NCBI GenBank assembly: GCA_963920705.1
Contig: OY987233.1
Coordinates: 9,268,959 to 9,332,958 of the forward strand
Source of the DNA: Odiellus spinosus
Taxonomy: Eukaryota; Arthropoda; Arachnida; Opiliones; Phalangiidae
Direction: 5' to 3'
DNA length: 64,000 nt
In this document: positions 1 through 64,000 of the stretch, in pieces
How positions within the stretch are numbered: position 1 is the stretch's first letter
Layout: each line of letters opens with the position of its first letter
Position numbers and translations under genes: made by a program
Notes under the pieces: model-generated
What the model saw: only the letters and a program-made list of their open reading frames with translations
What the model was told of the DNA's origin: nothing
Databases searched by the model: none

Positions 1-224
1 ATCGATTAAAGGATTACAAACTCTTATTTGTCACCAATCGTAAGTTCCTGTGACACTTAATAAGATACAAACATTATCGGTTAAGTAACGACGGTCGAAT
101 CATTAAACGCAGTATCGATGGTTACTTTCAATAAGTTCATGTTTCACACTTTTCTCCCCTCCCCCTTTACAGCTACGCTACGGAAAAAGCTGCGTTCTTT
201 AATAACATCTTTTTTTATCAGTCA

Positions 225-320
225 CTAGCTAGCGTCGTTTAAATGAGCTTGAACGTGTCGTTGAAAATCCACGAGAATGGCGAAAGATTTTCCACATTCG
301 TTACACATAAAATTTTTATC
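225..320 (-). CDS. shn: shn terminal exon with last finger and stop
   Basis: A 96-bp exon after acceptor TTTTTAG. It encodes one last C2H2 finger ([17 protein letters not shown]) and stops with TAG at 225-227, 12 residues after the first zinc-binding histidine. The phase fits the exon at 1682-1786. The 3' untranslated region would run from 224 toward 1; no certain polyadenylation signal is seen there. Confidence 0.82.
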   Translation of the reverse strand, partial: DKNFMCNECGKSFAILVDFQRHVQAHLNDAS

Positions 321-3300
321 CTAAAAAGTTAGGAGCTTTAGTTGACTAACAAAAGGGGATCAATTTATGTAAGTACATCTTTGAGATAACCAGGCCTGTG
401 TGAGTAGCGAATTTTGGGTCGAGTACAAGTAATTGAAAATTTTCTTATCAAGTATCTAAATTCCTGTCGAGTACTTGAGTAATTTGATTTGGGGAAAAAA
501 GGGATCGAGCACCAATCGAGTAGCGAAAATCATAATGGGTAGTGCGAAAGATTAAATTTAATGTTAAAAAAGTTTAAATTAAAAATAAATTACTACTAGT
601 AAGTAATATAATGTTAGTTCCATTCCTCAGTTCTTTGCCCCAAATTGACTGTTGTTTTAGGGCTTTCTATTTAAAACGTTTAAGGTTTTTAATCCTACAG
701 AATACCAAATTGGGATAGGAAGCTTTCTAGAGCATCCTACTCAAGTTTTTTTTTTAGTATATATTTTTTGCACTATTACTGGTAATAGTACTCCTATAAT
801 ATGCGATTTCATACCTCCAGCTGCCTTGAATACCAGTAAATCTACCCCACCTATCCTCAAACCTTTGGGCATGATTACAACAAATAAAAAATTTCCCCCA
901 AAAAATAATTATTTTATTTCAATTTCCCTCTGAGAATGGTTCGGTTCATTTTCCACCCCTCACTCTTATAGTTTCTCTCTGGTTTTCTCTCTCAGTCTAG
1001 GTCGCTGGGGGAGGTGTGAAATGGAAGTACTAGGGGTGGTATAGGACTGAGGGAGGTTTATTTTTTCTCGGTATTTCGCTAGTACTATGTCTAAATTAGC
1101 GCTGGTATATCGCTTCCCTTTCGAATTTGCCGTGCCATTGTTTTTTTTTTTGTGTTTTTATAATTAATAAGCTAATAATCTTTCCCATTAACTTTTTACT
1201 CGAGTACGCGAGTGACATTTAAGCCTTGTCTCGAGTACCTTTCGAGTGACATTTAAGCCTTGTCTCGAGTACCTTTCGAGTGACATTTAAGCCTTGTCTC
1301 GAGTACCTTTTATGTAATAGAAATTTGGTGTGTCGAGTATCGAGGCGAGTACTCGACTCGATACTGGACGAGTAATTTTCGAGTATCGAGTACTCGCACA
1401 GGCCTAGAGATAATGTTCCCATCAAAAATTAAGAACCCAAGAAAATTTCCAACAATCATGACTGCGATGAAACGACACTTATCTAGTCGTCCAAATATTT
1501 CTTATATTAACCCTTTCCCTGAAGAAAACATATTGTGGGTCACCCAAAAACTTTTTTTCTTAGAACACCACCTAATCCTAATGCGTTCTTAATTTTCAAA
1601 ACTCTCTATAGATTACTAGCCAGACATAAAACCACCGTATTCAGATATGTAAAACAAAAGTCTTTATTTTATCACACATACCTGTTGATGAGTAGCAAGG
1701 TGAGTGTCTAACATGACAGAAGACGTGAATCCAGCGTCACAAGTGTCACAGACAAAAGGCCTCAACTGAGCGTGTGTCAGCAAATGCTGAAAGAAATATT
1801 CAAATATTATCATTGGAAAAAATATAGTAAAACATCGTAATAACAAAATTTAGAGGAGAAAGAACCCATTTGCTTCTATACTATTTCATTATAGTTTATG
1901 GCTTTGTAGACCACACAGCGAAAGACGACGTATTTGAGTCACTGGTTATAACAAAAGAGTAATTTTTCAGTTTCCTTAAAACCTGAGTTTGAGCAGTTTC
2001 CTGGCAAGGTTTCCGATAACGATGGTTTTGAACTAATTAGGAAGTTTGAGAAAAACGCATTTCAATCCCAACCTAAACTAACTATGGGATTTTAGGATGG
2101 GAATTTCAGATTTTCAAACATATGTTTTAAAACTTCCGCTGATCGAAGATTTTTTTTTGTATTTTTTCTGAGCTCCCCATGTTCTAAATAGTCCATAATC
2201 ATCGATATTTAGTAGGGGGTCAGTTAACAGACATTGCCCCAATTTTCTTTTAATTCCTAGGCCTTGACTTTGCAGACGACAAAGCGGACAATGATGTATT
2301 TGGGTCAAGGTCACTGGTTATAACGAAAAACATAACTTTTTCTTTATAACCAGAGTTCCACAGCTAGGCCTACAAATTATTATCCGCTTAAAAAATGATC
2401 ACAGGTTAAAACGAAAAAAAGTCAAATACACCATTTAACCATTACTTGGGGCGCTATAGCGGCATAGGGCGAACTTTCGCTTTGTGAAAATGGCAGGAAA
2501 AAAGCCTTCATGGGGCAATACGCGGGGTACTAGACTACGCGCGCCTCACCGAGCGAACTTTTTTTTTCTTTTCGTCACTAGTAAGCGTTTCGAGCGCCAG
2601 CATGTGCACAGTGGAAGAGCAAAATGGTATATTACGTTATAAACAAAGTTCTTTCGTTAAAGCTAGCCCTATATCTAACTGGATATAACAAAATAGGAGT
2701 CAAAATGTTTATAAGCCATGATATTTCGTTTGAACGAGATTTTACTACATTTAAATTGGTTTTTTTTTATCTGAACGAAAATATAAACTTACCTGCTGTA
2801 AAGTAATTTGAGTAGGAAACTGTTTGCGACAAATATCGCAGGAAAAACTATCAGCTATAATTCCATTAGTGATGGTCCTGTCACAGTCTAGCCACTGAGG
2901 AACGTTATCCTTGATAGATTGAGTTTCTAGCGAGGCAGTCGTACCCGAATGGTGAGTCGTAGCGGTGGATATTTGAGACGACCATTGGTTCCCTGTAGGT
3001 TGCTGATTCTGCTGTTGTTTGTGGTCGCAATATAGATGAACTTGCAAGAATTTGGCACTTTTAAAAACCCGACTGCACAGGTGACAAGTGCAAGAACGAT
3101 GAAGTAACGGAACGTTAGATTCCACAGTGACATTCAGTTTTGGCTGCGTGTATTCTTCCATCATTGGCTGAGCGGAAGAAGCGCAGTTAACAATCTCGGG
3201 GATAAAATGAGTGGAAGGCGCAATGGTAGAGCGTGAAGGAGATTTACGTTCAACATTATTTTCTTCCGGTTCTCGCTTTACTAGATGATTAGTGGCCGAC

Positions 3301-6300
3301 GTGATGGTGGCTGGCGGAATTAGCTTGTTGTTAGACTGGGGGCGGGGATAATGAGGAACGCCCCCGCCACTATTCAAAGCGCCAATCGTACCAGTAGCTT
3401 GAATTGGGGATGAAATGATTGACGATCTCCTCATTGGCACGACTGTTAAAGTTTCTTCAATGGGGATTGGTGATAATGAATATTGTACTGGAGCTGGCAT
3501 TTTTACACTGAAAAACACATTATCAGGTGTAAGAGCTTGTTGTAGGAATGGTAATTGGACAGTTGTGCAGTGAACTAGCCTAAATCAAAGTAGCTAGCTT
3601 TATTGGCCAGTGAACTTTCCCTCCAAAATTAACCCTCCCCTAAACCCAAAGGGGTGAAAGACTTACGTTTGAGCCTCTCTAACCGCTTCATTCTCTTTCA
3701 CGGTTTGGTGAACGTTATTATGATGAGGTTGGGTTTGAGGAGGAGCTTGTCCATCGGAGGTATGCCACCTCATGCGTCTAGGATCTTGCTGATACAAACG
3801 ATGAGCCATCAATTGCAAGCTCTCCAAAGAATTCTCGCAATCAGTAGTATCAATCTCGTTTAAATTGACACCCGATCTTTCCATTTCGGCGTACATACCG
3901 AACGGAAGTTTACCCAAACATTCCAGTTTCATAATGTGCATTTTCGATCTTAGATGTTTGGCTAAATGGCCGTGTATTCGAAAGGCTATTTTGCAATCTC
4001 CACACTTGAAAGGTCTCGGATTGTCCGTTGTTGGAGTTCCGAAAGTCATATTCATATTAACTTTGTTATAATGACTAACGGATCTCTTGTGTTTTTGCAA
4101 GTGACCTTTCGTACGGAAAGAGACTGCGCAACTTTCACAACGGAAGGGTCTTTCGAAATAATGAATATTAACGTGCAGTCGTAACTGACTCGGTTTTGAG
4201 AATGTCTTATTACAAATGCTACACGAACATTTTCCCTCGGATTCGATTCGAACGTGATTAGAGGTAGAAATAGAAGAACCGCTCGGTACAGTTGCAGATA
4301 AACGGAATTCTATTTGCGAAGAAGAATTTGAAGCCCTACTTCTTCGATCAGTCGCGTTACACGGTTCTAGTCTTTCTTTAACCCCGTAACTATCAGGCAT
4401 CCCACTAGAATTTCCCGAACTCCCGCATACCTCGTCAATATGATTACACTGACTGTCATTATCCAAAGAATTTTGCGATACCGGAGATAATGGATGTTGA
4501 TAATCATCCGCTTCAGAGCTATACGAAGCTTCTAACATGTCCACAGAACCATCCGCCTCCAAAGGAACCATTTCTTCTCCGTCAGAAGCTCCAGGGAAAT
4601 AATTTCCCGAAGATAAACGATTTGAGCCCATTCCCGAGGAATAAATGTAATCGGACATACCGCAGTTATTCCTATCGGGAGACATCATTAAATCGCTTCC
4701 GGGAGAAGTTAAAACATCGTACGCAGCTTTATTGTCATTCATAGCACAAGTAATTGAAGAATTTTCCATAGTCCCCGTCGGAGCGACACAGCTAGATTTC
4801 CACAAATGTGGGGTTAAGGATAAAGGCAAATGAACCAAATTTTCTCTCGGTTCTTTGGTAATTCTCAAGTCCATCGGCTGTTCACCGTTAATAGTAAGCC
4901 AACTCTTTGGCAAACTTGATTCCGTTGTTTTAACAGTATCATCTTCCTCCTGAATGTTCATTCTAGAACTTTCAGCTTGTAAGTTTCTGTTATTATAAAA
5001 CATTGAAAAACAACTTAGATTCAACGCAAGATGGTTCTTAATTGGACGTAAGAAGGTTTCTTAATTGGACGTAAGAAGGTTTCTTAATTGGACGTAAGAA
5101 GGTTTCTTAATTGGACGTAAGAAGGTTTCTTAATTGGACGTAAGAAGGTTTCTTAATTGGACGTAAGAAGGTTTCTTAATTGGACGTAAGAAGGTTTCTT
5201 AATTGGACGTAAGAAGGTTTCTTAATTGGACGTAAGAAGGTTTCTTAATTGGACGTAAGAAGGTTTCTTAATTGGACGTAAGAAGGTTTCTTAATTGGAC
5301 GTAAGGTTTCTTAATTGGACGTAAGGTTTCTTAATTGGACGTAAGAAGGTTTCTTAATTGGACGTAAGAAGGTTTCTTAATTGGACGTAAGAAGGTTTCT
5401 TAATTGGACGTAAGAAGGTTTCTTAATTGGACGTAAGAAGGTTTCTTAATTGGAAGTAAAAAGGTTTAATTGGATGTAAGAAGGTTTCTTAAGTCAAAAG
5501 TAAGAAGGTTCCTTAAATCAAAAGTAAGAATTGCTTCTTAAATCAAAAGTAAGAAGGTTTCTTAAATCAAAAGTAAGAAGGTTTCTTAAATCAAAATTAA
5601 GAAGGTTTCTTAAATCAAAATTAAGAAGGTTTCTTAAATCAAAAGTAAGAAGGTTTCTTAAATCAAAAGTAAGAAGGTTTCTTAAAGGAGTCCTTCACTG
5701 CCTTGGCGGCTCCCTCATGTCTACTGCTTCCCCCCTCAGTTTTTAGCGACCCTCCCTTCTATACTACTTAATAGATATATACTACTGGGGCGCCAAAGAC
5801 ATGCAGTGGGCAATTTTTGGAAGACCGACTTTTGAAAAAACAGGGGGGGGGGGGGGGGGACGCCACGGCCGTGAAGGACTCCTTTAAATCCAAAGTAAGG
5901 TTTCTTAAATCAAAAGTAAGAAGGTTTCTTAAATCAAAAGTAAGAAGGTTTCTTAAATCAAAAGTAAGAAGGTTTCTTAAATCAAAAGTAAGAAGGTTTC
6001 TTAAATCAAAAGTAAGGTTTCTTAAGTCAAAAGTAAGAAGGTTTCTTAAGTCAAAAGTAAGGTTTCTTAAGTCAAAAGTAAGGTTTCTTAAGTCAAAAGT
6101 AAGGTTTCTTAAGTCAAAAGTAAGAAGGATTCTTAAGTCAAAAGTAAGAAGGTTTCTTAAGTCAAAAGTAAGAAGGATTCTTAAGTCAAAAGTAAGAAGG
6201 ATTCTTAAGTCAAAAGTAAGAAGGTTTCTTAAGTCAAAAGTAGGAGGGTTTCTTATTTCAAAAGTAGGAAAGTTTCTTATTTCAAAAGTAGGAAAGTTTC

Positions 6301-9300
6301 TTATTTCAAAAGTAGGAAAGTTTCTTAATTCAAAAGTAGGAAAGTTTCTTAATTCAAAAGTAGGAAAGTTTCTTAATTCAAAAGTAGGAAAGTTTCTTAA
6401 TTCAAAAGTAGGAAAGTTTCTTAATTCAAAAGTAGGAAAGTTTCTTAATTCAAAAGTAGGAAAGTTTCTTATTTCAAAAGTAGGAAGGTTTCTTAAGTCA
6501 AAAGTAGGAAGGTTTCTTAAGTCAAAAGTAGGAAGGTTTCTTAAGTCAAAAGTAGGAAGGTTTCTTAAGTCAAAAGTAGGAAGGTTTCTTAAGTCAAAAG
6601 TAGGAAGGTTTCTTAAGTCAAAAGTAGGAAGGTTTCTTAAGTCAAAAGTAGGAAGGTTTCTTAAGTCAAAAGTAGGAAGGTTTCTTAAGTCAAAATTCAG
6701 AGACCTTAAGTAAACGCAAGGTTTTTATAACTGTTAATTTAAGTGATTTTTAGAAGATTAGCTTAAATTGAGGCTAATGAGACAAAAATTAATCAAACCT
6801 GTCAAAAACGTTGGAAGAGGAAGGATTATGGCTGCGAGCTTCACCAATAGCTGACATGGAATATCGTCTAGAAGTCATTGTTTCCAACTGATCTTCCATG
6901 ACCACTGGTAAAGAACTGGCGAAACTAATGACTCTGGTTTGAAGATGTTCTCCACTGACCAATTGCTCTCTATTTAATTGTTCACCTGCAGAACGAGCCG
7001 GTGGCATATTAACCGAATAAGAGCGTCTGCGCGATTTGGGAGACAATTCAGGCACAGTTGTCCAATGAACTCTGGGAATTCCAGCGTAATTATCCAATCC
7101 AGTATCTTCAATAATTTCACTTCCAGATAACACGCAACCAGTAACTGATGATAATGATTCCATAGAACCAACACTTCCTTCTACAAGATAAAATTCCAAA
7201 ATTAGAGGTGTGCGACTATTCGATGGCGCGGAATAGACAACTCGATGACACCGAATCGACAACTCAATTGAACTCAATCTCTCACAAGTGGAATCTCACA
7301 CTTTGGAAATTATTTAGCCATCCACACGTAATAATTATTCTACCTGATTTATGTATCTGGGAAACAGGCGATGACATAACCCAATCAGTGGTACTATTAT
7401 TAATTCTGTTGATGCCACACGAAGATAAGTTTAAAAGACTTCGAGCAGCTTCCCTTTCAGGATCCCAAGCGGAATCACCCTCCAAAGGCAAGGATAAAAG
7501 GTCTGATAAATTTGTTGCAGGTAATTCCTCACTCTGCGTGTAAATTACAGTCGATGACGTAACTGGCACGATGGGCTCTGCGTCTTCAAACTGTTCAGAC
7601 TCTGCGGTTATGCCATCTAAGTCCTTCTCGGATGAACACATTTCTTCATCATCGCTGGGATAAATAAAAAGGTGCGTTAATGTCTTAACTAAAATTAATA
7701 TTACATTATCAAGTACCGATGATCCTGACTGTCTTCATCCTCCTCATCATAGTCACTTTCTTCTTCGTCTTCGTCTAAATCTTCATCATCATCTTCGTCA
7801 TCAGCGTCAGAAAACTGAAATAAGAAAGTTAAACCTTGAGTTAAAAGCTCAAGAGAGAAGGTATGGAACATCACTACTCTAGAGTTTAAGTATCAATCAT
7901 TCAATTGGTCCTACTTGTTTGGAGAGAGCAGATTCGTCTATTTGCGAGTCATCAATGGTAGTAGGCACAGGTATGATTCCTAGTTCCAAACACTTTTTAT
8001 GATGAGCTTTAGATTTCATATGTTTTGTAAGATTCCCTTTGGTTTTAAAGGCGAAAGCACAATGACTGCATTTGTAGGGCCGTAAATCAGTGTGAGTACG
8101 AATATGCTTCTTGAGCATACTCGGTTTCTTGCACCGGATACCGCATTCTTCACAAACGTATTTACCACGGCCTCTGCCTCTTATGTACGTATAATCCTCA
8201 TTTGATCGAAATCCCCCTTGAAAGATGCGAACTCTCTTGGGAGATTTAGAAACTGTCGTTGATGGATCCCCCGATGACTGCGATACCAAAGCTTCTCCAG
8301 ACTCTGAGCTATACTTCCTGCTTACAGATACTGTTTCATCATCAACCTTTTAAAGTAATAAGTCAAAAATATTTTTTTACATATTTTCACAACCAAAATA
8401 CAAATGTAGTATGTATCTCTTCCATCAGGTCTTAAGCCAAATGCACACAGACCTATGTTAACACGATTCACGCTTATGCGCCCTTGAGGCAAGCGTGAAA
8501 ATAGGCATATGTGCATCCGAACTTAAGTTTTATCTTTCCAAAACACCCGTTCGCGCGATCAAGAATCGCCTTATGTCTGATGAATCTTGGTGTCGAATTG
8601 GCCAGAAACGACATCACTATTTATCAAAGTGGGAGTACTAATACGCTCGTTCCTCGGCAACCCTGATGATCCCCTCAGTCCTAACTTTTTACAGTTTGAC
8701 CAAAGTTTTGGAAGTGGAACGCGTTGGCCGACAAGAAGACCATCAAAAAAATTTTGGCAAAAATACATTTCGCAATCGCAAATGCATACCTGAGTTAAAT
8801 CAACGTTTTCCACGGAGTTATCAAAACTTTTCTTCTTTTCTTGAACAATCCCTTGCAAACACTCTGAACCAACACTCTTTCCTTCCACAGTGGGCTCACT
8901 TTCCATGCCTACCTGACCACCACCGGTCTCCGTAGAAAGAACACGTTCTCCCGTTTCCTTATCCTGCAAAAAATTTATAACGTAAATTAACAAACTAGTG
9001 CTAGTAATGGAATTATTATATAAGGTTAAATATAAAGATATTATGGGAAGCGTTTTATAAAATTAAAACCTAAAGCACCAAAAGCAGCGTTCATTTTTTT
9101 TTTAGAAATTTTTGCAAGAGCGGGTGATACAGCGGACAAACGGCATAAGGTTGGTTATAAAATTAGTTTAGTTCACGATGGAGAAACACAGATGAGTCAC
9201 AAAATGAGCTCTATGAAGTAAACAAACACATTGATGAGATTTTTGGGCGCGATTTATTAGATTCATGAGTAATTAGGTTAGAAAGGAGTCTGTAGGTTTG

Positions 9301-12300
9301 TCCCATTGTTACGATGCTTGGGATCTAGGAGAATGGGTTGCCTCCACCGAAAACCATCACCAAAACACAAAGCGCCATTCAATTTTTTTCCCCCACAAAT
9401 GTAACTATAGGTTGCGGATTAATAGCGTTTCTAAGCAAAAGCATTCTAAAGTAGTTTTTTTTAACTCCCGGTGGAGAAGATCTCTCATGCACACGTATAT
9501 CCGCTCAATCGTCTTTCAACGCAAGGCAACGAAACAGTCTGACAAAAATCTATCGTACATGACACGATATCCGCGCTAGTTAACTTACCGATGACGAATC
9601 GGTTTGTTTTCCTATTTCAATAGTCGCCGATGGCGAAAGTTCAATAGATTCGGATGGCAAAGACTTTGATCCGTCTACCTCGTGCTTACGAAATTGCCAG
9701 TAGCTAGAATGTGTCACCACCAATGTGTTTGATACGACGGACGAAGAATAAACGATGGACGCACTACGCTGCCCCTTCTTTGTATCGTAAAGAGATATCT
9801 CTTGCCCCGGAGTCAGCCCAAATAACGATTCCTTGTGTGGATAAATTTGCCAATTGGAATACATAGAGAGTTTCGGCTGATTTTTCTGACAGACGTACAT
9901 GGGCTGCAAACGATATATACAACAGTAGAAAGACCTCGTAGAGCACTTGAGTCTTAATGTGGTATAAGCTTGTCCGTTTATAAATTGTTGAAGGCATTTT
10001 TTCTTTGGTCTCGGAGTTTCGGGGCTGATAATGGTGGATCCGATCAGTGTTACGGCTTTCTTTGACAGAGGCAGAGACGTGGGTCTGGATGCCATTTGTT
10101 GCGTCTTGGCAAACAGAAACTTCTTGGGACTCTTTTCCTCGGCAATGACTGGGGTGTTATCTTCGGGTAAGGGGCTGCACGGGCTTAATATAACTGTAGG
10201 GACAATCATCTTACCCGCCGCTGTTGTTGTTTGAGCAATTGTCGAATCATTTTTGACTAGCTTAGCATCATTTGGATTGTCAGATTTTGCATCAATAAGA
10301 ATTTTTTCAGAGCTTTCATCAGAAGGCGAAGTTTGATTGAGAGCCTGATTAAGGCAAAGAGGACGGTTAGTGTTTCGCGCGAAAGTCGCTTGACATTCGT
10401 TATTAGTAGCTTCGGTAGTCTCGGTGTTTGTCATAGCCGCTTGAGGACTTACTATAACGGACCCTGGAACGCTCAAATTTTTCGTTGTATTAAATGACGA
10501 GGAGGTTGAGGTTATAGTCTGACTATTAGTGTATTGAACCACGGTTCCGCCAGAGTTCAGAACCGGTTTAGAAATGGTCACCACCACCGACACGCTAGTG
10601 GTGGTCTGTTGAGCGTTGCTCAGAAGGGTCAGTGGCGCGTTCGTGCTACTAGAAGGGAACCCAGTCTCGACAAAAGTTGAAGAGGGGGGAACGCGGGTAC
10701 TGTTCCTTCCGTGTTTAAGAACTCCGGGATAACTGAAGACGATATCCGAAGGTGTAAATGAAAATACGGGCTCGGAAGTCTTCCGTTTTTTCGAAGGTGA
10801 TAAACTTCTACTAATATTTCCACTCAAGAGTTGCTTTTTCAATATTTGGCCGGACCCAAATTCCACTCCGGTATACGTGGGCAAGGAACGAGGAAAGCTG
10901 AACGACGAAGACCGTTTATTAACGGGTCCCGTGGTGGAAGAAGGAATTTCCAAGAAATTCGGACTGGGGGACTTGCCAGTTCCGCCTTTACAATAATGGG
11001 TCTTGTGAGCTTCCAAATTTTCTTTGCTGCGAAATCCTATATTACATAGGAGACAGTTATAAACGGCGCTGGAATCATTTTGAAAACTCGAAAGACGAAT
11101 TCCATTCAACCCGTTTAAGAGTCCCCTACTGTTTTGACTATCTTCGTCCGAAGGTATTGGAGATTTACGCAGCGCGGAATCCCGTGATTTCAAGAGAAGA
11201 TCTTTTATGATGCTTCCTTCCGGATTTTCGGGATGCTTCTCTCCTGCCATCAAGTTTTCGGACGATTTGCTAAGAGCTACGCCGATGCTTTTGTTATCAT
11301 TTATACTCGAAAGAGTTTGAAGATGTCGATCAACGTTTCTCATCCTCGCGTATCTGGAATCCAATGACATTTTCCGACCGTTGGGCGAAGTTTCGTACGG
11401 ATAAGCGACTTCGTCCACTTTACCCAAGAGAGCCGAATGTAGTTTAGATTTAAATTTAGGAGATGGCGGGCTTTTGTACTTAACCGTGACTTCTTCACTG
11501 AATCTCCTAAATTTTCCGCTTTTTAATTTCCTCGAATCTTCGTCGCTGTTGGCGTCCGCGGCCAAACTAGATTGCCTCATGTATCTCTTGATCCAAAGTG
11601 GGTCTTGGGTTTCCACAATCGCCGCGTTTTCAGATATGATTTTGCTAATGTGCTGCTCTATGACTTCGGGCCGAGTTAACTTCGAAGTTCTCGAAATGCT
11701 GTAACCGGACATGGTTTGTATCGAACTCGAATGGGACACGGCCACGCTGGTACTCAAGTTGGGGCCAGCTTTTTCCGGGTCCCGAGGAAAGGACGATTGA
11801 CTGTGGATAACGTTGGCTATTGAAAACGAAGAACTGGGTAAACTGTGACACCGGGTACGCGGAACTTCCGTTTCAACACTGAGCGTGGAATTTTCCGTTT
11901 TTTGGGCAGTTTCTCGATCTATTGTCGAAGGAGTCATAGCGTTGGCGAACGCGTCAGGTTTAGGATCTAGTACTAGACCGGATAATACAGTTTCCACGTT
12001 AGAAGGTTTAACTCCGTAGATGGAGCTGAGCATGGTAAGACTACAGACTGAATTTGGAACCGGGATAGTAAGACGGGTGGAGTAAGACGACTCTGTAGAA
12101 GGTGACCTAGCGTTTTGAAGAGTTTCTCGTTGGGTCACGGGGAGGGTAGTGTTGATATCTTCTCTTTTCATGGCCTGCCAGGGAAGGGAAGACATTATGG
12201 GGCCACGTCCAACCAAACTTTTGCTTTCACTCGTCCGTCCACTCGAACACGCGATATTCATTTCACCAACATTTTCCGCCCGTACCGCGGGTTCTCCGTT

Positions 12301-12674
12301 TAATGGACCAGCCATTTTGGAGACAATACGACGTACCGTGATTTTATCAGAGTCGAAAACTTTTCCGGAAAAGTTGGGACTTTCCGTGACTACTTTGGGA
12401 GTGTTACACGAGCATAACGTAACTGGCGCTTTGCAATGGGGACAGGATAGATTTTCGGCAACGGATTGTTGCATAGGTTGGGGGCTCATTGAAACGACAC
12501 CGGTTCTTCTCCTCCTGCCCGAGGAGAGGCTATTAGGGACTTCAATGACAGAATGCGCGGACGAATTGTTGCGGAAGTCCAGGACTTTGCCACTTTGTGA
12601 CTCATCTGCCTTCCCATTTTCGAGAGACGGTTTAGGAAGGGCTACATTTGTCGCTTCTTTCCCTTCCAACTCGG
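225..12674 (-). CDS. shn: Schnurri/HIVEP-family zinc-finger transcription factor, ten 3' exons
   Basis: Exons on the minus strand, in order of translation: 12674-9589, 8963-8790, 8346-7915, 7814-7717, 7654-7344, 7180-6799, 4986-3667, 3507-2793, 1786-1682, 320-225. All ten junctions have GT/AG borders and the phases agree, giving one open frame of about 2,238 codons to a stop at 225-227. The first of these exons starts in phase 1, so the 5' end lies upstream. Seen: a C2HC finger, a HIVEP-type C2H2 pair followed by an acidic exon (the ZAS arrangement), a second cluster of three fingers and four C-terminal fingers. Known: Drosophila Schnurri and vertebrate HIVEP1-3 are nuclear factors; Schnurri acts with Mad/Medea in Dpp/BMP signalling to repress targets such as brinker. 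The length is close to fly Schnurri (about 2,500 aa) once the missing N terminus is allowed for. Family is near certain; one-to-one orthology is inferred. Confidence 0.9.
391..1406. mobile_element. Non-autonomous hAT-like element, 1,016 bp
   Basis: The ends are inverted copies of (C/T)AGGCCTGTG(T/C)GAGTA, and it is flanked by GAGATAAC / GAGATAAT, an 8-bp duplication with one change. Subterminal regions are full of CGAGTACTCG-type motifs, and a 34-bp unit containing GTGACATTTAAGCC occurs three times near 1210-1310. No transposase is seen. It lies in the last intron of shn (321-1681). The 8-bp duplication places it in the hAT superfamily by inference. Confidence 0.75.
1682..1786 (-). CDS. shn: shn exon, finger continuation
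   Basis: A 105-bp phase-0 exon. It opens with HLLTH, which supplies the two histidines completing the finger begun in the previous exon. It then encodes a full C2H2 finger ([17 protein letters not shown]). Acceptor TTTCAG, donor CAG/GTATGT. Confidence 0.87.
1930..2720. repeat. Dispersed repeat cluster in shn intron
   Basis: Two mixed families. The segment at about 2050-2250 matches the inverted-repeat ends of the palindrome array near 52870 and 56100 (shared GGGGTCGGTTAACGG-like core, here with changes). Segments containing GGTCACTGGTTATAA and ATAACAAAATAG recur at 58490-58690. No coding potential is seen. Confidence 0.5.
2793..3507 (-). CDS. shn: shn exon with C-terminal fingers
   Basis: A 715-bp exon, phase 2 in and phase 0 out. 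It carries a C2H2 finger ([17 protein letters not shown]) and the first half of another ([16 protein letters not shown]). The zinc-binding histidines of the second come from the next exon. It starts at acceptor TTTTTCAG and ends at donor CAG/GTAAGT. Confidence 0.88.
3667..4986 (-). CDS. shn: shn exon with third zinc-finger cluster
   Basis: A 1,320-bp exon, phase 2 at both ends. After a Ser-rich region with a PMDLR segment come three C2H2 fingers. The first two ([17 protein letters not shown] and [17 protein letters not shown]) form a pair. The third ([17 protein letters not shown]) follows a short linker and runs into a conserved block ending ECLGKLPFG. This third cluster is typical of invertebrate Schnurri. 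Acceptor ATAACAG, donor AC/GTAAGT. Confidence 0.92.
5037..5460. repeat. 23-bp minisatellite in shn intron
   Basis: About 18 near-identical copies of a 23-bp unit (GGTTTCTTAATTGGACGTAA plus GAA), with two 20-bp copies that lack GAA near 5290-5340. It lies in the intron 4987-6798 of shn. Confidence 0.95.
5461..5690. repeat. 24-bp minisatellite, first block
   Basis: About nine copies of a 24-bp relative of the 23-bp unit (AAATCAAAAGTAAGAAGGTT plus TCTT). The unit length is a multiple of three, so it gives a spurious open frame. Confidence 0.93.
5880..6713. repeat. 24-bp minisatellite, second block
   Basis: About 35 copies of the 24-bp unit in ordered variants: AAATC, AAGTC, ATTTC, AATTC, then AAGTC with AGTAGG. 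The separating 5691-5879 segment is unique and contains an 18-bp G run. The 298-codon frame across it, with period eight residues, is a by-product of the repeat. Confidence 0.93.
6799..7180 (-). CDS. shn: shn exon, linker with RRRSYS and SRRYS motifs
   Basis: A 382-bp exon, phase 1 in and phase 2 out, between acceptor TCTTGTAG and donor AG/GTTTGA. It codes for a polar linker with two basic-serine motifs that could be phosphorylation sites (inference). The following intron (6798-4987) is filled by 23/24-bp minisatellites. Confidence 0.8.
7344..7654 (-). CDS. shn: shn exon, Ser/Thr-rich
   Basis: A 311-bp exon entering in phase 2 and leaving in phase 1. It continues the acidic segment (DDEEM) and then becomes Ser/Thr/Leu-rich. 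Acceptor ATCCCAG, donor G/GTAGAAT. No finger is present. Confidence 0.8.
7717..7814 (-). CDS. shn: shn exon, acidic ZAS stretch
   Basis: A 98-bp exon coding almost only for Asp and Glu, beginning [13 protein letters not shown]. An acidic run straight after the finger pair is the second hallmark of the ZAS domain. Acceptor TTTCAG, donor CG/GTACTT, leaving phase 2. It is too short to appear as an independent reading frame, but it fits both neighbours exactly. Confidence 0.88.
7915..8346 (-). CDS. shn: shn exon with the C-terminal ZAS zinc-finger pair
   Basis: A 432-bp exon, phase 0 at both ends. It carries two adjacent C2H2 fingers of the diagnostic HIVEP/Schnurri type. The first contains [19 protein letters not shown] and the second contains [16 protein letters not shown], followed by KKCLELG. 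In this family the pair binds kappaB-like or Mad/Medea-associated GC-rich DNA. The exon start was chosen at the acceptor giving phase 0 (TTTAAAAG before GTTGAT), because it keeps the frame with the previous exon. Confidence 0.93.
8790..8963 (-). CDS. shn: shn exon, linker
   Basis: A 174-bp exon (58 codons, phase 0 at both ends) between acceptor TTGCAG and donor CAG/GTATGC. It codes for a polar, glutamate-rich linker starting DKETGERV and ending ENVDLTQ. No domain is seen. It is supported by exact phase agreement with the exons on both sides. Confidence 0.75.
9589..12674 (-). CDS. shn: shn large central exon
   Basis: A 3,086-bp exon opened by an acceptor ending TTGCAG and closed by donor GTAAGT in phase 0. 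It codes for about 1,028 residues, mostly Ser/Thr/Pro-rich and probably disordered, as in the long central exons of HIVEP genes. One zinc-binding motif of C2HC type is visible at about 10990-11062 (CLLC, 12 residues, H, 4 residues, C), matching the lone C2HC finger of the HIVEP family. A conserved-looking stretch reading [14 protein letters not shown] lies upstream of it. Confidence 0.9.
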
Positions 12675-12939
12675 CTGCAATTATAACATAGTTCGTCAAC
12701 CAAAAACTCGTCTACTAGCCAAATTACAAATTAAAACCCTCAAAATATAGTACGACAAAGAGTAAATTAACAATATCAACGCGCGATTCAATTTGTCCTA
12801 ATATTTGCACCCAACAGAATATTCAATTCGCTATATTGATAAAATAATTTTCGAAATATATCAAGGTAACAAAATATTTTCTGCACACATTCGGAGACCC
12901 GAGAGACTTGACTATCCTCGACTGTCTGACAGGAAATTT

Positions 12940-13150
12940 CAAGCATTTGAATTTATATTCGGAATCACCTTGCCAAAAAACATATTCGAGAATTTTCAAA
13001 CAATTTTAGACACGCTTTTGGTGATTAAATTAAATTCTAAAGTTGGGTAAAGTTTCAATAAAAGTAAATATAAATTCAGGCCAATCATATTATTTCAGTC
13101 TTTAACAGCGCTTGTAATGTCCTAACATTAAAATAATAGGCCGGCGTTTG
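12940..13150 (+). repeat. Dispersed repeat, copy 1 (partner at 39060-39260)
   Basis: About 80% similar by eye to 39060-39260 over about 200 bp. Both copies have an open segment reading FEFIF(R/G)I at the start, then LDT(F/L)LV, and are followed by CAACAGCGCTTG or a close variant. It is probably the tail of an unrecognised transposable element. Confidence 0.55.
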
Positions 13151-13635
13151 ACGTTCAGACCTTGGGGGCAACTTTTTAGAATTAATATAAAAAGAGCTTG
13201 TTGCACTTGTTTTTTTAAACGTCACCCGCATAGCCCGACGATTCCGATAAATATAAAGTGCTTTTTTAATCTTTAAAGTGATTTTCAATAGCTTACAAAA
13301 CTGAAAATATCGATTATTACAGAAACACAAGTTAAATATTTGTAATGAGTGTAGCGTAGCGTTCCATAGATTTTGTCTAAACCAAGTCTAACCAATGTTC
13401 CCAAAACCCTCAAACGCTCGTCTAACAGAAGTTTTCATTCTTTAATATTAAATAAGTTTCAATTTCGATATACAGAAAGCTACCGAATAAATCATTCCTG
13501 TAGAAATGAAAAAGGAGTGGTTAAATCATAATGGTTGAATGTTCAAGATGATTTTGGGTGTAGGTTGAGTCTGGAAAAGTTTCGAAAAATATCCGTTTAT
13601 ACCTCAATTGTGAATGTTTTTAAGGAGGGGCGATC

Positions 13636-14074
13636 TTAAAGGAAGAATGCACCCTAACAAGTCATTTTTTTCACAGATTTCTTTTCGTTTAAATAGGCTT
13701 AATCCACTAATAATACAATTTACAGACAAATATTAAACTAGAAATCAATCTAAAAACCCGGAAAATAGGCTTAGCTGGATTAATGAAGATACTGAATTTC
13801 TTCGCATTGAAGGGTTATCGACCAATCAAATGTTGCACGAAGTATCATGGAGATCTCGCCTTAAAGACTGGCCTTTGCTCGTAAGTCGATCAACGCGAAG
13901 TAATTCAGGATCTCCATTAATCCAGCTAAGACTATTATCTGGGTAAGTTTTCAATTTATTTCCAGTTTAATATTGGTTTGTAACCTTTTTACTGTTACTG
14001 TTGGATTAGGCATATTTAAACGATAAGGAATCGATAAAAAAATCACTTATTAGGTTGCATTCTCCCTTTACGCT
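13636..14074. mobile_element. MITE family A, copy 1
   Basis: Inverted ends TTAAAGG(A/G)AGAATGCA and long subterminal similarity (AACAAGTGATTTTTT, ATCGATTCCTTATCG). Inner inverted pair CTGGATTAATGAAGAT / ATCTCCATTAATCCAGCT. The left border is TTAA and the right TTAC, so a TTAA target is possible but not exact here. No open frame. Confidence 0.7.
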
Positions 14075-14600
14075 TACGATGATGATTAAAATACGTGTCG
14101 GGTAACAAATTACAGAATAATCCTTTACACAAATTTAAAAGACTGGTACTGCCTGGTTAAGAGAAACAGTTTATTAAATAAAGTTTGACTATGCTAGGAC
14201 TTTCTCGTTCGCCCTAATATACTATAGTTGTTAAAGTGAGGCTGTAACGCAATTTCCATGAACTCCGAATGGAAATCGAGTAGCATTTTCGGAAAGATCG
14301 TTAAAAAACGATTCATAATATATAAACATATATTCAGCAAAATTACTGCAACAGTATAAAATTAAAGATGTACAATTTTGAATCACCATTTTCTAAAATT
14401 TTAAAAGAAAAACATCCCCACAATACTACATCATCACTATGGTCACGTGATTTCGCTATTGTATAGAGCCTGCATTTGATTCTCGCGCGTATTGGCACAA
14501 GTGATTAGGATGGTTTCGCGCGGTGTCTTTTTCCTAAAAGTACTTAATCCAGAAAATAAACTACGTTTCGTATGAACATTATCGTTAATTACGTTCCAAA

Positions 14601-14971
14601 TAGAGCTCGGAATCTGATGTATATTATCTTCTGTTATTGGTATATTTTCAGATATTTTATTTTCGGATAAATTGTTTGTAACTAAAAAATTCGAAGAATA
14701 TATAAAAAAAACAACGAAACTAAGATTTTAAATCATCTTTTTATTTGTTATTTTCACGAAAAATTTTGAATTTTTTTATCCGAACGTATAACGCGGATAA
14801 TATTCTAAGATAAGGCCATTTTTGGATAAAAACGGATTGGGATTACGTTTTTTTTACTTTATCTTCGAATAAGTTAACTCGAATGAAAATAGCCTATTTT
14901 TAATTAAACAGATAATTTACATCAGAATTTATTTATCCAATTAATAAAATATTTACGAATTCCGAGCTCTA
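14601..14971. mobile_element. MITE family D, copy 1
   Basis: Ends TAGAGCTCGGAAT and ATTCCGAGCTCTA in inverted orientation, about 370 bp, rich in GATAA and TTATCC motifs. Flanks GTTCCAAA / AATCCAAA resemble an 8-bp duplication. Other copies are at 23376 and 40377. Confidence 0.65.
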
Positions 14972-15422
14972 ATCCAAAGTATAAAATTTTGAACATGGCG
15001 TTTTAACAGAATTTAAAATATAATTGGGGAAAAAAATGGCGACAGCCTCACTTTAAAACGAAATGAACTATGGACATCGAGGACATCGCGCGTGGCTTCC
15101 TTCGAGCAATCCTTCATTGCTCTCGGAGTATCTATACGATCCCACCCCCTGGAGATCTTTTATGAGGCAAGTTAGCAGGAATTCCCCAAAACTTTCCATG
15201 GTTTTTTCCCCAAATAAAGCTTGGACAGTTGGCAGCTGCGTTTCCAGTGCGACCTTAGTGGCTTAGTTAGGGGTTAGGAGTGGACCCAATAGAGCGATTA
15301 AGGGGTGTTCGGTCGAAACCAAAGCCGAAACTATATGATTCAGAAACTAGAAAAATCACAAAATTAAGATTCTAATGCTGGTTCCACACCTAGCCCGCTT
15401 CGAACCCCGGTCTTGAAACGGG

Positions 15423-15804
15423 TTAAAGGAAGAATGCAACCAATCAACAAGTGATTTTTTTTATCGATTTCTTATCATTTAAATAGGCCTAGTCCAACAA
15501 ACAAATATTAAACTGGAAATAAATTTAAAACTTTCCACTTAGCTGGATTCATGGAGATATCTTTACCTCCCCGTATAAGGACTAGCGACCAATGATATTG
15601 ACCTCGGATATTGATCTTGGAGATCATGTTTTCCCCATATAAAAGTCACTAGTCCTCATATGGGAAGTTCATGTGATCTCCACGAATCCAGCTAAGTATA
15701 TTCTTTTAGTTTAATATTTGTTTAACTTTTTATTGTTGAATTAGGCCTGTTTAAACGATAAGGAATCGATAAAAATTACTTCTTAAGTTGCATTCTCCCT
15801 TTAA
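15423..15804. mobile_element. MITE family A, copy 2
   Basis: Inverted ends TTAAAGGAAGAATGCAAC and its partner, with TTAA at both borders (15423-15426 and 15801-15804). Inner inverted pair around GCTGGATTCATGGAGAT and ATCTCCACGAATCCAGC. TTAA borders would suit a piggyBac-type origin (inference). Confidence 0.7.
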
Positions 15805-16037
15805 AATAGAACCGTCCACACGAGGCAAAAAGGCCGGCCGGGTGAGGTTTCATAGTTTTTACTTCAACTACTTTATTACCTTCATTAATTAATTTTTCAC
15901 AGCTTCGTTTGTAAAATTAATTCTATTTCTTACACCCTTGAACTACGAGCCTCTTTCCCGGCACAGTATTAAATATGATTAATGTTTTTCTTAAATTACA
16001 ATTTAGGTTCTGTTACTCCGATTAAAACTGCCCGCCT

Positions 16038-16200
16038 CGAGGGGTCATACACTCTTGAATACGCTGTACACCTGAGTTCACTGAGTTCAGCTTTGACAGT
16101 GCAAAGAGTTCTAAAATTTTGTACACCTGACTCAGGTGTGTGACCTGAGTTCGCGAGTGTCTGCCCCCTCGGACACTCGCGAAATCAGGTGTACAAAATT
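16038..16200. mobile_element. MITE family B, copy 1, with extra inverted end
   Basis: It starts CGAGGGGTCATACACTC and reaches the opposite end CTGCCCCCTCG at 16171. A further reversed end (GGACACTCGCG...GTGTACAAAATT) then continues to 16200. The 30-bp minisatellite starts directly after this. Confidence 0.65.
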
Positions 16201-17655
16201 TAAATTACAAAAATTGTAACTTTTAGCAACTAAATTACAAAAATTGTAACTTTTAGCAACTAAATTACAAAAATTGTAACTTTTAGCAACTAAATTACAA
16301 AAATTGTAACTTTTAGCAACTAAATTACAAAAATTGTAACTTTTAGCAACTAAATTACAAAAATTGTAACTTTTAGCAACTAAATTACAAAAATTGTAAC
16401 TTTTAGCAACTAAATTACAAAAATTGTAACTTTTAGCAACTAAATTACAAAAATTGTAACTTTTAGCAACTAAATTACAAAAATTGTAACTTTTAGCAAC
16501 TAAATTACAAAAATTGTAACTTTTAGCAACTAAATTACAAAAATTGTAACTTTTAGCAACTAAATTACAAAAATTGTAACTTTTAGCAACTAAATTACAA
16601 AAATTGTAACTTTTAGCAACTAAATTACAAAAATTGTAACTTTTAGCAACTAAATTACAAAAATTGTAACTTTTAGAAACTAAATTACAAAAATTTGGAA
16701 CTTTTAGAAACTAAATTACAAAAATTGTAACTTTTAGAAACTAAATTACAAAAATTGTAACTTTTAGAAACTAAATTACAAAAATTGTAACTTTCAGAAA
16801 CTAAATTACAAAAATTGTAACTTTTAGAAACTAAATTACAAAAATTGTAACTTTTAGAAACTAAATTACAAAAATTGTAACTTTTAGAAACTAAATTACA
16901 AAAATTGTAACTTTTAGAAACTAAATTACAAAAATTGTAACTTTTAGAAACTAAATTACAAAAATTGTAACTTTTAGAAACTAAATTACAAAAATTGTAA
17001 CTTTTAGAAACTAAATTACAAAAATTGTAACTTTTAGCAACTAAATTACAAAAATTGTAACTTTTAGAAACTAAATTACAAAAATTGTAACTTTTAGAAA
17101 CTAAATTACAAAAATTGTAACTTTTAGAAACTAAATTACAAAAATTGTAACTTTTAGAAACTAAATTACAAAAATTGTAACTTTTAGAAACTAAATTACA
17201 AAAATTGTAACTTTTAGCAACTAAATTACAAAAATTGTAACTTTTAGAAACTAAATTACAAAAATTGTAACTTTTAGAAACTAAATTACAAAAATTGTAA
17301 CTTTTAGAAACTAAATTACAAAAATTGTAACTTTTAGAAACTAAATTACAAAAATTGTAACTTTTAGAAACTAAATTACAAAAATTGTAACTTTTAGAAA
17401 CTAAATTACAAAAATTGTAACGTTATAGTAACTAAATTACAACAATTTTAAATTAATAGTAACTAAATTACAACAATTTTAAATTAATAGTAACTAAATT
17501 ACAAAAATTGTAACGCTTAGTTACTAAATTACAAAAATTGAAACGCTTAGTAACTAAATTACAAAAATTGTAACGCTTAACAACTAAATTACAAAAATTG
17601 TAACGCTTAATAATTAAATTACAAAAATTGTAACGTTTAGTAACCTTTATTTCAA
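16201..17655. repeat. 30-bp minisatellite, about 48 copies
   Basis: The unit is TAAATTACAAAAATTGTAAC followed by TTTTAGCAAC. Copies at 16201-16670 are practically identical (GCAAC type). From 16671 to 17410 the GAAAC type dominates, with single GCAAC units at 17038 and 17218. Copies beyond 17410 are diverged (CGTTATAGT, CGCTTAGT). The gradient suggests recent expansion at the left end. Confidence 0.97.
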
Positions 17656-18240
17656 AAATGGTAACTTTTAGTGAAAATAGTAACTTGGTATCAACCCTGA
17701 ATTTGGAGTTCAAATCCATGACAGCATCCCTTTAAGGAATTTACGCGAAACACTGATATTTTGGGGTGTAATCATTCATTCCAGTACTCGAATCAATTAA
17801 TATTAATATCAATTAATCATCATCATTCAAACAGTCGACTAGATTTTTTAACAAATTAAATAATAAATTTACCTGATATCCCATACCTCAACGAAAGAAA
17901 AATTCGAACAAGAATTGCGAAAAACTACTAGACCCAAAATGTCAAAAGAGCGAGGAACCACTTTTTCAGGGGCTCCATCACGGTGCTAAGCAGACTGGCC
18001 TATGAGTATGAAGTGGCCAACTTAGGCCAAAGATAGGGATAACAAACGAAACGCGTAAAAATATCCTAGACGATGGTAGAGAACATTCAATATTCAAGGT
18101 TTCTATATATAAATAGGGCCTATTCACTAACTATTTCAACAGATTCGAGTAGGAAAGACGCGAGATTTCGGGGTAAACACGATAAGGGATACGCGCGTAC
18201 CGAGGCCGGGGAGGAGCCAAAAAGTGGGGGTGGGTAAACC

Positions 18241-18271
<31 letters not shown>

Positions 18272-18747
18272 AATTAAAAGGCGAGGAAGCCCATTGATGT
18301 TAAAAGTCACGTGACCATGAGATCCTTTCGTTTTGCCCCCAGTGTGACGCTGCTGATAAAGATTTAAAAATGTGAGGTGATTCCCGGGGACGCCAATATA
18401 TTCCAGATAAGAAACCAAAGAGATTGTTACACCAATATTTCGACATAATTCTCTTATGTGGCGGGTAACCATTTTTTTATTTTTATCAAGACGTGAAGAT
18501 GAAGGGTCGGTCATTCTTTGAAAAATATCCATTATATTCTTTAAAAATGTATCATTAATTTTATTTTTTTTTAAAAAATACGCAAATTTTTGAAAATACC
18601 CAAAAATCCGAAAGCCAAATCTAATCATCCGAAAAAAAAAAAACATGCTTTAATTTGTTATTATCTGAATTTTATAATTCTGATAATTTTCTTGGATAAG
18701 AATCCATTTTTTGGGATAAAAACGGATGCGAGTATTATTGTTTTATT

Positions 18748-19750
18748 TAGGGCTGGGCGAGTACTCGATTGATTCGAGTAACTCGATCGAGTACCGAGTC
18801 GAGTACTCGACTCGGTACTCGATCGACCTCATTTTACTACTAGTGACGAGTATCGAGTATTGGTTTTACTACTCGACAAACTACTCGATAAGCATTCGCG
18901 GAACCCATTAGAAACTCGGCAAGGCTAGTAAATAGAAATTAATATCGAATTCGTACACAAAGGAAAGATAAGAAAAAATATAAAATTGTGTGGACATAAA
19001 AACGCTCAGGCTGGCTCTTCGCCTCCTGCAGAAATACAAAAGTCTAGAGAGGGGTTGTCATGTAGCACAGTTATATTTTTTTGTAAAAATTGATGGTAAG
19101 GACGACGCAATAGAGGCTATTTGAAAATAGCGCCTCTATAGCGTCGTCTGCTTCATAAATTTTTACTAAAAAATTATAACTGCCACCTGAGTGACCTGAC
19201 AACCCCTCTCTAGACTTTCTTATCTCTCCAGGCGGCGAAATGGAATTTCTTGGCGGGATAGGACCTGCCTGGAGTCTGGACCCTGCAAGCGTTTTAGTTT
19301 TAGTTTGGATTTCTGTCTTCTGAAGTTTTTATTTGGAATTTTACTTTTGGGTCGTAAGGTGGGAAACTGGAACTTTCTTTCCAAGCACTGATTTATTATT
19401 TCTACATGAAAATCTAAAAGTTCCTGAATCTAAACAGTGAAATTTTCTAACTTTAGTTCTGACTGATCTCTACTTCATGTAATGTAATATAACACAAAAA
19501 GCGTTAACAGTTGTAAAAGTTTAAAATATGGTTTTCTTTATATTGTTATTGTTAATGTGGAATGGTTAAACCTAAGCTCACTCCTTAATTAGTTAATACT
19601 CGCGAGTACTCGAGTGCATGAAAATTAACCAAGGCCCAACTACTCGATACTCGACACAACATTTAATACTCGACTCGGTACTCGACAACGAAAATTTTTG
19701 GTACTCGATACTCGACTCGGTACCCTAAAAGTACTACTCGCCCAGCCCTA
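18748..19750. mobile_element. Non-autonomous hAT element, 1,003 bp, exact 8-bp duplication
   Basis: Inverted ends TAGGGCTGGGCGAGTACTCG and its partner, flanked by GTTTTATT at 18740-18747 and again at 19751-19758. Dense CGAGTACTCG subterminal motifs resemble the element at 391-1406. No transposase frame. A smaller hairpin element is nested inside at about 19039-19222. Confidence 0.85.
19039..19222. mobile_element. Nested hairpin MITE
   Basis: About 184 bp with inverted ends AAAGTCTAGAGAGGGGTTGT / ACAACCCCTCTCTAGACTTT and a central pair GACGACGCAATAGAGG / GCCTCTATAGCGTCGTC. It is nearly a full palindrome lying inside the hAT element. Confidence 0.7.
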
Positions 19751-19777
19751 GTTTTATTATATCATCGGATAATTTAA

Positions 19778-20060
19778 CTGGGGCTACGGCCATTGGGGTA
19801 CAAATATAATGAATTATCACGATAGATGGCGCGCCTTAGCCTCACTCTCTATCGCTTTCACGTATTACACCCGTTGCTACGGGAAACGCGTCGAGTCTCG
19901 AAGCGCTAGGGGAGGGGTTACCGCCTAGTTGGTCTCTCGTCATAGTGTACCCCAATGGCGCGCTGCCCCTGCAAGTTGTTCTCCAATTTTGAATTCGTCT
20001 ATGAAAGGAAAAGTAAAACCGACGTCACTCGTATGTAAAATCAACCCTCAGGAATTTTCA
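19778..20060. mobile_element. MITE family C, copy 1
   Basis: It carries GGCCATTGGGGTACAAATAT and later GTGTACCCCAATGGCGC, CTGCCCCTGCAAGTT and GTAAAACCGACGTCA. Related copies lie at 39405-39680 (reversed) and 49500-49790. Exact borders are uncertain. Confidence 0.6.
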
Positions 20061-20889
20061 ATTCTTGAAAATGAAATTCACGTGTTTGTCATGGCCGAAA
20101 TTGAGTTGGCAGGTTGCGTGTCTGAGCTTTAAAAAGCTCCATACGATTTGAGATAATTTGAAGTTGTCTATAATAGAATTTTGATAATTGGCGTGCTATA
20201 AATAAGGATCTCACGCGTATGGGTCGTGAGGATTGAAAAGCTTAATAATATTTGTTCATTACTCACGCGCCAAGAGATTAATCTCATAGCTTGTTAATCA
20301 TCAAACATTTTCATTTCATGGTCATGGATTTTTATCTCAATAAAATGAAATAGAGTAATGTTATAAAAATGGATTATTTTGTTCCTCTCAACACGCTTGA
20401 AAAAGATGAAGGAAATCATTTCATGACCTTCTATAATAGACAGATCAATAGTTGATATTATAAAAGCACTTGTGGGTGTGACATTTTGTTGGGATGTTGC
20501 TAACTACGTCACGAAATCACGTGGTGTTAACGGGCGGTTATTTCCGTTTTCTTAAAACGATAGGGGTCAGAAGTCACTCGGGAGAGACGCGACCTTAAGA
20601 GCTGACAAGGATATAGAAAAATAAGCTTAAGAAATACTCGGTGCTCACGAGAGCTATGAGCTTTACAAGCTATTACGTAGCTGATGACGTCGACGGTAAC
20701 ATTCACTAAGAAAGCTCTCTCCTCTTTTATGATAGCAACTCTTTAGGAAATGGGCGTAGAACCTTTTGCAGGGACGCATCCATTGTAGGTTGAATTTTAG
20801 ATGAAACGCGTAATCTTAGCGGAAGGCAGCTGTTGGTGGATTGTAGGACAGGAAGAGAGATGCGCCACCTACAGTTTTTATCTCATCTA

Positions 20890-21140
20890 GGCTATTATTG
20901 TGACGAAGGGGGGCGGGGCATGACGTCGGTTTTACTATTTCAACGTGCTCCCATAGAAAGAAATCGGCTTTCCCGCGAAGAAAAATCTTCTAATTTGGCC
21001 CAAAATGATCTAAATTGGAAAATTCCAAAAAATTCCACAAATATTTGGTCAAATTCTTTTGGAACTTTAAATTAAAAATTTGGACCCATTTTGACCAAAA
21101 TTTGATATTTCCTCATAAGCCGATTTCATTCGGATAGTCC
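20890..21140. repeat. Dispersed repeat with CGACGTCA-type core
   Basis: The segment with TGACGTCGGTTTTACT and GAAATCGGCTTTCC is related in reverse to 39700-39850 and in part to 23155-23220. No gene is seen. Confidence 0.45.
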
Positions 21141-21149
21141 GAAAAATTC

Positions 21150-21365
21150 AAATACTCCCGAAAAAAAAAAAAAAAAATCAATTACTCCCGAAAAAAATCA
21201 AATACTCCCGAAAAAAATCAAATACTCCCGAAAAAAAAAAAAATCAAATAATCCCGAATAAAATCGAAATAATTACGAAAAAATCTTGAAAATAAAAAAC
21301 TTCCAAAAAAAATCAGCTAATCCAAAAAAGCACATTAAAAAAAAACAAAAAAAAAAAAAACCCAA
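21150..21365. repeat. A-rich short tandem region
   Basis: A degenerate repetition of AATACTCCCGAAAAAAATC, passing into poly-A stretches. Confidence 0.7.
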
Positions 21366-22139
21366 GTCAGGTGTACTGTACATTATTTTGCCGAGTAACT
21401 AGCCTCTCGCTCGTAGTTAAAATTTCAAATTCTCGCGAAATAACTTTGACAAGACCCATCTGAATAGAGTGGCAGAACATTTGAAACTTCTCAAATACTT
21501 TTTTTTGGAAAAATTCCGAAATATAAACGAAACTGCGGTTTCATAACTACTATTTAAAATAATAATAATAAAAAAAGGGAAACAATCCCTTTTAAAAAAA
21601 ATGATCTTATCGGTGCGTTGGCGTCGCCGAGCGGGGTATGTGTCTACCCGAGATATTGAAACAAACAGAAATATTTTTAGAGAGAAAAAGAAACTGAGAA
21701 TAGTATAGAATGAATTGCCACGGCTACACCTAGACCTTGCTCAACTCTCTTTAATAGCGTACAGTATGGGGAGACACAAAATTGACGTCAGCTTTCTTCA
21801 AGGATAATAAAAGGAGGAAGATACGCGAAGGAAAACGACAGGGGTAGAGGGGAATGCGTAGGAAGTGTGTGATGAATTTCAAGGGGTTCGCGTTCCTATA
21901 CGGAGAGAGGTTGGAGTTGCAGACTCGCCACCTTTTAGGTTCGTTTCGGGAAAGATAAATGCCTGGCAAGGACTACCAATGGAGAGATTAAACGAAGACT
22001 GGAGTGGAAGCCACAAGGAATGAAGATCAATACGACTACCACGTTTGAGTCGCGTGTCAATAACCAATATCTACCGGCAAACATTCAAAGGCGTTTTACA
22101 TAGCAGAGATTAAAGGGAGAATGAAAGGCCAAAACAACG

Positions 22140-22378
22140 TATTTTTAATCGATTGAGAATGCTAAAATAATGAGAAAAACAATATTATAACTCACCAAAA
22201 ATATTTCGTTATTTTATAATCAATTTTCAAAGTTCCGAAACTTGCAGATGCTAAGCCTTGGCTGCCTAGGCTTAGCATCGGAACTTTGGAAATTGATTAT
22301 AAAATAACGAAATATTTTTGGTGAGTTATATTATTATTTTTCTCATTATTTTAGCATTCTTAATCGATTAAAAATAAA
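22140..22378. repeat. Long foldback hairpin
   Basis: Two arms of about 115 bp (22140-22258 and 22262-22378) are inverted and nearly identical, with a loop of a few bases. The inner pair ATGCTAAGCC / GGCTTAGCAT and the outer pair TTTTTAATCGATT / AATCGATTAAAAA are both visible. No open frame. Confidence 0.85.
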
Positions 22379-22473
22379 TGCTGGCCATGGGGAGAAAAGA
22401 AAAGAAAACGAAAAGAACACTGAGTACAGAAATAGACTAAGAAAGGGTTTCACCCTCTGGTCACGCGACGTGC

Positions 22474-22635
22474 CGAGGGGTCCGACACTCTTGAATTCGC
22501 TGTACATCTGAGTTCACTTAGTTCAGCTTTGATAGTGCATTGAGTTCAAACTCTTATGAACTCTGAGTTCAGCTTTGATAGTGCAAAGAGTTCAAAAGTT
22601 TTGTACACCCGAGTTCGCGAGTGTCTGCCCCCTCG
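22474..22635. mobile_element. MITE family B, copy 2
   Basis: Inverted ends CGAGGGGTCCGACACTC and GAGTGTCTGCCCCCTCG, 162 bp. Flanks CGACGTGC / TGACGTGG share six of eight bases, a worn 8-bp duplication. Confidence 0.75.
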
Positions 22636-23375
22636 TGACGTGGCTCCGCACACCATTAGTAACTGTTATTGTCGATAGTGGTGGTACTAGTACGTTTCGG
22701 TGGTGCCCTCTTCCTTCCCACCATCTCTACCGCTAGGCGCCACCGAACTGCCCCACGAAGAACCCTATTTAAAAAATCGGGCAAACTACGGTGGAAGGCA
22801 GAAATAGCTGCACGTCGCGTGTCCAGAGTGAAACCCTTTCGTAGACTATGATAAACGCAAACATGTCCTCCACCCACAATAGCGGACTAATGGTTCCATA
22901 TTTTGGCGTTAAAAAAAAAATAAAATAAAAAATAAAAAAAGAGGGAAAGTTTCAAGTACACATTTTATACTCCCTGGTTTACGGGGAATAAAGTAGTTAA
23001 CTAAACCGATTGAAGCCTTAGAAATAATTTCCATCCCCCTTATTCACACTCTAGTAAATCCGCAAAAACCTGCCCGACTTGTAAATAATTTTGCGCCACT
23101 CACTTGTCAAATTAATCTCGCGCAAAGCTCGCTAATATTCCTGAGGCTGTTTTTACATATGACGTCGGTTTTACTTATCATTTCAATATATAGCCAAAGA
23201 AATATCCTTTCCCAATGACAGGCTCCCAGCCAAAAGTTCACAAAAATGGTATAAGGCCCAAATTTATATGATATTTATAGGTTAAAAAATTAACAATTTA
23301 TAGGATATTTTTAAGTCCAAAATTATGTTATATTAATTTTACATGTTTAAAATAACGAAATATTGGAGTTTCATA

Positions 23376-23906
23376 TAGAGCTTGGAATTCGTATAATTTT
23401 TATTAATTGGATAAAACCTACTAAATTCTGATGTATATTATCTCTTTGATTAAAAATAGACTATTTTTTATTCGAGTTAAGTTATTCGAAGATAAAGTAA
23501 AAAACGTAATCCATATCGATTTTTATCCAAAAATGGCCTTATCTTAGAATATTAACCGCGCTATACGTTCGGATAAAAAAAATTCTAAATTTATTTTCCT
23601 GAAAAATAATGAATAAAAAGATTATTTAAAATCTTAATTTCGTTGTTTTATTTATATCCTTCAAATTAAAAGTCAATTTGAAATATTTTTCTTATATTTT
23701 AGACTGATTCTGGAAACGTGAATTTTCTTATCCACCGTTATACGTTGGAAAACGAGTAATTTGTTCGTAGATAAAACGCCAAACGCTTATCTTCGGGTAA
23801 ACCTACATTTAACAATTATACGAATACACTTTTTTTTTGGTTACAAACAATTTATCCTAAAATATACGAATAACAGAAGATAATGGATATCCGATTCCGA
23901 GCTCTA
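23376..23906. mobile_element. MITE family D, copy 2
   Basis: Ends TAGAGCTTGGAATT and GATTCCGAGCTCTA, 531 bp, flanked by GTTTCATA / GTTTTATA (seven of eight match). The interior is shared with 14601-14971, reversed in part, and with 40377-40600. Confidence 0.7.
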
Positions 23907-24031
23907 GTTTTATAGGAAGCACATTATATATTCAAGATTATAACTTTTAAATATATATATTGAACTAGTAGTAAATAGCGTAGCAATTAACTAAACAATG
24001 AAATTTGTATAGTTATCTACCTCACATTTTG

Positions 24032-24278
24032 TTAAAGGGAGAATGCAACGTAACAAGTGATTTTTTTATCGATTCCTTATCGTTTAAATAGGCCTAATCT
24101 TGGATTAATTAATAGGTTCCATATTAATGAATACATAGCCTAATCTACAAAAGGCAATTATACGGGATGTTCAGGTGATCTCCTTGAGTCCAGCTAAGCC
24201 TATTTTTCGGAAAATTTTAAATTTATTTCTAGTTTAATATTTCTTTGTAATTTTTGTTTGCTGTTGGTTTAGGGTTAT
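24032..24278. mobile_element. MITE family A, copy 3, left half, cut by the Polinton
   Basis: It starts TTAAAGGGAGAATGCAAC and follows the family through GAGTCCAGCTAAGCC to GCTGTTGGTTTAGG, where the Polinton interrupts it. The missing right end resumes at 38903. The last six bases, GGTTAT (24273-24278), are the left target duplication. Confidence 0.85.
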
Positions 24279-24573
24279 AGTAGTATGAAAATGAGCGTTT
24301 AAGCACAGGAGGTGCCAAGAGGTGCCGGAGGTGCCAAGAGGTGCCGGAGGTGCCAAGAGGTGCCGGAGGTGCCCAATTTTTTTTTTTTTTTTTTTCAAAA
24401 TTTTTTCATCCGGGTTTCGAACCCGGTACCTCATGTATGTGGGGATGACGTTTCACACCACTACACTACGTCTTCTTATCAACTTTTAAACTATTTTCCA
24501 TCCTTATCTATTTTCTCGGTTCTTATCTCTATGTTCAGATATCACGTGATTGAAAGTTTAAATTTTAAGGCGC
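24279..24573 (+). repeat. Polinton left terminal inverted repeat
   Basis: About 295 bp, inverted and about 95% identical to 38619-38902. Order from the outside: unique 25 bp, seven AGGTGCC units (24307-24374), a T run, a tRNA-like segment in reverse, and an AT-rich part ending near AAGGCGC. It differs from the right copy mainly by one AGGTGCC unit and single bases. Confidence 0.95.
24403..24475 (-). other. tRNA-like segment in left TIR
   Basis: Read on the minus strand it has TAGTGTAGTGGT (like tRNA box A), then a perfect 17-nt T arm CCGGGTTCGAAACCCGG (box B) at 24410-24426, followed by an A-rich tail. Box A and spacing are closest to tRNA-Asp from memory. The anticodon arm and acceptor do not pair well, so it is not a functional tRNA. 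Confidence 0.6.
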
Positions 24574-24944
24574 GAAGATATGGGAAAATCAGTTAGCTTT
24601 GGTATCTCTACCATTTACAAAATACCATATGAAGATAGGGTTAACCACGAATTTCGTCAATTATGTATGTTTAGAATGCGTATTAAATGCGTGTACGAAC
24701 CAATATTAAAACCAATACTGCAACTTAAACAAATGAAATATGAGTGATATGGGAAAACCCAACACGTCATTATATCAAAGGTCGCGTATTTTCATGGTAA
24801 AACATCTAGCTCCATCGTATAGATAAAGTCATTTTACGAAACTCCTGATACTCATCTAGACCTGCACTCTTCTGGTAAGTATTTTTTTAAGATCTTAAAG
24901 TCATATATATTCGATGATACTCCAATATTCTCTCATTTATCGAT
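24574..24944. promoter_or_regulatory. Polinton left leader region
   Basis: About 370 bp without a gene between the TIR and the ATPase. At 24748-24775 it carries GGGAAAACCCAACACGTCAT, the reverse form of the motif iterated at 37927-38251. It presumably holds the promoter of the rightward gene block; no clear TATA box is seen. Confidence 0.4.
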
Positions 24945-25580
24945 ATGGATTTAAGTCTGCAACACCCTTTTAACGGACTGGTGGCTGGAGTAACAGGATG
25001 TGGAAAAAGCGTCTTTGTTGCGAAATTAATTGAACACAAGGAAATTAGAATTTCGCCCCCACCCGAACGGATAATATGGTGTTATACTGAATACCAAGAC
25101 AAACTATTTAATTCCATATCGAGCCATACCCCAAGCGTGGAATTTCACGAAGGTCTATTGGATGTAGGCACTTTAAACGCCAACGTTAGAAACTTTGTTA
25201 TATTAGACGATCTTTTATGCGAAATCGCTAATAACAAGGAAGTTACCAACTTATTTATTCGAGGATCCCATCATCGGAATACCTCAGTATTAATTTTAAT
25301 GCAAAACCTCTACTACCCAGGAAAGGAAATTCGAACATTGAATCTCAACGCTCATTATCTGATAATCTTTAAAACACCGAGAGACCAATCTGCGATCCTA
25401 CATTTGGCGAAACAGATATCTCCAATCAACAGTAAATACGTTGTGGACGCGTTTAGACAAGCCACAGCTATCAGTTACGGATATCTATTCGTAGACCTCA
25501 AAGCTACGACCCCGGAAGATAGAAGACTAAAGACCGGGATTTTACCAGGAGAACAAGCCGCCATTTTTCTACCAAAATGA
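24945..25580 (+). CDS. Polinton DNA-packaging ATPase (FtsK/A32-like)
   Basis: 211 residues. Walker A GVTGCGKS is at residues 15-22, and a hydrophobic strand ending in two acidic residues (Walker B, VILDD) is at 85-89. RGSHHRN (sensor-like) and LILMQNLYYPGK follow. Such ATPases of the HerA/FtsK superfamily pump viral DNA into capsids in Polintons, virophages and adenovirus-like viruses. It is the first rightward gene and overlaps the next start by four bases (ATGA at 25577). Length is normal for the family and no damage is seen. Confidence 0.92.
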   Translation: MDLSLQHPFNGLVAGVTGCGKSVFVAKLIEHKEIRISPPPERIIWCYTEYQDKLFNSISSHTPSVEFHEGLLDVGTLNANVRNFVILDDLLCEIANNKEVTNLFIRGSHHRNTSVLILMQNLYYPGKEIRTLNLNAHYLIIFKTPRDQSAILHLAKQISPINSKYVVDAFRQATAISYGYLFVDLKATTPEDRRLKTGILPGEQAAIFLPK

Positions 25581-26056
25581 CCGGAATAATCGAAGCAAAC
25601 TTCTTCAGAGTTCAAGACCAATGGATCGTGAAAGAAATAACACTATTCGTGAAGGAGACGGGCGAACACGAGGTATGGATCTTTAAAGCGCCATTCCCAT
25701 TCACGGACTTATCGTCTAAGGATAAAAGACAATGTCAATGGCTGACGAGGAACAGTTGCGACTTACGCTGGGACGAAGGAGATCATCCATTCGAAGCTCA
25801 GACTGAAATTGCCAAAATCATACGAGAGAAAGCCATTACTTTTATAACCAAAGGCTTAGAAAAATCTATCGTGTTATCAAGGTTTTTGAAGACTGAAGTC
25901 GCTAACGCCGAAGATTTGGGCTGCCCAAGACTAGTAACTATAATTTGTGGAACGCCCAGAAGTTGTACGTTTCACCGAGACGAAAACAATTGTACGCTCG
26001 TGAAAGCTGCCCGATTAGCTACATGGCTCCGCCGAAGAGAGTACACGAGCACTTAG
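25577..26056 (+). CDS. Polinton protein of unknown function, 159 aa
   Basis: The start overlaps the ATPase stop (ATGA), as expected in a compact viral block. Soluble, mixed charge. The C-terminal part has a Cys/His cluster (GCPRL, then CGTPRSC, HRDENNC), which could bind metal. No homologue is recognised with confidence. The last 34 codons overlap the next gene in another frame. The tight overlap with neighbours supports that it is real. Confidence 0.7.
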   Translation: MTGIIEANFFRVQDQWIVKEITLFVKETGEHEVWIFKAPFPFTDLSSKDKRQCQWLTRNSCDLRWDEGDHPFEAQTEIAKIIREKAITFITKGLEKSIVLSRFLKTEVANAEDLGCPRLVTIICGTPRSCTFHRDENNCTLVKAARLATWLRRREYTST

Positions 26057-26361
26057 ACTTTCTAAAATATCTGAGTTCGTGTAACGCGTGTCAACGAAAC
26101 GCCGCCATTAAATACGCGAGTAAAGAAGAATTAAAAACCATCGCCGAATGTTGTATAAATATACTGCAGGGTAACGTTTCTCTCACAGATGACGAGAAGA
26201 AACGACTGAAGAAGCATTGCAATTCCATACGTCGCGTGGCCAAGAAAAATACTCCTGCTAAACGAAGACAAATTTTAATTCAAAAAGGTGGATTTCTCCC
26301 AATATTACTTCCGATAATCAGTTCGATAGCAGGAGCTATCCTATCTAAAGTTATCAATTAA
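26023..26361 (+). CDS. Small basic Polinton protein with hydrophobic tail, 112 aa
   Basis: The ATG at 26023 (MAPPKRVHEH) is chosen rather than one at 25945, because the family-like part starts there and overlap with the upstream gene is smaller. A Cys-containing helical region is followed by a Lys/Arg-rich stretch (KKNTPAKRRQ), GGFLP and a C-terminal hydrophobic segment. From memory, similar short basic proteins with a GGFLP segment are common in animal Mavericks near the packaging ATPase and resemble adenovirus core or membrane-active peptides; that role is inference. Its stop is two bases before the next start. Confidence 0.7.
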   Translation: MAPPKRVHEHLDFLKYLSSCNACQRNAAIKYASKEELKTIAECCINILQGNVSLTDDEKKRLKKHCNSIRRVAKKNTPAKRRQILIQKGGFLPILLPIISSIAGAILSKVIN

Positions 26362-26363
26362 AG

Positions 26364-26984
26364 ATGGCGAAAAAAATGCTATTAATTTCCGAGGAGACGT
26401 TCCAAAGACTTAATTCGGAGAAAGACCTCAAAGTGGATAAAACTTTGGAATTGGAAAAGGTCGATAAAATTAAAGACATTCTCGATGATCCCAATTTGAA
26501 CAACACGGACAAAATTAATCGCTATAATCACGTGCTCTCGAGGGTTATTAATAAAAGATCGAAGAAAAAAGTTAAAAAACCGAAAATACAAAATTGGAGT
26601 GCGGAGATTGCTTCCGGCGTGCCGTCATATATGACCTCGGAGTGTTTAGATTTATACAAGTGGTTAGAGTTATCATTGAAAATTAAATGGACTGACGCCG
26701 GGGAGTTGATTTACAACAAGCGTAGAGTCGTAGGATCGAACATCGTCGATCTCCTAGCTTATTCAGTATCAAAATCCAAGAAAAAAATCGCCGTCACGGG
26801 CTCGAAAGAGTTCTACGAATTGTTGTATAAAGTGAACGCGCCAAGATCTCTAATAAAAATCCGCAAACGTGACGTCATCCCACCCGAGAAGAGGGAATAT
26901 AAAGATGAAACGGAAGATGAGTATTATTCTGACGATAGCGGACCAATGAAGGGTCGCGGTTTCTGTAATTGGATTTCATTGTAA
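26364..26984 (+). CDS. Conserved Polinton protein, possible core protein, 206 aa
   Basis: It starts MAKKMLLISEE, is lysine-rich, and has a C-terminal half with the pattern GELIYNKRRVVGSNIVDLL near residues 111-129. I remember this kind of pattern from many animal Polinton/adintovirus genomes. An acidic tail follows (DETEDEYYSDD). The function is unknown; a DNA-binding or core role is only inferred from charge. An AATAAA lies 11 bases after the stop. Confidence 0.72.
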   Translation: MAKKMLLISEETFQRLNSEKDLKVDKTLELEKVDKIKDILDDPNLNNTDKINRYNHVLSRVINKRSKKKVKKPKIQNWSAEIASGVPSYMTSECLDLYKWLELSLKIKWTDAGELIYNKRRVVGSNIVDLLAYSVSKSKKKIAVTGSKEFYELLYKVNAPRSLIKIRKRDVIPPEKREYKDETEDEYYSDDSGPMKGRGFCNWISL

Positions 26985-26994
26985 TATTTATACC

Positions 26995-27000
26995 AATAAA
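26995..27000 (+). terminator. Possible polyadenylation signal
   Basis: AATAAA eleven bases after the stop of the 206-aa gene. It could end a first group of rightward transcripts (24945-26984). Confidence 0.4.
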
Positions 27001-27048
27001 ATACACTCGAATATATCTTCTCGATTCATTTATTAATTAGGCTTTGAC

Positions 27049-27237
27049 ATGGAGAGTGGTAATGTCGAGGTTGTCTCTGTAGGACTTTTAGCGTCTCTAT
27101 TCGAGTCATTTATAAATTCTCCCAAGTTATTAACTGCAGTTTTAATTGTATTTATAATAATAATTATAGAAGTTAGCGATTTTGTATTCTGGCATTATAG
27201 TACTTCGAACAACTGTTCATTCAATGGAAGAACTTAA
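27049..27237 (+). CDS. Small single-span membrane protein, 62 aa
   Basis: A short acidic N terminus is followed by an uninterrupted hydrophobic segment (LLTAVLIVFIIIIIEV, about residues 27-42), then VFWHY and a polar tail. It overlaps the integrase start (27224) by 14 bases in another frame. No homologue is recognised. Position and predicted membrane span support a real small viral membrane protein, but AT-rich chance coding is possible. Confidence 0.45.
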   Translation: MESGNVEVVSVGLLASLFESFINSPKLLTAVLIVFIIIIIEVSDFVFWHYSTSNNCSFNGRT

Positions 27238-28294
27238 AAAAATATATAATAAGGTTTCGGATCCGGGCTCTTACGGTAGTGTTGACGGCTTATACCGAGC
27301 GGCTAAAGACCGAGGATTAAAGGTTACTGTCAGAGAAATAAGCGATTTCTTGAAAACCCAAGATACTTATACGCTTCACAGGAGTGCGAGGAAACACTTC
27401 ACTAGAAATAAAACTATAGTCTACGGAATCGACGAACAGTGGCAAATCGACTTGGCTGATTTGAAAAGCATTACCAGATATAATAATGGTTTCCGTTATC
27501 TATTATGCTGTATCGACGTCTTCAGTAAGTTTGCCTTCGTGGTTGCGATCAAGGACAAGAAAGGAAAGACTATTCTCGGAGCGTTAAACGGCATTTTAGA
27601 TTCCGGTCGTTCGCCGAAACGAATCCAATCGGATCACGGTAATGAGTTTGTATGCAAGGAAGTACAAAACGAGTTGAAACGTAGAGGGATAAAGTTTTTC
27701 GCCCCCGAATCGGAACTGAAAGCGACGATAGTGGAGAGATTTAATCGGACTTTGAAGACTCGAATGTACCGTTATTTTACGGAAAATAATACCTTCAAAT
27801 ATATCAATGTTCTAAAAGAGATGGTGAAAGCTTATAATCATAGTTATCATCGATCTATAAAGTGTAAACCCGTCGATGTCACGCCAGCTACATCTAAACG
27901 TGTTTGGGAAAATCTATATGGTGACGTCGATTTCTCGACTCCGCTTTCTTTCCCCTTTGATGTTGGTGACGTAGTTCGTATAAGTAAACACAAGAATCTC
28001 TTCGATAAGGGATACATACCCACATGGTCGGAAGAACTTTTCAAAATTTCCGAGAGATTAGCTCGTAGTCCTCCTGTATATAAGATACGCGACTTGAAAG
28101 AAGAGCTCATTACCGGGATTTTTTACCGAGAGCAACTACAGAAAATTGGCAAGGACCTGAGTAACAGCGCTTTTAAAATCGAAAAAGTGTTGAAAAAACG
28201 ACGCAAGGCTGACGGAAGTATCGAGAGATTCGTCCGCTGGAAAGGATACCCGCCATCATTCGACAGTTGGGTGCAGGAAATTGACCTTGCATGA
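27224..28294 (+). CDS. Polinton integrase with C-terminal chromodomain
   Basis: The start at 27224 (MEELKKIYN) is chosen because the fourteen codons before it overlap the membrane-protein frame and look non-coding. 356 residues. Retroviral-type rve core: D76 in WQIDLADL, D137 in QSDHGNEF, E171 in VERFNRTLK. The C-terminal 45 residues form a chromodomain (FKIEKVLKK, RWKGYPPS, SWVQEIDL), which in other elements directs integration to modified histones. The enzyme joins TIR ends to target DNA and makes the 6-bp duplication seen here. The catalytic triad is complete. Confidence 0.94.
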   Translation: MEELKKIYNKVSDPGSYGSVDGLYRAAKDRGLKVTVREISDFLKTQDTYTLHRSARKHFTRNKTIVYGIDEQWQIDLADLKSITRYNNGFRYLLCCIDVFSKFAFVVAIKDKKGKTILGALNGILDSGRSPKRIQSDHGNEFVCKEVQNELKRRGIKFFAPESELKATIVERFNRTLKTRMYRYFTENNTFKYINVLKEMVKAYNHSYHRSIKCKPVDVTPATSKRVWENLYGDVDFSTPLSFPFDVGDVVRISKHKNLFDKGYIPTWSEELFKISERLARSPPVYKIRDLKEELITGIFYREQLQKIGKDLSNSAFKIEKVLKKRRKADGSIERFVRWKGYPPSFDSWVQEIDLA

Positions 28295-29130
28295 TGACGT
28301 TCTACATAACCCTACCGTCAGACAGTTCTATGAGTTACTTCCCAGGGAATACAATCAGTAAATTTCGAACACATTTACCGGAATCGGTTAAATTACAAGG
28401 TCCGTACGAAGTTGCTTTGGTGGAATTCAGTTATCCCCACACATGGAGCAATATGAGATCGTCGTGCTGGATATCGTTAACTAACCACGGGGAAAATAGA
28501 AATAGCACGAGTCATTCTAGAGCGGTAGAACTCCCCGCGGGCTACTACGGAAATATAGAAGACCTATTGGAGCAACTCAATTACGACGAAGATGATATCT
28601 CGAACGTGACTATACTGAAAAAGGAGACGCCAGTCGAAGGTGATATGTTTGAGTCGGAGACGACGACGAATGTTAAATACACGTTTAGTTATATCGCGCG
28701 ATTAAGACGTGTTGAAGTTTCCGTAAAACCGGATCACTCGTTAACTATACCGGGAGAGTTGGCGGTCATGTTGGGATTTACGAAAGACCATACAAAAACT
28801 ACGACGATCGTCCACGCGAGAATAGCCAGTTATCCGGTGGATTTAAACGCTGGTCTTCATTCACTCTTCATATATTCCGATATCGTTGAAAGTAGGGCTG
28901 TAGGTGACGTTCATGTTCCGCTTCTACGAATAACGAGCGTTCAAGGGAATGACGGGGATACGATAGACAGAGAATTTTCTCGTCCTCATTACCTCCCAGT
29001 TTCCTGCAATTCCTTTCAATCTATCGAAATTAACGTTATGAGTGAAATTGGAGTACCCGTCAAGTTCGAAAGAGGTAAAGTTCACGCGACTCTACATTTT
29101 AGACCTCGAAGAATGTGGTCGCCCTTATAA
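28291..29130 (+). CDS. Polinton minor capsid (penton-like) protein
   Basis: 279 residues. The start overlaps the integrase stop (ATGATGA). The N terminus MTFYITLPSDSSM and a following segment with EVALVEFSYPHTW are typical of the single jelly-roll minor capsid proteins assigned in Polintons, which sit at the vertices of the virion. Assignment is from remembered family pattern, not from a search. No frameshift. Confidence 0.75.
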   Translation: MMTFYITLPSDSSMSYFPGNTISKFRTHLPESVKLQGPYEVALVEFSYPHTWSNMRSSCWISLTNHGENRNSTSHSRAVELPAGYYGNIEDLLEQLNYDEDDISNVTILKKETPVEGDMFESETTTNVKYTFSYIARLRRVEVSVKPDHSLTIPGELAVMLGFTKDHTKTTTIVHARIASYPVDLNAGLHSLFIYSDIVESRAVGDVHVPLLRITSVQGNDGDTIDREFSRPHYLPVSCNSFQSIEINVMSEIGVPVKFERGKVHATLHFRPRRMWSPL

Positions 29131-29190
29131 ATAAGCCGGCAGTATGGACGCGCTCGCCATTCTTATCGAGATAGTTAAACGAGACGCATC

Positions 29191-29676
29191 ATGAAGCAAA
29201 AACTGTCCTCCACTCAGTCGGACTACGATCGTCACTTTTTAAATCAAATTGGACACGGGATTAAGGTTGACTACGCAAAATATTTCCAAAGTCAAATAGG
29301 AAAGGGTTCGATACCCGTATACCATGGTCTTCCTGTTCAACAAGGATACGGTCTAGGAAACTTTATCGCCTCGGCCTTCCGTCGAGCCGTACCACTTTTG
29401 AAGAAGGGAGCCATGTATCTTGGGAAAAAACTGTTAAATACTGGATCTAAAATCGTTACTGACGTAGCTAGTGGAATTCCCGTAAAATCCGCGGCTAAAT
29501 CTCGAGGTAAAGACGCCGCGAGAGATGTCGTAATCAGTGCCGCGGACGAAATCGCTAGAATGACTGGAAATGGGCATAAAAGAAAGTGTAAGCGTCGAAG
29601 GCTAGTCAGTTCAACGACGAACAGGAAGAAGAGAAGACCGTTCTTAAAACCCTCCGATATATTTTCTACAATATAA
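29191..29676 (+). CDS. Polinton pVI-like protein, 161 aa
   Basis: A glycine-rich middle part (GYGLGNFI) is followed by an amphipathic basic region (FRRAVPLLKKG, GKKLLNTG) and a very basic C terminus (KRKCKRRR, RKKRRPFL). This order matches the putative adenovirus pVI/pX-like, membrane-active or core proteins of Polintons. Alternative: purely a DNA-condensing core protein. Its last base is the first base of the next start codon. Confidence 0.7.
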   Translation: MKQKLSSTQSDYDRHFLNQIGHGIKVDYAKYFQSQIGKGSIPVYHGLPVQQGYGLGNFIASAFRRAVPLLKKGAMYLGKKLLNTGSKIVTDVASGIPVKSAAKSRGKDAARDVVISAADEIARMTGNGHKRKCKRRRLVSSTTNRKKRRPFLKPSDIFSTI

Positions 29677-31022
29677 TGGCTCATATCCATCCCGATTCCC
29701 AAGGTTCGGTTAGTTCCGAAGTCGAACTTTTCAACGTTCCGCTCACAAACGCTAGTATTGTGAGTGGAGAATGGGTTGAGTATAGTCCCATCTCGAACAT
29801 TAACGAAAATTCAACTCTAACCTTCGCCGTGGCCGGAAACTCCGATACGTACATTGATTTGTCCAAAACTTTGTTACATCTACAAGTTAGACTCGTCGAC
29901 CCAGCGGACGGGAGAACAATTCCAGCGGCGGCAGTAATCGATGCGGCTGGGGTAATCACCACACCGGCGGATGTGGTAGCGCCCGTGAATCTGTTTCATT
30001 CGAGCCTTTTTAGCGAGGTACACGTTTCCTTGGGCGATAGATCGGTAACACCATCGCCGCAGAACTATGCCTACAAGGCCATGTTTCAAACTACCGTGAC
30101 TTTTGGTGGACCTGCGAAAACGAGTTTTCTAACGGCTGCCATGTACTACAAGGATACTGCCGGAAAATTCAACACCCCGTCGGACAATGAAGGTTTCAAG
30201 AAAAGAGCAAGTTTCGCTAAACAAGGGACCATTGATATGATTGGCGCGGTTCACACGGATTTGTGTCAACAGTCTCGTTTTATTCCGAACATGATTGACT
30301 TGAAATTTAAATTTATTAAAAGCTCCAACGAATTTTGTATTCAAACCTTAGCGGGTGGCGTTAGATGGAAGGTACAATACGAACTCGCTTCCCTGTATAT
30401 CAGAAAAGTAAAATTAACTCCCGAGATTACAATTGCCCACGCCAAATGTCTCGAACTAGCTACCATGAAATATCCAATAACTCGAACGGAGTGTAACTCT
30501 TTTTCCATAAATAGCGGAACTAAAATTTGCGTTAGAGATAATCTCTTTATGGGACAGTTACCCAAACGTGTCCTTTTCGCTCTGGTAGAACAGAACGCGT
30601 ATCTAGGTGATTATGCCCAGTCACCCTTTAATTTCCAACACTTTGATCTAAATCATATCGCTCTCTACCTCGACGGAACTAGCGTTCCTCACAAGCCTTT
30701 AACCCCTAATTTCGAGGGACATCAGTATATGAGATCGTACACTAATCTTTTCACTCAAACATCCCAATGGCTCATAGACGAAGGGAACTTTATCTCACGC
30801 GAAGAGTTTCCTGGTGGGAACTGTATTTTCGTATTTGATTTGAGTGCTGACCTCAGTTGTTCAGCTTCGCAATTTCAGTTGATAAAGAATGGTAATTTGC
30901 GATTAGAATTAAAGTTCGCCAGGGATTTGCCGAAGACTGTTAGCGTATTATACTACGCCGAATTTCAAAATTTAATTGAAATTGACAAAAACAGGAACGT
31001 TATTTACGATTATACCAATTAG
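29676..31022 (+). CDS. Polinton major capsid protein (double jelly-roll)
   Basis: 448 residues. The N-terminal pattern ELFNVPLTNASI then GEWVEYSPIS and YIDLSKTLLHLQVRL is the hallmark of the double jelly-roll major capsid proteins of Polintons, which assemble the icosahedral shell. The middle has LTPEITIAHAKCL and the C terminus NGNLRLELKFARDLP. The length is slightly short but within range. Placed between the pVI-like gene and protease, as in many Polintons. No stop or frameshift. Confidence 0.9.
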   Translation: MAHIHPDSQGSVSSEVELFNVPLTNASIVSGEWVEYSPISNINENSTLTFAVAGNSDTYIDLSKTLLHLQVRLVDPADGRTIPAAAVIDAAGVITTPADVVAPVNLFHSSLFSEVHVSLGDRSVTPSPQNYAYKAMFQTTVTFGGPAKTSFLTAAMYYKDTAGKFNTPSDNEGFKKRASFAKQGTIDMIGAVHTDLCQQSRFIPNMIDLKFKFIKSSNEFCIQTLAGGVRWKVQYELASLYIRKVKLTPEITIAHAKCLELATMKYPITRTECNSFSINSGTKICVRDNLFMGQLPKRVLFALVEQNAYLGDYAQSPFNFQHFDLNHIALYLDGTSVPHKPLTPNFEGHQYMRSYTNLFTQTSQWLIDEGNFISREEFPGGNCIFVFDLSADLSCSASQFQLIKNGNLRLELKFARDLPKTVSVLYYAEFQNLIEIDKNRNVIYDYTN

Positions 31023-31025
31023 AAA

Positions 31026-31490
31026 ATGGACTCTCAGCAGTTAGCTAAAATAATGGAAAAAGATTCGTTCACTAAAGGTCTGTTTCGAGGTATTTTCGCA
31101 GCCGATAATTTACCCAAAACTGTTAAAACCTTTCCTTCACTCTATATTGTAAATACGGGATTATCACATACCGATGGCGAACATTGGACGGCTATCTATT
31201 TTTCTAGTAATAAGAATACAGAGTTCTTTGACAGTTTCGGTAACCCTCCCGACATGTTTAAATTTAACGATTTTGTGGAAAGAAACAGTATAACTGTTAC
31301 ATTTAATTCCAAACAATTACAAGGGAACTTTAGTATGACTTGTGGCGGATATTGTGTTTATTTTGCATTGTATAGATGCAGAGGTGTTAAATTGTTTAAT
31401 ATATGTGCAAGATTTAAAAAAGATAAAAATGTTAATGATAAAATGATTTCTGAATTTATGTATAAGAGATTTTCAATAAACTTTTTTTAA
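31026..31490 (+). CDS. Polinton maturation protease (adenain-type cysteine protease)
   Basis: 154 residues. Catalytic H53 is in GEHWTAI, D69 in FFDSFG, Q99 and C106 in the CGGYC segment. The Q-to-C spacing of seven equals that of adenovirus protease. Members cut capsid precursors during virion maturation. It starts three bases after the major capsid stop. A polyadenylation hexamer (AATAAA, 31475-31480) lies inside its last codons. Confidence 0.9.
   Translation: MDSQQLAKIMEKDSFTKGLFRGIFAADNLPKTVKTFPSLYIVNTGLSHTDGEHWTAIYFSSNKNTEFFDSFGNPPDMFKFNDFVERNSITVTFNSKQLQGNFSMTCGGYCVYFALYRCRGVKLFNICARFKKDKNVNDKMISEFMYKRFSINFF
31475..31480 (+). terminator. Polyadenylation signal overlapping protease end
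   Basis: AATAAA ten bases before the end of the stop codon, followed by a T-rich run. It probably ends the rightward transcripts. Confidence 0.5.
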
Positions 31491-31862
31491 GAAAAATACT
31501 TGTGTTTTTTATCTAACCTAACCTAACATAATTTAAGTTTCACACATATAATTGACGGGAGGGCGGCAGTGCGCGGAAGTCGCGGGCGCGCGCGCGATTC
31601 AAATTTCAAACGCGCGCGGTTAATTTTGAAACGCGTCGCGGCGCGGTAGGCGCGGGGCAGCCCCTCCACCCTGACCTCTGGTTTAGACTTAAGTATGAAT
31701 AATAAGCTTAAGTATAAATAATTTCCAAGTTTGATTTTGCACTATATATTTATTATTGAATATATATTCAGTTAAAGAAAAAAATAACAGTTGAATGAAA
31801 AATAAAAAAAATAAATAAATAAATAAATAAATAAAAAAAAATACAAGATATTTTTATAAAAA
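31491..31862. other. Convergent spacer with GC-rich island
   Basis: Between the converging protease and PolB genes. AACCTAACCTAAC is near 31508, then a CpG-rich island at about 31555-31675 (runs of GCGCGCG and a pair of TTCAAA/TTTGAA stretches), then AT-rich sequence with AATAAATAAATAA. On the minus strand AATAAA at about 31748-31753 could serve as the PolB polyadenylation signal. No gene. Confidence 0.6.
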
Positions 31863-32618
31863 CTATTCCTTTGGAATTTTAAAATGTCCATGTGCGAGAG
31901 TTGAAACACCGTCTAGAATGTATCGCTTGTCGTCACATGGATTGAGACAAAGTTTGGTTTGTTTTACCGTGAAAAGTTCGTGCTTCTTGCTAACGATGCG
32001 CTTCATAGACTCGACCGTAAGCTTTCGTTTAAGAAGACATTCGCGATACTGAGCATGGCGAACGTTTTTTTTAACGACGCGGCGGCAAATGCCCTTTGCG
32101 GTCTTCTTCTCACCCTTGGCTGATATCATGGAATACATTTTGGGACGAAGTCCGCAAAATTCCTGAACTGGAGTCCCATCTAATTCGTCTTTAAATTTGC
32201 CGAGAACTTTCTTGTTGGTTTCACTGTAAAGTGGGTGATCTTTCGGATACCCCGAGAAGTCGTAGGCGTCGCTATTAGCGGCAAAATCTTTGTATAGATC
32301 GTCCGTTTCGATGTGGTACGTCAGGGAGTCTGTGTCCGTAAATAAAAGTTTGGCGGCATCTCCATACTGCGCTCGAATTTTATCGTAATGGAAACGATAC
32401 ATCAGGAGTTTTGAAAGGTCCAAAATGGCGAATCCTGTATAGATGGGCCTGTCCAGGGTTAGGCTTTTCTTCGTGCAGTGGATTCCAACTAAATCGTTTT
32501 GGAAGATGGTGAATCGTTCGAAGGTTGGTGAGTTGGTTTTCTTAATCGCCCGTTCGGGCGTCTGGACGAGATGGAAATTTATGCGGTTTCTTAGATTCTC
32601 CATGGTCTTACCTATTTA

Positions 32619-32712
<94 letters not shown>

Positions 32713-34151
32713 TGTTTGCTATCGGTTAGGTTAGGTTAGGTTACATACCAAAGACCGCGTTATTCATGAGTTTGAAGAAATCTTTGTCGAAATCATTGGT
32801 TGCCATTTTCCTCTTCTCGGTGTTGAAGTCAATGTACGGTTTCAACCATGCCCCCTGTTCGAATGCTATAACCCGATGAACTTTGCTAACGATCATCCCC
32901 TTCGAAAGGTAGTATTTAAGGTTCCTGTAATGTATCACGTACTTCTCTTTTTTGTAAAGGGATGGGACAAGTTTAGGGAAACTGTCTTTTTCCTTCAAAC
33001 CGAGCTCATTAAGCAGGTCTTTCGAGAACGTAGATAATTCCGAAACCTTAATTACGCGTTTTTCCGGGGCTAAAGGGTAGCAGTTATGCTCATTATGGAG
33101 ATGCTCGGGGTATTCCAAGTCAACCTCGAGAATGTAACCAACGGGGTCGTCGTCGAGATGGTTTTTGATAATTTCTTCTACGAAATTGGGGCATGGATCA
33201 ACCCATCTGAACCTCCTCATAGGCAGCTTCTCACCCATCACAGTGCCGTACAGATTGTTGCAGTCTGTCGAAAATAAATAAAAATAAAATAATGACTTAG
33301 AAAAAAAAACAAAAAAACCCACAACAACAACAACAACACATACCAACATAAGCGATGAAGCTAGTAGGTTTTGACCGATCGTAAGTTTCCGGTAGGTACT
33401 TATTATTCGCCTGGGCAAATCTATGACTGATCATAGCCACTCCACCCCTTATGCCTTTCTCGATAAAAAGATGCATGTCGGGGTCCAGCAGGAGGTCCAG
33501 TTTCACCCTCGTCATGTGCAGGGCACTTTCCCAAGCGTAACCGGGTCCGGTGAAAGCATGTGCGCAGTCTAACCCATAATAGTCCATGCACATGGTCCGA
33601 AAATTTTGGAAGATATCCGCTAATAGTAACACGTCGGATTGGACATATAAGTCGTGATATTCACCTAAAATATGAGAAAAAAATATTATTTCTTAACCTA
33701 ACCTAACCTGGCAAAATATTTAACTCACCAAGATTTTTGATATTAAACTTCTCCCATACTGTCTGGGCATGAGCGTAATCCCCGTCGGTGATGTGTTCAT
33801 CGGTTAAAGAGTTGAAGAAGGCGGTCTTGGGTGGCAACTCCGTTTCGTCAAACCTCGTTGTACTGTCCATATAATCATATGCATATACTTGTTTTCGAAG
33901 TAAAAGTTTGACTTCGTCAGGGTTATAAACCTTGTTCATGCAAGCGAATTTTGCCGGTCCACCCTTAGCCAGATTTCCGACTAGGGTTTCGAGTGATGCC
34001 GGCATGAATCTGGCCGTGTCCAGAAATCTCAATTTACCGAAGGAAAAAGAAATATAGCGCTCCTCACTAGTAGGGATGCAATTAATCTCCGGATCCTTGA
34101 TTAGCCCTATTCTACACATAATTAGGTTCGCATCGTAGCTGGAAAAAGAAT

Positions 34152-34182
<31 letters not shown>

Positions 34183-36518
34183 ATAAAAAATTATAAATAC
34201 ATGTATATATTTACCGAGAAAGGTTGTGTAGAAATACAGGGATGAACCCCGGTGGTTTGAGCTTCAAATTACAAGAGTTGTGCGCTGCACCCCTAAACGC
34301 TCCGGTGGTGTGATCGTGATCACGTACTTTATAATCCTTGTCACTGAACAGATTCCCGCATACGTAACAGTTTCTTTCCGCCAAATACTTTAATTCTTCT
34401 GCCTGACTAAGTTTCATTGGAATGTTTTCCTTAATTTTTTCTTCCAAAATGGAATACTCCAATAACAGGTTTTCCAGAAACTTGTCGGTTGCGTCCATTC
34501 CCCGGTAGGTAACAGGTTTTGATGGTGATCCGTCCGGACCGACAATGACGTAAGAGAACCCACAGGATATATGACGGGATAGAGTGGTTGTAGCCGAGAG
34601 GGTATCGTCAGGCATACATGTCGAAACCTTCGGTAGGATCGCTTCGAAATCTGCATAGATGACGTACTTTATCTAAAAAAAAAGAAAAGAAAAATCAAGA
34701 TAATTTAAAAATAATAATATTAATAAAAATGAAATAACATACATTTTGACGCCATCCGTACTTCTTGAACTCCAAGACCGGTTCCTTAACCGGCATTAGA
34801 ATCTTTTGGGCGCCATGATCTCTGCAATCTTCTGCGTGAATGTCACACCTCACCTCGGAGTCAGGACCGGCGAATCGATGTAGGCAAAATCGACAATAAT
34901 GTACCGTTCCGTTATGTTTCGTGAAATCACTAAGCAGACGACTTAGACTACGAATTAGTGTGTAATGTTTTTTTTCCCCTTTCGTGATTAGCAAAAGATC
35001 GATTTCACGAGCTTTCTCGACTCTCTTCGCGCTAATATAGAGAGGAAACACGAATTTTTCGAAGCTAAATATATTAACCGATATATTGTTTCTGTCCTCG
35101 AATTTTTTTAATTTTTGGGCATCTAGTTCAAAAGGGAAAGTTATCCCCGATAAGTCTAGCTCATCCTCAAATCTAATATATTGTTGAACCCGATTAGAAT
35201 TATTTTTAGCAGGATGTAAATGAGCTAAAACCGACCATAGAAAACACCGATTGTCTTCGTTTTTAATGTTTACAACTGCGTGTTTAGAGACTAGTACTTT
35301 AGGTAACTCGATATAAGTTCCACCTACCAGCGGTAAATAAGTAATAATATTTACTTGCATAAATAAGATCCGGTCGATAGTCCATCCACTACCGCGTTTT
35401 TGGAAATCCTCGATTTTCCGTTTTAGAGTTTCCAAACACAAGTCAATTTGATTATTAATAGTGTCTGGTGTTAAAGTGACTTGCACGTCACTATTATGAT
35501 ACGCGAGAAACTCCACTTCCTCACCCGTGTTAAGTTCGCGAACGTACCGTACGCGCGTGGTTAAATACCATTTGAGTCCTTTGTCGCGAGCTAACTTCGC
35601 TTGAAGATAGTTTATGAGGGCTGCCCTGTGGCGGTTTATGTAAACCTCCGCGTCAGTCTCCGTAGCCGCCGGAGTGAAGCGCGCGCAGAAAATCGCGTTT
35701 CTTAGCGCGATCATTTCCTCTAGCTGATCGAGGAGGCGGGGCTCATCTGGCGTGGCGACGTCTGCATGTGGAAGGGCGTCCGCTTCCCGATCTTCCATGG
35801 CTCGCATGAAATTCTGAAGTACTTCATTTTCGTCAGCGTTGAGACTCCCCATCGGAAATTCCTCCTCATCGAAGAATTCTTCGAGGCCGGCGTCATTTTG
35901 ATTATCCAAAAATCCCCTCTCCAAGACGTCGATATCGTCGGGTACTCTCGTGGTGGATGAAGCGCTAGTCGTGGCAGGTGGAGTTGTATTCCATGTAGAT
36001 GGAGTCGAGGTCGATGTAGATGGAGCCGAAGTCGATGTAGATGGAGCCGAAGCCGATGTAGATGGAGCCGAAGCCGATGTAGATGGAGCCGAAGCCGATG
36101 TAGATGGAGCCGAAGTCGATGTAGATGGAGCCGAAGTCGATGTAGATGGAGCCGAAGTCGATGTAGATGGAGCCGAAGTCGATGTAGATGGAGCCGAAGT
36201 CGATGTAGATGGAGTAACGGGAACTGTTCGGGAAGTTGACGGGGTTGGCGGCATTATTTCGATGGTCCAGGATGGACCTTCATCTATCTTCATCTTCTTT
36301 GCGGTCTCGGTGGGGACCTCGTAACAGCGGCGTCGTTTCGCTGGACTTGCTCCTGGCCTATGACGGGTGAATACATGCCGGACTGCGTTCTCTTTCCTCG
36401 AGAATGTTAGATCGCAAAAACTACATGGAAATTTATCATCTCCATGTTTTTCACGTTCATGACGAAGTAAACTTTTGTTTGCCGAAAATTTGGCGCCGCA
36501 AGTACCGCAGATTACCAT
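31863..36518 (-). CDS. polB: Polinton protein-primed DNA polymerase B, six exons
   Basis: Exons in order: 36518-34743, 34672-34215, 34138-33729, 33664-33344, 33264-32749, 32611-31863. Every junction is GT/AG, the phases agree, and the frame is open for 1,409 residues. Two C2H2 fingers are near residues 4-55 and a Pro/Ser/Thr repeat (PSTSTSA) near 100-165. Exonuclease motifs: D600 and E602 in YADFEAIL, SRYDANLI at 744-751, YVQSD at 888-892. Polymerase motifs: A DCNNLYG at 989, B around the exon 5/6 junction (NNAVFGK), C DTDS at 1253-1256, KMYS near 1318. All catalytic residues are present. The enzyme replicates the element from a protein primer at the TIR ends. The introns are short (52-137 bp) and AT-rich. 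It looks broken only if introns are ignored. Confidence 0.93.
32628..32709. repeat. (AT)n microsatellite in PolB intron 5
   Basis: About 40 AT units between acceptor and donor of the last PolB intron, followed by GGTTAGGTTAGGTTAGGTTA at 32724-32743. Confidence 0.95.
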
Positions 36519-36640
36519 ATTTAAACTAAGTTCTAACTAGTTTCTAACTTTTAAATTTAAAAGTTTTAATATTACCAGATGAGATCCCGTCGCTTGATGA
36601 GAGAGCTGGAACTTGTGATAATTTGAATTGAAAAATTCAG

Positions 36641-36650
36641 TATTTATACC
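36641..36650 (-). promoter_or_regulatory. TATA box of PolB
   Basis: GGTATAAATA on the minus strand, about 120 bases upstream of the PolB start at 36518 and after AAAGG. The same GGGTATAAA form precedes the PC4-like gene, suggesting a shared promoter class for the leftward genes. Confidence 0.6.
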
Positions 36651-36922
36651 CTTTCTTATCTTAAACAATGAGTCACTGATTAATTGGGGAAACGCTAGCC
36701 TTTATCTCACTCTGAAAGAATCGACCCTTGATTAGAATTAGCAGTGGCCATTTTGAAATCAATGATGGGAAAGACAAATATAACTTAAAACTTAACCCAG
36801 AGAATTTTTCCGTTGGTAAAACTCCTTTGATATGAGCAGAATATGAAAAGTTTTATTTGCTTACTATATCAATATGGAGAAATGAGTCATATATTTAGAG
36901 TATGAATATTATATTATTTATT

Positions 36923-37801
36923 TTACAAATATTGTTTAGAAATACGAATAATTTTAGTAACCATTTGCTTACAAAAATCAAAACTTAAAAAAGTTGAATT
37001 ATTAAAAATTTCCGTAATTAATTGGATATTTAAATTATTAACCGCGGTTGAAAAATTCATTTCAACACGGTCTGACCAATCGTGTATAAGACAATCATGT
37101 TGATTTTGAGATGGATGGTCAATTAAACACCCATTGCATGAGTTTTTAATAATGTCCGTTAGCTGTGAAACTACTATGTCCTTAATAGCTTGGTAAACTT
37201 TCTTGGATTCGTTCAGCATGATCTCGACTTGTTGATGTTTTTCTAGGAGTCTCTCCCATAGAACGTGTCCAATAGCGAATCCATTTTTAGTGGGAAATAG
37301 CATCCCATAGTTCTTCCCGTTTCCCGTCGTCATTTCACGGATATTAAGCATCTTTCGGTCCTGGTATGACTTGAGTTCCACCCGTTTATGATTTGACCCT
37401 TCCAAGAAAATTGAGGAAGGACTTGCGTCCTCGTTTTGAAAGTATCGGGAGATTTCTTCCCTCATTCGGTATATTTGGAAGTACTCGTCCTCGCTGAGAT
37501 TGATTCCAGTGGATCCGTCGGTAAATCCGAGTCTAATTTTGCAATCAGGGGTGATAGTGACCGCTTTGCTCGATGAGATTTCGAATACATTGGTGTTGTC
37601 CCTGCAAATGATAGAAATGACTAAGTTAATTTAGGGAAATAATTTATTTAAGGGAAACTAATATTAGTGTAGTTATTTAAGGTAAAACTCATATTTAGCG
37701 GAAAGCTAGAGTTATTTAGGGTTAAGTTAACAGTTTCTAAGTTATTTAGGGTGAAACTAGTAATTTCTAAGTTTATTTTAAGAGCAAAATGGTACTTACA
37801 T
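36923..37801 (-). CDS. PC4-like single-strand DNA-binding protein, start codon split by an intron
   Basis: The two first bases of ATG (37801-37800) end exon 1. An intron (GTAAGT at 37799, TTTGCAG ending 37602) follows, and the third base opens exon 2 (37601-36923). 226 residues. Two successive parts resemble PC4-type beta-sheet domains: one near residues 19-45 (RLGFTDGSTGINLSEDEY), one near 70-115 (VELKSYQDRKMLNIRE, then KNGFAIGHVLWERLL). The C-terminal half has CNGCLIDHPSQ and HDCL, a Cys/His pattern I recall in other animal Polintons. PC4 domains bind single-stranded DNA, so a replication role beside PolB is inferred. A TATA box lies 74 bases upstream of the start. Confidence 0.75.
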
Positions 37802-37874
37802 TTTTAGTGATCCTGTAGATGACTGGAATACGGTTGAAGGCAACTTTAAATGAATAATCTATAATGAATTCTAG

Positions 37875-37886
37875 CTTTTATACCCT
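37875..37886 (-). promoter_or_regulatory. TATA box of PC4-like gene
   Basis: GGGTATAAAAG on the minus strand, 74 bases before the split start codon. It agrees with the classic metazoan TATA box; with transcription starting about 30 bases downstream the first exon would be short. Confidence 0.7.
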
Positions 37887-37926
37887 GAAATAGACGTTAT
37901 ATCAGTGTTTAAAGTTGTGAAATAGG

Positions 37927-38340
37927 TTTTCCCAATGACGCATAGGGTTTTAACAAGCGTTTCTGAGTCATATCAGTACTTGTAATTGGGAAATGGGTTT
38001 TTCCCAGTGACGTGTTGGGTTTTACAGACATTTCCCAATGATTACTTGGAAAAACCGCACACGAGGGTATTAATCTTAACGTTTTATGTGGGGTACATTC
38101 TGGTTTTCCCCAATGACGTGTTGGGTTTAACCATAAATTTTAACATGGGTTTCCCAAAGATTACTTGGAATAACCGTACACGAGGGTATTAGGCTTAACG
38201 TTTTTAGTTGGGTACATTTCGGTTTTCCACACTGACGCGTTGGGTTTAACCACGAGTTTTAATTGTATATATTATTGATTTATTTCGAATCTTCATACAC
38301 GTGGTAATTAGGCCTAACGATAGATATTTTGTTTTAAATA
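37927..38340. repeat. Iterated TGACG motif and about 118-bp repeats upstream of leftward genes
   Basis: TTCCCAATGACG..GGGTTT elements lie at 37927, 37998, 38103 and 38221. The last three head imperfect repeats of about 105-118 bp that share CGAGGGTATTA, TTAACGTTTT and GGGTACATT. One reverse copy is at 24748-24775 near the other end. TGACGTG resembles a CRE/ATF site. It may be an enhancer or replication-linked iterons (inference). Confidence 0.65.
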
Positions 38341-38618
38341 TGGTCTTCACCAACTTGTTTAAGTATTTTTCCACATTTATATATCAGTTTATGCAAATAA
38401 TCGTATATTTACAGTTCCATTTTATAGTTATATTTACTATGTGAAATTCTTCATCTTAAATATTTGACAAGTTTTATATTTTTCCTCGTGCGTTTTGAGA
38501 TAAGACCTGACATAGGTGATAACGCGATATGAGAACCGCGCGAAATTCGAAAAAGACAAACGCAGAGATAAGGTTTCAGTATAGGTTCAGTATTAGTTAT
38601 AGATTCACATTTGATTTG

Positions 38619-38902
38619 GCGCCTTATCATTTAAACTTTCAATCGCGTGATATCTGAACATAGAGATAAGAACCGAGAATATAGATAAGGATGGAAAATA
38701 GTTTAAAAGTTGATAAGAAGACGTAGTGTAGTGGTGTGAAACGTCATCCCCACATACATGAGGTACCGGGTTCGAAACCCGGATGAAAAAATTTTGAAAA
38801 AAAAAAAAAAAAAATTGGGCACCTCCGGCACCTCTTGGCACCTCCGGCACCTCCGGCACCTCTTGGCACCTCCTGTGCTTAAACGCTCATTTTCATACTA
38901 CT
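38619..38902 (-). repeat. Polinton right terminal inverted repeat
   Basis: About 284 bp, the inverted partner of 24279-24573, with six AGGTGCC units instead of seven. It ends CATACTACT before the duplication GGTTAT. Confidence 0.95.
38717..38789 (+). other. tRNA-like segment in right TIR
   Basis: TAGTGTAGTGGTG (box A) is at 38724-38736 and the 17-nt T arm with GGTTCGAAACC (box B) at 38766-38782. An A-rich tail of about 20 A follows, as in a tRNA-derived SINE. It is the mirror copy of 24403-24475. Confidence 0.6.
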
Positions 38903-38966
38903 GGTTATTTAAACGAAAAGAAATTGATAAAAAAATCACTTGTTAGGTTGCATTCTCCCTTTATTA
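38903..38966. mobile_element. MITE family A, copy 3, right end after the Polinton
   Basis: GGTTAT (right target duplication) is followed by TTAAACGAAAAGAAATTGAT and GGTTGCATTCTCCCTTT, the family A right end. Joined to 24032-24278 it makes one family A element missing nothing but the insertion. Confidence 0.85.
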
Positions 38967-39059
38967 GATCAGGTACTCTCAACAATAGGCTCCAACAGAA
39001 ATATTTGCAAAGGGACAATTGAAGTGCGACCGAACAACGAAATGGGGTCTGTTTTTTCA

Positions 39060-39260
39060 TTGGAAACTTCAAAACTAATGTTTAAAGGGACAGCTTTTGA
39101 ATTTATTTTCAGAATCCCCATGCCAAAAACCGTATTCGAGAGTTTCAAGCAATTATTAGACACATTTTTGGTATTTAAATTAATTTCTAAAATTTGGTAA
39201 AATTTTAATAAAAGTAAATTATTTCAGACAACAACAGCGCTTGATTAAAAGAAAAGGCCG
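39060..39260 (+). repeat. Dispersed repeat, copy 2 (partner at 12940-13150)
   Basis: See 12940-13150. This copy is longer at the 5' side and keeps an open stretch ending LISKIW before a stop at 39198. Confidence 0.55.
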
Positions 39261-39404
39261 TTGTTTGATAGACCAAATTAAATAGCCCGAATTCAACAAA
39301 GTGGACCTAAATTTAAAATGACTTTGGCCCACTTCGGTTGAATTCAGGTGATTTTTAATTCGTTCGAATTCTGTTTAAATTTTCCAATAAACGAATTCGA
39401 AATT

Positions 39405-39850
39405 GAAGAGGAACTTGCAGGGCTAGCGCACCATTGGGGTACACTCTTTACGCGCCGATTTGTTAAGAGATGTCGCTATCGTAGTTCTGATTGGCTAAGC
39501 TTTGACGAGAGAGACAAATTAGGCGGTAACCCCTCTCCTCGCGCGTAGAGACTCGACGCGATTCCGATAGCAACGGGTGTAATATGTGGATAGGTACGAG
39601 AGCGATAGAGAGACGCAAGCGTCATCTATTGCTATAATTCATCATTATATTTGTACCCCAAATGACCGTAGCCCCTGGAACTTGGTTTATGAGTATGGAA
39701 ATTTCGAATTAGTCAATTTGGACCATTTTTGACCAAATTAGAAGATTTTTTCCTCTTTGGATAAGCCGATTTCTTTCCCTATTCTATGAAATCTGATTGA
39801 AATTAAAAGTAAAACCGACGTCACGCGTATATAAAAGCAGCCTCGGATTT
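39405..39850. mobile_element. MITE family C, copy 2, with CGACGTCA repeat
   Basis: It carries CACCATTGGGGTACAC at the left and TTTGTACCCCAAATGACCGTAGCCCC at the right, opposite in orientation to copies at 19778 and 49500. The attached 39690-39850 segment matches 20890-21140 in reverse. Confidence 0.55.
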
Positions 39851-39954
39851 TTTTTCAATTTCTGAAGATTTAATTCGCAAGATCAATTTCACAAGATCCG
39901 AATCCAAAAACGAATACCTTACGTTCAAAATAATATCAATACTTGCTTTCACAA

Positions 39955-39964
39955 AAAAAAAAAA

Positions 39965-40010
<46 letters not shown>
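39955..40010. repeat. (AAT)n microsatellite
   Basis: An A run followed by about 14 AAT units. Confidence 0.95.
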
Positions 40011-40012
<2 letters not shown>

Positions 40013-40376
40013 CTTTAGACCTTCGAGAAATTGGGGACAGTTTAACTCTAAAACACGTATTATAAGAATATAAATATGAGTAATCATGTTGGAATGTAAG
40101 CCATTACGCTTCGTTTATTTCCAGCGAGCGTTAAGTACAAAGTTTGAATCCTTTATAAACTATATTTACGAACTTTGGATACTAACATCAAATATTTCAA
40201 CGAAATTAAATCATTTTCCTAAACAACACCATTGAAAGCCTACTCGCTTCATATTTTAGTGATAAGAGTTTGAGACTTAGGGAGTTGCTAGAAATAAGGG
40301 GAGGGGGGCCCGGTTGAAACGGTTCCTGTTAAAGGAATTAGATATCTGGGTCCATCTCAAAATGATAGGCCAGTAC

Positions 40377-40451
40377 TAGAGCTCAGAATCGGATATCCTT
40401 ATCTTCTGTTATTCGTATATTTTCAGATATTTTAGGATAAATTGTTTGTAA

Positions 40452-40484
<33 letters not shown>

Positions 40485-40620
40485 TATATTCGTATAATTG
40501 TTAAATGTATAAGGTTTACCCGAAGATAAGCCTTTGACGCTTTATCTACGAACAAATTACTCGTATTCAAACGTATAACGATGGATAAGAAAACGTACGT
40601 TTCGAGAATTAGGCTCAGGA
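40377..40620. mobile_element. MITE family D, copy 3, right end missing
   Basis: It starts TAGAGCTCAGAATCGGATAT and follows the end sequence of 23376-23906 in reverse, interrupted by an A run of about 31 (40452-40482). The opposite end is not found. Confidence 0.55.
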
Positions 40621-40785
40621 TTTAAATAAATCTTGGGGTTTAGAAAAAATTATTTGGTTTAAAGATTTTTTGTAGATCTGGTGATTTATTTTCGGATTTA
40701 GGAATTTTTTTCCCGGATTTATGATTTATTTCAGGGATTTATGATTTATTCCTCAGATTTAGGGATTTAAAAAAAATCTTTGTTT

Positions 40786-41196
40786 TTAAAGGACAAGGGC
40801 GGATTAACATGTGAAAATACCCCCCCCCCCCCCCCCTAACGATTTTGATAAAATTTTGCACAGATTTTTTTTTGTCCGAAACCGCTTATCGCCCGGAGAT
40901 AATCCTTCCCGCACATGTTAACCATGTTATAAGGAAGAAGTTTGTGTAGTTTTATTAAATTCGTTAGGCGCGTTGTCCACAAATCGCTGGATGAGTTATT
41001 GGTGTCAATATCCCATTGAAAATGCATGGGAGATGTGAAAAGTTCTTGAATTTATATCTCCCAAACGACCCTTTAAAATTGTCTAAAACTTTGCGTGGAA
41101 TCTTACCTCGGTATAAAGATCGTCAGTGCAAAATTTCATCAAAATCGTTAGGGGGGGGGGTATTTTCCCATGTTAATCCGCCCTTGTCCTTTAAAG
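40786..41196. mobile_element. TIR element with terminal C/G runs
   Basis: Inverted ends (T)TTAAAGGACAAGGGCGG and GGATTAACATGTGAAAATAC, followed by a C run (about 17) at 40819 and a matching G run (10) at 41151. Short frames within are not gene-like. No transposase. Confidence 0.65.
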
Positions 41197-41965
41197 ATTT
41201 TTATGATTTTAAATCTTTGTCGGATTTATTTTGGGATTTTCTTGTTAGCGTACGGGATTTATACGAATGTACGACCCCTCGAAAACTTCAAAACTAATAT
41301 TGAACGTATCTTTTAACCGAGCTTTCATGAACCAAAATTAACATATATAGGATTTGTTTTTCCTTTCTCAGTGCGATTTAATCAAAAAATAGGTATTTAT
41401 AGGATAAATTTACGAATTATAGGTTTTTATAGGACCACCTGGGAATTATAGGTATTATAGGTAATCTGAGAGCCTTGGGAACGTAGAGGAGGAATCAAAG
41501 GAACTCCTACCATTTAGTATTGTTAACAAAGATTTAATTTTATCCCTTTAACTACATCTTCGCTTATGAAGATAACTATACTATACAAGTTATTATGGAA
41601 AGAGTGAAATATAGACCACCGTCGGTTTTCTAGTGAATTCCACTCTCAGAGTGCTCTGAATCTCGCTGAAAACCTAATTGATATTACCTTCGCTCGCTAA
41701 AGAGCATCGAGCAGTAAATTGGAAAAAAGATTGCTTCCTGCAACCCAATCAAATCAGTAGAAAAGTGCTCTCAATCGAATAAGACAGAGTAATAAAAAGT
41801 TGCTACGCAAGCTCTTTATTTTCCTAGCGAAATCTGTTTAAGGCTAACGTCGTCTGCTAGACAAGATCACTTTAAAGTGGCTTTATAAATTAAAGAATCC
41901 CTTTAACATATCAAGTCAGACTCAACATTTATTTCAAGCGGAGTTTGAAACGAGTACAATTCTAC

Positions 41966-42118
41966 CGAGGGGTCAGACACTCTTGAATTCGCTGTACACC
42001 TGAGTTCAGCTTTGACAGTGCATTGAGTTCAAACTCTCATGAACTCTGAGTTCAGCCTTGATAGTGCAAAGAGTTCTAAATTTTTGTACACCTGAGTTCG
42101 CGAGTGTCTGCCCCCTCG
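41966..42118. mobile_element. MITE family B, copy 3, exact 8-bp duplication
   Basis: 153 bp with inverted ends CGAGGGGTCAGACACTC and GAGTGTCTGCCCCCTCG, flanked by AATTCTAC at 41958-41965 and 42119-42126. This copy fixes family B as hAT-like. Confidence 0.88.
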
Positions 42119-42126
42119 AATTCTAC

Positions 42127-44488
42127 GACCCCACTATTGGTGCTTTTCGCTCGTTCCAAATTCAAATAAAGATAATTTCACTGCAATTATTCAATATTTC
42201 GATATACTATAACTCACTCCATCCTCCATTGAATAACGTTTTACAATATTGTTTCCTTATCAGGATACCAACCGTACATAGAATCATTTCATCTTTAAAA
42301 TACCATACGTTTAAACCTACTGTTACATAATTTCGAATTGAAAAGATTAAGCCTGCCATGTCGTACGAATTATAAGCTTTCCACGATGGAATATTCCTGG
42401 TAAAATGATGTTTAAAGTAAAAAGCGAGGGAGAGAGAGAGAGTGAGTGAGAAATGAGAATAATCCAATCCAACGACACAAACAAGTGCTTTCGTTATCGC
42501 GTCGAGGGGGGGAAAGCGAACAGGGAGGCATTATCGGCGCCTCTCTGGCTGCGTTCCTCAGGATTTAGGGAAAAGCCACCAGCCCGAGAACTGAGAAGGG
42601 GAGGTAAAAAGAAAGTACAAAGCTAGGGGAAAAAGGAGGACTGTAAATATGAACGAAGCCACAATTCTACGGGGATAAAAAGCATAAAAGTACAGGCCAG
42701 GGCGTTATAGACCCTAGGTTATACTATAGCCAATTAGCTCGCGGTTTTATTCCCAGTCGTTACTTCACCCCGTAATGAGGTAAGCCTCTGCCGCTAGCCG
42801 AAATGAATTCACAAAAAAAAAAAAAAAAAATACACGTTTCATCCCCCTTTCCCTTTTAAACAATTTTCCCCCTTTCGTTAATACTCCCACTACATTTTTT
42901 CAATACAAAGTCTGTCTCGAAATTGCTATTGAAGCATTGCGCAATTTTTTAAAAGAGGACGTAGTTTTACGTATAATATTAATAAGGAAAAAAACTCCTA
43001 AAATGCCCAAATGACAAATTATTTGAACAGACGATGGTAGTGTCATTAGGCTTAGATTTAACGTAAATCTTCACAATTATGGCCTATTTAAGGTTGGGAT
43101 GGGATTCGCGACGATTTCATTAATACTAGCGTAGCGAGATTAAGAAATCGGTAAAACAACAATTGGTGACCCAATTTATATCTGGTTTTCTAATATAATG
43201 TAAAAGAAACAATCCTCAATCTCCGTGTTTGGTTACGATATAAACGGTGAAATGGGAATTTTTACTACGAAAATATATCTTGATACGCGGTTCGGCAGAA
43301 AAACATGGCTTTCCGAAAAGTTTTCGTCTTCCACCGAGCTGGAGGTATTCCCTCGTTTTCGTCGAAAGGGATTTCCCTGCTTCTCGGGAAAATGCTTTCC
43401 CCCTCTCTTTAGCTAAAATTTCTAAAAGGAAAGGCTGGCGCTAACACCGTGACTATACGACAAAATATCGGTCGGGGGAAACGCCGTAGCTCTCGCCAGC
43501 GTTAGGCCTAACGTTACCTAATAACATTCGAGGCTTTTCCGTTTATTACGCTGTGTTTTTACATTATAGGTCAAATATTGAAATATGCGGAACGCTTTCC
43601 CTTTCAAAAATGACAAAAAATAGCACACTTACATTGCGTTAACTCGGGTTTTCTAGTACGTGGCATGGCAAATCCAACACCGAACCCCCTAGTCCTGATC
43701 GGGCAGTTTTTATCCGATTTCTTTTCTTTTTCGATATTTTTTCAAACTCGGTTACTATGTAGCGTCCATCCCACGTGGTAGATGACCGACATCTTTAAAA
43801 TCGCGTTCGAACATCGTTCGATATTTCACGAATGTCGAAAAATATCAAGCGAAAACAAAAACCAACAGGACACTAATAAAAGCGCGAGAAACGGACGGTT
43901 TATTTTGGTTTTATTTAACCAGATGGCGAAAAAAGACAGCCGAGCGACGCCAGTCTCGTTATAACCTTGAGTTTCTGACGTCATCCGCCTCCGACGAATC
44001 GGGAGAAAGTAGCGATGATACGCCGAAATTTCTCCTTCTGGGAAGCCAGCGCCAAGGATTATTAGCATGGGCGTATTTTCCAGTCCTTGGGAAATAAAAA
44101 AAAAAAAAGGTGTTGTCTAGCGAAACAAGGCTGGAAATATGGATCTTTAAAAAGGATGCGTGATCATCCTTTGTGCGGTGGGACAGGAAAAATAACTATT
44201 TTACAACTCTACTTACAACTCGTCTGAAAAGTGTATGTGGACCATAAGAAAATAAAGGATTTTTGAAAAATTTTCTTGATTATTAAATATTTGGAAAATT
44301 AAGTTTGCAATTACAAATTCTGCAGTCTGTAGATCCGAGTCATTATTTGAGAGGCAATTTATTAATCTTTGTTAAATTGTGACTCTGTCTATATTCAAAA
44401 AAACACTTCTTTAGTTTAGCAGGCATGCCCTGGACCGGTTTAATTATTCATGTCAGAGGTCCATTTTAAAAAATTTTTTACTTCCTAC
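42127..44488. other. No supported gene
   Basis: About 2.3 kb of mixed composition with short frames only. There are GA-rich runs near 42425-42450 and an A run at 42813. I see no exon with convincing splice borders and no complete repeat family. Confidence 0.5.
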
Positions 44489-44770
44489 CAGGCTGGGAAA
44501 TAAGGATAATTTTTAAACTGGACTTGTGGCCAGTAGAGCCCAAGCAGTTTAATTAAAAAACTGGACATTGGCCAGTTACAAGTTTCATGAGATTGACAAA
44601 CTGTCATTATGACGTAGTACTATGACCTAGGCTAAGAAACAAAACAAAATTTTGGAATTAATTAACTGGCCTTGTGGCCAGTAGACCCCCAAGCATTTAA
44701 TTTTTAAACTGGCCCAGCTAATTTTTAAACTGGACTTTTGTCCAGTAAAACCGCCTTATTTCCCAGCCTG
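44489..44770. mobile_element. hAT-like MITE, exact 8-bp duplication
   Basis: 282 bp with inverted ends CAGGCTGGGAAATAAGG and CCTTATTTCCCAGCCTG, flanked by CTTCCTAC at 44481-44488 and 44771-44778. Inside are several inverted ACTGGCC/GGCCAGT units. Confidence 0.88.
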
Positions 44771-45154
44771 CTTCCTACCCTGGATAGGATTCTGCTTTGG
44801 AGCCATATAATTATGACATGGAGGCGTGACTCATTGCTCTAAGGAGTAGATATGGTTATTTGCACCAGATAATTACCTCATGGTTCAATACCTTGAACAC
44901 ACTATGGTCTGCTTATTTATCCACGTTCTCTTTCTCTAGATCATTTCAGCCGCGCATGCCAAATGTACCCCCTTTTTGACGGTTTGACCCACCCACATGC
45001 GGAAACAGTATTGACGTCGGTCGCTTTATTTGCCTTAGGTATTATTTATGATTGCGGAAATAATTTTGCTTCTTGAATTTTTAATTAACTTGTTAGGTGA
45101 TTAGAAAATATAATATCTAATCTTTCCTTCTTCCACGTTGATAATTCCACCAAA

Positions 45155-47009
45155 ATGGCTGCTAACATAAAATGGTTGAAGATTTTTCACCTAATAGTGT
45201 TCTTGATTTATATGTACGCTCTTAATTTTTACGAGACATTAGCCGAAATTCGAAGGCAATTAAGTGCCGGCGATAACCGGGCATGGTTTGGAAATTTCAA
45301 ATACTTAACCTACTGGAATATTGTATGTGCTTTATCTCGCGTATACCCTATTGTTTATTATTGAGTGACAATCATGTTTTAATCCTATTATTGTATGCAG
45401 GTGGCCCAAGCGTTGGTGTTTACCGTGGCTACTATCGTGGATTTCATACCATTATCCGCCAATTACCAGGCCAAGCTGCACAATTTTCGTAACTTACTCG
45501 TTACAGGGATAGCTGTGCCATACGCCTTTGTAAATAGATTTTTACAAATCAGATCCTATGATTTATTTTAATTATGCCTAAAAGGTCCCGATAAATTGTC
45601 CCAAATGCTCCAGAGAAATTGTCCCAAATGCTCCAGAGAAATTGTCCCAAATGCTCCAGAGAAATTGTCCCAAATGGTCCAGAGAAATTGTCCCAAATGG
45701 TCCAGAGAAATTGTCCCAAATGGTCCAGAGTAATTGTCCCAAATGCTCCAAAGAAATTGTCCCAAATGCTCCCGAGAAATTGTCCCATTGCTCCCGAGAA
45801 ATTGCAGGGTTGCCACAGGTCAATGAAAACAGGGAAAAGTCGGGGAATTTGAAAATGAACCAAAAAAGTCAGGGAATTTGAAAATGAACCAAAATAGTCA
45901 GGGAATTTTAAGATCTTTCAAGAAGCAAGGAAATTACAATCATTATCCGCGGAAAAGATTTGAAGCTGACCGTGTCAGTTGTATAGATTACAACAAAGAT
46001 ACATATGCAAAAAGTCTGGCGAATGCGATTATATAAAAAATAAAAGGTTAAAAATTGGGTAGTATTAGCTGAAACGGTCAGGGAAAATTGTGGAAAAGGT
46101 CAGGGGAAAACCTGGAAAAACCAAGGAATTTGAATCTGAAAAAACTGTGGCAACCCTGAATTGTCCCAAATGCTCCAGAGAAATTGTCCCAAATGCTCCA
46201 GAGAAATTGTCCCAAATGCTCCAGAGAAATTGTCCCAAATGCTCCAGAGAAATTGTCCCAAATGCTCCAGAGAAATTGTCCCAAATGCTCCAGAGAAATT
46301 GTCCCAAATGCTCCAGAGAAATTGTCCCAAATGCTCCAATTGTCCGAGAATTAGGCCCAAGTGCTCTGCAGAATTAGGCCCAAATGCTTCCCTGTATTTG
46401 GAGTAAATATATAATATGCCATAAATCTGTTAATCTCCGCAGACTGTATGTTTATCCTTCTGGAGTATCTACACCATAGACAGAGAATTAATTTTTCCAA
46501 AAGCCTTCGAGAAATATTACCCTCAATGGCTAAATCATCTTTCGGTATGTTTCTTTTAGTTTGTATGATTTTACAACTAAGTTTATTAATAAATTCATTC
46601 GATTTCCAGCATACACTCATGCTTCCACTCATACTAATCGAAATTAGCACTAAAAATTACGTTTGGAAACGATGGCAAGCATTGCAAGCTAGTTTAGTAT
46701 TCGGAGGAACATACCTCATTTGGTAAAAATACTAAAATTCAATCCCAAGTTTTTTAAAAACTCAAATAATATTCATTTTCTCGTACTAGGGTTTTCTTCA
46801 TGGGTTTCGTATACAATATTTGGGTTTACCCCATTTTGTATCAAATGAACAATTTATACCGATTGATTTTCTTGACTTTCATGGCTATCGTCTCAATCGC
46901 CCAATATTTTGCTGTAGAATATTTGAATACTTTCATCTGGGGTAAAAACGCCAAATCTGAAAAGATTCGCTCTTCTGAATGTGGAGTTGGCAATTTAATT
47001 TGTAACTAG
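45155..47009 (+). CDS. AIG1/ADTRP-family membrane protein (FAR-17a/AIG1-like), five exons
   Basis: Exons 45155-45322, 45401-45529, 46443-46544, 46610-46722 and 46790-47009 join with GT/AG borders and matching phases to 243 residues, close to the usual 230-240. Several hydrophobic spans; the family is multi-pass. Family features are WSIYTIDRELIFP then WLNH (exon 3), HTLMLPLILIE (exon 4) and WVFFMGFVYNIWVYP (exon 5). Known: human AIG1 and ADTRP are threonine hydrolases that cleave FAHFA lipids, with conserved Thr and His. Here T at the start of exon 3 region and H of HTLMLP are candidates. Intron 2 holds a 23-bp minisatellite with a MITE inside. It lies opposite to shn and possibly within its large intron. 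Confidence 0.93.
45587..45804. repeat. 23-bp minisatellite in AIG1 intron 2, left part
   Basis: About nine copies of AAATGCTCCAGAGAAATTGT plus CCC, with GGTCC variants in the middle. It continues at 46159 after an inserted MITE. Confidence 0.95.
45805..46158. mobile_element. MITE inserted in the 23-bp array
   Basis: 354 bp with inverted ends CAGGGTTGCCACAG and CTGTGGCAACCCTG. AATTG is repeated on both sides, so removing the element and one AATTG restores a normal 23-bp unit. Internal direct repeats of CAGGGAATTTGAAAATG-like sequence. Confidence 0.8.
46159..46345. repeat. 23-bp minisatellite in AIG1 intron 2, right part
   Basis: About eight practically identical copies of the same 23-bp unit, then two diverged ones with TTAGGCCCAAATGCT. 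Frames on both strands are repeat by-products. Confidence 0.95.
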
Positions 47010-47845
47010 CAACGAGATTGAGGGAAAAGGGTACAAATTGATGAAGTGTGAGGGTAATGAAGTTAGTTCAAAAATGAGGGAACATTTATTAAAGATAAAA
47101 ATCAATATTTACAATTTGAAAATGCAAATATTATGAATTTATAAATTTATAATTAAAGGGAGCATGAAGTAAACAAGTTCTTTCATTAAATTGGCAAAAT
47201 GGAGTTAGGCTTTTGGGGGGGAAGGGTGCAAATTGGTTAAGTGTGAAGGTAATCTAGTCACATTAGCTCAAAAATTGGGATCTTTTGATGAAGATTCTAC
47301 GAGTATTTATAATTTTAGATTGTAAAAATAATGAATTATAATTAAAAAAAGTTGCTTCATTAAATTGTCAAAATGAAGTTAGGCTTAGGGGCTCGAATCA
47401 CAACTTCATTAAATAATGCAAAACCCAGGCAAATTAACTATATAAAGGTTTGATGGAAGATCTTTTTAAGTGGGTGGGCTTTATCCTACCTCGGCAAAAG
47501 AGAATCATGGGAAATGGGGTGTATTCAATCCCTCTTTGTTAGTCGAAACTCCGAGGACTACAACTGCCCTCTAAGAGGGGTAAACTGATAATTTGCCTGT
47601 AGTGTTAGAGGAATAGCTCGCTGATAATTTCGGTTCATCTATTTCTGCTTATATTTGTAGATTAGGAAGCTTAATCTGTGTTTTAAAAAGTAGTTCGAGG
47701 CTTTAAAAATTTTACGATACATTCTACACTAGTAGTTTGTATCTTCGGACGTATTTCAACGTTAGTTATGAACTTAGATTGCCACTTCACTCCAGGGAAA
47801 GCGAGGAAAACCTTAATTTAATACTATTAAATAAAACATTTCAGG

Positions 47846-47925
47846 TCGAAAAAAATTCAGCAATACCGCAAGTAGACGACGATAAACGTAGAAAAATAGT
47901 ACAAAATTTTCTTTACAATTTATAA
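47846..47925 (+). CDS. Possible orphan or alternative terminal exon
   Basis: After an acceptor-like AACATTTCAG comes an open stretch coding in one frame VEKNSAIPQVDDDKRRKIVQ and a few more residues to TAA. It lies 0.8 kb after AIG1. It could be an alternative last exon of that gene or nothing at all; no donor in exon 5 fits well. Confidence 0.2.
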
Positions 47926-48238
47926 AAAAAAAACATTTTTGCCGTAAATGGGATTATATAATTAAATGAAATTATTTTTTTTTTATCTTAAGTGATTTAT
48001 TTGTTACTTTAAAAGGAATGATTATTAGCTTTAACATGGATTAATTATTAGTGCCTGAGGATAGACTGCAGGCAAATAAAGTTAAAAATTGTTCAGCCCT
48101 AACTTAAACCTTGCGGCCGCAATACGTAAACAGGATTTAGATCCTATGTTTGCTGGTTCAAATTGAATGTAGAAGGATCACAATCCGCAATCCAATGCTA
48201 ACTTCATCGTAAATTCCTGAAATTTGAATTCTAGATGA

Positions 48239-48575
48239 GGGCCATACCAAGAATAAATTTAACACAAGAATAATGACGAGCTATACCTTTGTATGCGCGC
48301 AAGTTACAATTGGGCGGAGCCTATGGGGATCTTACGACACTCCTCCTGTCACGTTAAAGATTTTCTACGATAAGTGTGGGATATCAGGCGGAGAAGATAA
48401 CACTATGGAGGTGCTGTCAGCCGAGTGTCGCATACCTCGAAAGCTTGTGATAGGGTGAAAATCATTACATATAATCTGTCAAATCTAGCAAGCTCCTCTC
48501 ATTTGTGACTAGCGTTATACTGGAGCTATAGCATACGATTCATCATTCTTGTGTTAAATCTATTCTTGGCCATAC
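48239..48575. mobile_element. TIR element
   Basis: Inverted ends GGCCATACCAAGAATAAATT and AATCTATTCTTGGCCATAC, about 337 bp. The 61-codon frame inside is not recognised. Confidence 0.65.
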
Positions 48576-48709
48576 TTATCTTCAAGCAGAAATTGCCTGA
48601 CACTCTGAGTTTAAACACACAGCTTTTCTGATTTGGCAAACTTCCCTTGAACTTAGGGAAGGCCAGCTACGGTTTATTCACGTTTTGGGGTGACAGCCCC
48701 TTTCCCTCT

Positions 48710-48940
48710 CTTGCTTCAAGTAATACATAGTTTTCAGTAAAGGGGCAAAAGAAAATTCCACCCCTCTTACCCAGCTTTGCTTTCATTCCCAGGTTGCCAG
48801 GAGCTTGTGAGTGTGGTTCAGAACAGATCAGTTTCAAAACTGAACTGCTAGCCTTTCCCTTTGCACTCACAAGTGGTTGGCAACATGGGGGAACGGCACT
48901 TACCCCCTTTAGTGAAAACTATGTATAAGAGGGGGAGTAA
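48710..48940. mobile_element. Small TIR element
   Basis: Inverted ends around TAATACATAGTTTTCAGTAA and TTTAGTGAAAACTATGTATA, about 230 bp, with a palindromic middle (AGTGTGGTTC region). Confidence 0.5.
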
Positions 48941-49499
48941 CAAGATGAGGCTGATGCCTAGAACTCCGGACCGATTGGTTTAGCTTCCTTTTGGAATAAA
49001 TGTTCCTCTGCTGTATATCCTTAGGGAACCTATGAATTAATCCAAGGCTGAAATGTATTTTTTCTAATTCCTTTAGTTAAAATATGCCATTACAATTTTG
49101 GGAGAACAAATTTTATTAGAACATATTTTTGAATGTTTTATAACAGGGTTGATACTCAAAGTTTGCCTTATTTGTGAAAATAATAGCCAACTACATTGAA
49201 AAATGTAACTATGAAGTAAATAATAAATAGTAACCAAAAATGAGCCGTTTCACGCAAATTTTATGAAATAATCATAGAATTGCAATAATATATATTGACA
49301 TAGTATCTTGTTGTTTGAGTGCACAATAAACTTTCATTTTCTATTGAAAAGGGAAAGTTTCTTTTGGACAATTATCAGCTTATATTTTATATTTTAACAA
49401 AAATATCTTTTATATAATATAATTAACTTGCGTTATTATGAAAACAATAACTTTTAGTGCAAATTGACGAATTCGTAATATCCATACTCAAAAACTAAC

Positions 49500-49790
49500 T
49501 TCCAGGGGCTATGGCCATTGGGGTACAAATATAATGATGAATTATCACAATAGATGGCGCCTCACTCTCTTACTTATCCACGTATTACACCCATTACAAT
49601 GGGAAACGCGTCAAGTCTCGAAGCGCGAGGGGAGGTATTATCGCATAGTTTGTCTCTCGTCATAGCCAATCAGAATAGGGCCAGAATGGGAACTACGATA
49701 GCGACATCTCTAAACAGATTGGCTTGTAAAGAGTGCACCACTGCCCCTGCAAGTTCCTCTTCAATTTCGAACTCGTCTATTGTAACTTAG
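49500..49790. mobile_element. MITE family C, copy 3
   Basis: It begins CAGGGGCTATGGCCATTGGG and ends near GTGCACCACTGCCCCTGC and a following AAGTTCCTCTTCAATTTCGA. It is the fullest copy of the family in the window. The 78-codon frame is not conserved in the other copies. Confidence 0.6.
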
Positions 49791-51574
49791 TATCAACCCT
49801 GTAACAAACTCGCTACTATAACCAATATGCCAGTCATTTTTATCTTTTGTAAAACATCACCTTGGTGATTTTTTTACTCAAATATAGTCACTAGGTCCAT
49901 ACACTGGAAAAAAAGTGAAATTAACTTACTCCCTAGCTAGACCTTGCCACTTTAAACCTAAAATGATTCAATGTCAATACTAAGCCAAACTAGGTGTAGG
50001 CAATCGAAGTTTGTAACACATTGTTAAGCCTAACAACGTTAAAAAAAATTAAAATGTTTTGAAAAATGTTAAAAAATCCGGGTGTTATTTAATTATAAGG
50101 AATCAAGGAAAAAATTGGGTTGTGAATTTTATTTTGATCTAATCCGTTTCTTATTCTAGGCCTAGGTTTATCAGGGTACCAATAAATCAGTTATTTTATT
50201 ATAGATATTAATTCTGTATTCAATTAATTTTTTTATAGATTGAAATAAATGCTATTTTTTTCGTATTTTAACTTTTTTTCTTTTTTAATCTTATTTTTTA
50301 TATTTTTTAATACAGTTTATCACTTGGAACCAAAATAAACAAAACTTAAACGTTAAACAAGAACTGGTTAAATAACAATGGTTTTCGTTTTAAAAATGTA
50401 AAAACATCACATTTTGTATAGGTACATTTAATCGACAAGTCTCGCAAAAAATCACGGGTTTTTAAAAAAGCGTAGCCCACATTTGAGTAATAATGAACAC
50501 CTTTAAAGTCATTTTTTTTTGCTTATCAGTTAATCAACTATAAGAGGGATAGCTGAAATAAGCCAAGATTTTACTAGCATGATATAGTTAGCTGTTATTT
50601 CCTCTAAGCAGACACCAGATTATACCAAAAATGTCTCGCCTGCTCTAGCAAACGCTTTTAATCAACTACAATAGGGATGAAAGCTAAGCTTTTTGCAACT
50701 AGCTTGATAGGGTTAGAACTTAGCGTTTTCCATTTAACTGATCTCAAATCGCACGAGATTCGCCCTCTGAGCTCATAAAATTTCAGGTAGGGTGGAGAAA
50801 TTCGGGGCAGAGCAGAATTAAATAAAATACACGTTATTTACAAAGCTCCTTTTTGGAGCTGGGCAAGGGTATAGCAGAATAGCAAATTTTCTAAGCCTTG
50901 ACTCTTTGTCAAGATATTCTATATTCTACCAAGAACTAATGATAATTTCCAAAATATCTTCATTAGAACTTTGGTAGGAAGGCTGAAAATAATAAGCAAT
51001 TTGCCTTTTCTAATCCCAATTTAATTTTCAAAAATACTGATTGATCAGATTAAATCTGTAAAAAATGTCAGAGCGACATTGAGCAGATCTCGGTGTAAAT
51101 GGAACAAGCAAAAGTTTCAGATTAAAGTCAGCTGCTCTAGAGAAGTAAATGGAAAACACGATTAGAGAGAATTATCTTCCCTAAGCAGACGACATAGATT
51201 AAACCAAAAATATGCCATCTGGGAAAATCTTAGCTTATATCATGATTAAACTAAAGATGGGTTCTGTGTATAAAGAAAGATGACTTTCAAGGGGGCCATA
51301 TTTAAACCGTACTTTAACGGGAGCAATTTAGTTAAGCATCTAGCGAGAATAATCTCCTTTTTACCGCTGTGGTTTAGATTATACAGCAGAGAAATTATAT
51401 TATACTAAACCGAATTGCATGAAAAGCTGCATCATCACATTGTATTGAATCTTAAAAGAAAAATATTCGTGGCAAGGAGAAACTCCCATTTTATACAATC
51501 AGTATCTAATTTCAACACATTCAAAACAAGGGGCTTTTTTCATTTCCTTAAAAGGGAGATGAAGAAGAAAATGT

Positions 51575-51575
<1 letters not shown>
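49791..51575. other. No supported gene
   Basis: AT-rich sequence. The segment 50510-51300 has several weakly similar stretches (AAGCAGAC, ATTAAACCA, CTCTAG) suggesting old repeats. No exon or RNA gene is supported. Confidence 0.45.
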
Positions 51576-51576
<1 letters not shown>

Positions 51577-51607
<31 letters not shown>

Positions 51608-51635
51608 TAGTTTGCGTCGTAAATGTCTGAATTGT

Positions 51636-51670
<35 letters not shown>
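51577..51670. repeat. Facing T30 and A31 runs
   Basis: A run of about 30 T (51577-51606), 33 unique bases, then about 31 A (51639-51669). The two can pair as a hairpin. Confidence 0.9.
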
Positions 51671-51672
<2 letters not shown>

Positions 51673-52147
51673 GAAAGGAGACCCTCTGACTAATCAAAAG
51701 ACTCCCTACATTTGGCTTCACAAAATAACCGTGACACGAGGTGATGTACGCGAGAAAATAATAGAGAATGAGATTGAAAGTTGCTTTTTCGTCACGAATT
51801 CACGCGATTTGAGCTTATTTCAACTACTAAAATTAAATGTTTTTCATCCTTAAACGATTTTAGCGCGTGAAAGAGTAACACATTCTACACAAACGGGCTA
51901 CGACGCAGGGAGCAGCATTTTCTACCTAAGCTGCTCCCTTTTTATAATATAAACTAATCTATGCAAAATCAGGTTTCAGATCTTTTGTACAATTCAAGTA
52001 CATTTCCTTAATGTTTTACTAAGCAAACGTTTATTATTTATAGAAGCACAATTAAAAAAACTTTATTTTCCTAGTCAATCTCCCTTTAAAGAGTAAATCT
52101 TACTTCGATAATGCTGAAATTTCACGGGTAATACGACTATAGTCAGA

Positions 52148-52480
52148 TAAAGTGAGAATGAAGCTTCGTGACTGGACATTTTAAATAATTTATTACTAAA
52201 TTATATCTGGACTATGAGATTTTTCAAAGTGTGGAAGAACAACTACATTATCAGGTAAAATAATGCATTAATTTGGTCAGTCATGTAACAAGTTTTCAAA
52301 ATCCACTAGCCAACACTCACGCCTCTTGTGGATATAAATATAAGCTAAACCGTGTACTTGTCAAACCTTTACTTGTCATTTAATATCCGTTGTAAATATT
52401 TTTGGTCAATTAGGCCTAAACTTATATCAAGTTGATAAGGAATCAAGAAAAATACTGGGCTTGGCTTCATTCTCACTTTA
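52148..52480. mobile_element. MITE related to family A
   Basis: 333 bp with inverted ends TAAAGTGAGAATGAAGC and TTCATTCTCACTTTA and a subterminal GATAAGGAATCAAGAAAAAT, which resembles GATAAGGAATCGATAAAAA of family A. Confidence 0.6.
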
Positions 52481-52547
52481 AAAGGTACAAAATGAGACCA
52501 GCCTACAATTACAGCTTATGGGATGTTGTCAAGTTTTTCAAGAAACA

Positions 52548-52579
52548 TTGATCGCACATCAAGGCTGTAATTGTCTAAT

Positions 52580-52623
<44 letters not shown>

Positions 52624-52660
52624 ACTGCGATGGGGTAGGTTTGAACCACCTATTTATCCT
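52548..52660 (+). other. tRNA-like segment split by a poly-A run
   Basis: TGTCTAATGGTAA (box A-like, 52574) is followed directly by about 39 A and then GGTAGGTTTGAACCACC (T arm-like, box B, about 52634-52652). It may be a tRNA pseudogene or SINE head expanded at its middle. Not a functional tRNA. Confidence 0.35.
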
Positions 52661-52869
52661 CTGATAGATCATTTGGTCAAATAATTAATCCCAGGCAGTT
52701 ACTCTTATCTTTCTAAGTTTAGAGTTTGTTTCTTTAAAAATCCATTATTTCTGTACAATTTTGTATTCTTTGGTCTCTCATCGACTCTTCGTTTCAAACC
52801 ACCCAAAATTGTTACTTTTAAAGGAACTCAAGCTCAGGCGGCAAACTCCGATTGAAAAACGTCAGTTTT

Positions 52870-55800
52870 TATGATGGGGAGATTTCCGTTAACCGACCCC
52901 CCACTAAATAATGATGGTTGTAGACTATTTAGGACCTGGGGAGTTCAGAAAAAATAATAAAAAAAACTCCGACCACCGGAAGTTTGAGAAAAACGTATTT
53001 GAAAATTTTAAATTATAGGAAATATAAGATAAATAACAGCGAGCTTGAATATAGGAAAAAATAGGAAATATAGGAAGTCTGGTCACCATGGTATTATTTA
53101 CACAAAGATTTCAGAACGCGTTAATATAAAAGAGTAACAAATAACGAAGTTGTTTCATGACTCGAGTATTGATTATCCTTATCCCCTAATAATAAAGGTA
53201 TTATTTGAAGTATTTGGTTGATTTTAACCGGGTTTTTTCTCGTTAAATGACATTTAAACGATATATTTATAATTTACGTAACTAATTACGAGGAAAAAAC
53301 CAGGGCATAATCAGTCAAATCCTCAAAACAATACATTATCCGCACCCTATGGGGATTTACATGGCTAATCTGGATTTTAAATATTTTATTTTGATAAAAC
53401 TAATGAACTGATTGGTCTCAACTCGCTTTAATGGAAGTAGGACCCCAAAAGCAATCGAAATCCACCAAAAAAAGTTCCAGATTCGAAACTTTATTTTTGA
53501 CATTTTTGAAATCCGCGAAAACTTCAAAACTTCATTTTCCCTTTTTTGGTTTTTTCGAAAATGAGCAAAAATAAAGTTTCGAATCTGGAACTTTCTTTGG
53601 TGGATTTCGGTTCCTTTCGGGGTCCTATTTCCATTAAAGCGAGTTGAGACCAATCCGTTTATCGATTTTGTCAAAATAAAATATTTTAAAATCATATTTC
53701 GCCACGTTAATCTCCAAAAGGTATAATTTGTAGTATTTGGTTGATTTTTACCAGTTTTTCACTCGTTAAAAGACATTTAAACGATATAATTATAACTTTC
53801 GTAACTAATTACGAGGAAAAAAACAGGTCAGAATCAGTCAAATTCTCAAAACAATACATTATCCGTGCCCTATGGGGATTTACATGGCTAATCTGGAATT
53901 TAAATATTTTATTTTGATAAAACTAATGAACTGATTGGTCTCAACTCGCTTTAATGGAAATAGGACCCCAAAAGCGATCGAAATCCATCAAAAAAAGTTC
54001 CAGATTCGAAACTTTATATTTGACATTTTGGAAATCCGCGAAAACTTCAAAACTTCATTTTCCCTTTTTTGGTTTTTTCGAAAATGAGCAAAAATAAAGA
54101 TTCGAATCAGGAACTTTTTTTGGTGGATTTCGGTTCCTTTCGGGGTCCTATTTCCATTAAAGCGAGTTCAGACCAATCCGTTTATCGGTTTTGTCAAAAT
54201 AAAATATTTTAAAATCACATTTCGCCACGTTAATCTCCATAGGGGGCCAATAACGTATAATTTGTAGCATTTGGTTGGTTTTTACCGGTTTTTTCCCGTT
54301 AAAAGACATTTAAACGATATAATTATAATCAACGTAACTAATTACGAGGAAAAAACCAGGTCAGAATCAGTCAAATTCTCAAAACAATACATTATCCGCG
54401 CCCTATGGGGATTTACATGGCTAATCTGGATTTTAAATATTTTATTTTGATAAAACTAATGAACTGATTGGTCTCAACTCGCTTTAATGGAAATAGGACC
54501 CCAAAAGCGATCGAAATCCATCAAAAAAAGTTCCAGATTCGAAACTTTATTTTTGACATTTTTGAAATCCGCGAAAACTTCAAAACTTCATTTCCCCTTT
54601 TTTGGTTTTTTCGAAAATGAGCAAAAATAAAGATTCGAATCAGGAACTTTTTTTGGTGGATTTCGGTTCCTTTCGTGGTCCTATTTCCATTAAAGCGAGT
54701 TCAGACCAATCCGTTTATCGGTTTTGTCAAAATAAAATATTTTAAAATTACATTTCGCCACGTTAATCTCCATAGGGGGCCAATAAGGTATAATTTGGAG
54801 CATTTGGTTGATTTTTACCGGTTTTTTTCCCGTTAAAAGACATTTAAACGATATAATTATAATCAACGTAACTAATTACGAGGAAAAAACCAGGTCAGAA
54901 TCAGTCAAATTCTCAAAACAATACATTATCCGCGCCCTATGGGGATTTACATGGCTAATCTGGATTTTAAATATTTTATTTTGATAAAACTAATGAACTG
55001 ATTGGTCTCAACTCGCTTTAATGGAAATAGGACCCCAAAAGCGATCGAAATCCATCAAAAAAAGTTCCAGATTCGAAACTTTATTTTTGACATTTTTGAA
55101 ATCCGCGAAAAATTCAAAACTTAATTTCACCTTTTTTGGTTTTTTCGAAAATGAGCAAAAATAAAGATTCGAATCAGGAACTTTTTTTGGTGGATTTCGG
55201 TTCCTTTCGGGGTCCTATTTCCATTAAAGCGAGTTCAGACCAATCCGTTTATCGGTTTTGTCAAAAATAAAATATTTTAAAATCACATTTCGCCGCGTTA
55301 ATCTCCATAGGGGGCCAATAAGGTATAATTTGGAGCATTTGGTTGATTTTTACACGGTTTTTTTCCCGTTAAAAGACATTTAAACGATATAATTATAATC
55401 AACGTAACTAATTACGAGGAAAAAACCAGGTCAGAATTAGTCAAATTCTCAAAACAATACATTATCCGCGCCCTATGGGGATTTACATGGCTAATCTGGA
55501 TTTTAAATATTTTATTTTGATAAACTTATGAACTGATTGGTCTCAACTCGCTTTAATGGAAATAGGGCCCCAAAAGCGATCGAAATCCATCAAAAAAAGT
55601 TCCAGATTCGAAACTTTATTTTTGACATTTTGAAATCCGCGAAAACGTCAAAACTTCATTTCCCTTTTTTGGTTTTTTCGAAAATGAACAAAAATAAAGA
55701 TTCGAATCAGGAACTTTTTTTGGTGGATTTCGGTTCCTTTCGGGGTCCTATTTCCATTAAAGCGAGTTCAGACCAATCCGTTTATCGGTTTTGTCAAAAT

Positions 55801-56101
55801 AAAATATTTTAAAATCATATTTCGCCACGTTAATCTCCATAGGGGGCGAATAAGGTATAATTTGAAGTATTTGGTTGATTTTTACCGGGTTTTTTTCTCG
55901 TTAAAAGACATTTAAACGATATAATTGCGCATTCTATGGGATTTTAACATGGGAATTTCAAATTTTCAAATTCTTTTTTCTCAAACTTCCGGTGGTCAGA
56001 GATTTTTTCTACTATTTGTTCTGAACTCCCCAGGTCCTAAATTGTCTATAACCATCGTTATTTAGTGGGGGGTCGGTTAACGGCAATCTCCCCTTCATGA
56101 T
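52870..56101. mobile_element. Inverted-repeat-bounded element containing a palindrome array
   Basis: Left end 52877-53010 (GGGGAGATTTCCGTTAACCG, later GACCTGGGGAGTTCAGAA) is repeated inverted at 55945-56094. Between them lies the 533-bp array. No transposase is seen. A diverged end of the same kind is at 2050-2250. Confidence 0.65.
53190..55930. repeat. Tandem array of about 533-bp units, five full copies
   Basis: Units start with TATTTGGTTGATTTTAACCG or its variants near 53208, 53733, 54269, 54803 and 55337; a partial sixth starts at 55869. Each unit contains an imperfect palindrome of about 300 bp: CTCAACTCGCTTTAATGGAA on one side and TTCCATTAAAGCGAGTT on the other, around ATCGAAATCCA / TGGATTTCGGT arms. 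Copies 2-5 are about 97% alike by eye; copy 1 is more diverged. Confidence 0.95.
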
Positions 56102-56640
56102 GTTACTTTACACGGAACTAAGTAACTTCGATACGGTTTAGATGACGTCAATTTACAATGGAGAAACCCCCCTTACGAAAAAAAAGTCTGATCTGAAGAG
56201 GTCTTCAAGAACGCTACAAAAGTCTTGGGGAAGTCTTTAAGACCTCCCCAAGACTTCTTGATATAAGGCTACATAAGACACCCGAAAGACTTCCCCAAGA
56301 CCTCTTAAGACTAACTTTTTTTGGTAAGGGCCAATTCGGCTTTTACGAAGTCACTTTACAACTAAGTAACATCAGTTTTTATGACATCACTATACAATGA
56401 AGGAAGTAACTTCAGTTTCGTTTTATTTAGTCATTTTGCGAACGAATAACTAAAAATTCGGTTTTTATGACGTCGCTTTACCATGAATGAAGTAACTTCA
56501 GTTTGGTTATGATGTCATTTTGCATTGAAAAAATTAACTTAATTTTGGTTTTATGACGTTAATTTGCAGTGAACCTATTGCAATTCGGTTTTATGACGTC
56601 ACTTTACAGTGAAGTTTTTAGAAAAAAGTCGCCTTAGCTC
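56102..56640. repeat. Degenerate repeats and a hairpin
   Basis: A hairpin at about 56185-56315 (AGTCTTGGGGAAGTCTT and its reverse, twice), then a degenerate tandem of TTTTATGACGTCACTTTACA with AAGTAACTTC. No gene. Confidence 0.6.
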
Positions 56641-57447
56641 TAGTCCCTTTAAGCAAGACTTGTCTTGTAATATACGGAAGTTGAACTTATATTAAAGTTT
56701 GACGTGAAACAAAGAGTACGGTGCCATATACTGAGGTTTTTTTATCGATCCTCTTTTTACATTGCGAATGTAACTTAACAAATGAAACTACAGCAACTTA
56801 TTAAAACAGATTATGCGCAAGAACAATATTTTTTTCCAGGGAATTCATCATTTAAGAAAAAGATTGGAAATTTTTTCTTAAAAATTTTTAACTTCAATTT
56901 GCAAAAGTCATAAGTGAATCAAATAATTTAGTACTATTGTTATAGAAAATTTGTTTTAAATCCAAGAATTAAGGTATTTCTATACTAGGAATGGTTTACA
57001 GTGTCAATGTTTGAGTTTAGTTTTCCATATCATGGATACAACGTCACTGAAAACTCAATGAAGCTAGTCATTTAACCAATGCAGTCCTTTTTATGGGCAT
57101 AATTACACAATTGACCAATAAAATGGCACCTTATACCATTTTGACTTGTATTTTCTATTTAGTTTGACTCCCGCTCTTATTTCTAGTTCTATGACTTTAG
57201 ATTGCACGAATGGATTTGTCATCCACTCTTAATGAGCAGAAGATGGAGATAATGTTAGGGCATACGGCAGCCATTCTTAAACCTTAGAAGTGCTACGCGG
57301 ATTAAATTACTTGGAAAGTTTAGCTTAATGAGGTTTAAGTCATGTACAACTGTCACGGGACTTGGTTATTTATAGATAAATTAACATCACAGCGAAGACT
57401 ATTAACAATGGACACATCCTAATAGATAAAGATAAATAACAAAACTC
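56641..57447. other. No supported gene
   Basis: AT-rich sequence with only short frames. No repeat family or exon is recognised. Confidence 0.45.
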
Positions 57448-57620
57448 GACGTTCATAGGCGTCCTCTAACGGAAAACAGTGCATGATAAAGTAGGATCTA
57501 ACAAAAACAAGTGAGGGTGCGCCTATTCTCTGTCCATGGCCGCCAATGCACTAGGTTTTGTTAGTTCCTACTTTTGCCTGCGCTGTTTGCCGTTAGAGGA
57601 CGCTTATGAACGCCAGATTT
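57448..57620. mobile_element. Short TIR element
   Basis: Inverted ends GTTCATAGGCGTCCTCTAAC and GTTAGAGGACGCTTATGAAC, with further inner pairing (GTAGGATCTAACAAAA / TTTTGTTAGTTCCTAC). About 170 bp. Confidence 0.7.
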
Positions 57621-58439
57621 TTTATCTGTTTCTATTAAGATAGGTTAGTTTTAATTAACCTATATAGCGTCACAAAATTGAAGTAATTCTTTGTGGACAG
57701 TAACTGATATGAGCCAACTATGCAAATGTTTTATAAAATGGTTTCTATTTTCAGCAGGAAGTCACTAGTCTTGCAAGTGTTTAAAAGTGTTCCCAAAACA
57801 AGTTGAAGAATGGGCTTCAACAACTATGCCCTACACAATAATCAATTTAAAGCAATAAAATAAAGCCATAAAAATATAAGACTGAAGGGTTAAACTAAAC
57901 CCATTCCTCGTATAGATAATATATTCCCGACTTACAATTTTTTTTGTTTATCATAACTAGTTAAAAATTCTTTTTGAAAGGGTAAAAAATGATGTATATT
58001 TGGTTTGGCCTGGCAGAGGACCCGTTCTAGGCACTTTTTCACACACACTCGCTCTCTCTTTGTTTTATGGAAATTTAAAACATTACTTCTCGTCTTCACT
58101 CTGCATTATTTAAATTATTAAAGAATAACATTTTTTTTTTTTTTTCGGATTTACAAAGACTGAGACCGTTTTTACAATGTTTAGATCGTGGGAATTCTTT
58201 GTTGGTTATTAATTATTCTTTAAAAACCATTTTGGAAAATGAATTTATTTTCTTAATGAAGGAAAAAAACATGCCCTGAGATTGGTTAACTAAGTGCAGT
58301 TAATATTCGGAATTGGACAAAAATAAGTGCTGTTAGTGAAAATTAGCGTACTTTTAATCTTATCATCTAATATGGCACTTTAATTAATTCTGGATTCATA
58401 TTTTTGTAGTTTTCTAATTTTTCTATTGTAAAATATCGT

Positions 58440-58850
58440 TATAACGAAATTCTATGGGGAGAGAACTCATTTTGTTATAGTTGCTAGGCCTTACCTATGA
58501 AATATTTGGTCAAGGCCACAGGTTACAATGAAAAAGGTAATTTTAACTATTTCTTTATAACCAGAGCTTGCCCCGCTAAAACTAGGCCTAAAAATTTAGA
58601 AAAGGTCACTGGTTATAAGGTAAATTTCATTATGAGCAAAGTTCATCTGCTAAAACTAGGCCTAAAGCAACTGAATATAACAAAATAGTATTGAAAATGT
58701 TGTTTTAATAATCAATGATATTCGTTATGTTGTTTTTTTAATTTTTCCTGGTAGGGACTAATGTATTTTTGGCAATGATGAATTCAAACAAATTTCATTA
58801 AGTGTGGTTTCATTATAACGAGGTTTTACTGCATACCTTTACCTGTGAAA
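58440..58850. repeat. Dispersed repeat related to 2270-2720
   Basis: Shared pieces include GGTCACTGGTTATAA, TTTCTTTATAACCAGAG, CTAGGCCTA and TATAACAAAATAG. The 63-codon frame is repeat-derived. Confidence 0.5.
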
Positions 58851-59484
58851 AACACTGAAGCAATCTTTGGTTTAAATTTAAATTTCAAATTATGCTGCAG
58901 GATGATTCTCACAAAAAATATATAGGTGGATATTGGATCCATTCTGGTGAAAAAGTGACCCTAGGGTAAGAGGTCTAAATAGTAGTCAGGAGTAGTAGGC
59001 CTAAATATTCGTGAGAACGCTGATACCTGAAACTTGACCAAGGTCCAACTACACGATAAATTACTCAACAAGGTAAATTTTCTGGTATTCAATACTAAAA
59101 GTAGTACTCTAGTAGCCTAAGTTCTGAAAGACGTCTTAATGAGTATAAGAGCTAGATCCTAAGGGTTTCCTTAAGTATTCTTGAGTGCAGTAAAAACTAA
59201 ACCTTTTAAACTATCCTACAAAAACCAAAGTTAATTTTTGTGAGAATAATCCTTTAATAAACCGAGTTTTTCAACCAAAATAATGCCACGTACACTTGGC
59301 AGGACTAGATCAATGTAAGTTTGAGAATCTAATTGCGTAAATTTATACTTATTTCTAAATTTAGAAATGTGTAGTGGAAATTCAAGATTGTGTATGTTAG
59401 ATTTTTTTTCTTCCTAAATTTGATTCGTGCCGATTAGATTTGTTTAAGTTTTAACAGTTTTCATTCAGGGAAAATATATATACG

Positions 59485-60620
59485 TTCAAGGGAAAATTAA
59501 GCCTGATAAAAAGTTTTATCAATTTCTTATTCTATAAATTAAGCCTATTTCGTTAGCGAAAGAAATTTTATATTTAAAACACTATCAGACTTATTAAGGA
59601 AGCAGGCTTAGCTGGGATTTTATGGGAAATTAAAAACTATAAACCACAGGTCTAATCAATCGGCACGTTTAAAAATGTACAAACAGCATATCAACCTCAA
59701 TACAATGGCGCCATCTATTAAAATTAAGAGTGAATCTTATTTACCAATGAATCCCAGCTAAATCTAATTTCCAAATTTTCCAATATCTCAAAATCCAGCT
59801 ATGCCTACTTTCCAGGATATGTCTTCAATATCCCAATAAATCTCAGCTAAGCCTACTTTCCAGAATATCTCTTCAATATCCCAATAAATCCTAACTAAGC
59901 CTCGTTTCTGGGATATCCCAGTAAATTCCAGCTAAGCCTACTCTCCAGGATATCACCAATATATTAATAAATCCTGGCTAAGCCTAATTTCCCAGAATAT
60001 CCTAATACATTCCAGTTCAGTATAATTTCCTGCATATCTTAAACTCAATAAATCACAGCTAAGCCTACTTTACCATGATATATCCTAAATTCCAATAAAT
60101 CACATCAAAGCCTAATTTAAATAATCACAGCTAAGCCCAACTTCCTGCATATCTTTACCTCAATAAATGCCAGCTAAGCCTAAATTCCAGGATATCCCAA
60201 CAAATTACAGCTAACTCGTATCCCAATAAATCCCAGATAAGCCTAGTGTCCAGGATATCCCAGTAAATTAAAGCTAACGCTAGTATCCCAATAAATCTCA
60301 GATAAGCCTAGTTTCTGAGATATCCTAATAAATCCCATATAAGTGACATTTCCTGCATCTTTAATTACATAATAATTCCCAGCTAAGCCTAGTTTCTCGG
60401 GATATCCTAATAAATCGCAGTTAAGTCTAATTTCCTGCATATCTTTATCTCATTAAATCCCAATTAAGCCTACATTACCAGGATATCTCTTCAATCCCAG
60501 CAAAGCCTAGATTCTGTGGAATGCATTTCTAAACACCTATCAAATAGATTTCTAATAATTTTGGTGTAAAGAAAAATAGGTAAGAACTTTTTATCAGGCT
60601 TCATTTTGCCCTGTAACTGA
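59485..60620. mobile_element. TIR element with internal minisatellite
   Basis: Ends AAGCCTGATAAAAAGTTTTA and GAACTTTTTATCAGGCTTCA are inverted. The inside (59745-60510) is a degenerate tandem of about 35 bp containing AATCCCAGCTAAGCCTA and CCAGGATATCC. The 65-codon minus-strand frame is repeat-derived. Confidence 0.65.
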
Positions 60621-61080
60621 AATGCCATAAAGCCTAACTTTAGGGTTTTATGAAATTTCCCTAGATTATACCTTAATAGTTATATACTCGTCAACTATTG
60701 ATAGCTAAAGCTTTATAAACGATTACAAAATTTTGGGTACGGAATTATTTCTTGGTTTGTTTTCGTTTCATTTCATATCAAGACAAGTCGCGGAAGGGAA
60801 TTAAGTGTTGACCGATGTTGTAATTTTACCAAACTAATAATCAGTTTCGGCTCAACATTAAAGGGAATATGGGAAGAGAAATGAATTAGGGTGGGGGCCA
60901 GTGTGGGTAAAAAAATGGTACGATAATGTACAGGGGAGAATTTATTAATTTTTTTGTTTCATTTAATAATATATTTTTTCTTTTATAATTTTTTATAATA
61001 GATATTAGTTTTGTAAAAGTTTTTATTTTATTTTTTTCCTTTTTCATTATTAATTTGACACTAGACAACGTGAAGGTTAC

Positions 61081-61347
61081 TAATTCGCTGAGATACCGTT
61101 TCTACGTCAAAAACCCTGTCTGATATCCTATCACAGCCATCGCTGGCAAAATCTAAATGGCCCAGCGATCGTGAGCGAATGATTGAGCATTCCGACGAAG
61201 GTTCCCTAGTCAAGCTTCGGTCACCATTACCAAACGGATGACTCTTAACGGGGCTGCCCGGGTTAGATTTGTTACCACTATCCTGCCTAGAAACGTTACA
61301 AGTTGGTGGGGCCGATTCCGTCCTCTTCCTTTCCAGAGAAGGAGAAT
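61081..61347 (-). CDS. Probable coding exon, likely upstream exon of shn
   Basis: After acceptor TTTGTTCAG the exon codes for about 88 Ser/Arg-rich residues (SPSLERKRTESAPP, then SRSLGHLDFASD and VFDVETVSQRI). It enters in phase 1, as the exon at 62014 leaves. A donor A/GTAACC at 61080 leaves phase 1, which fits the first shn exon at 12674. Alternatively it reads on to TAG at 61061 and ends a separate gene. Coding nature is well supported by phase and codon use; membership in shn is inference. Confidence 0.55.
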
Positions 61348-61439
61348 CTGAACAAACACCTCTTTTTATTGTACAAACTCAATAGAGATTTGTATAGGGT
61401 TCGTACAAACGTTTTTTTTTTTACAATGCAAGTAACTTC

Positions 61440-61850
61440 TGAAAGAATTCAGCACGCATTCTGTAAAAATATCTATTTCCCTAACTTTTTCTGACCTTTT
61501 GGCTGAAACTAGTCTCCCACAACTTTAGACCTTTGAACCTTTCCCCCATTCCCTGACCTTCTCAAAATCCATCCACCAATTTACTGACCTTTAACATTTT
61601 TCTAGATTCTCTGAAGTTTTCAGAATCCAGCTATTACTGATCCCTGGGCTATTTTGGTCCCCCCATTTCCATGAACTTCGGGCCTTTCTGGCCCTGCATT
61701 TCCATGAATTTTGGGCTTTCATCACCCATTTCCCTGAACTTCTGGCTTTCATTGCCCATTTCCCGTTTTTCCATAACCACTTAGGCTGTTCCACCCCCCC
61801 CCCCATTTCCCTAACCTTTTGGACTTTTCCTCTATTTCCTAATGTGTACG
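61440..61850. repeat. Degenerate tandem repeat
   Basis: About ten diverged copies of a roughly 33-bp unit with CATTTCCCTGAACTT and TGGCCTTTC. It lies in the intron between the exons at 61347 and 62014. The minus-strand frame is repeat-derived. Confidence 0.7.
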
Positions 61851-62013
61851 AACCCTGCCTTTTAAAACCACGAGTGAAGGTGCATCATCATTTTGTTTCT
61901 GATAACTCTATAGATTACACTGATTACCCTTCTTGAAACTAAACAAAACTACAATCCTGCGATGCCTTAGAAGGGATGTTGTTCACTCGTACTGGTAGTA
62001 TTAGCTTACATAC

Positions 62014-62244
62014 CTCTGGATAAAGCTGAAGATGGTAGAGGTCCCTGAAGACTTAAAAATCTATAAGTTTCTTCTAACTTTGGCCTCCAAGGAAAAGCGT
62101 ATGGCTGCCAAGAATGCCTGCAAGTTCGGTTACGCTTGACCTTGCTAACCCGAGTCGTGGAGGAAGAAGGCACCTGAGAGCCCGGTGATATTCTACCCAT
62201 ATTTAACACGCTCGTGTTTCCTCCGCCTAAAGTAATGAGTGAAG
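62014..62244 (-). CDS. Probable coding exon, likely upstream exon of shn
   Basis: Acceptor TTTCAACAG, donor G/GTATGTAAG, phase 1 at both ends, 77 codons. The product contains GRISPGSQVPSSS, KVKRNRTCRHSWQPYAFPW and LEETYRFLSLQG. No domain is recognised. It joins in frame with both neighbouring exons. Confidence 0.6.
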
Positions 62245-62315
62245 CTGTTGAAAAAAAGGCTAATGATGTTAATTCACTCCATTAGGATGAATTCTTAAAA
62301 TAAATTTTACGTTAC

Positions 62316-62477
62316 CGTTACTGGTATTTTGACCACTGCCCTCGAGCTGGCGGTTCAGAAGGTCAAGGTTCAAAGGTTGTGTCATGTAGGAGACATGAGT
62401 GACAAACCTTGGATTACAATGAATGAGGAGTGGGCCAGAATGGCTTTGTTGCTTTTGATGGTTCACCTTGACCCTTT
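62316..62477 (-). CDS. Probable coding exon, likely upstream exon of shn
   Basis: Phase 1 at both ends, 54 codons, donor AACG/GTAACG, acceptor GGTATAG. The product contains HSGPLLIHCNPRFVTHVSY and QPLNLDLLNRQLEG. The acceptor is weak, so the 5' border is tentative. No further exon is seen up to 64000, so the first exons, and the N-terminal ZAS fingers expected in Schnurri, would lie beyond the window. Confidence 0.5.
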
Positions 62478-62519
62478 CTATACCAACGCAGTACCAATAT
62501 AGGAACACTCACTCCCTAG

Positions 62520-64000
62520 ATAATTATTAAAAGAATGCCAAGTTTCGATACTTAGAGACTTAAAGTTGAATTAATTACAGAGAAGTACGCTTACCTTGAA
62601 ATTAAAACGATTGACTAACCTAAATAATTTTCTAAATTATATACAAACGCGTTTGGAGAGATATTAGCTAATGGAAAACCTAGGTCAGAGGTGAGATTAT
62701 CGTTAAGCCTATTCCTGAAGAAGTTGAGCAAAGGAATACTACCCTTTAAAATAAATTTTTTCTTGAATATTTCATTAGCTCATAATAGCTTAAAACGTTC
62801 TCATTTGTTATGAAATAACAAATTGTTATTAACTTTCATCATATTATGTAATTATGATTGACGACTCGACGAGTGAATGGAGAGATCTACTTTTACCTCC
62901 TCACAAGTAGCAAGGTGTTGTAGAAATGATGCCGAAAATACTTTGACAATGATTGGGGCATAGGGGCAATGGGATTATAGAATAGAAGAACGGGAGGGGA
63001 GGGGTGTCATCAAAACATAAACAAAGAGCGAGAAGTATAAAGCAGGGACGGAAATAACGATATTTTCTTATCACAATTCAGTGATAGTTATCGGTCATTT
63101 TTTTTATTTTTTATATGGAGTCCTGGTACGGCCTTGGCGCAAACGCCATACATATAAACACTGTACTCGAATATTTGATTTTTTGTTTGCTGAGCTCCAC
63201 CATGGTTGTTAGGCACCGTTGGCATTGAAAAAAATAACTAAAATAAAATTCTCAGGGCTTTGATAGCAGTCAGAGAATTTACTTATTTCCGTTCCTTCAG
63301 TCAACCTTTGTAGTTTATGTTTACACGGTATGCCTTTTTACATATCATAGGCTTTGATAAAATATAAACACAGGATCATAGACAAATGAAAAATAAGCGC
63401 ACAGGATTTGGCATTTAGGGATTCTCTTTGAATGACTATGAGTTAAGACTATTTTCAACATTTTAAGTATGAAAACAATTAAAATTTGCGCTTATTGCAA
63501 TTTTAGTCGCGACACCCGAACGTTAAAGGGGACAATTCGATATATTTCATACCGTTTCGCAAACCGAAGACAAATCAAAAGAAACACCATCAGCTGCATC
63601 ATATTTAGAATTTTAGAGGAATTAGTAAAAAGGGAAGATGAACAAGTATTGGGGAAAAGGAGATCATTCTTCAACAGTTATTAAAGATGAAGTACTAGGC
63701 ATAGTAGAAATGAGTCAATCCTCCCTAATACGAACCGCAAGGTACATCAGTCATGGGGTATCAACTCTTGTCTTATCAGCCAGTAAGTTTTTCATCATTT
63801 CTAACAATAAGTTTTTAGAATCTGAACCCTAGCATAGATGAGATATTAATTAAATTCCCCCAAGAATCTGGTTTATTGAAAATAAAATTCATTAACCACA
63901 AAAAAATTGTAAGAAAATGTTTTTAATAAATAAGATATAACTTCTTTTAAATTTCAAATTATTTTAGAAAAGTTACAACAATAACACCATTTTTATAAAA
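62520..64000. other. No supported gene
   Basis: AT-rich sequence with short frames on both strands. None has splice borders, domains or codon use that convinces. It may be intron upstream of the exon at 62477. Confidence 0.45.

What the first reader, a model, noticed from the sequence alone, without database searches (positions are those of the whole stretch)
24273..38908. Complete, apparently intact Polinton with exact 6-bp target duplication inside a MITE
Seen directly: AG...CT ends, paired TIRs, GGTTAT on both sides and a family A MITE split at that point (24032-24278 plus 38903-38966). Twelve genes are open with all key catalytic residues. Polintons in animal genomes are mostly decayed; one with capsid, packaging, protease, polymerase and integrase all intact may still be mobile or able to form virions. 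The closest named group would be adintoviruses.
Basis: partly seen in the sequence, partly recalled or inferred. Interest (0 to 1): 0.9.

Follow-up and report, generated by a model that had tools for sequence, protein, structure and literature searches.

The report
Polinton with mirror-image fold-back copies
A harvestman genome carries a complete virus-like DNA element (a Polinton) with near-identical copies elsewhere, and several other copies are mirror-image fold-back versions that were likely made by a slip while the element copied its own DNA, which would show how such elements replicate.

Summary
In detail: 24279-38902 is a 14,624-bp Polinton with paired TIRs, a GGTTAT duplication and a MITE split there. 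One correction: the polymerase is six pieces separated by five GT-AG interruptions, conserved in a diverged copy, so introns rather than decay; I count eleven genes. By COX1 the host is a phalangiid harvestman. Three standard copies elsewhere have every gene piece full length without stops, which indicates recent mobility; capsid genes look constrained (MCP dN/dS 0.04-0.05 in two informative comparisons). The new part lies outside the window: many family members are fold-backs with two left ends (LL) or two right ends (RR). Of 13 inverted end pairs, 11 were confirmed; arms compared end to end (8) are 99.7-100% identical, three read at the centre 95-99%. Six of eight with ends read carry their own matching 6-bp duplication; two have reciprocally swapped flanks. 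Four LL turn-around points fall within 377 bp. Three LL copies hold packaging, capsid and integrase genes but almost no polymerase; the best-read RR copy the reverse. I read them as snap-back replication products integrated as such. Ten searches of a held library listed no fold-back Polintons.

The parts
24032..24278 (.). left part of family A MITE interrupted by the element
   Evidence: terminal arms 93% complementary; rejoined site matches other copies across the join
24273..24278 (.). target site duplication GGTTAT, left
24279..24576 (.). left terminal inverted repeat; GGTGCC repeats, T tract, tRNA-like T-arm motif
24413..24423 (-). Pol III B-box-like GGTTCGAAACC in the left TIR, facing outward
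   Evidence: same 11 bases in all 8 TIRs compared
24945..25580 (+). packaging ATPase
   Evidence: Adeno_IVa2 E 2.3e-4, just under Pfam cut-off; Walker motifs by eye
25577..26056 (+). 159-aa gene, no Pfam match
26023..26361 (+). pX-like core protein
   Evidence: Adeno_PX E 9.5e-5, under cut-off
26364..26984 (+). 206-aa gene, no Pfam match
27224..28294 (+). RVE integrase with chromodomain
   Evidence: rve E 2.2e-11, Chromo E 7.7e-6, both above cut-off
28291..29130 (+). penton (minor capsid) candidate
   Evidence: position upstream of MCP; family assignment recalled, no supported Pfam or PHROGs match
29191..29676 (+). pVI-like candidate
   Evidence: sequence look only, recalled
29676..31022 (+). 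major capsid protein, double jelly roll
   Evidence: 379 homologues; model pLDDT 83.9, best matches PBCV-1, Sputnik and mavirus capsid proteins among others
31026..31490 (+). adenovirus-like protease
   Evidence: Peptidase_C5 E 7.1e-4, just under cut-off
31491..31862 (.). gap with a GC-rich stretch between convergent protease and polymerase genes; turn-around region of LL copy C13
31863..32615 (-). polymerase piece 6 (DTDS motif, recalled)
   Evidence: aligned on its own with the C47 copy, 86%
32613..32717 (.). (TA)n tract inside interruption 5; four LL turn-around points lie 31 to about 400 bp left of it
32741..33280 (-). polymerase piece 5
33330..33692 (-). polymerase piece 4
   Evidence: DNA_pol_B_2 E 0.022, below cut-off
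33703..34125 (-). polymerase piece 3
34211..34672 (-). polymerase piece 2 with endonuclease VII-like stretch
   Evidence: Endonuclease_7 E 1.2e-6; PHROG endonuclease VII E 2.6e-7
34695..36518 (-). polymerase piece 1, N-terminal C2H2-like fingers (under cut-off) and a 21-nt repeat tract
36923..37465 (-). PC4-domain protein
   Evidence: PC4 E 1.8e-6, above cut-off
38616..38902 (.). right terminal inverted repeat
38769..38779 (+). B-box-like GGTTCGAAACC in the right TIR, facing outward
38903..38908 (.). target site duplication GGTTAT, right
38909..38966 (.). right part of the interrupted MITE

Best explanation
Window 24273-38908 holds a complete 14.6-kb Polinton, one copy of a multi-copy family in a harvestman genome, and the family's linear DNA is predicted to be copied outside the chromosome by its own polymerase, where strands that likely snap back on themselves give mirror-image copies that the integrase would then insert like ordinary ones. 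Shown: structure, TSDs, near-identical copies, coding constraint, fold-back copies with nearly identical arms, most with their own TSDs, and clustered turn-around points. Inferred: that copying is protein-primed and extrachromosomal. Also inferred: that a nascent strand stalls in the middle of the element (between the convergent genes and the (TA)n tract, 31.5-32.7 kb), folds back at little or no homology and copies itself back to its own end. Inferred too: that polymerase-less LL copies and integrase-less RR copies were moved in trans by complete relatives.
For: Standard copies on C5, C2 and C11 align with the window element over both halves (4/4, 4/5 and 0/9 mismatches per ~7.3-kb half, 98.8-99.9% identity with gaps), with all 16 gene pieces full length and no stop. 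LL copies on C11, C2 and C232 run 24279-29027 then turn at 32398 back to 24279. C1 turns at 32541/28372, C5:3121 at 32582/28058, C4 between about 32205 and 32270, C13 near 31.72 kb. RR palindromes: C2:18206, C47, C17:4919 (centre only), C2:27017. Arms 99.70-100% identical, gap columns (0-18) not counted, in the 8 compared end to end. Matching own TSDs in 6 of 8 fold-backs whose ends were read. Four LL turn-around points, taken as independent because their junctions differ, span 377 bp; chance of so small a range 4.5e-5 under a uniform model, post hoc. RR copies C2:18206 and C47 share a centre at 95.9% but differ by 6-31% in four other shared pieces, while their own two arms are 99.98 and 99.94% alike: this fits arms renewed within each molecule.
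Against: No reads, RNA or extrachromosomal DNA were seen. Joining of two broken molecules gives the same LL shape, and junction homology is short (about 1-3 bases in LL1 and C1, by eye). Three confirmed fold-backs were read only near the centre and are less perfect there: C4 94.9%, C13 99.0-99.4%, C17:4919 97.9% with gaps. In 4 loci (standard C5 and C2; LL C2 and C232) left and right TSDs differ but match reciprocally between partners, which points to assembly swaps or exchange. Mid-point stretches of two further RR pairs (C5:674862-702661, C2:29384020-29394993) showed no long palindrome. C1 has a rearranged centre with the junction present twice. At C17 two Polinton left ends have COX1 fragments beside them and inverted COX1 fragments 9-12 kb away, so some inverted structures may be chromosomal. 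Polymerase identity rests on one sub-threshold Pfam match and recalled motifs; a structure model of piece 6 failed (pLDDT 29).
Confidence: 0.7

Rival explanations
1. Two broken linear genomes, each keeping the same end, were joined tail to tail by host end joining, and the product, with proper TIRs, was integrated.
For: LL junctions in LL1 and C1 have only about 1-3 shared bases; asymmetric arms (4.7 kb against 8.1 kb) are natural for two fragments.
Against: Turn-around points cluster; the RR centres of C47 and C2:18206 are short imperfect hairpins rather than blunt joins; arms are near-identical within each element though the two RR copies differ by 4-31% in shared pieces.
Confidence: 0.25
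2. The fold-backs are assembly artefacts from hairpin reads or collapsed repeats.
For: Reciprocal TSD swaps exist in 4 loci, and 200-N gaps lie near two of them.
Against: In the fold-backs whose arms were aligned with flanks, arms stop at the element ends (within 5 bases beyond, in C2:18206), and six loci have matching TSDs; the same LL junction recurs in three loci and other junctions differ; most arm pairs carry small differences.
Confidence: 0.08
3. Inverted pairs arose in the chromosome by recombination between neighbouring copies or by inverted duplication.
For: COX1 fragments in opposite orientation lie around Polinton left ends at two C17 places.
Against: Fold-backs with ends read stop at TIRs with their own TSDs in 6 of 8 cases, and LL1 sits at three places.
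Confidence: 0.07
4. It is only an old, decaying Polinton with a broken polymerase.
For: Polymerase in six pieces.
Against: Breaks start GT, end AG and recur at the same places in the C47 copy; near-identical copies and low dN/dS.
Confidence: 0.03

Closest known systems
Polinton/Maverick elements, such as intact vertebrate Mavericks (PMC8097293, passages and abstract lines seen)
   Same: TIRs with AGT...ACT ends, 6-bp TSD, integrase, capsid, protease, ATPase and polymerase genes, purifying selection; that paper reports 134 intact elements in 17 species
   Different: That paper describes intronless genes; here the polymerase has five predicted introns, and fold-back copies are common
Adintoviruses (recalled, no phylogeny done)
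   Same: Animal Polinton-type virus gene set
   Different: Placement not tested; no virion or free genome seen
Symmetric defective adenovirus genomes with inverted left-end duplication (recalled; one search, listed nothing on them)
   Same: Both ends are the same viral end, arms inverted, made during protein-primed replication
   Different: Those are particle genomes; these are inherited insertions with TSDs
Palindromic derivatives of protein-primed yeast linear plasmids (recalled)
   Same: Mirror-image derivatives of terminal-protein-type linear DNA
   Different: Cytoplasmic plasmids, not integrated
Fold-back models and origin-dependent inverted-repeat amplification (PMC4689423, passages seen)
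   Same: Inverted copies started at short interrupted inverted repeats
   Different: Chromosomal forks in yeast; here a mobile element with an integrase
Foldback-like transposons such as Galileo (PMC3573991, search listing only)
   Same: Long inverted arms
   Different: P-element-type transposase, not a capsid-bearing Polinton

Membership tests
Polinton/Maverick | terminal inverted repeats with AG...CT ends | tested here: met
Polinton/Maverick | 6-bp target site duplication | tested here: met
   GGTTAT; matching TSDs also at standard copies C11:11154826 and C17:997121; standard C5 and C2 have reciprocally swapped ones
Polinton/Maverick | retroviral-type (rve) integrase | tested here: met
   rve E 2.2e-11 above cut-off
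Polinton/Maverick | family B DNA polymerase | tested here: inconclusive
   one piece matches DNA_pol_B_2 at E 0.022, under cut-off; motifs recalled; PHROGs and solved-structure search gave no polymerase; model of piece 6 failed; pieces were not joined
Polinton/Maverick | protein priming by a terminal protein | not testable with these tools
   inferred from the family only
Polinton/Maverick | double jelly-roll major capsid protein | tested here: met
   (Pfam DJR-like match only E 0.12)
Polinton/Maverick | penton protein | tested here: inconclusive
   no supported profile match; assigned by position
Polinton/Maverick | adenovirus-like protease and packaging ATPase | tested here: inconclusive
   Pfam matches just under the curated cut-offs
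Polinton/Maverick | size 15-20 kb (PMC4028283, passage seen) | tested here: not met
   14.6 kb, marginally short; I treat this as a usual range, not a defining limit
Adintovirus | placement in the adintovirus clade | not tested
   no tree built
Snap-back replication product | both ends the same genome end, arms near-identical and inverted | tested here: met
   11 of 13 inverted end pairs confirmed, 8 along the arms and 3 at the centre
Snap-back replication product | inserted as a unit with its own TSD | tested here: met
   6 of 8 with ends read; the other 2 carry reciprocally swapped flanks
Snap-back replication product | formed on extrachromosomal linear DNA | not testable with these tools
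   needs DNA from animals

The most novel reading that the evidence does not exclude
The fold-back forms are not dead ends but a working division of labour: LL elements carry packaging, capsid and integrase genes, RR elements carry the polymerase, and each spreads as a self-templating palindrome helped by the other half, a Polinton splitting into complementary segments or satellites inside an animal genome.
Probability: 0.13. Interest if true: 0.92.

Novelty: new variant of a known kind. Interest (0 to 1): 0.72.

Why it matters
How Polintons copy themselves has been inferred from their polymerase and capsid genes (recalled). Fold-back insertions with TIRs, TSDs and near-identical arms are inherited products that fit linear, end-primed copying outside the chromosome, and they make that model testable by sequencing alone. 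They also show polymerase-free and integrase-free derivatives that would have to be moved by helpers, in a family with near-identical copies and constrained capsid genes.

Tried and rejected
Decay of the polymerase: rejected, because interruptions are GT...AG and recur at the same places in a diverged copy. Dating by TIR divergence: rejected, because left and right TIRs differ by 5, 14, 5 and 6 mismatches in the four standard copies compared and some right-type bases recur in other copies. A full tRNA gene in the TIR: ARAGORN (bacterial code) and Rfam at E up to 5 listed none; five aligned versions gave no compensatory change, so only the conserved B-box-like arm is claimed. Viral contigs: one scan of eight allowed, four pattern matches, no confirmed relative. 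Solved-structure sequence searches: none for MCP or polymerase piece 6. Piece 2 was set out of frame, so its dN/dS rows are discarded; its frame was corrected, but its dN/dS was not recomputed. Structure of piece 6 failed. Genome-wide searches with the polymerase, the TIR module and the left flank did not complete. In one search I grouped 40 of 51 left-end rows, 30 of 57 right-end rows and 40 of 40 MCP rows; the rows left out are short fragments and right-end TIR hits on left ends.
Full report
OBSERVATION. The element spans 24279-38902 (14,624 bp). Its ends read AGTAGT...ACTACT. TIRs are 24279-24576 and 38616-38902. GGTTAT flanks both ends, and the flanks are parts of a MITE; the rejoined site aligns across the join with three other stretches of the window.

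GENES. On the plus strand lie an ATPase (Adeno_IVa2, E 2.3e-4, just under cut-off), a 159-aa gene, a pX-like gene (E 9.5e-5, under cut-off), a 206-aa gene, an integrase (rve E 2.2e-11; chromodomain E 7.7e-6), a penton candidate, a pVI-like candidate, the capsid protein and a protease (Peptidase_C5, E 7.1e-4, just under cut-off). The penton and pVI labels are from position and recall. The capsid protein has 379 homologues (best 120 listed), several of the named ones F54H12.2-like, from a spider, a starfish, a butterfly, a mealybug and a soft coral. Its model (pLDDT 83.9) matches double jelly-roll capsid proteins of PBCV-1, Sputnik and mavirus, among others (E down to 1.6e-16, TM-scores about 0.5-0.65). 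On the minus strand lie a PC4-domain gene (E 1.8e-6) and the polymerase.

POLYMERASE. It is six open pieces. One matches DNA_pol_B_2 at E 0.022, under cut-off, and another endonuclease VII at E 1.2e-6 (PHROGs E 2.6e-7). The exonuclease- and polymerase-motif readings are recalled. The five interruptions begin GT and end AG. In the C47 copy the same six pieces occur in order at 63-86% protein identity. I take the interruptions as introns. The pieces were not joined. In C47 one arm has a stop in piece 6 and the other arm none.

HOST. The window carries a schnurri/HIVEP-like gene (name recalled; 2751-12711, minus); its best named relatives are from a spider and two mites. COX1 on contig C286 is 98% identical to Oligolophus tienmushanensis and 95% to a Phalangiidae cluster: a phalangiid harvestman.

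COPIES. The left-end query gave 51 matches (40 of 248 candidates scored), the right-end query 57 (40 of 225), the capsid gene 40 full-length matches at 96-100% (40 of 128). Counts are lower bounds. Standard copies on C5, C2 and C11 differ from the window element by 4/4, 4/5 and 0/9 mismatches per half, 98.8-99.9% identity with gaps. Each of the three has all 16 gene pieces full length without stops. In an older standard copy on C17 the best match is partial for six of 16 pieces (one is short by a single residue and piece 6 is cut by my fetch boundary), with one stop.

CONSTRAINT. Against the C5:3121 copy dN/dS is 0.04 (MCP, C-terminal 242 codons, dS 0.15), 0.06 (integrase), 0.02 (ATPase), 0.08 (penton), 0.09 (pVI), 0.18-0.29 (159-aa, pX, 206-aa and protease genes). 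Against C17 it is 0.05 (MCP, 340 codons) and 0.05 (polymerase piece 6, dS 0.48), 0.14-0.17 for penton, pVI and polymerase pieces 3 and 4, and 0.31-1.71 in seven genes or pieces with dS under 0.05. Against C1 changes are too few to judge (MCP 0.59 from three changes), and the C1 integrase match holds one stop. In the C17 pair dS runs from about 0.01 to 0.49 between genes, which suggests exchange between lineages (inference). Constraint on capsid genes fits spread through particles; the same argument was made for cyprinid Mavericks (PMC8097293, passages).

FOLD-BACK COPIES. Grouping the three hit lists gave 66 places, 19 of them with two ends: 6 standard, 7 LL and 6 RR (rows used are stated under Tried and rejected). 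This ratio is biased, since a fold-back offers two good ends to one query. All 7 LL and 4 of 6 RR were confirmed: 8 along the arms, 3 only near the centre (C4, C13, C17:4919). LL on C11, C2 and C232: 24279-29027, then 32398 back to 24279. C1: junction 32541/28372, present twice around some 7 kb without a match. C5:3121: 32582/28058. C4: palindromic centre between about 32205 and 32270, 94.9% over 1.86 kb; inverted MCP copies on both sides. C13: centre near 31.72 kb, 99.0% over 1.1 kb, with a 1.4-kb insert present on both sides (99.4%). RR: C2:18206 and C2:27017, C47, C17:4919 (centre, 97.9% over 0.9 kb). Mid-point stretches of the two remaining RR pairs showed no long palindrome, so these are unconfirmed. 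Three further places have MCP orientation or pairing that suggests fold-backs, not read.

ARMS, TSDs, GENES. Arms are 99.70-100% identical in the 8 compared end to end (1.9-6.8 kb; gap columns 0-18 not counted; some 20 bases at the centre of C2:18206 left out). TSDs match in 6 of 8 fold-backs with ends read: TATAAG (C11), AGGGTG (C1), AATATA (C2:18206), ACCCTC (C2:27017), ACCTTC (C5:3121), GGGGAG (C47). LL on C2 and C232 have swapped partners (CGCGGT/CTTGTG), as do standard C5 and C2 (GTCGTA/TACATT), so each duplication is still present twice. LL C11, C2 and C232 hold ATPase to protease; no match at E 1e-6 was found for polymerase pieces 1-5 or PC4, and piece 6 is partial. MCP appears cut there only because my fetched pieces divide it; one search shows it full length. 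RR C47 holds polymerase and most of PC4, with no match to any of the nine plus-strand genes. C2:18206 holds PC4 and only a distant part of polymerase piece 1, and C2:27017 has PC4 and the 159-aa gene, so RR copies are not all polymerase carriers.

MECHANISM. Four LL turn-around points with different junctions lie within 377 bp, just left of a (TA)n tract at 32613-32717 (uniform-model chance of such a range 4.5e-5; five events with C13 span 858 bp, 1.2e-4; the three proximal points span 969 bp, 0.04; post hoc). RR centres in C47 and C2:18206 are short imperfect hairpins beside a shared 460-bp stretch that gave no match in three other copies sampled there (L044-L046). The two RR copies differ by 4% at the centre and 6-31% in four other shared pieces, while each one's arms are nearly identical: one arm seems copied from the other within each molecule. 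I infer snap-back of a nascent or displaced strand during end-primed copying, second-strand completion from the shared end, and integration. Tail-to-tail joining of two broken molecules is the main rival.

LITERATURE. Ten searches of the held library, seven of them with Polinton or Maverick among the terms, listed no title or abstract on fold-back or palindromic Polintons. Passages were read in PMC8504770, PMC6431247, PMC8097293, PMC4028283, PMC12721341 and PMC4689423; no whole text was read. The library lacks most subscription journals, so absence in print is not shown.

VERDICT. The fold-back derivatives of its family are the finding.

Noticed in passing
24396-24500 and 38700-38800: Both TIRs hold an outward-facing tRNA-like T-arm (GGTTCGAAACC) followed by an A-rich stretch; the 11-base motif is unchanged in all 8 TIRs compared although neighbouring bases vary.
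   Followed up: partly
L017/L018 with L019/L020, and L011/L012 with L013/L014: Left and right target duplications are swapped reciprocally between two pairs of loci, with 200-N gaps 0.5-0.75 kb outside two of them; assembly swap or ectopic exchange.
   Followed up: partly
G000 C17:3125637-3136983 and C17:4376162-4393978: COX1 fragments lie directly beside Polinton left ends, with further COX1 fragments in the opposite orientation 9-12 kb away.
   Followed up: no
G000 C17:997121-1012040: Synonymous divergence from the window copy jumps between about 0.01 and 0.49 from gene to gene, as if the copy were a mosaic.
   Followed up: partly
window 2751-12711: Exons of a schnurri/HIVEP-like zinc-finger host gene on the minus strand (name recalled).
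   Followed up: partly
window 16051-17422: Large 30-bp tandem array with long open frames on the minus strand.
   Followed up: no
window 53223-55895: Five tandem copies of a unit of about 533 bp with inverted repeats; Rfam matches miRNA families there below the gathering score, probably because of the inverted repeats.
   Followed up: no
L028 (C2:27017000-27026600): RR-type fold-back with a 159-aa gene and a PC4 gene between 1.9-kb arms, apparently a separate lineage.
   Followed up: partly
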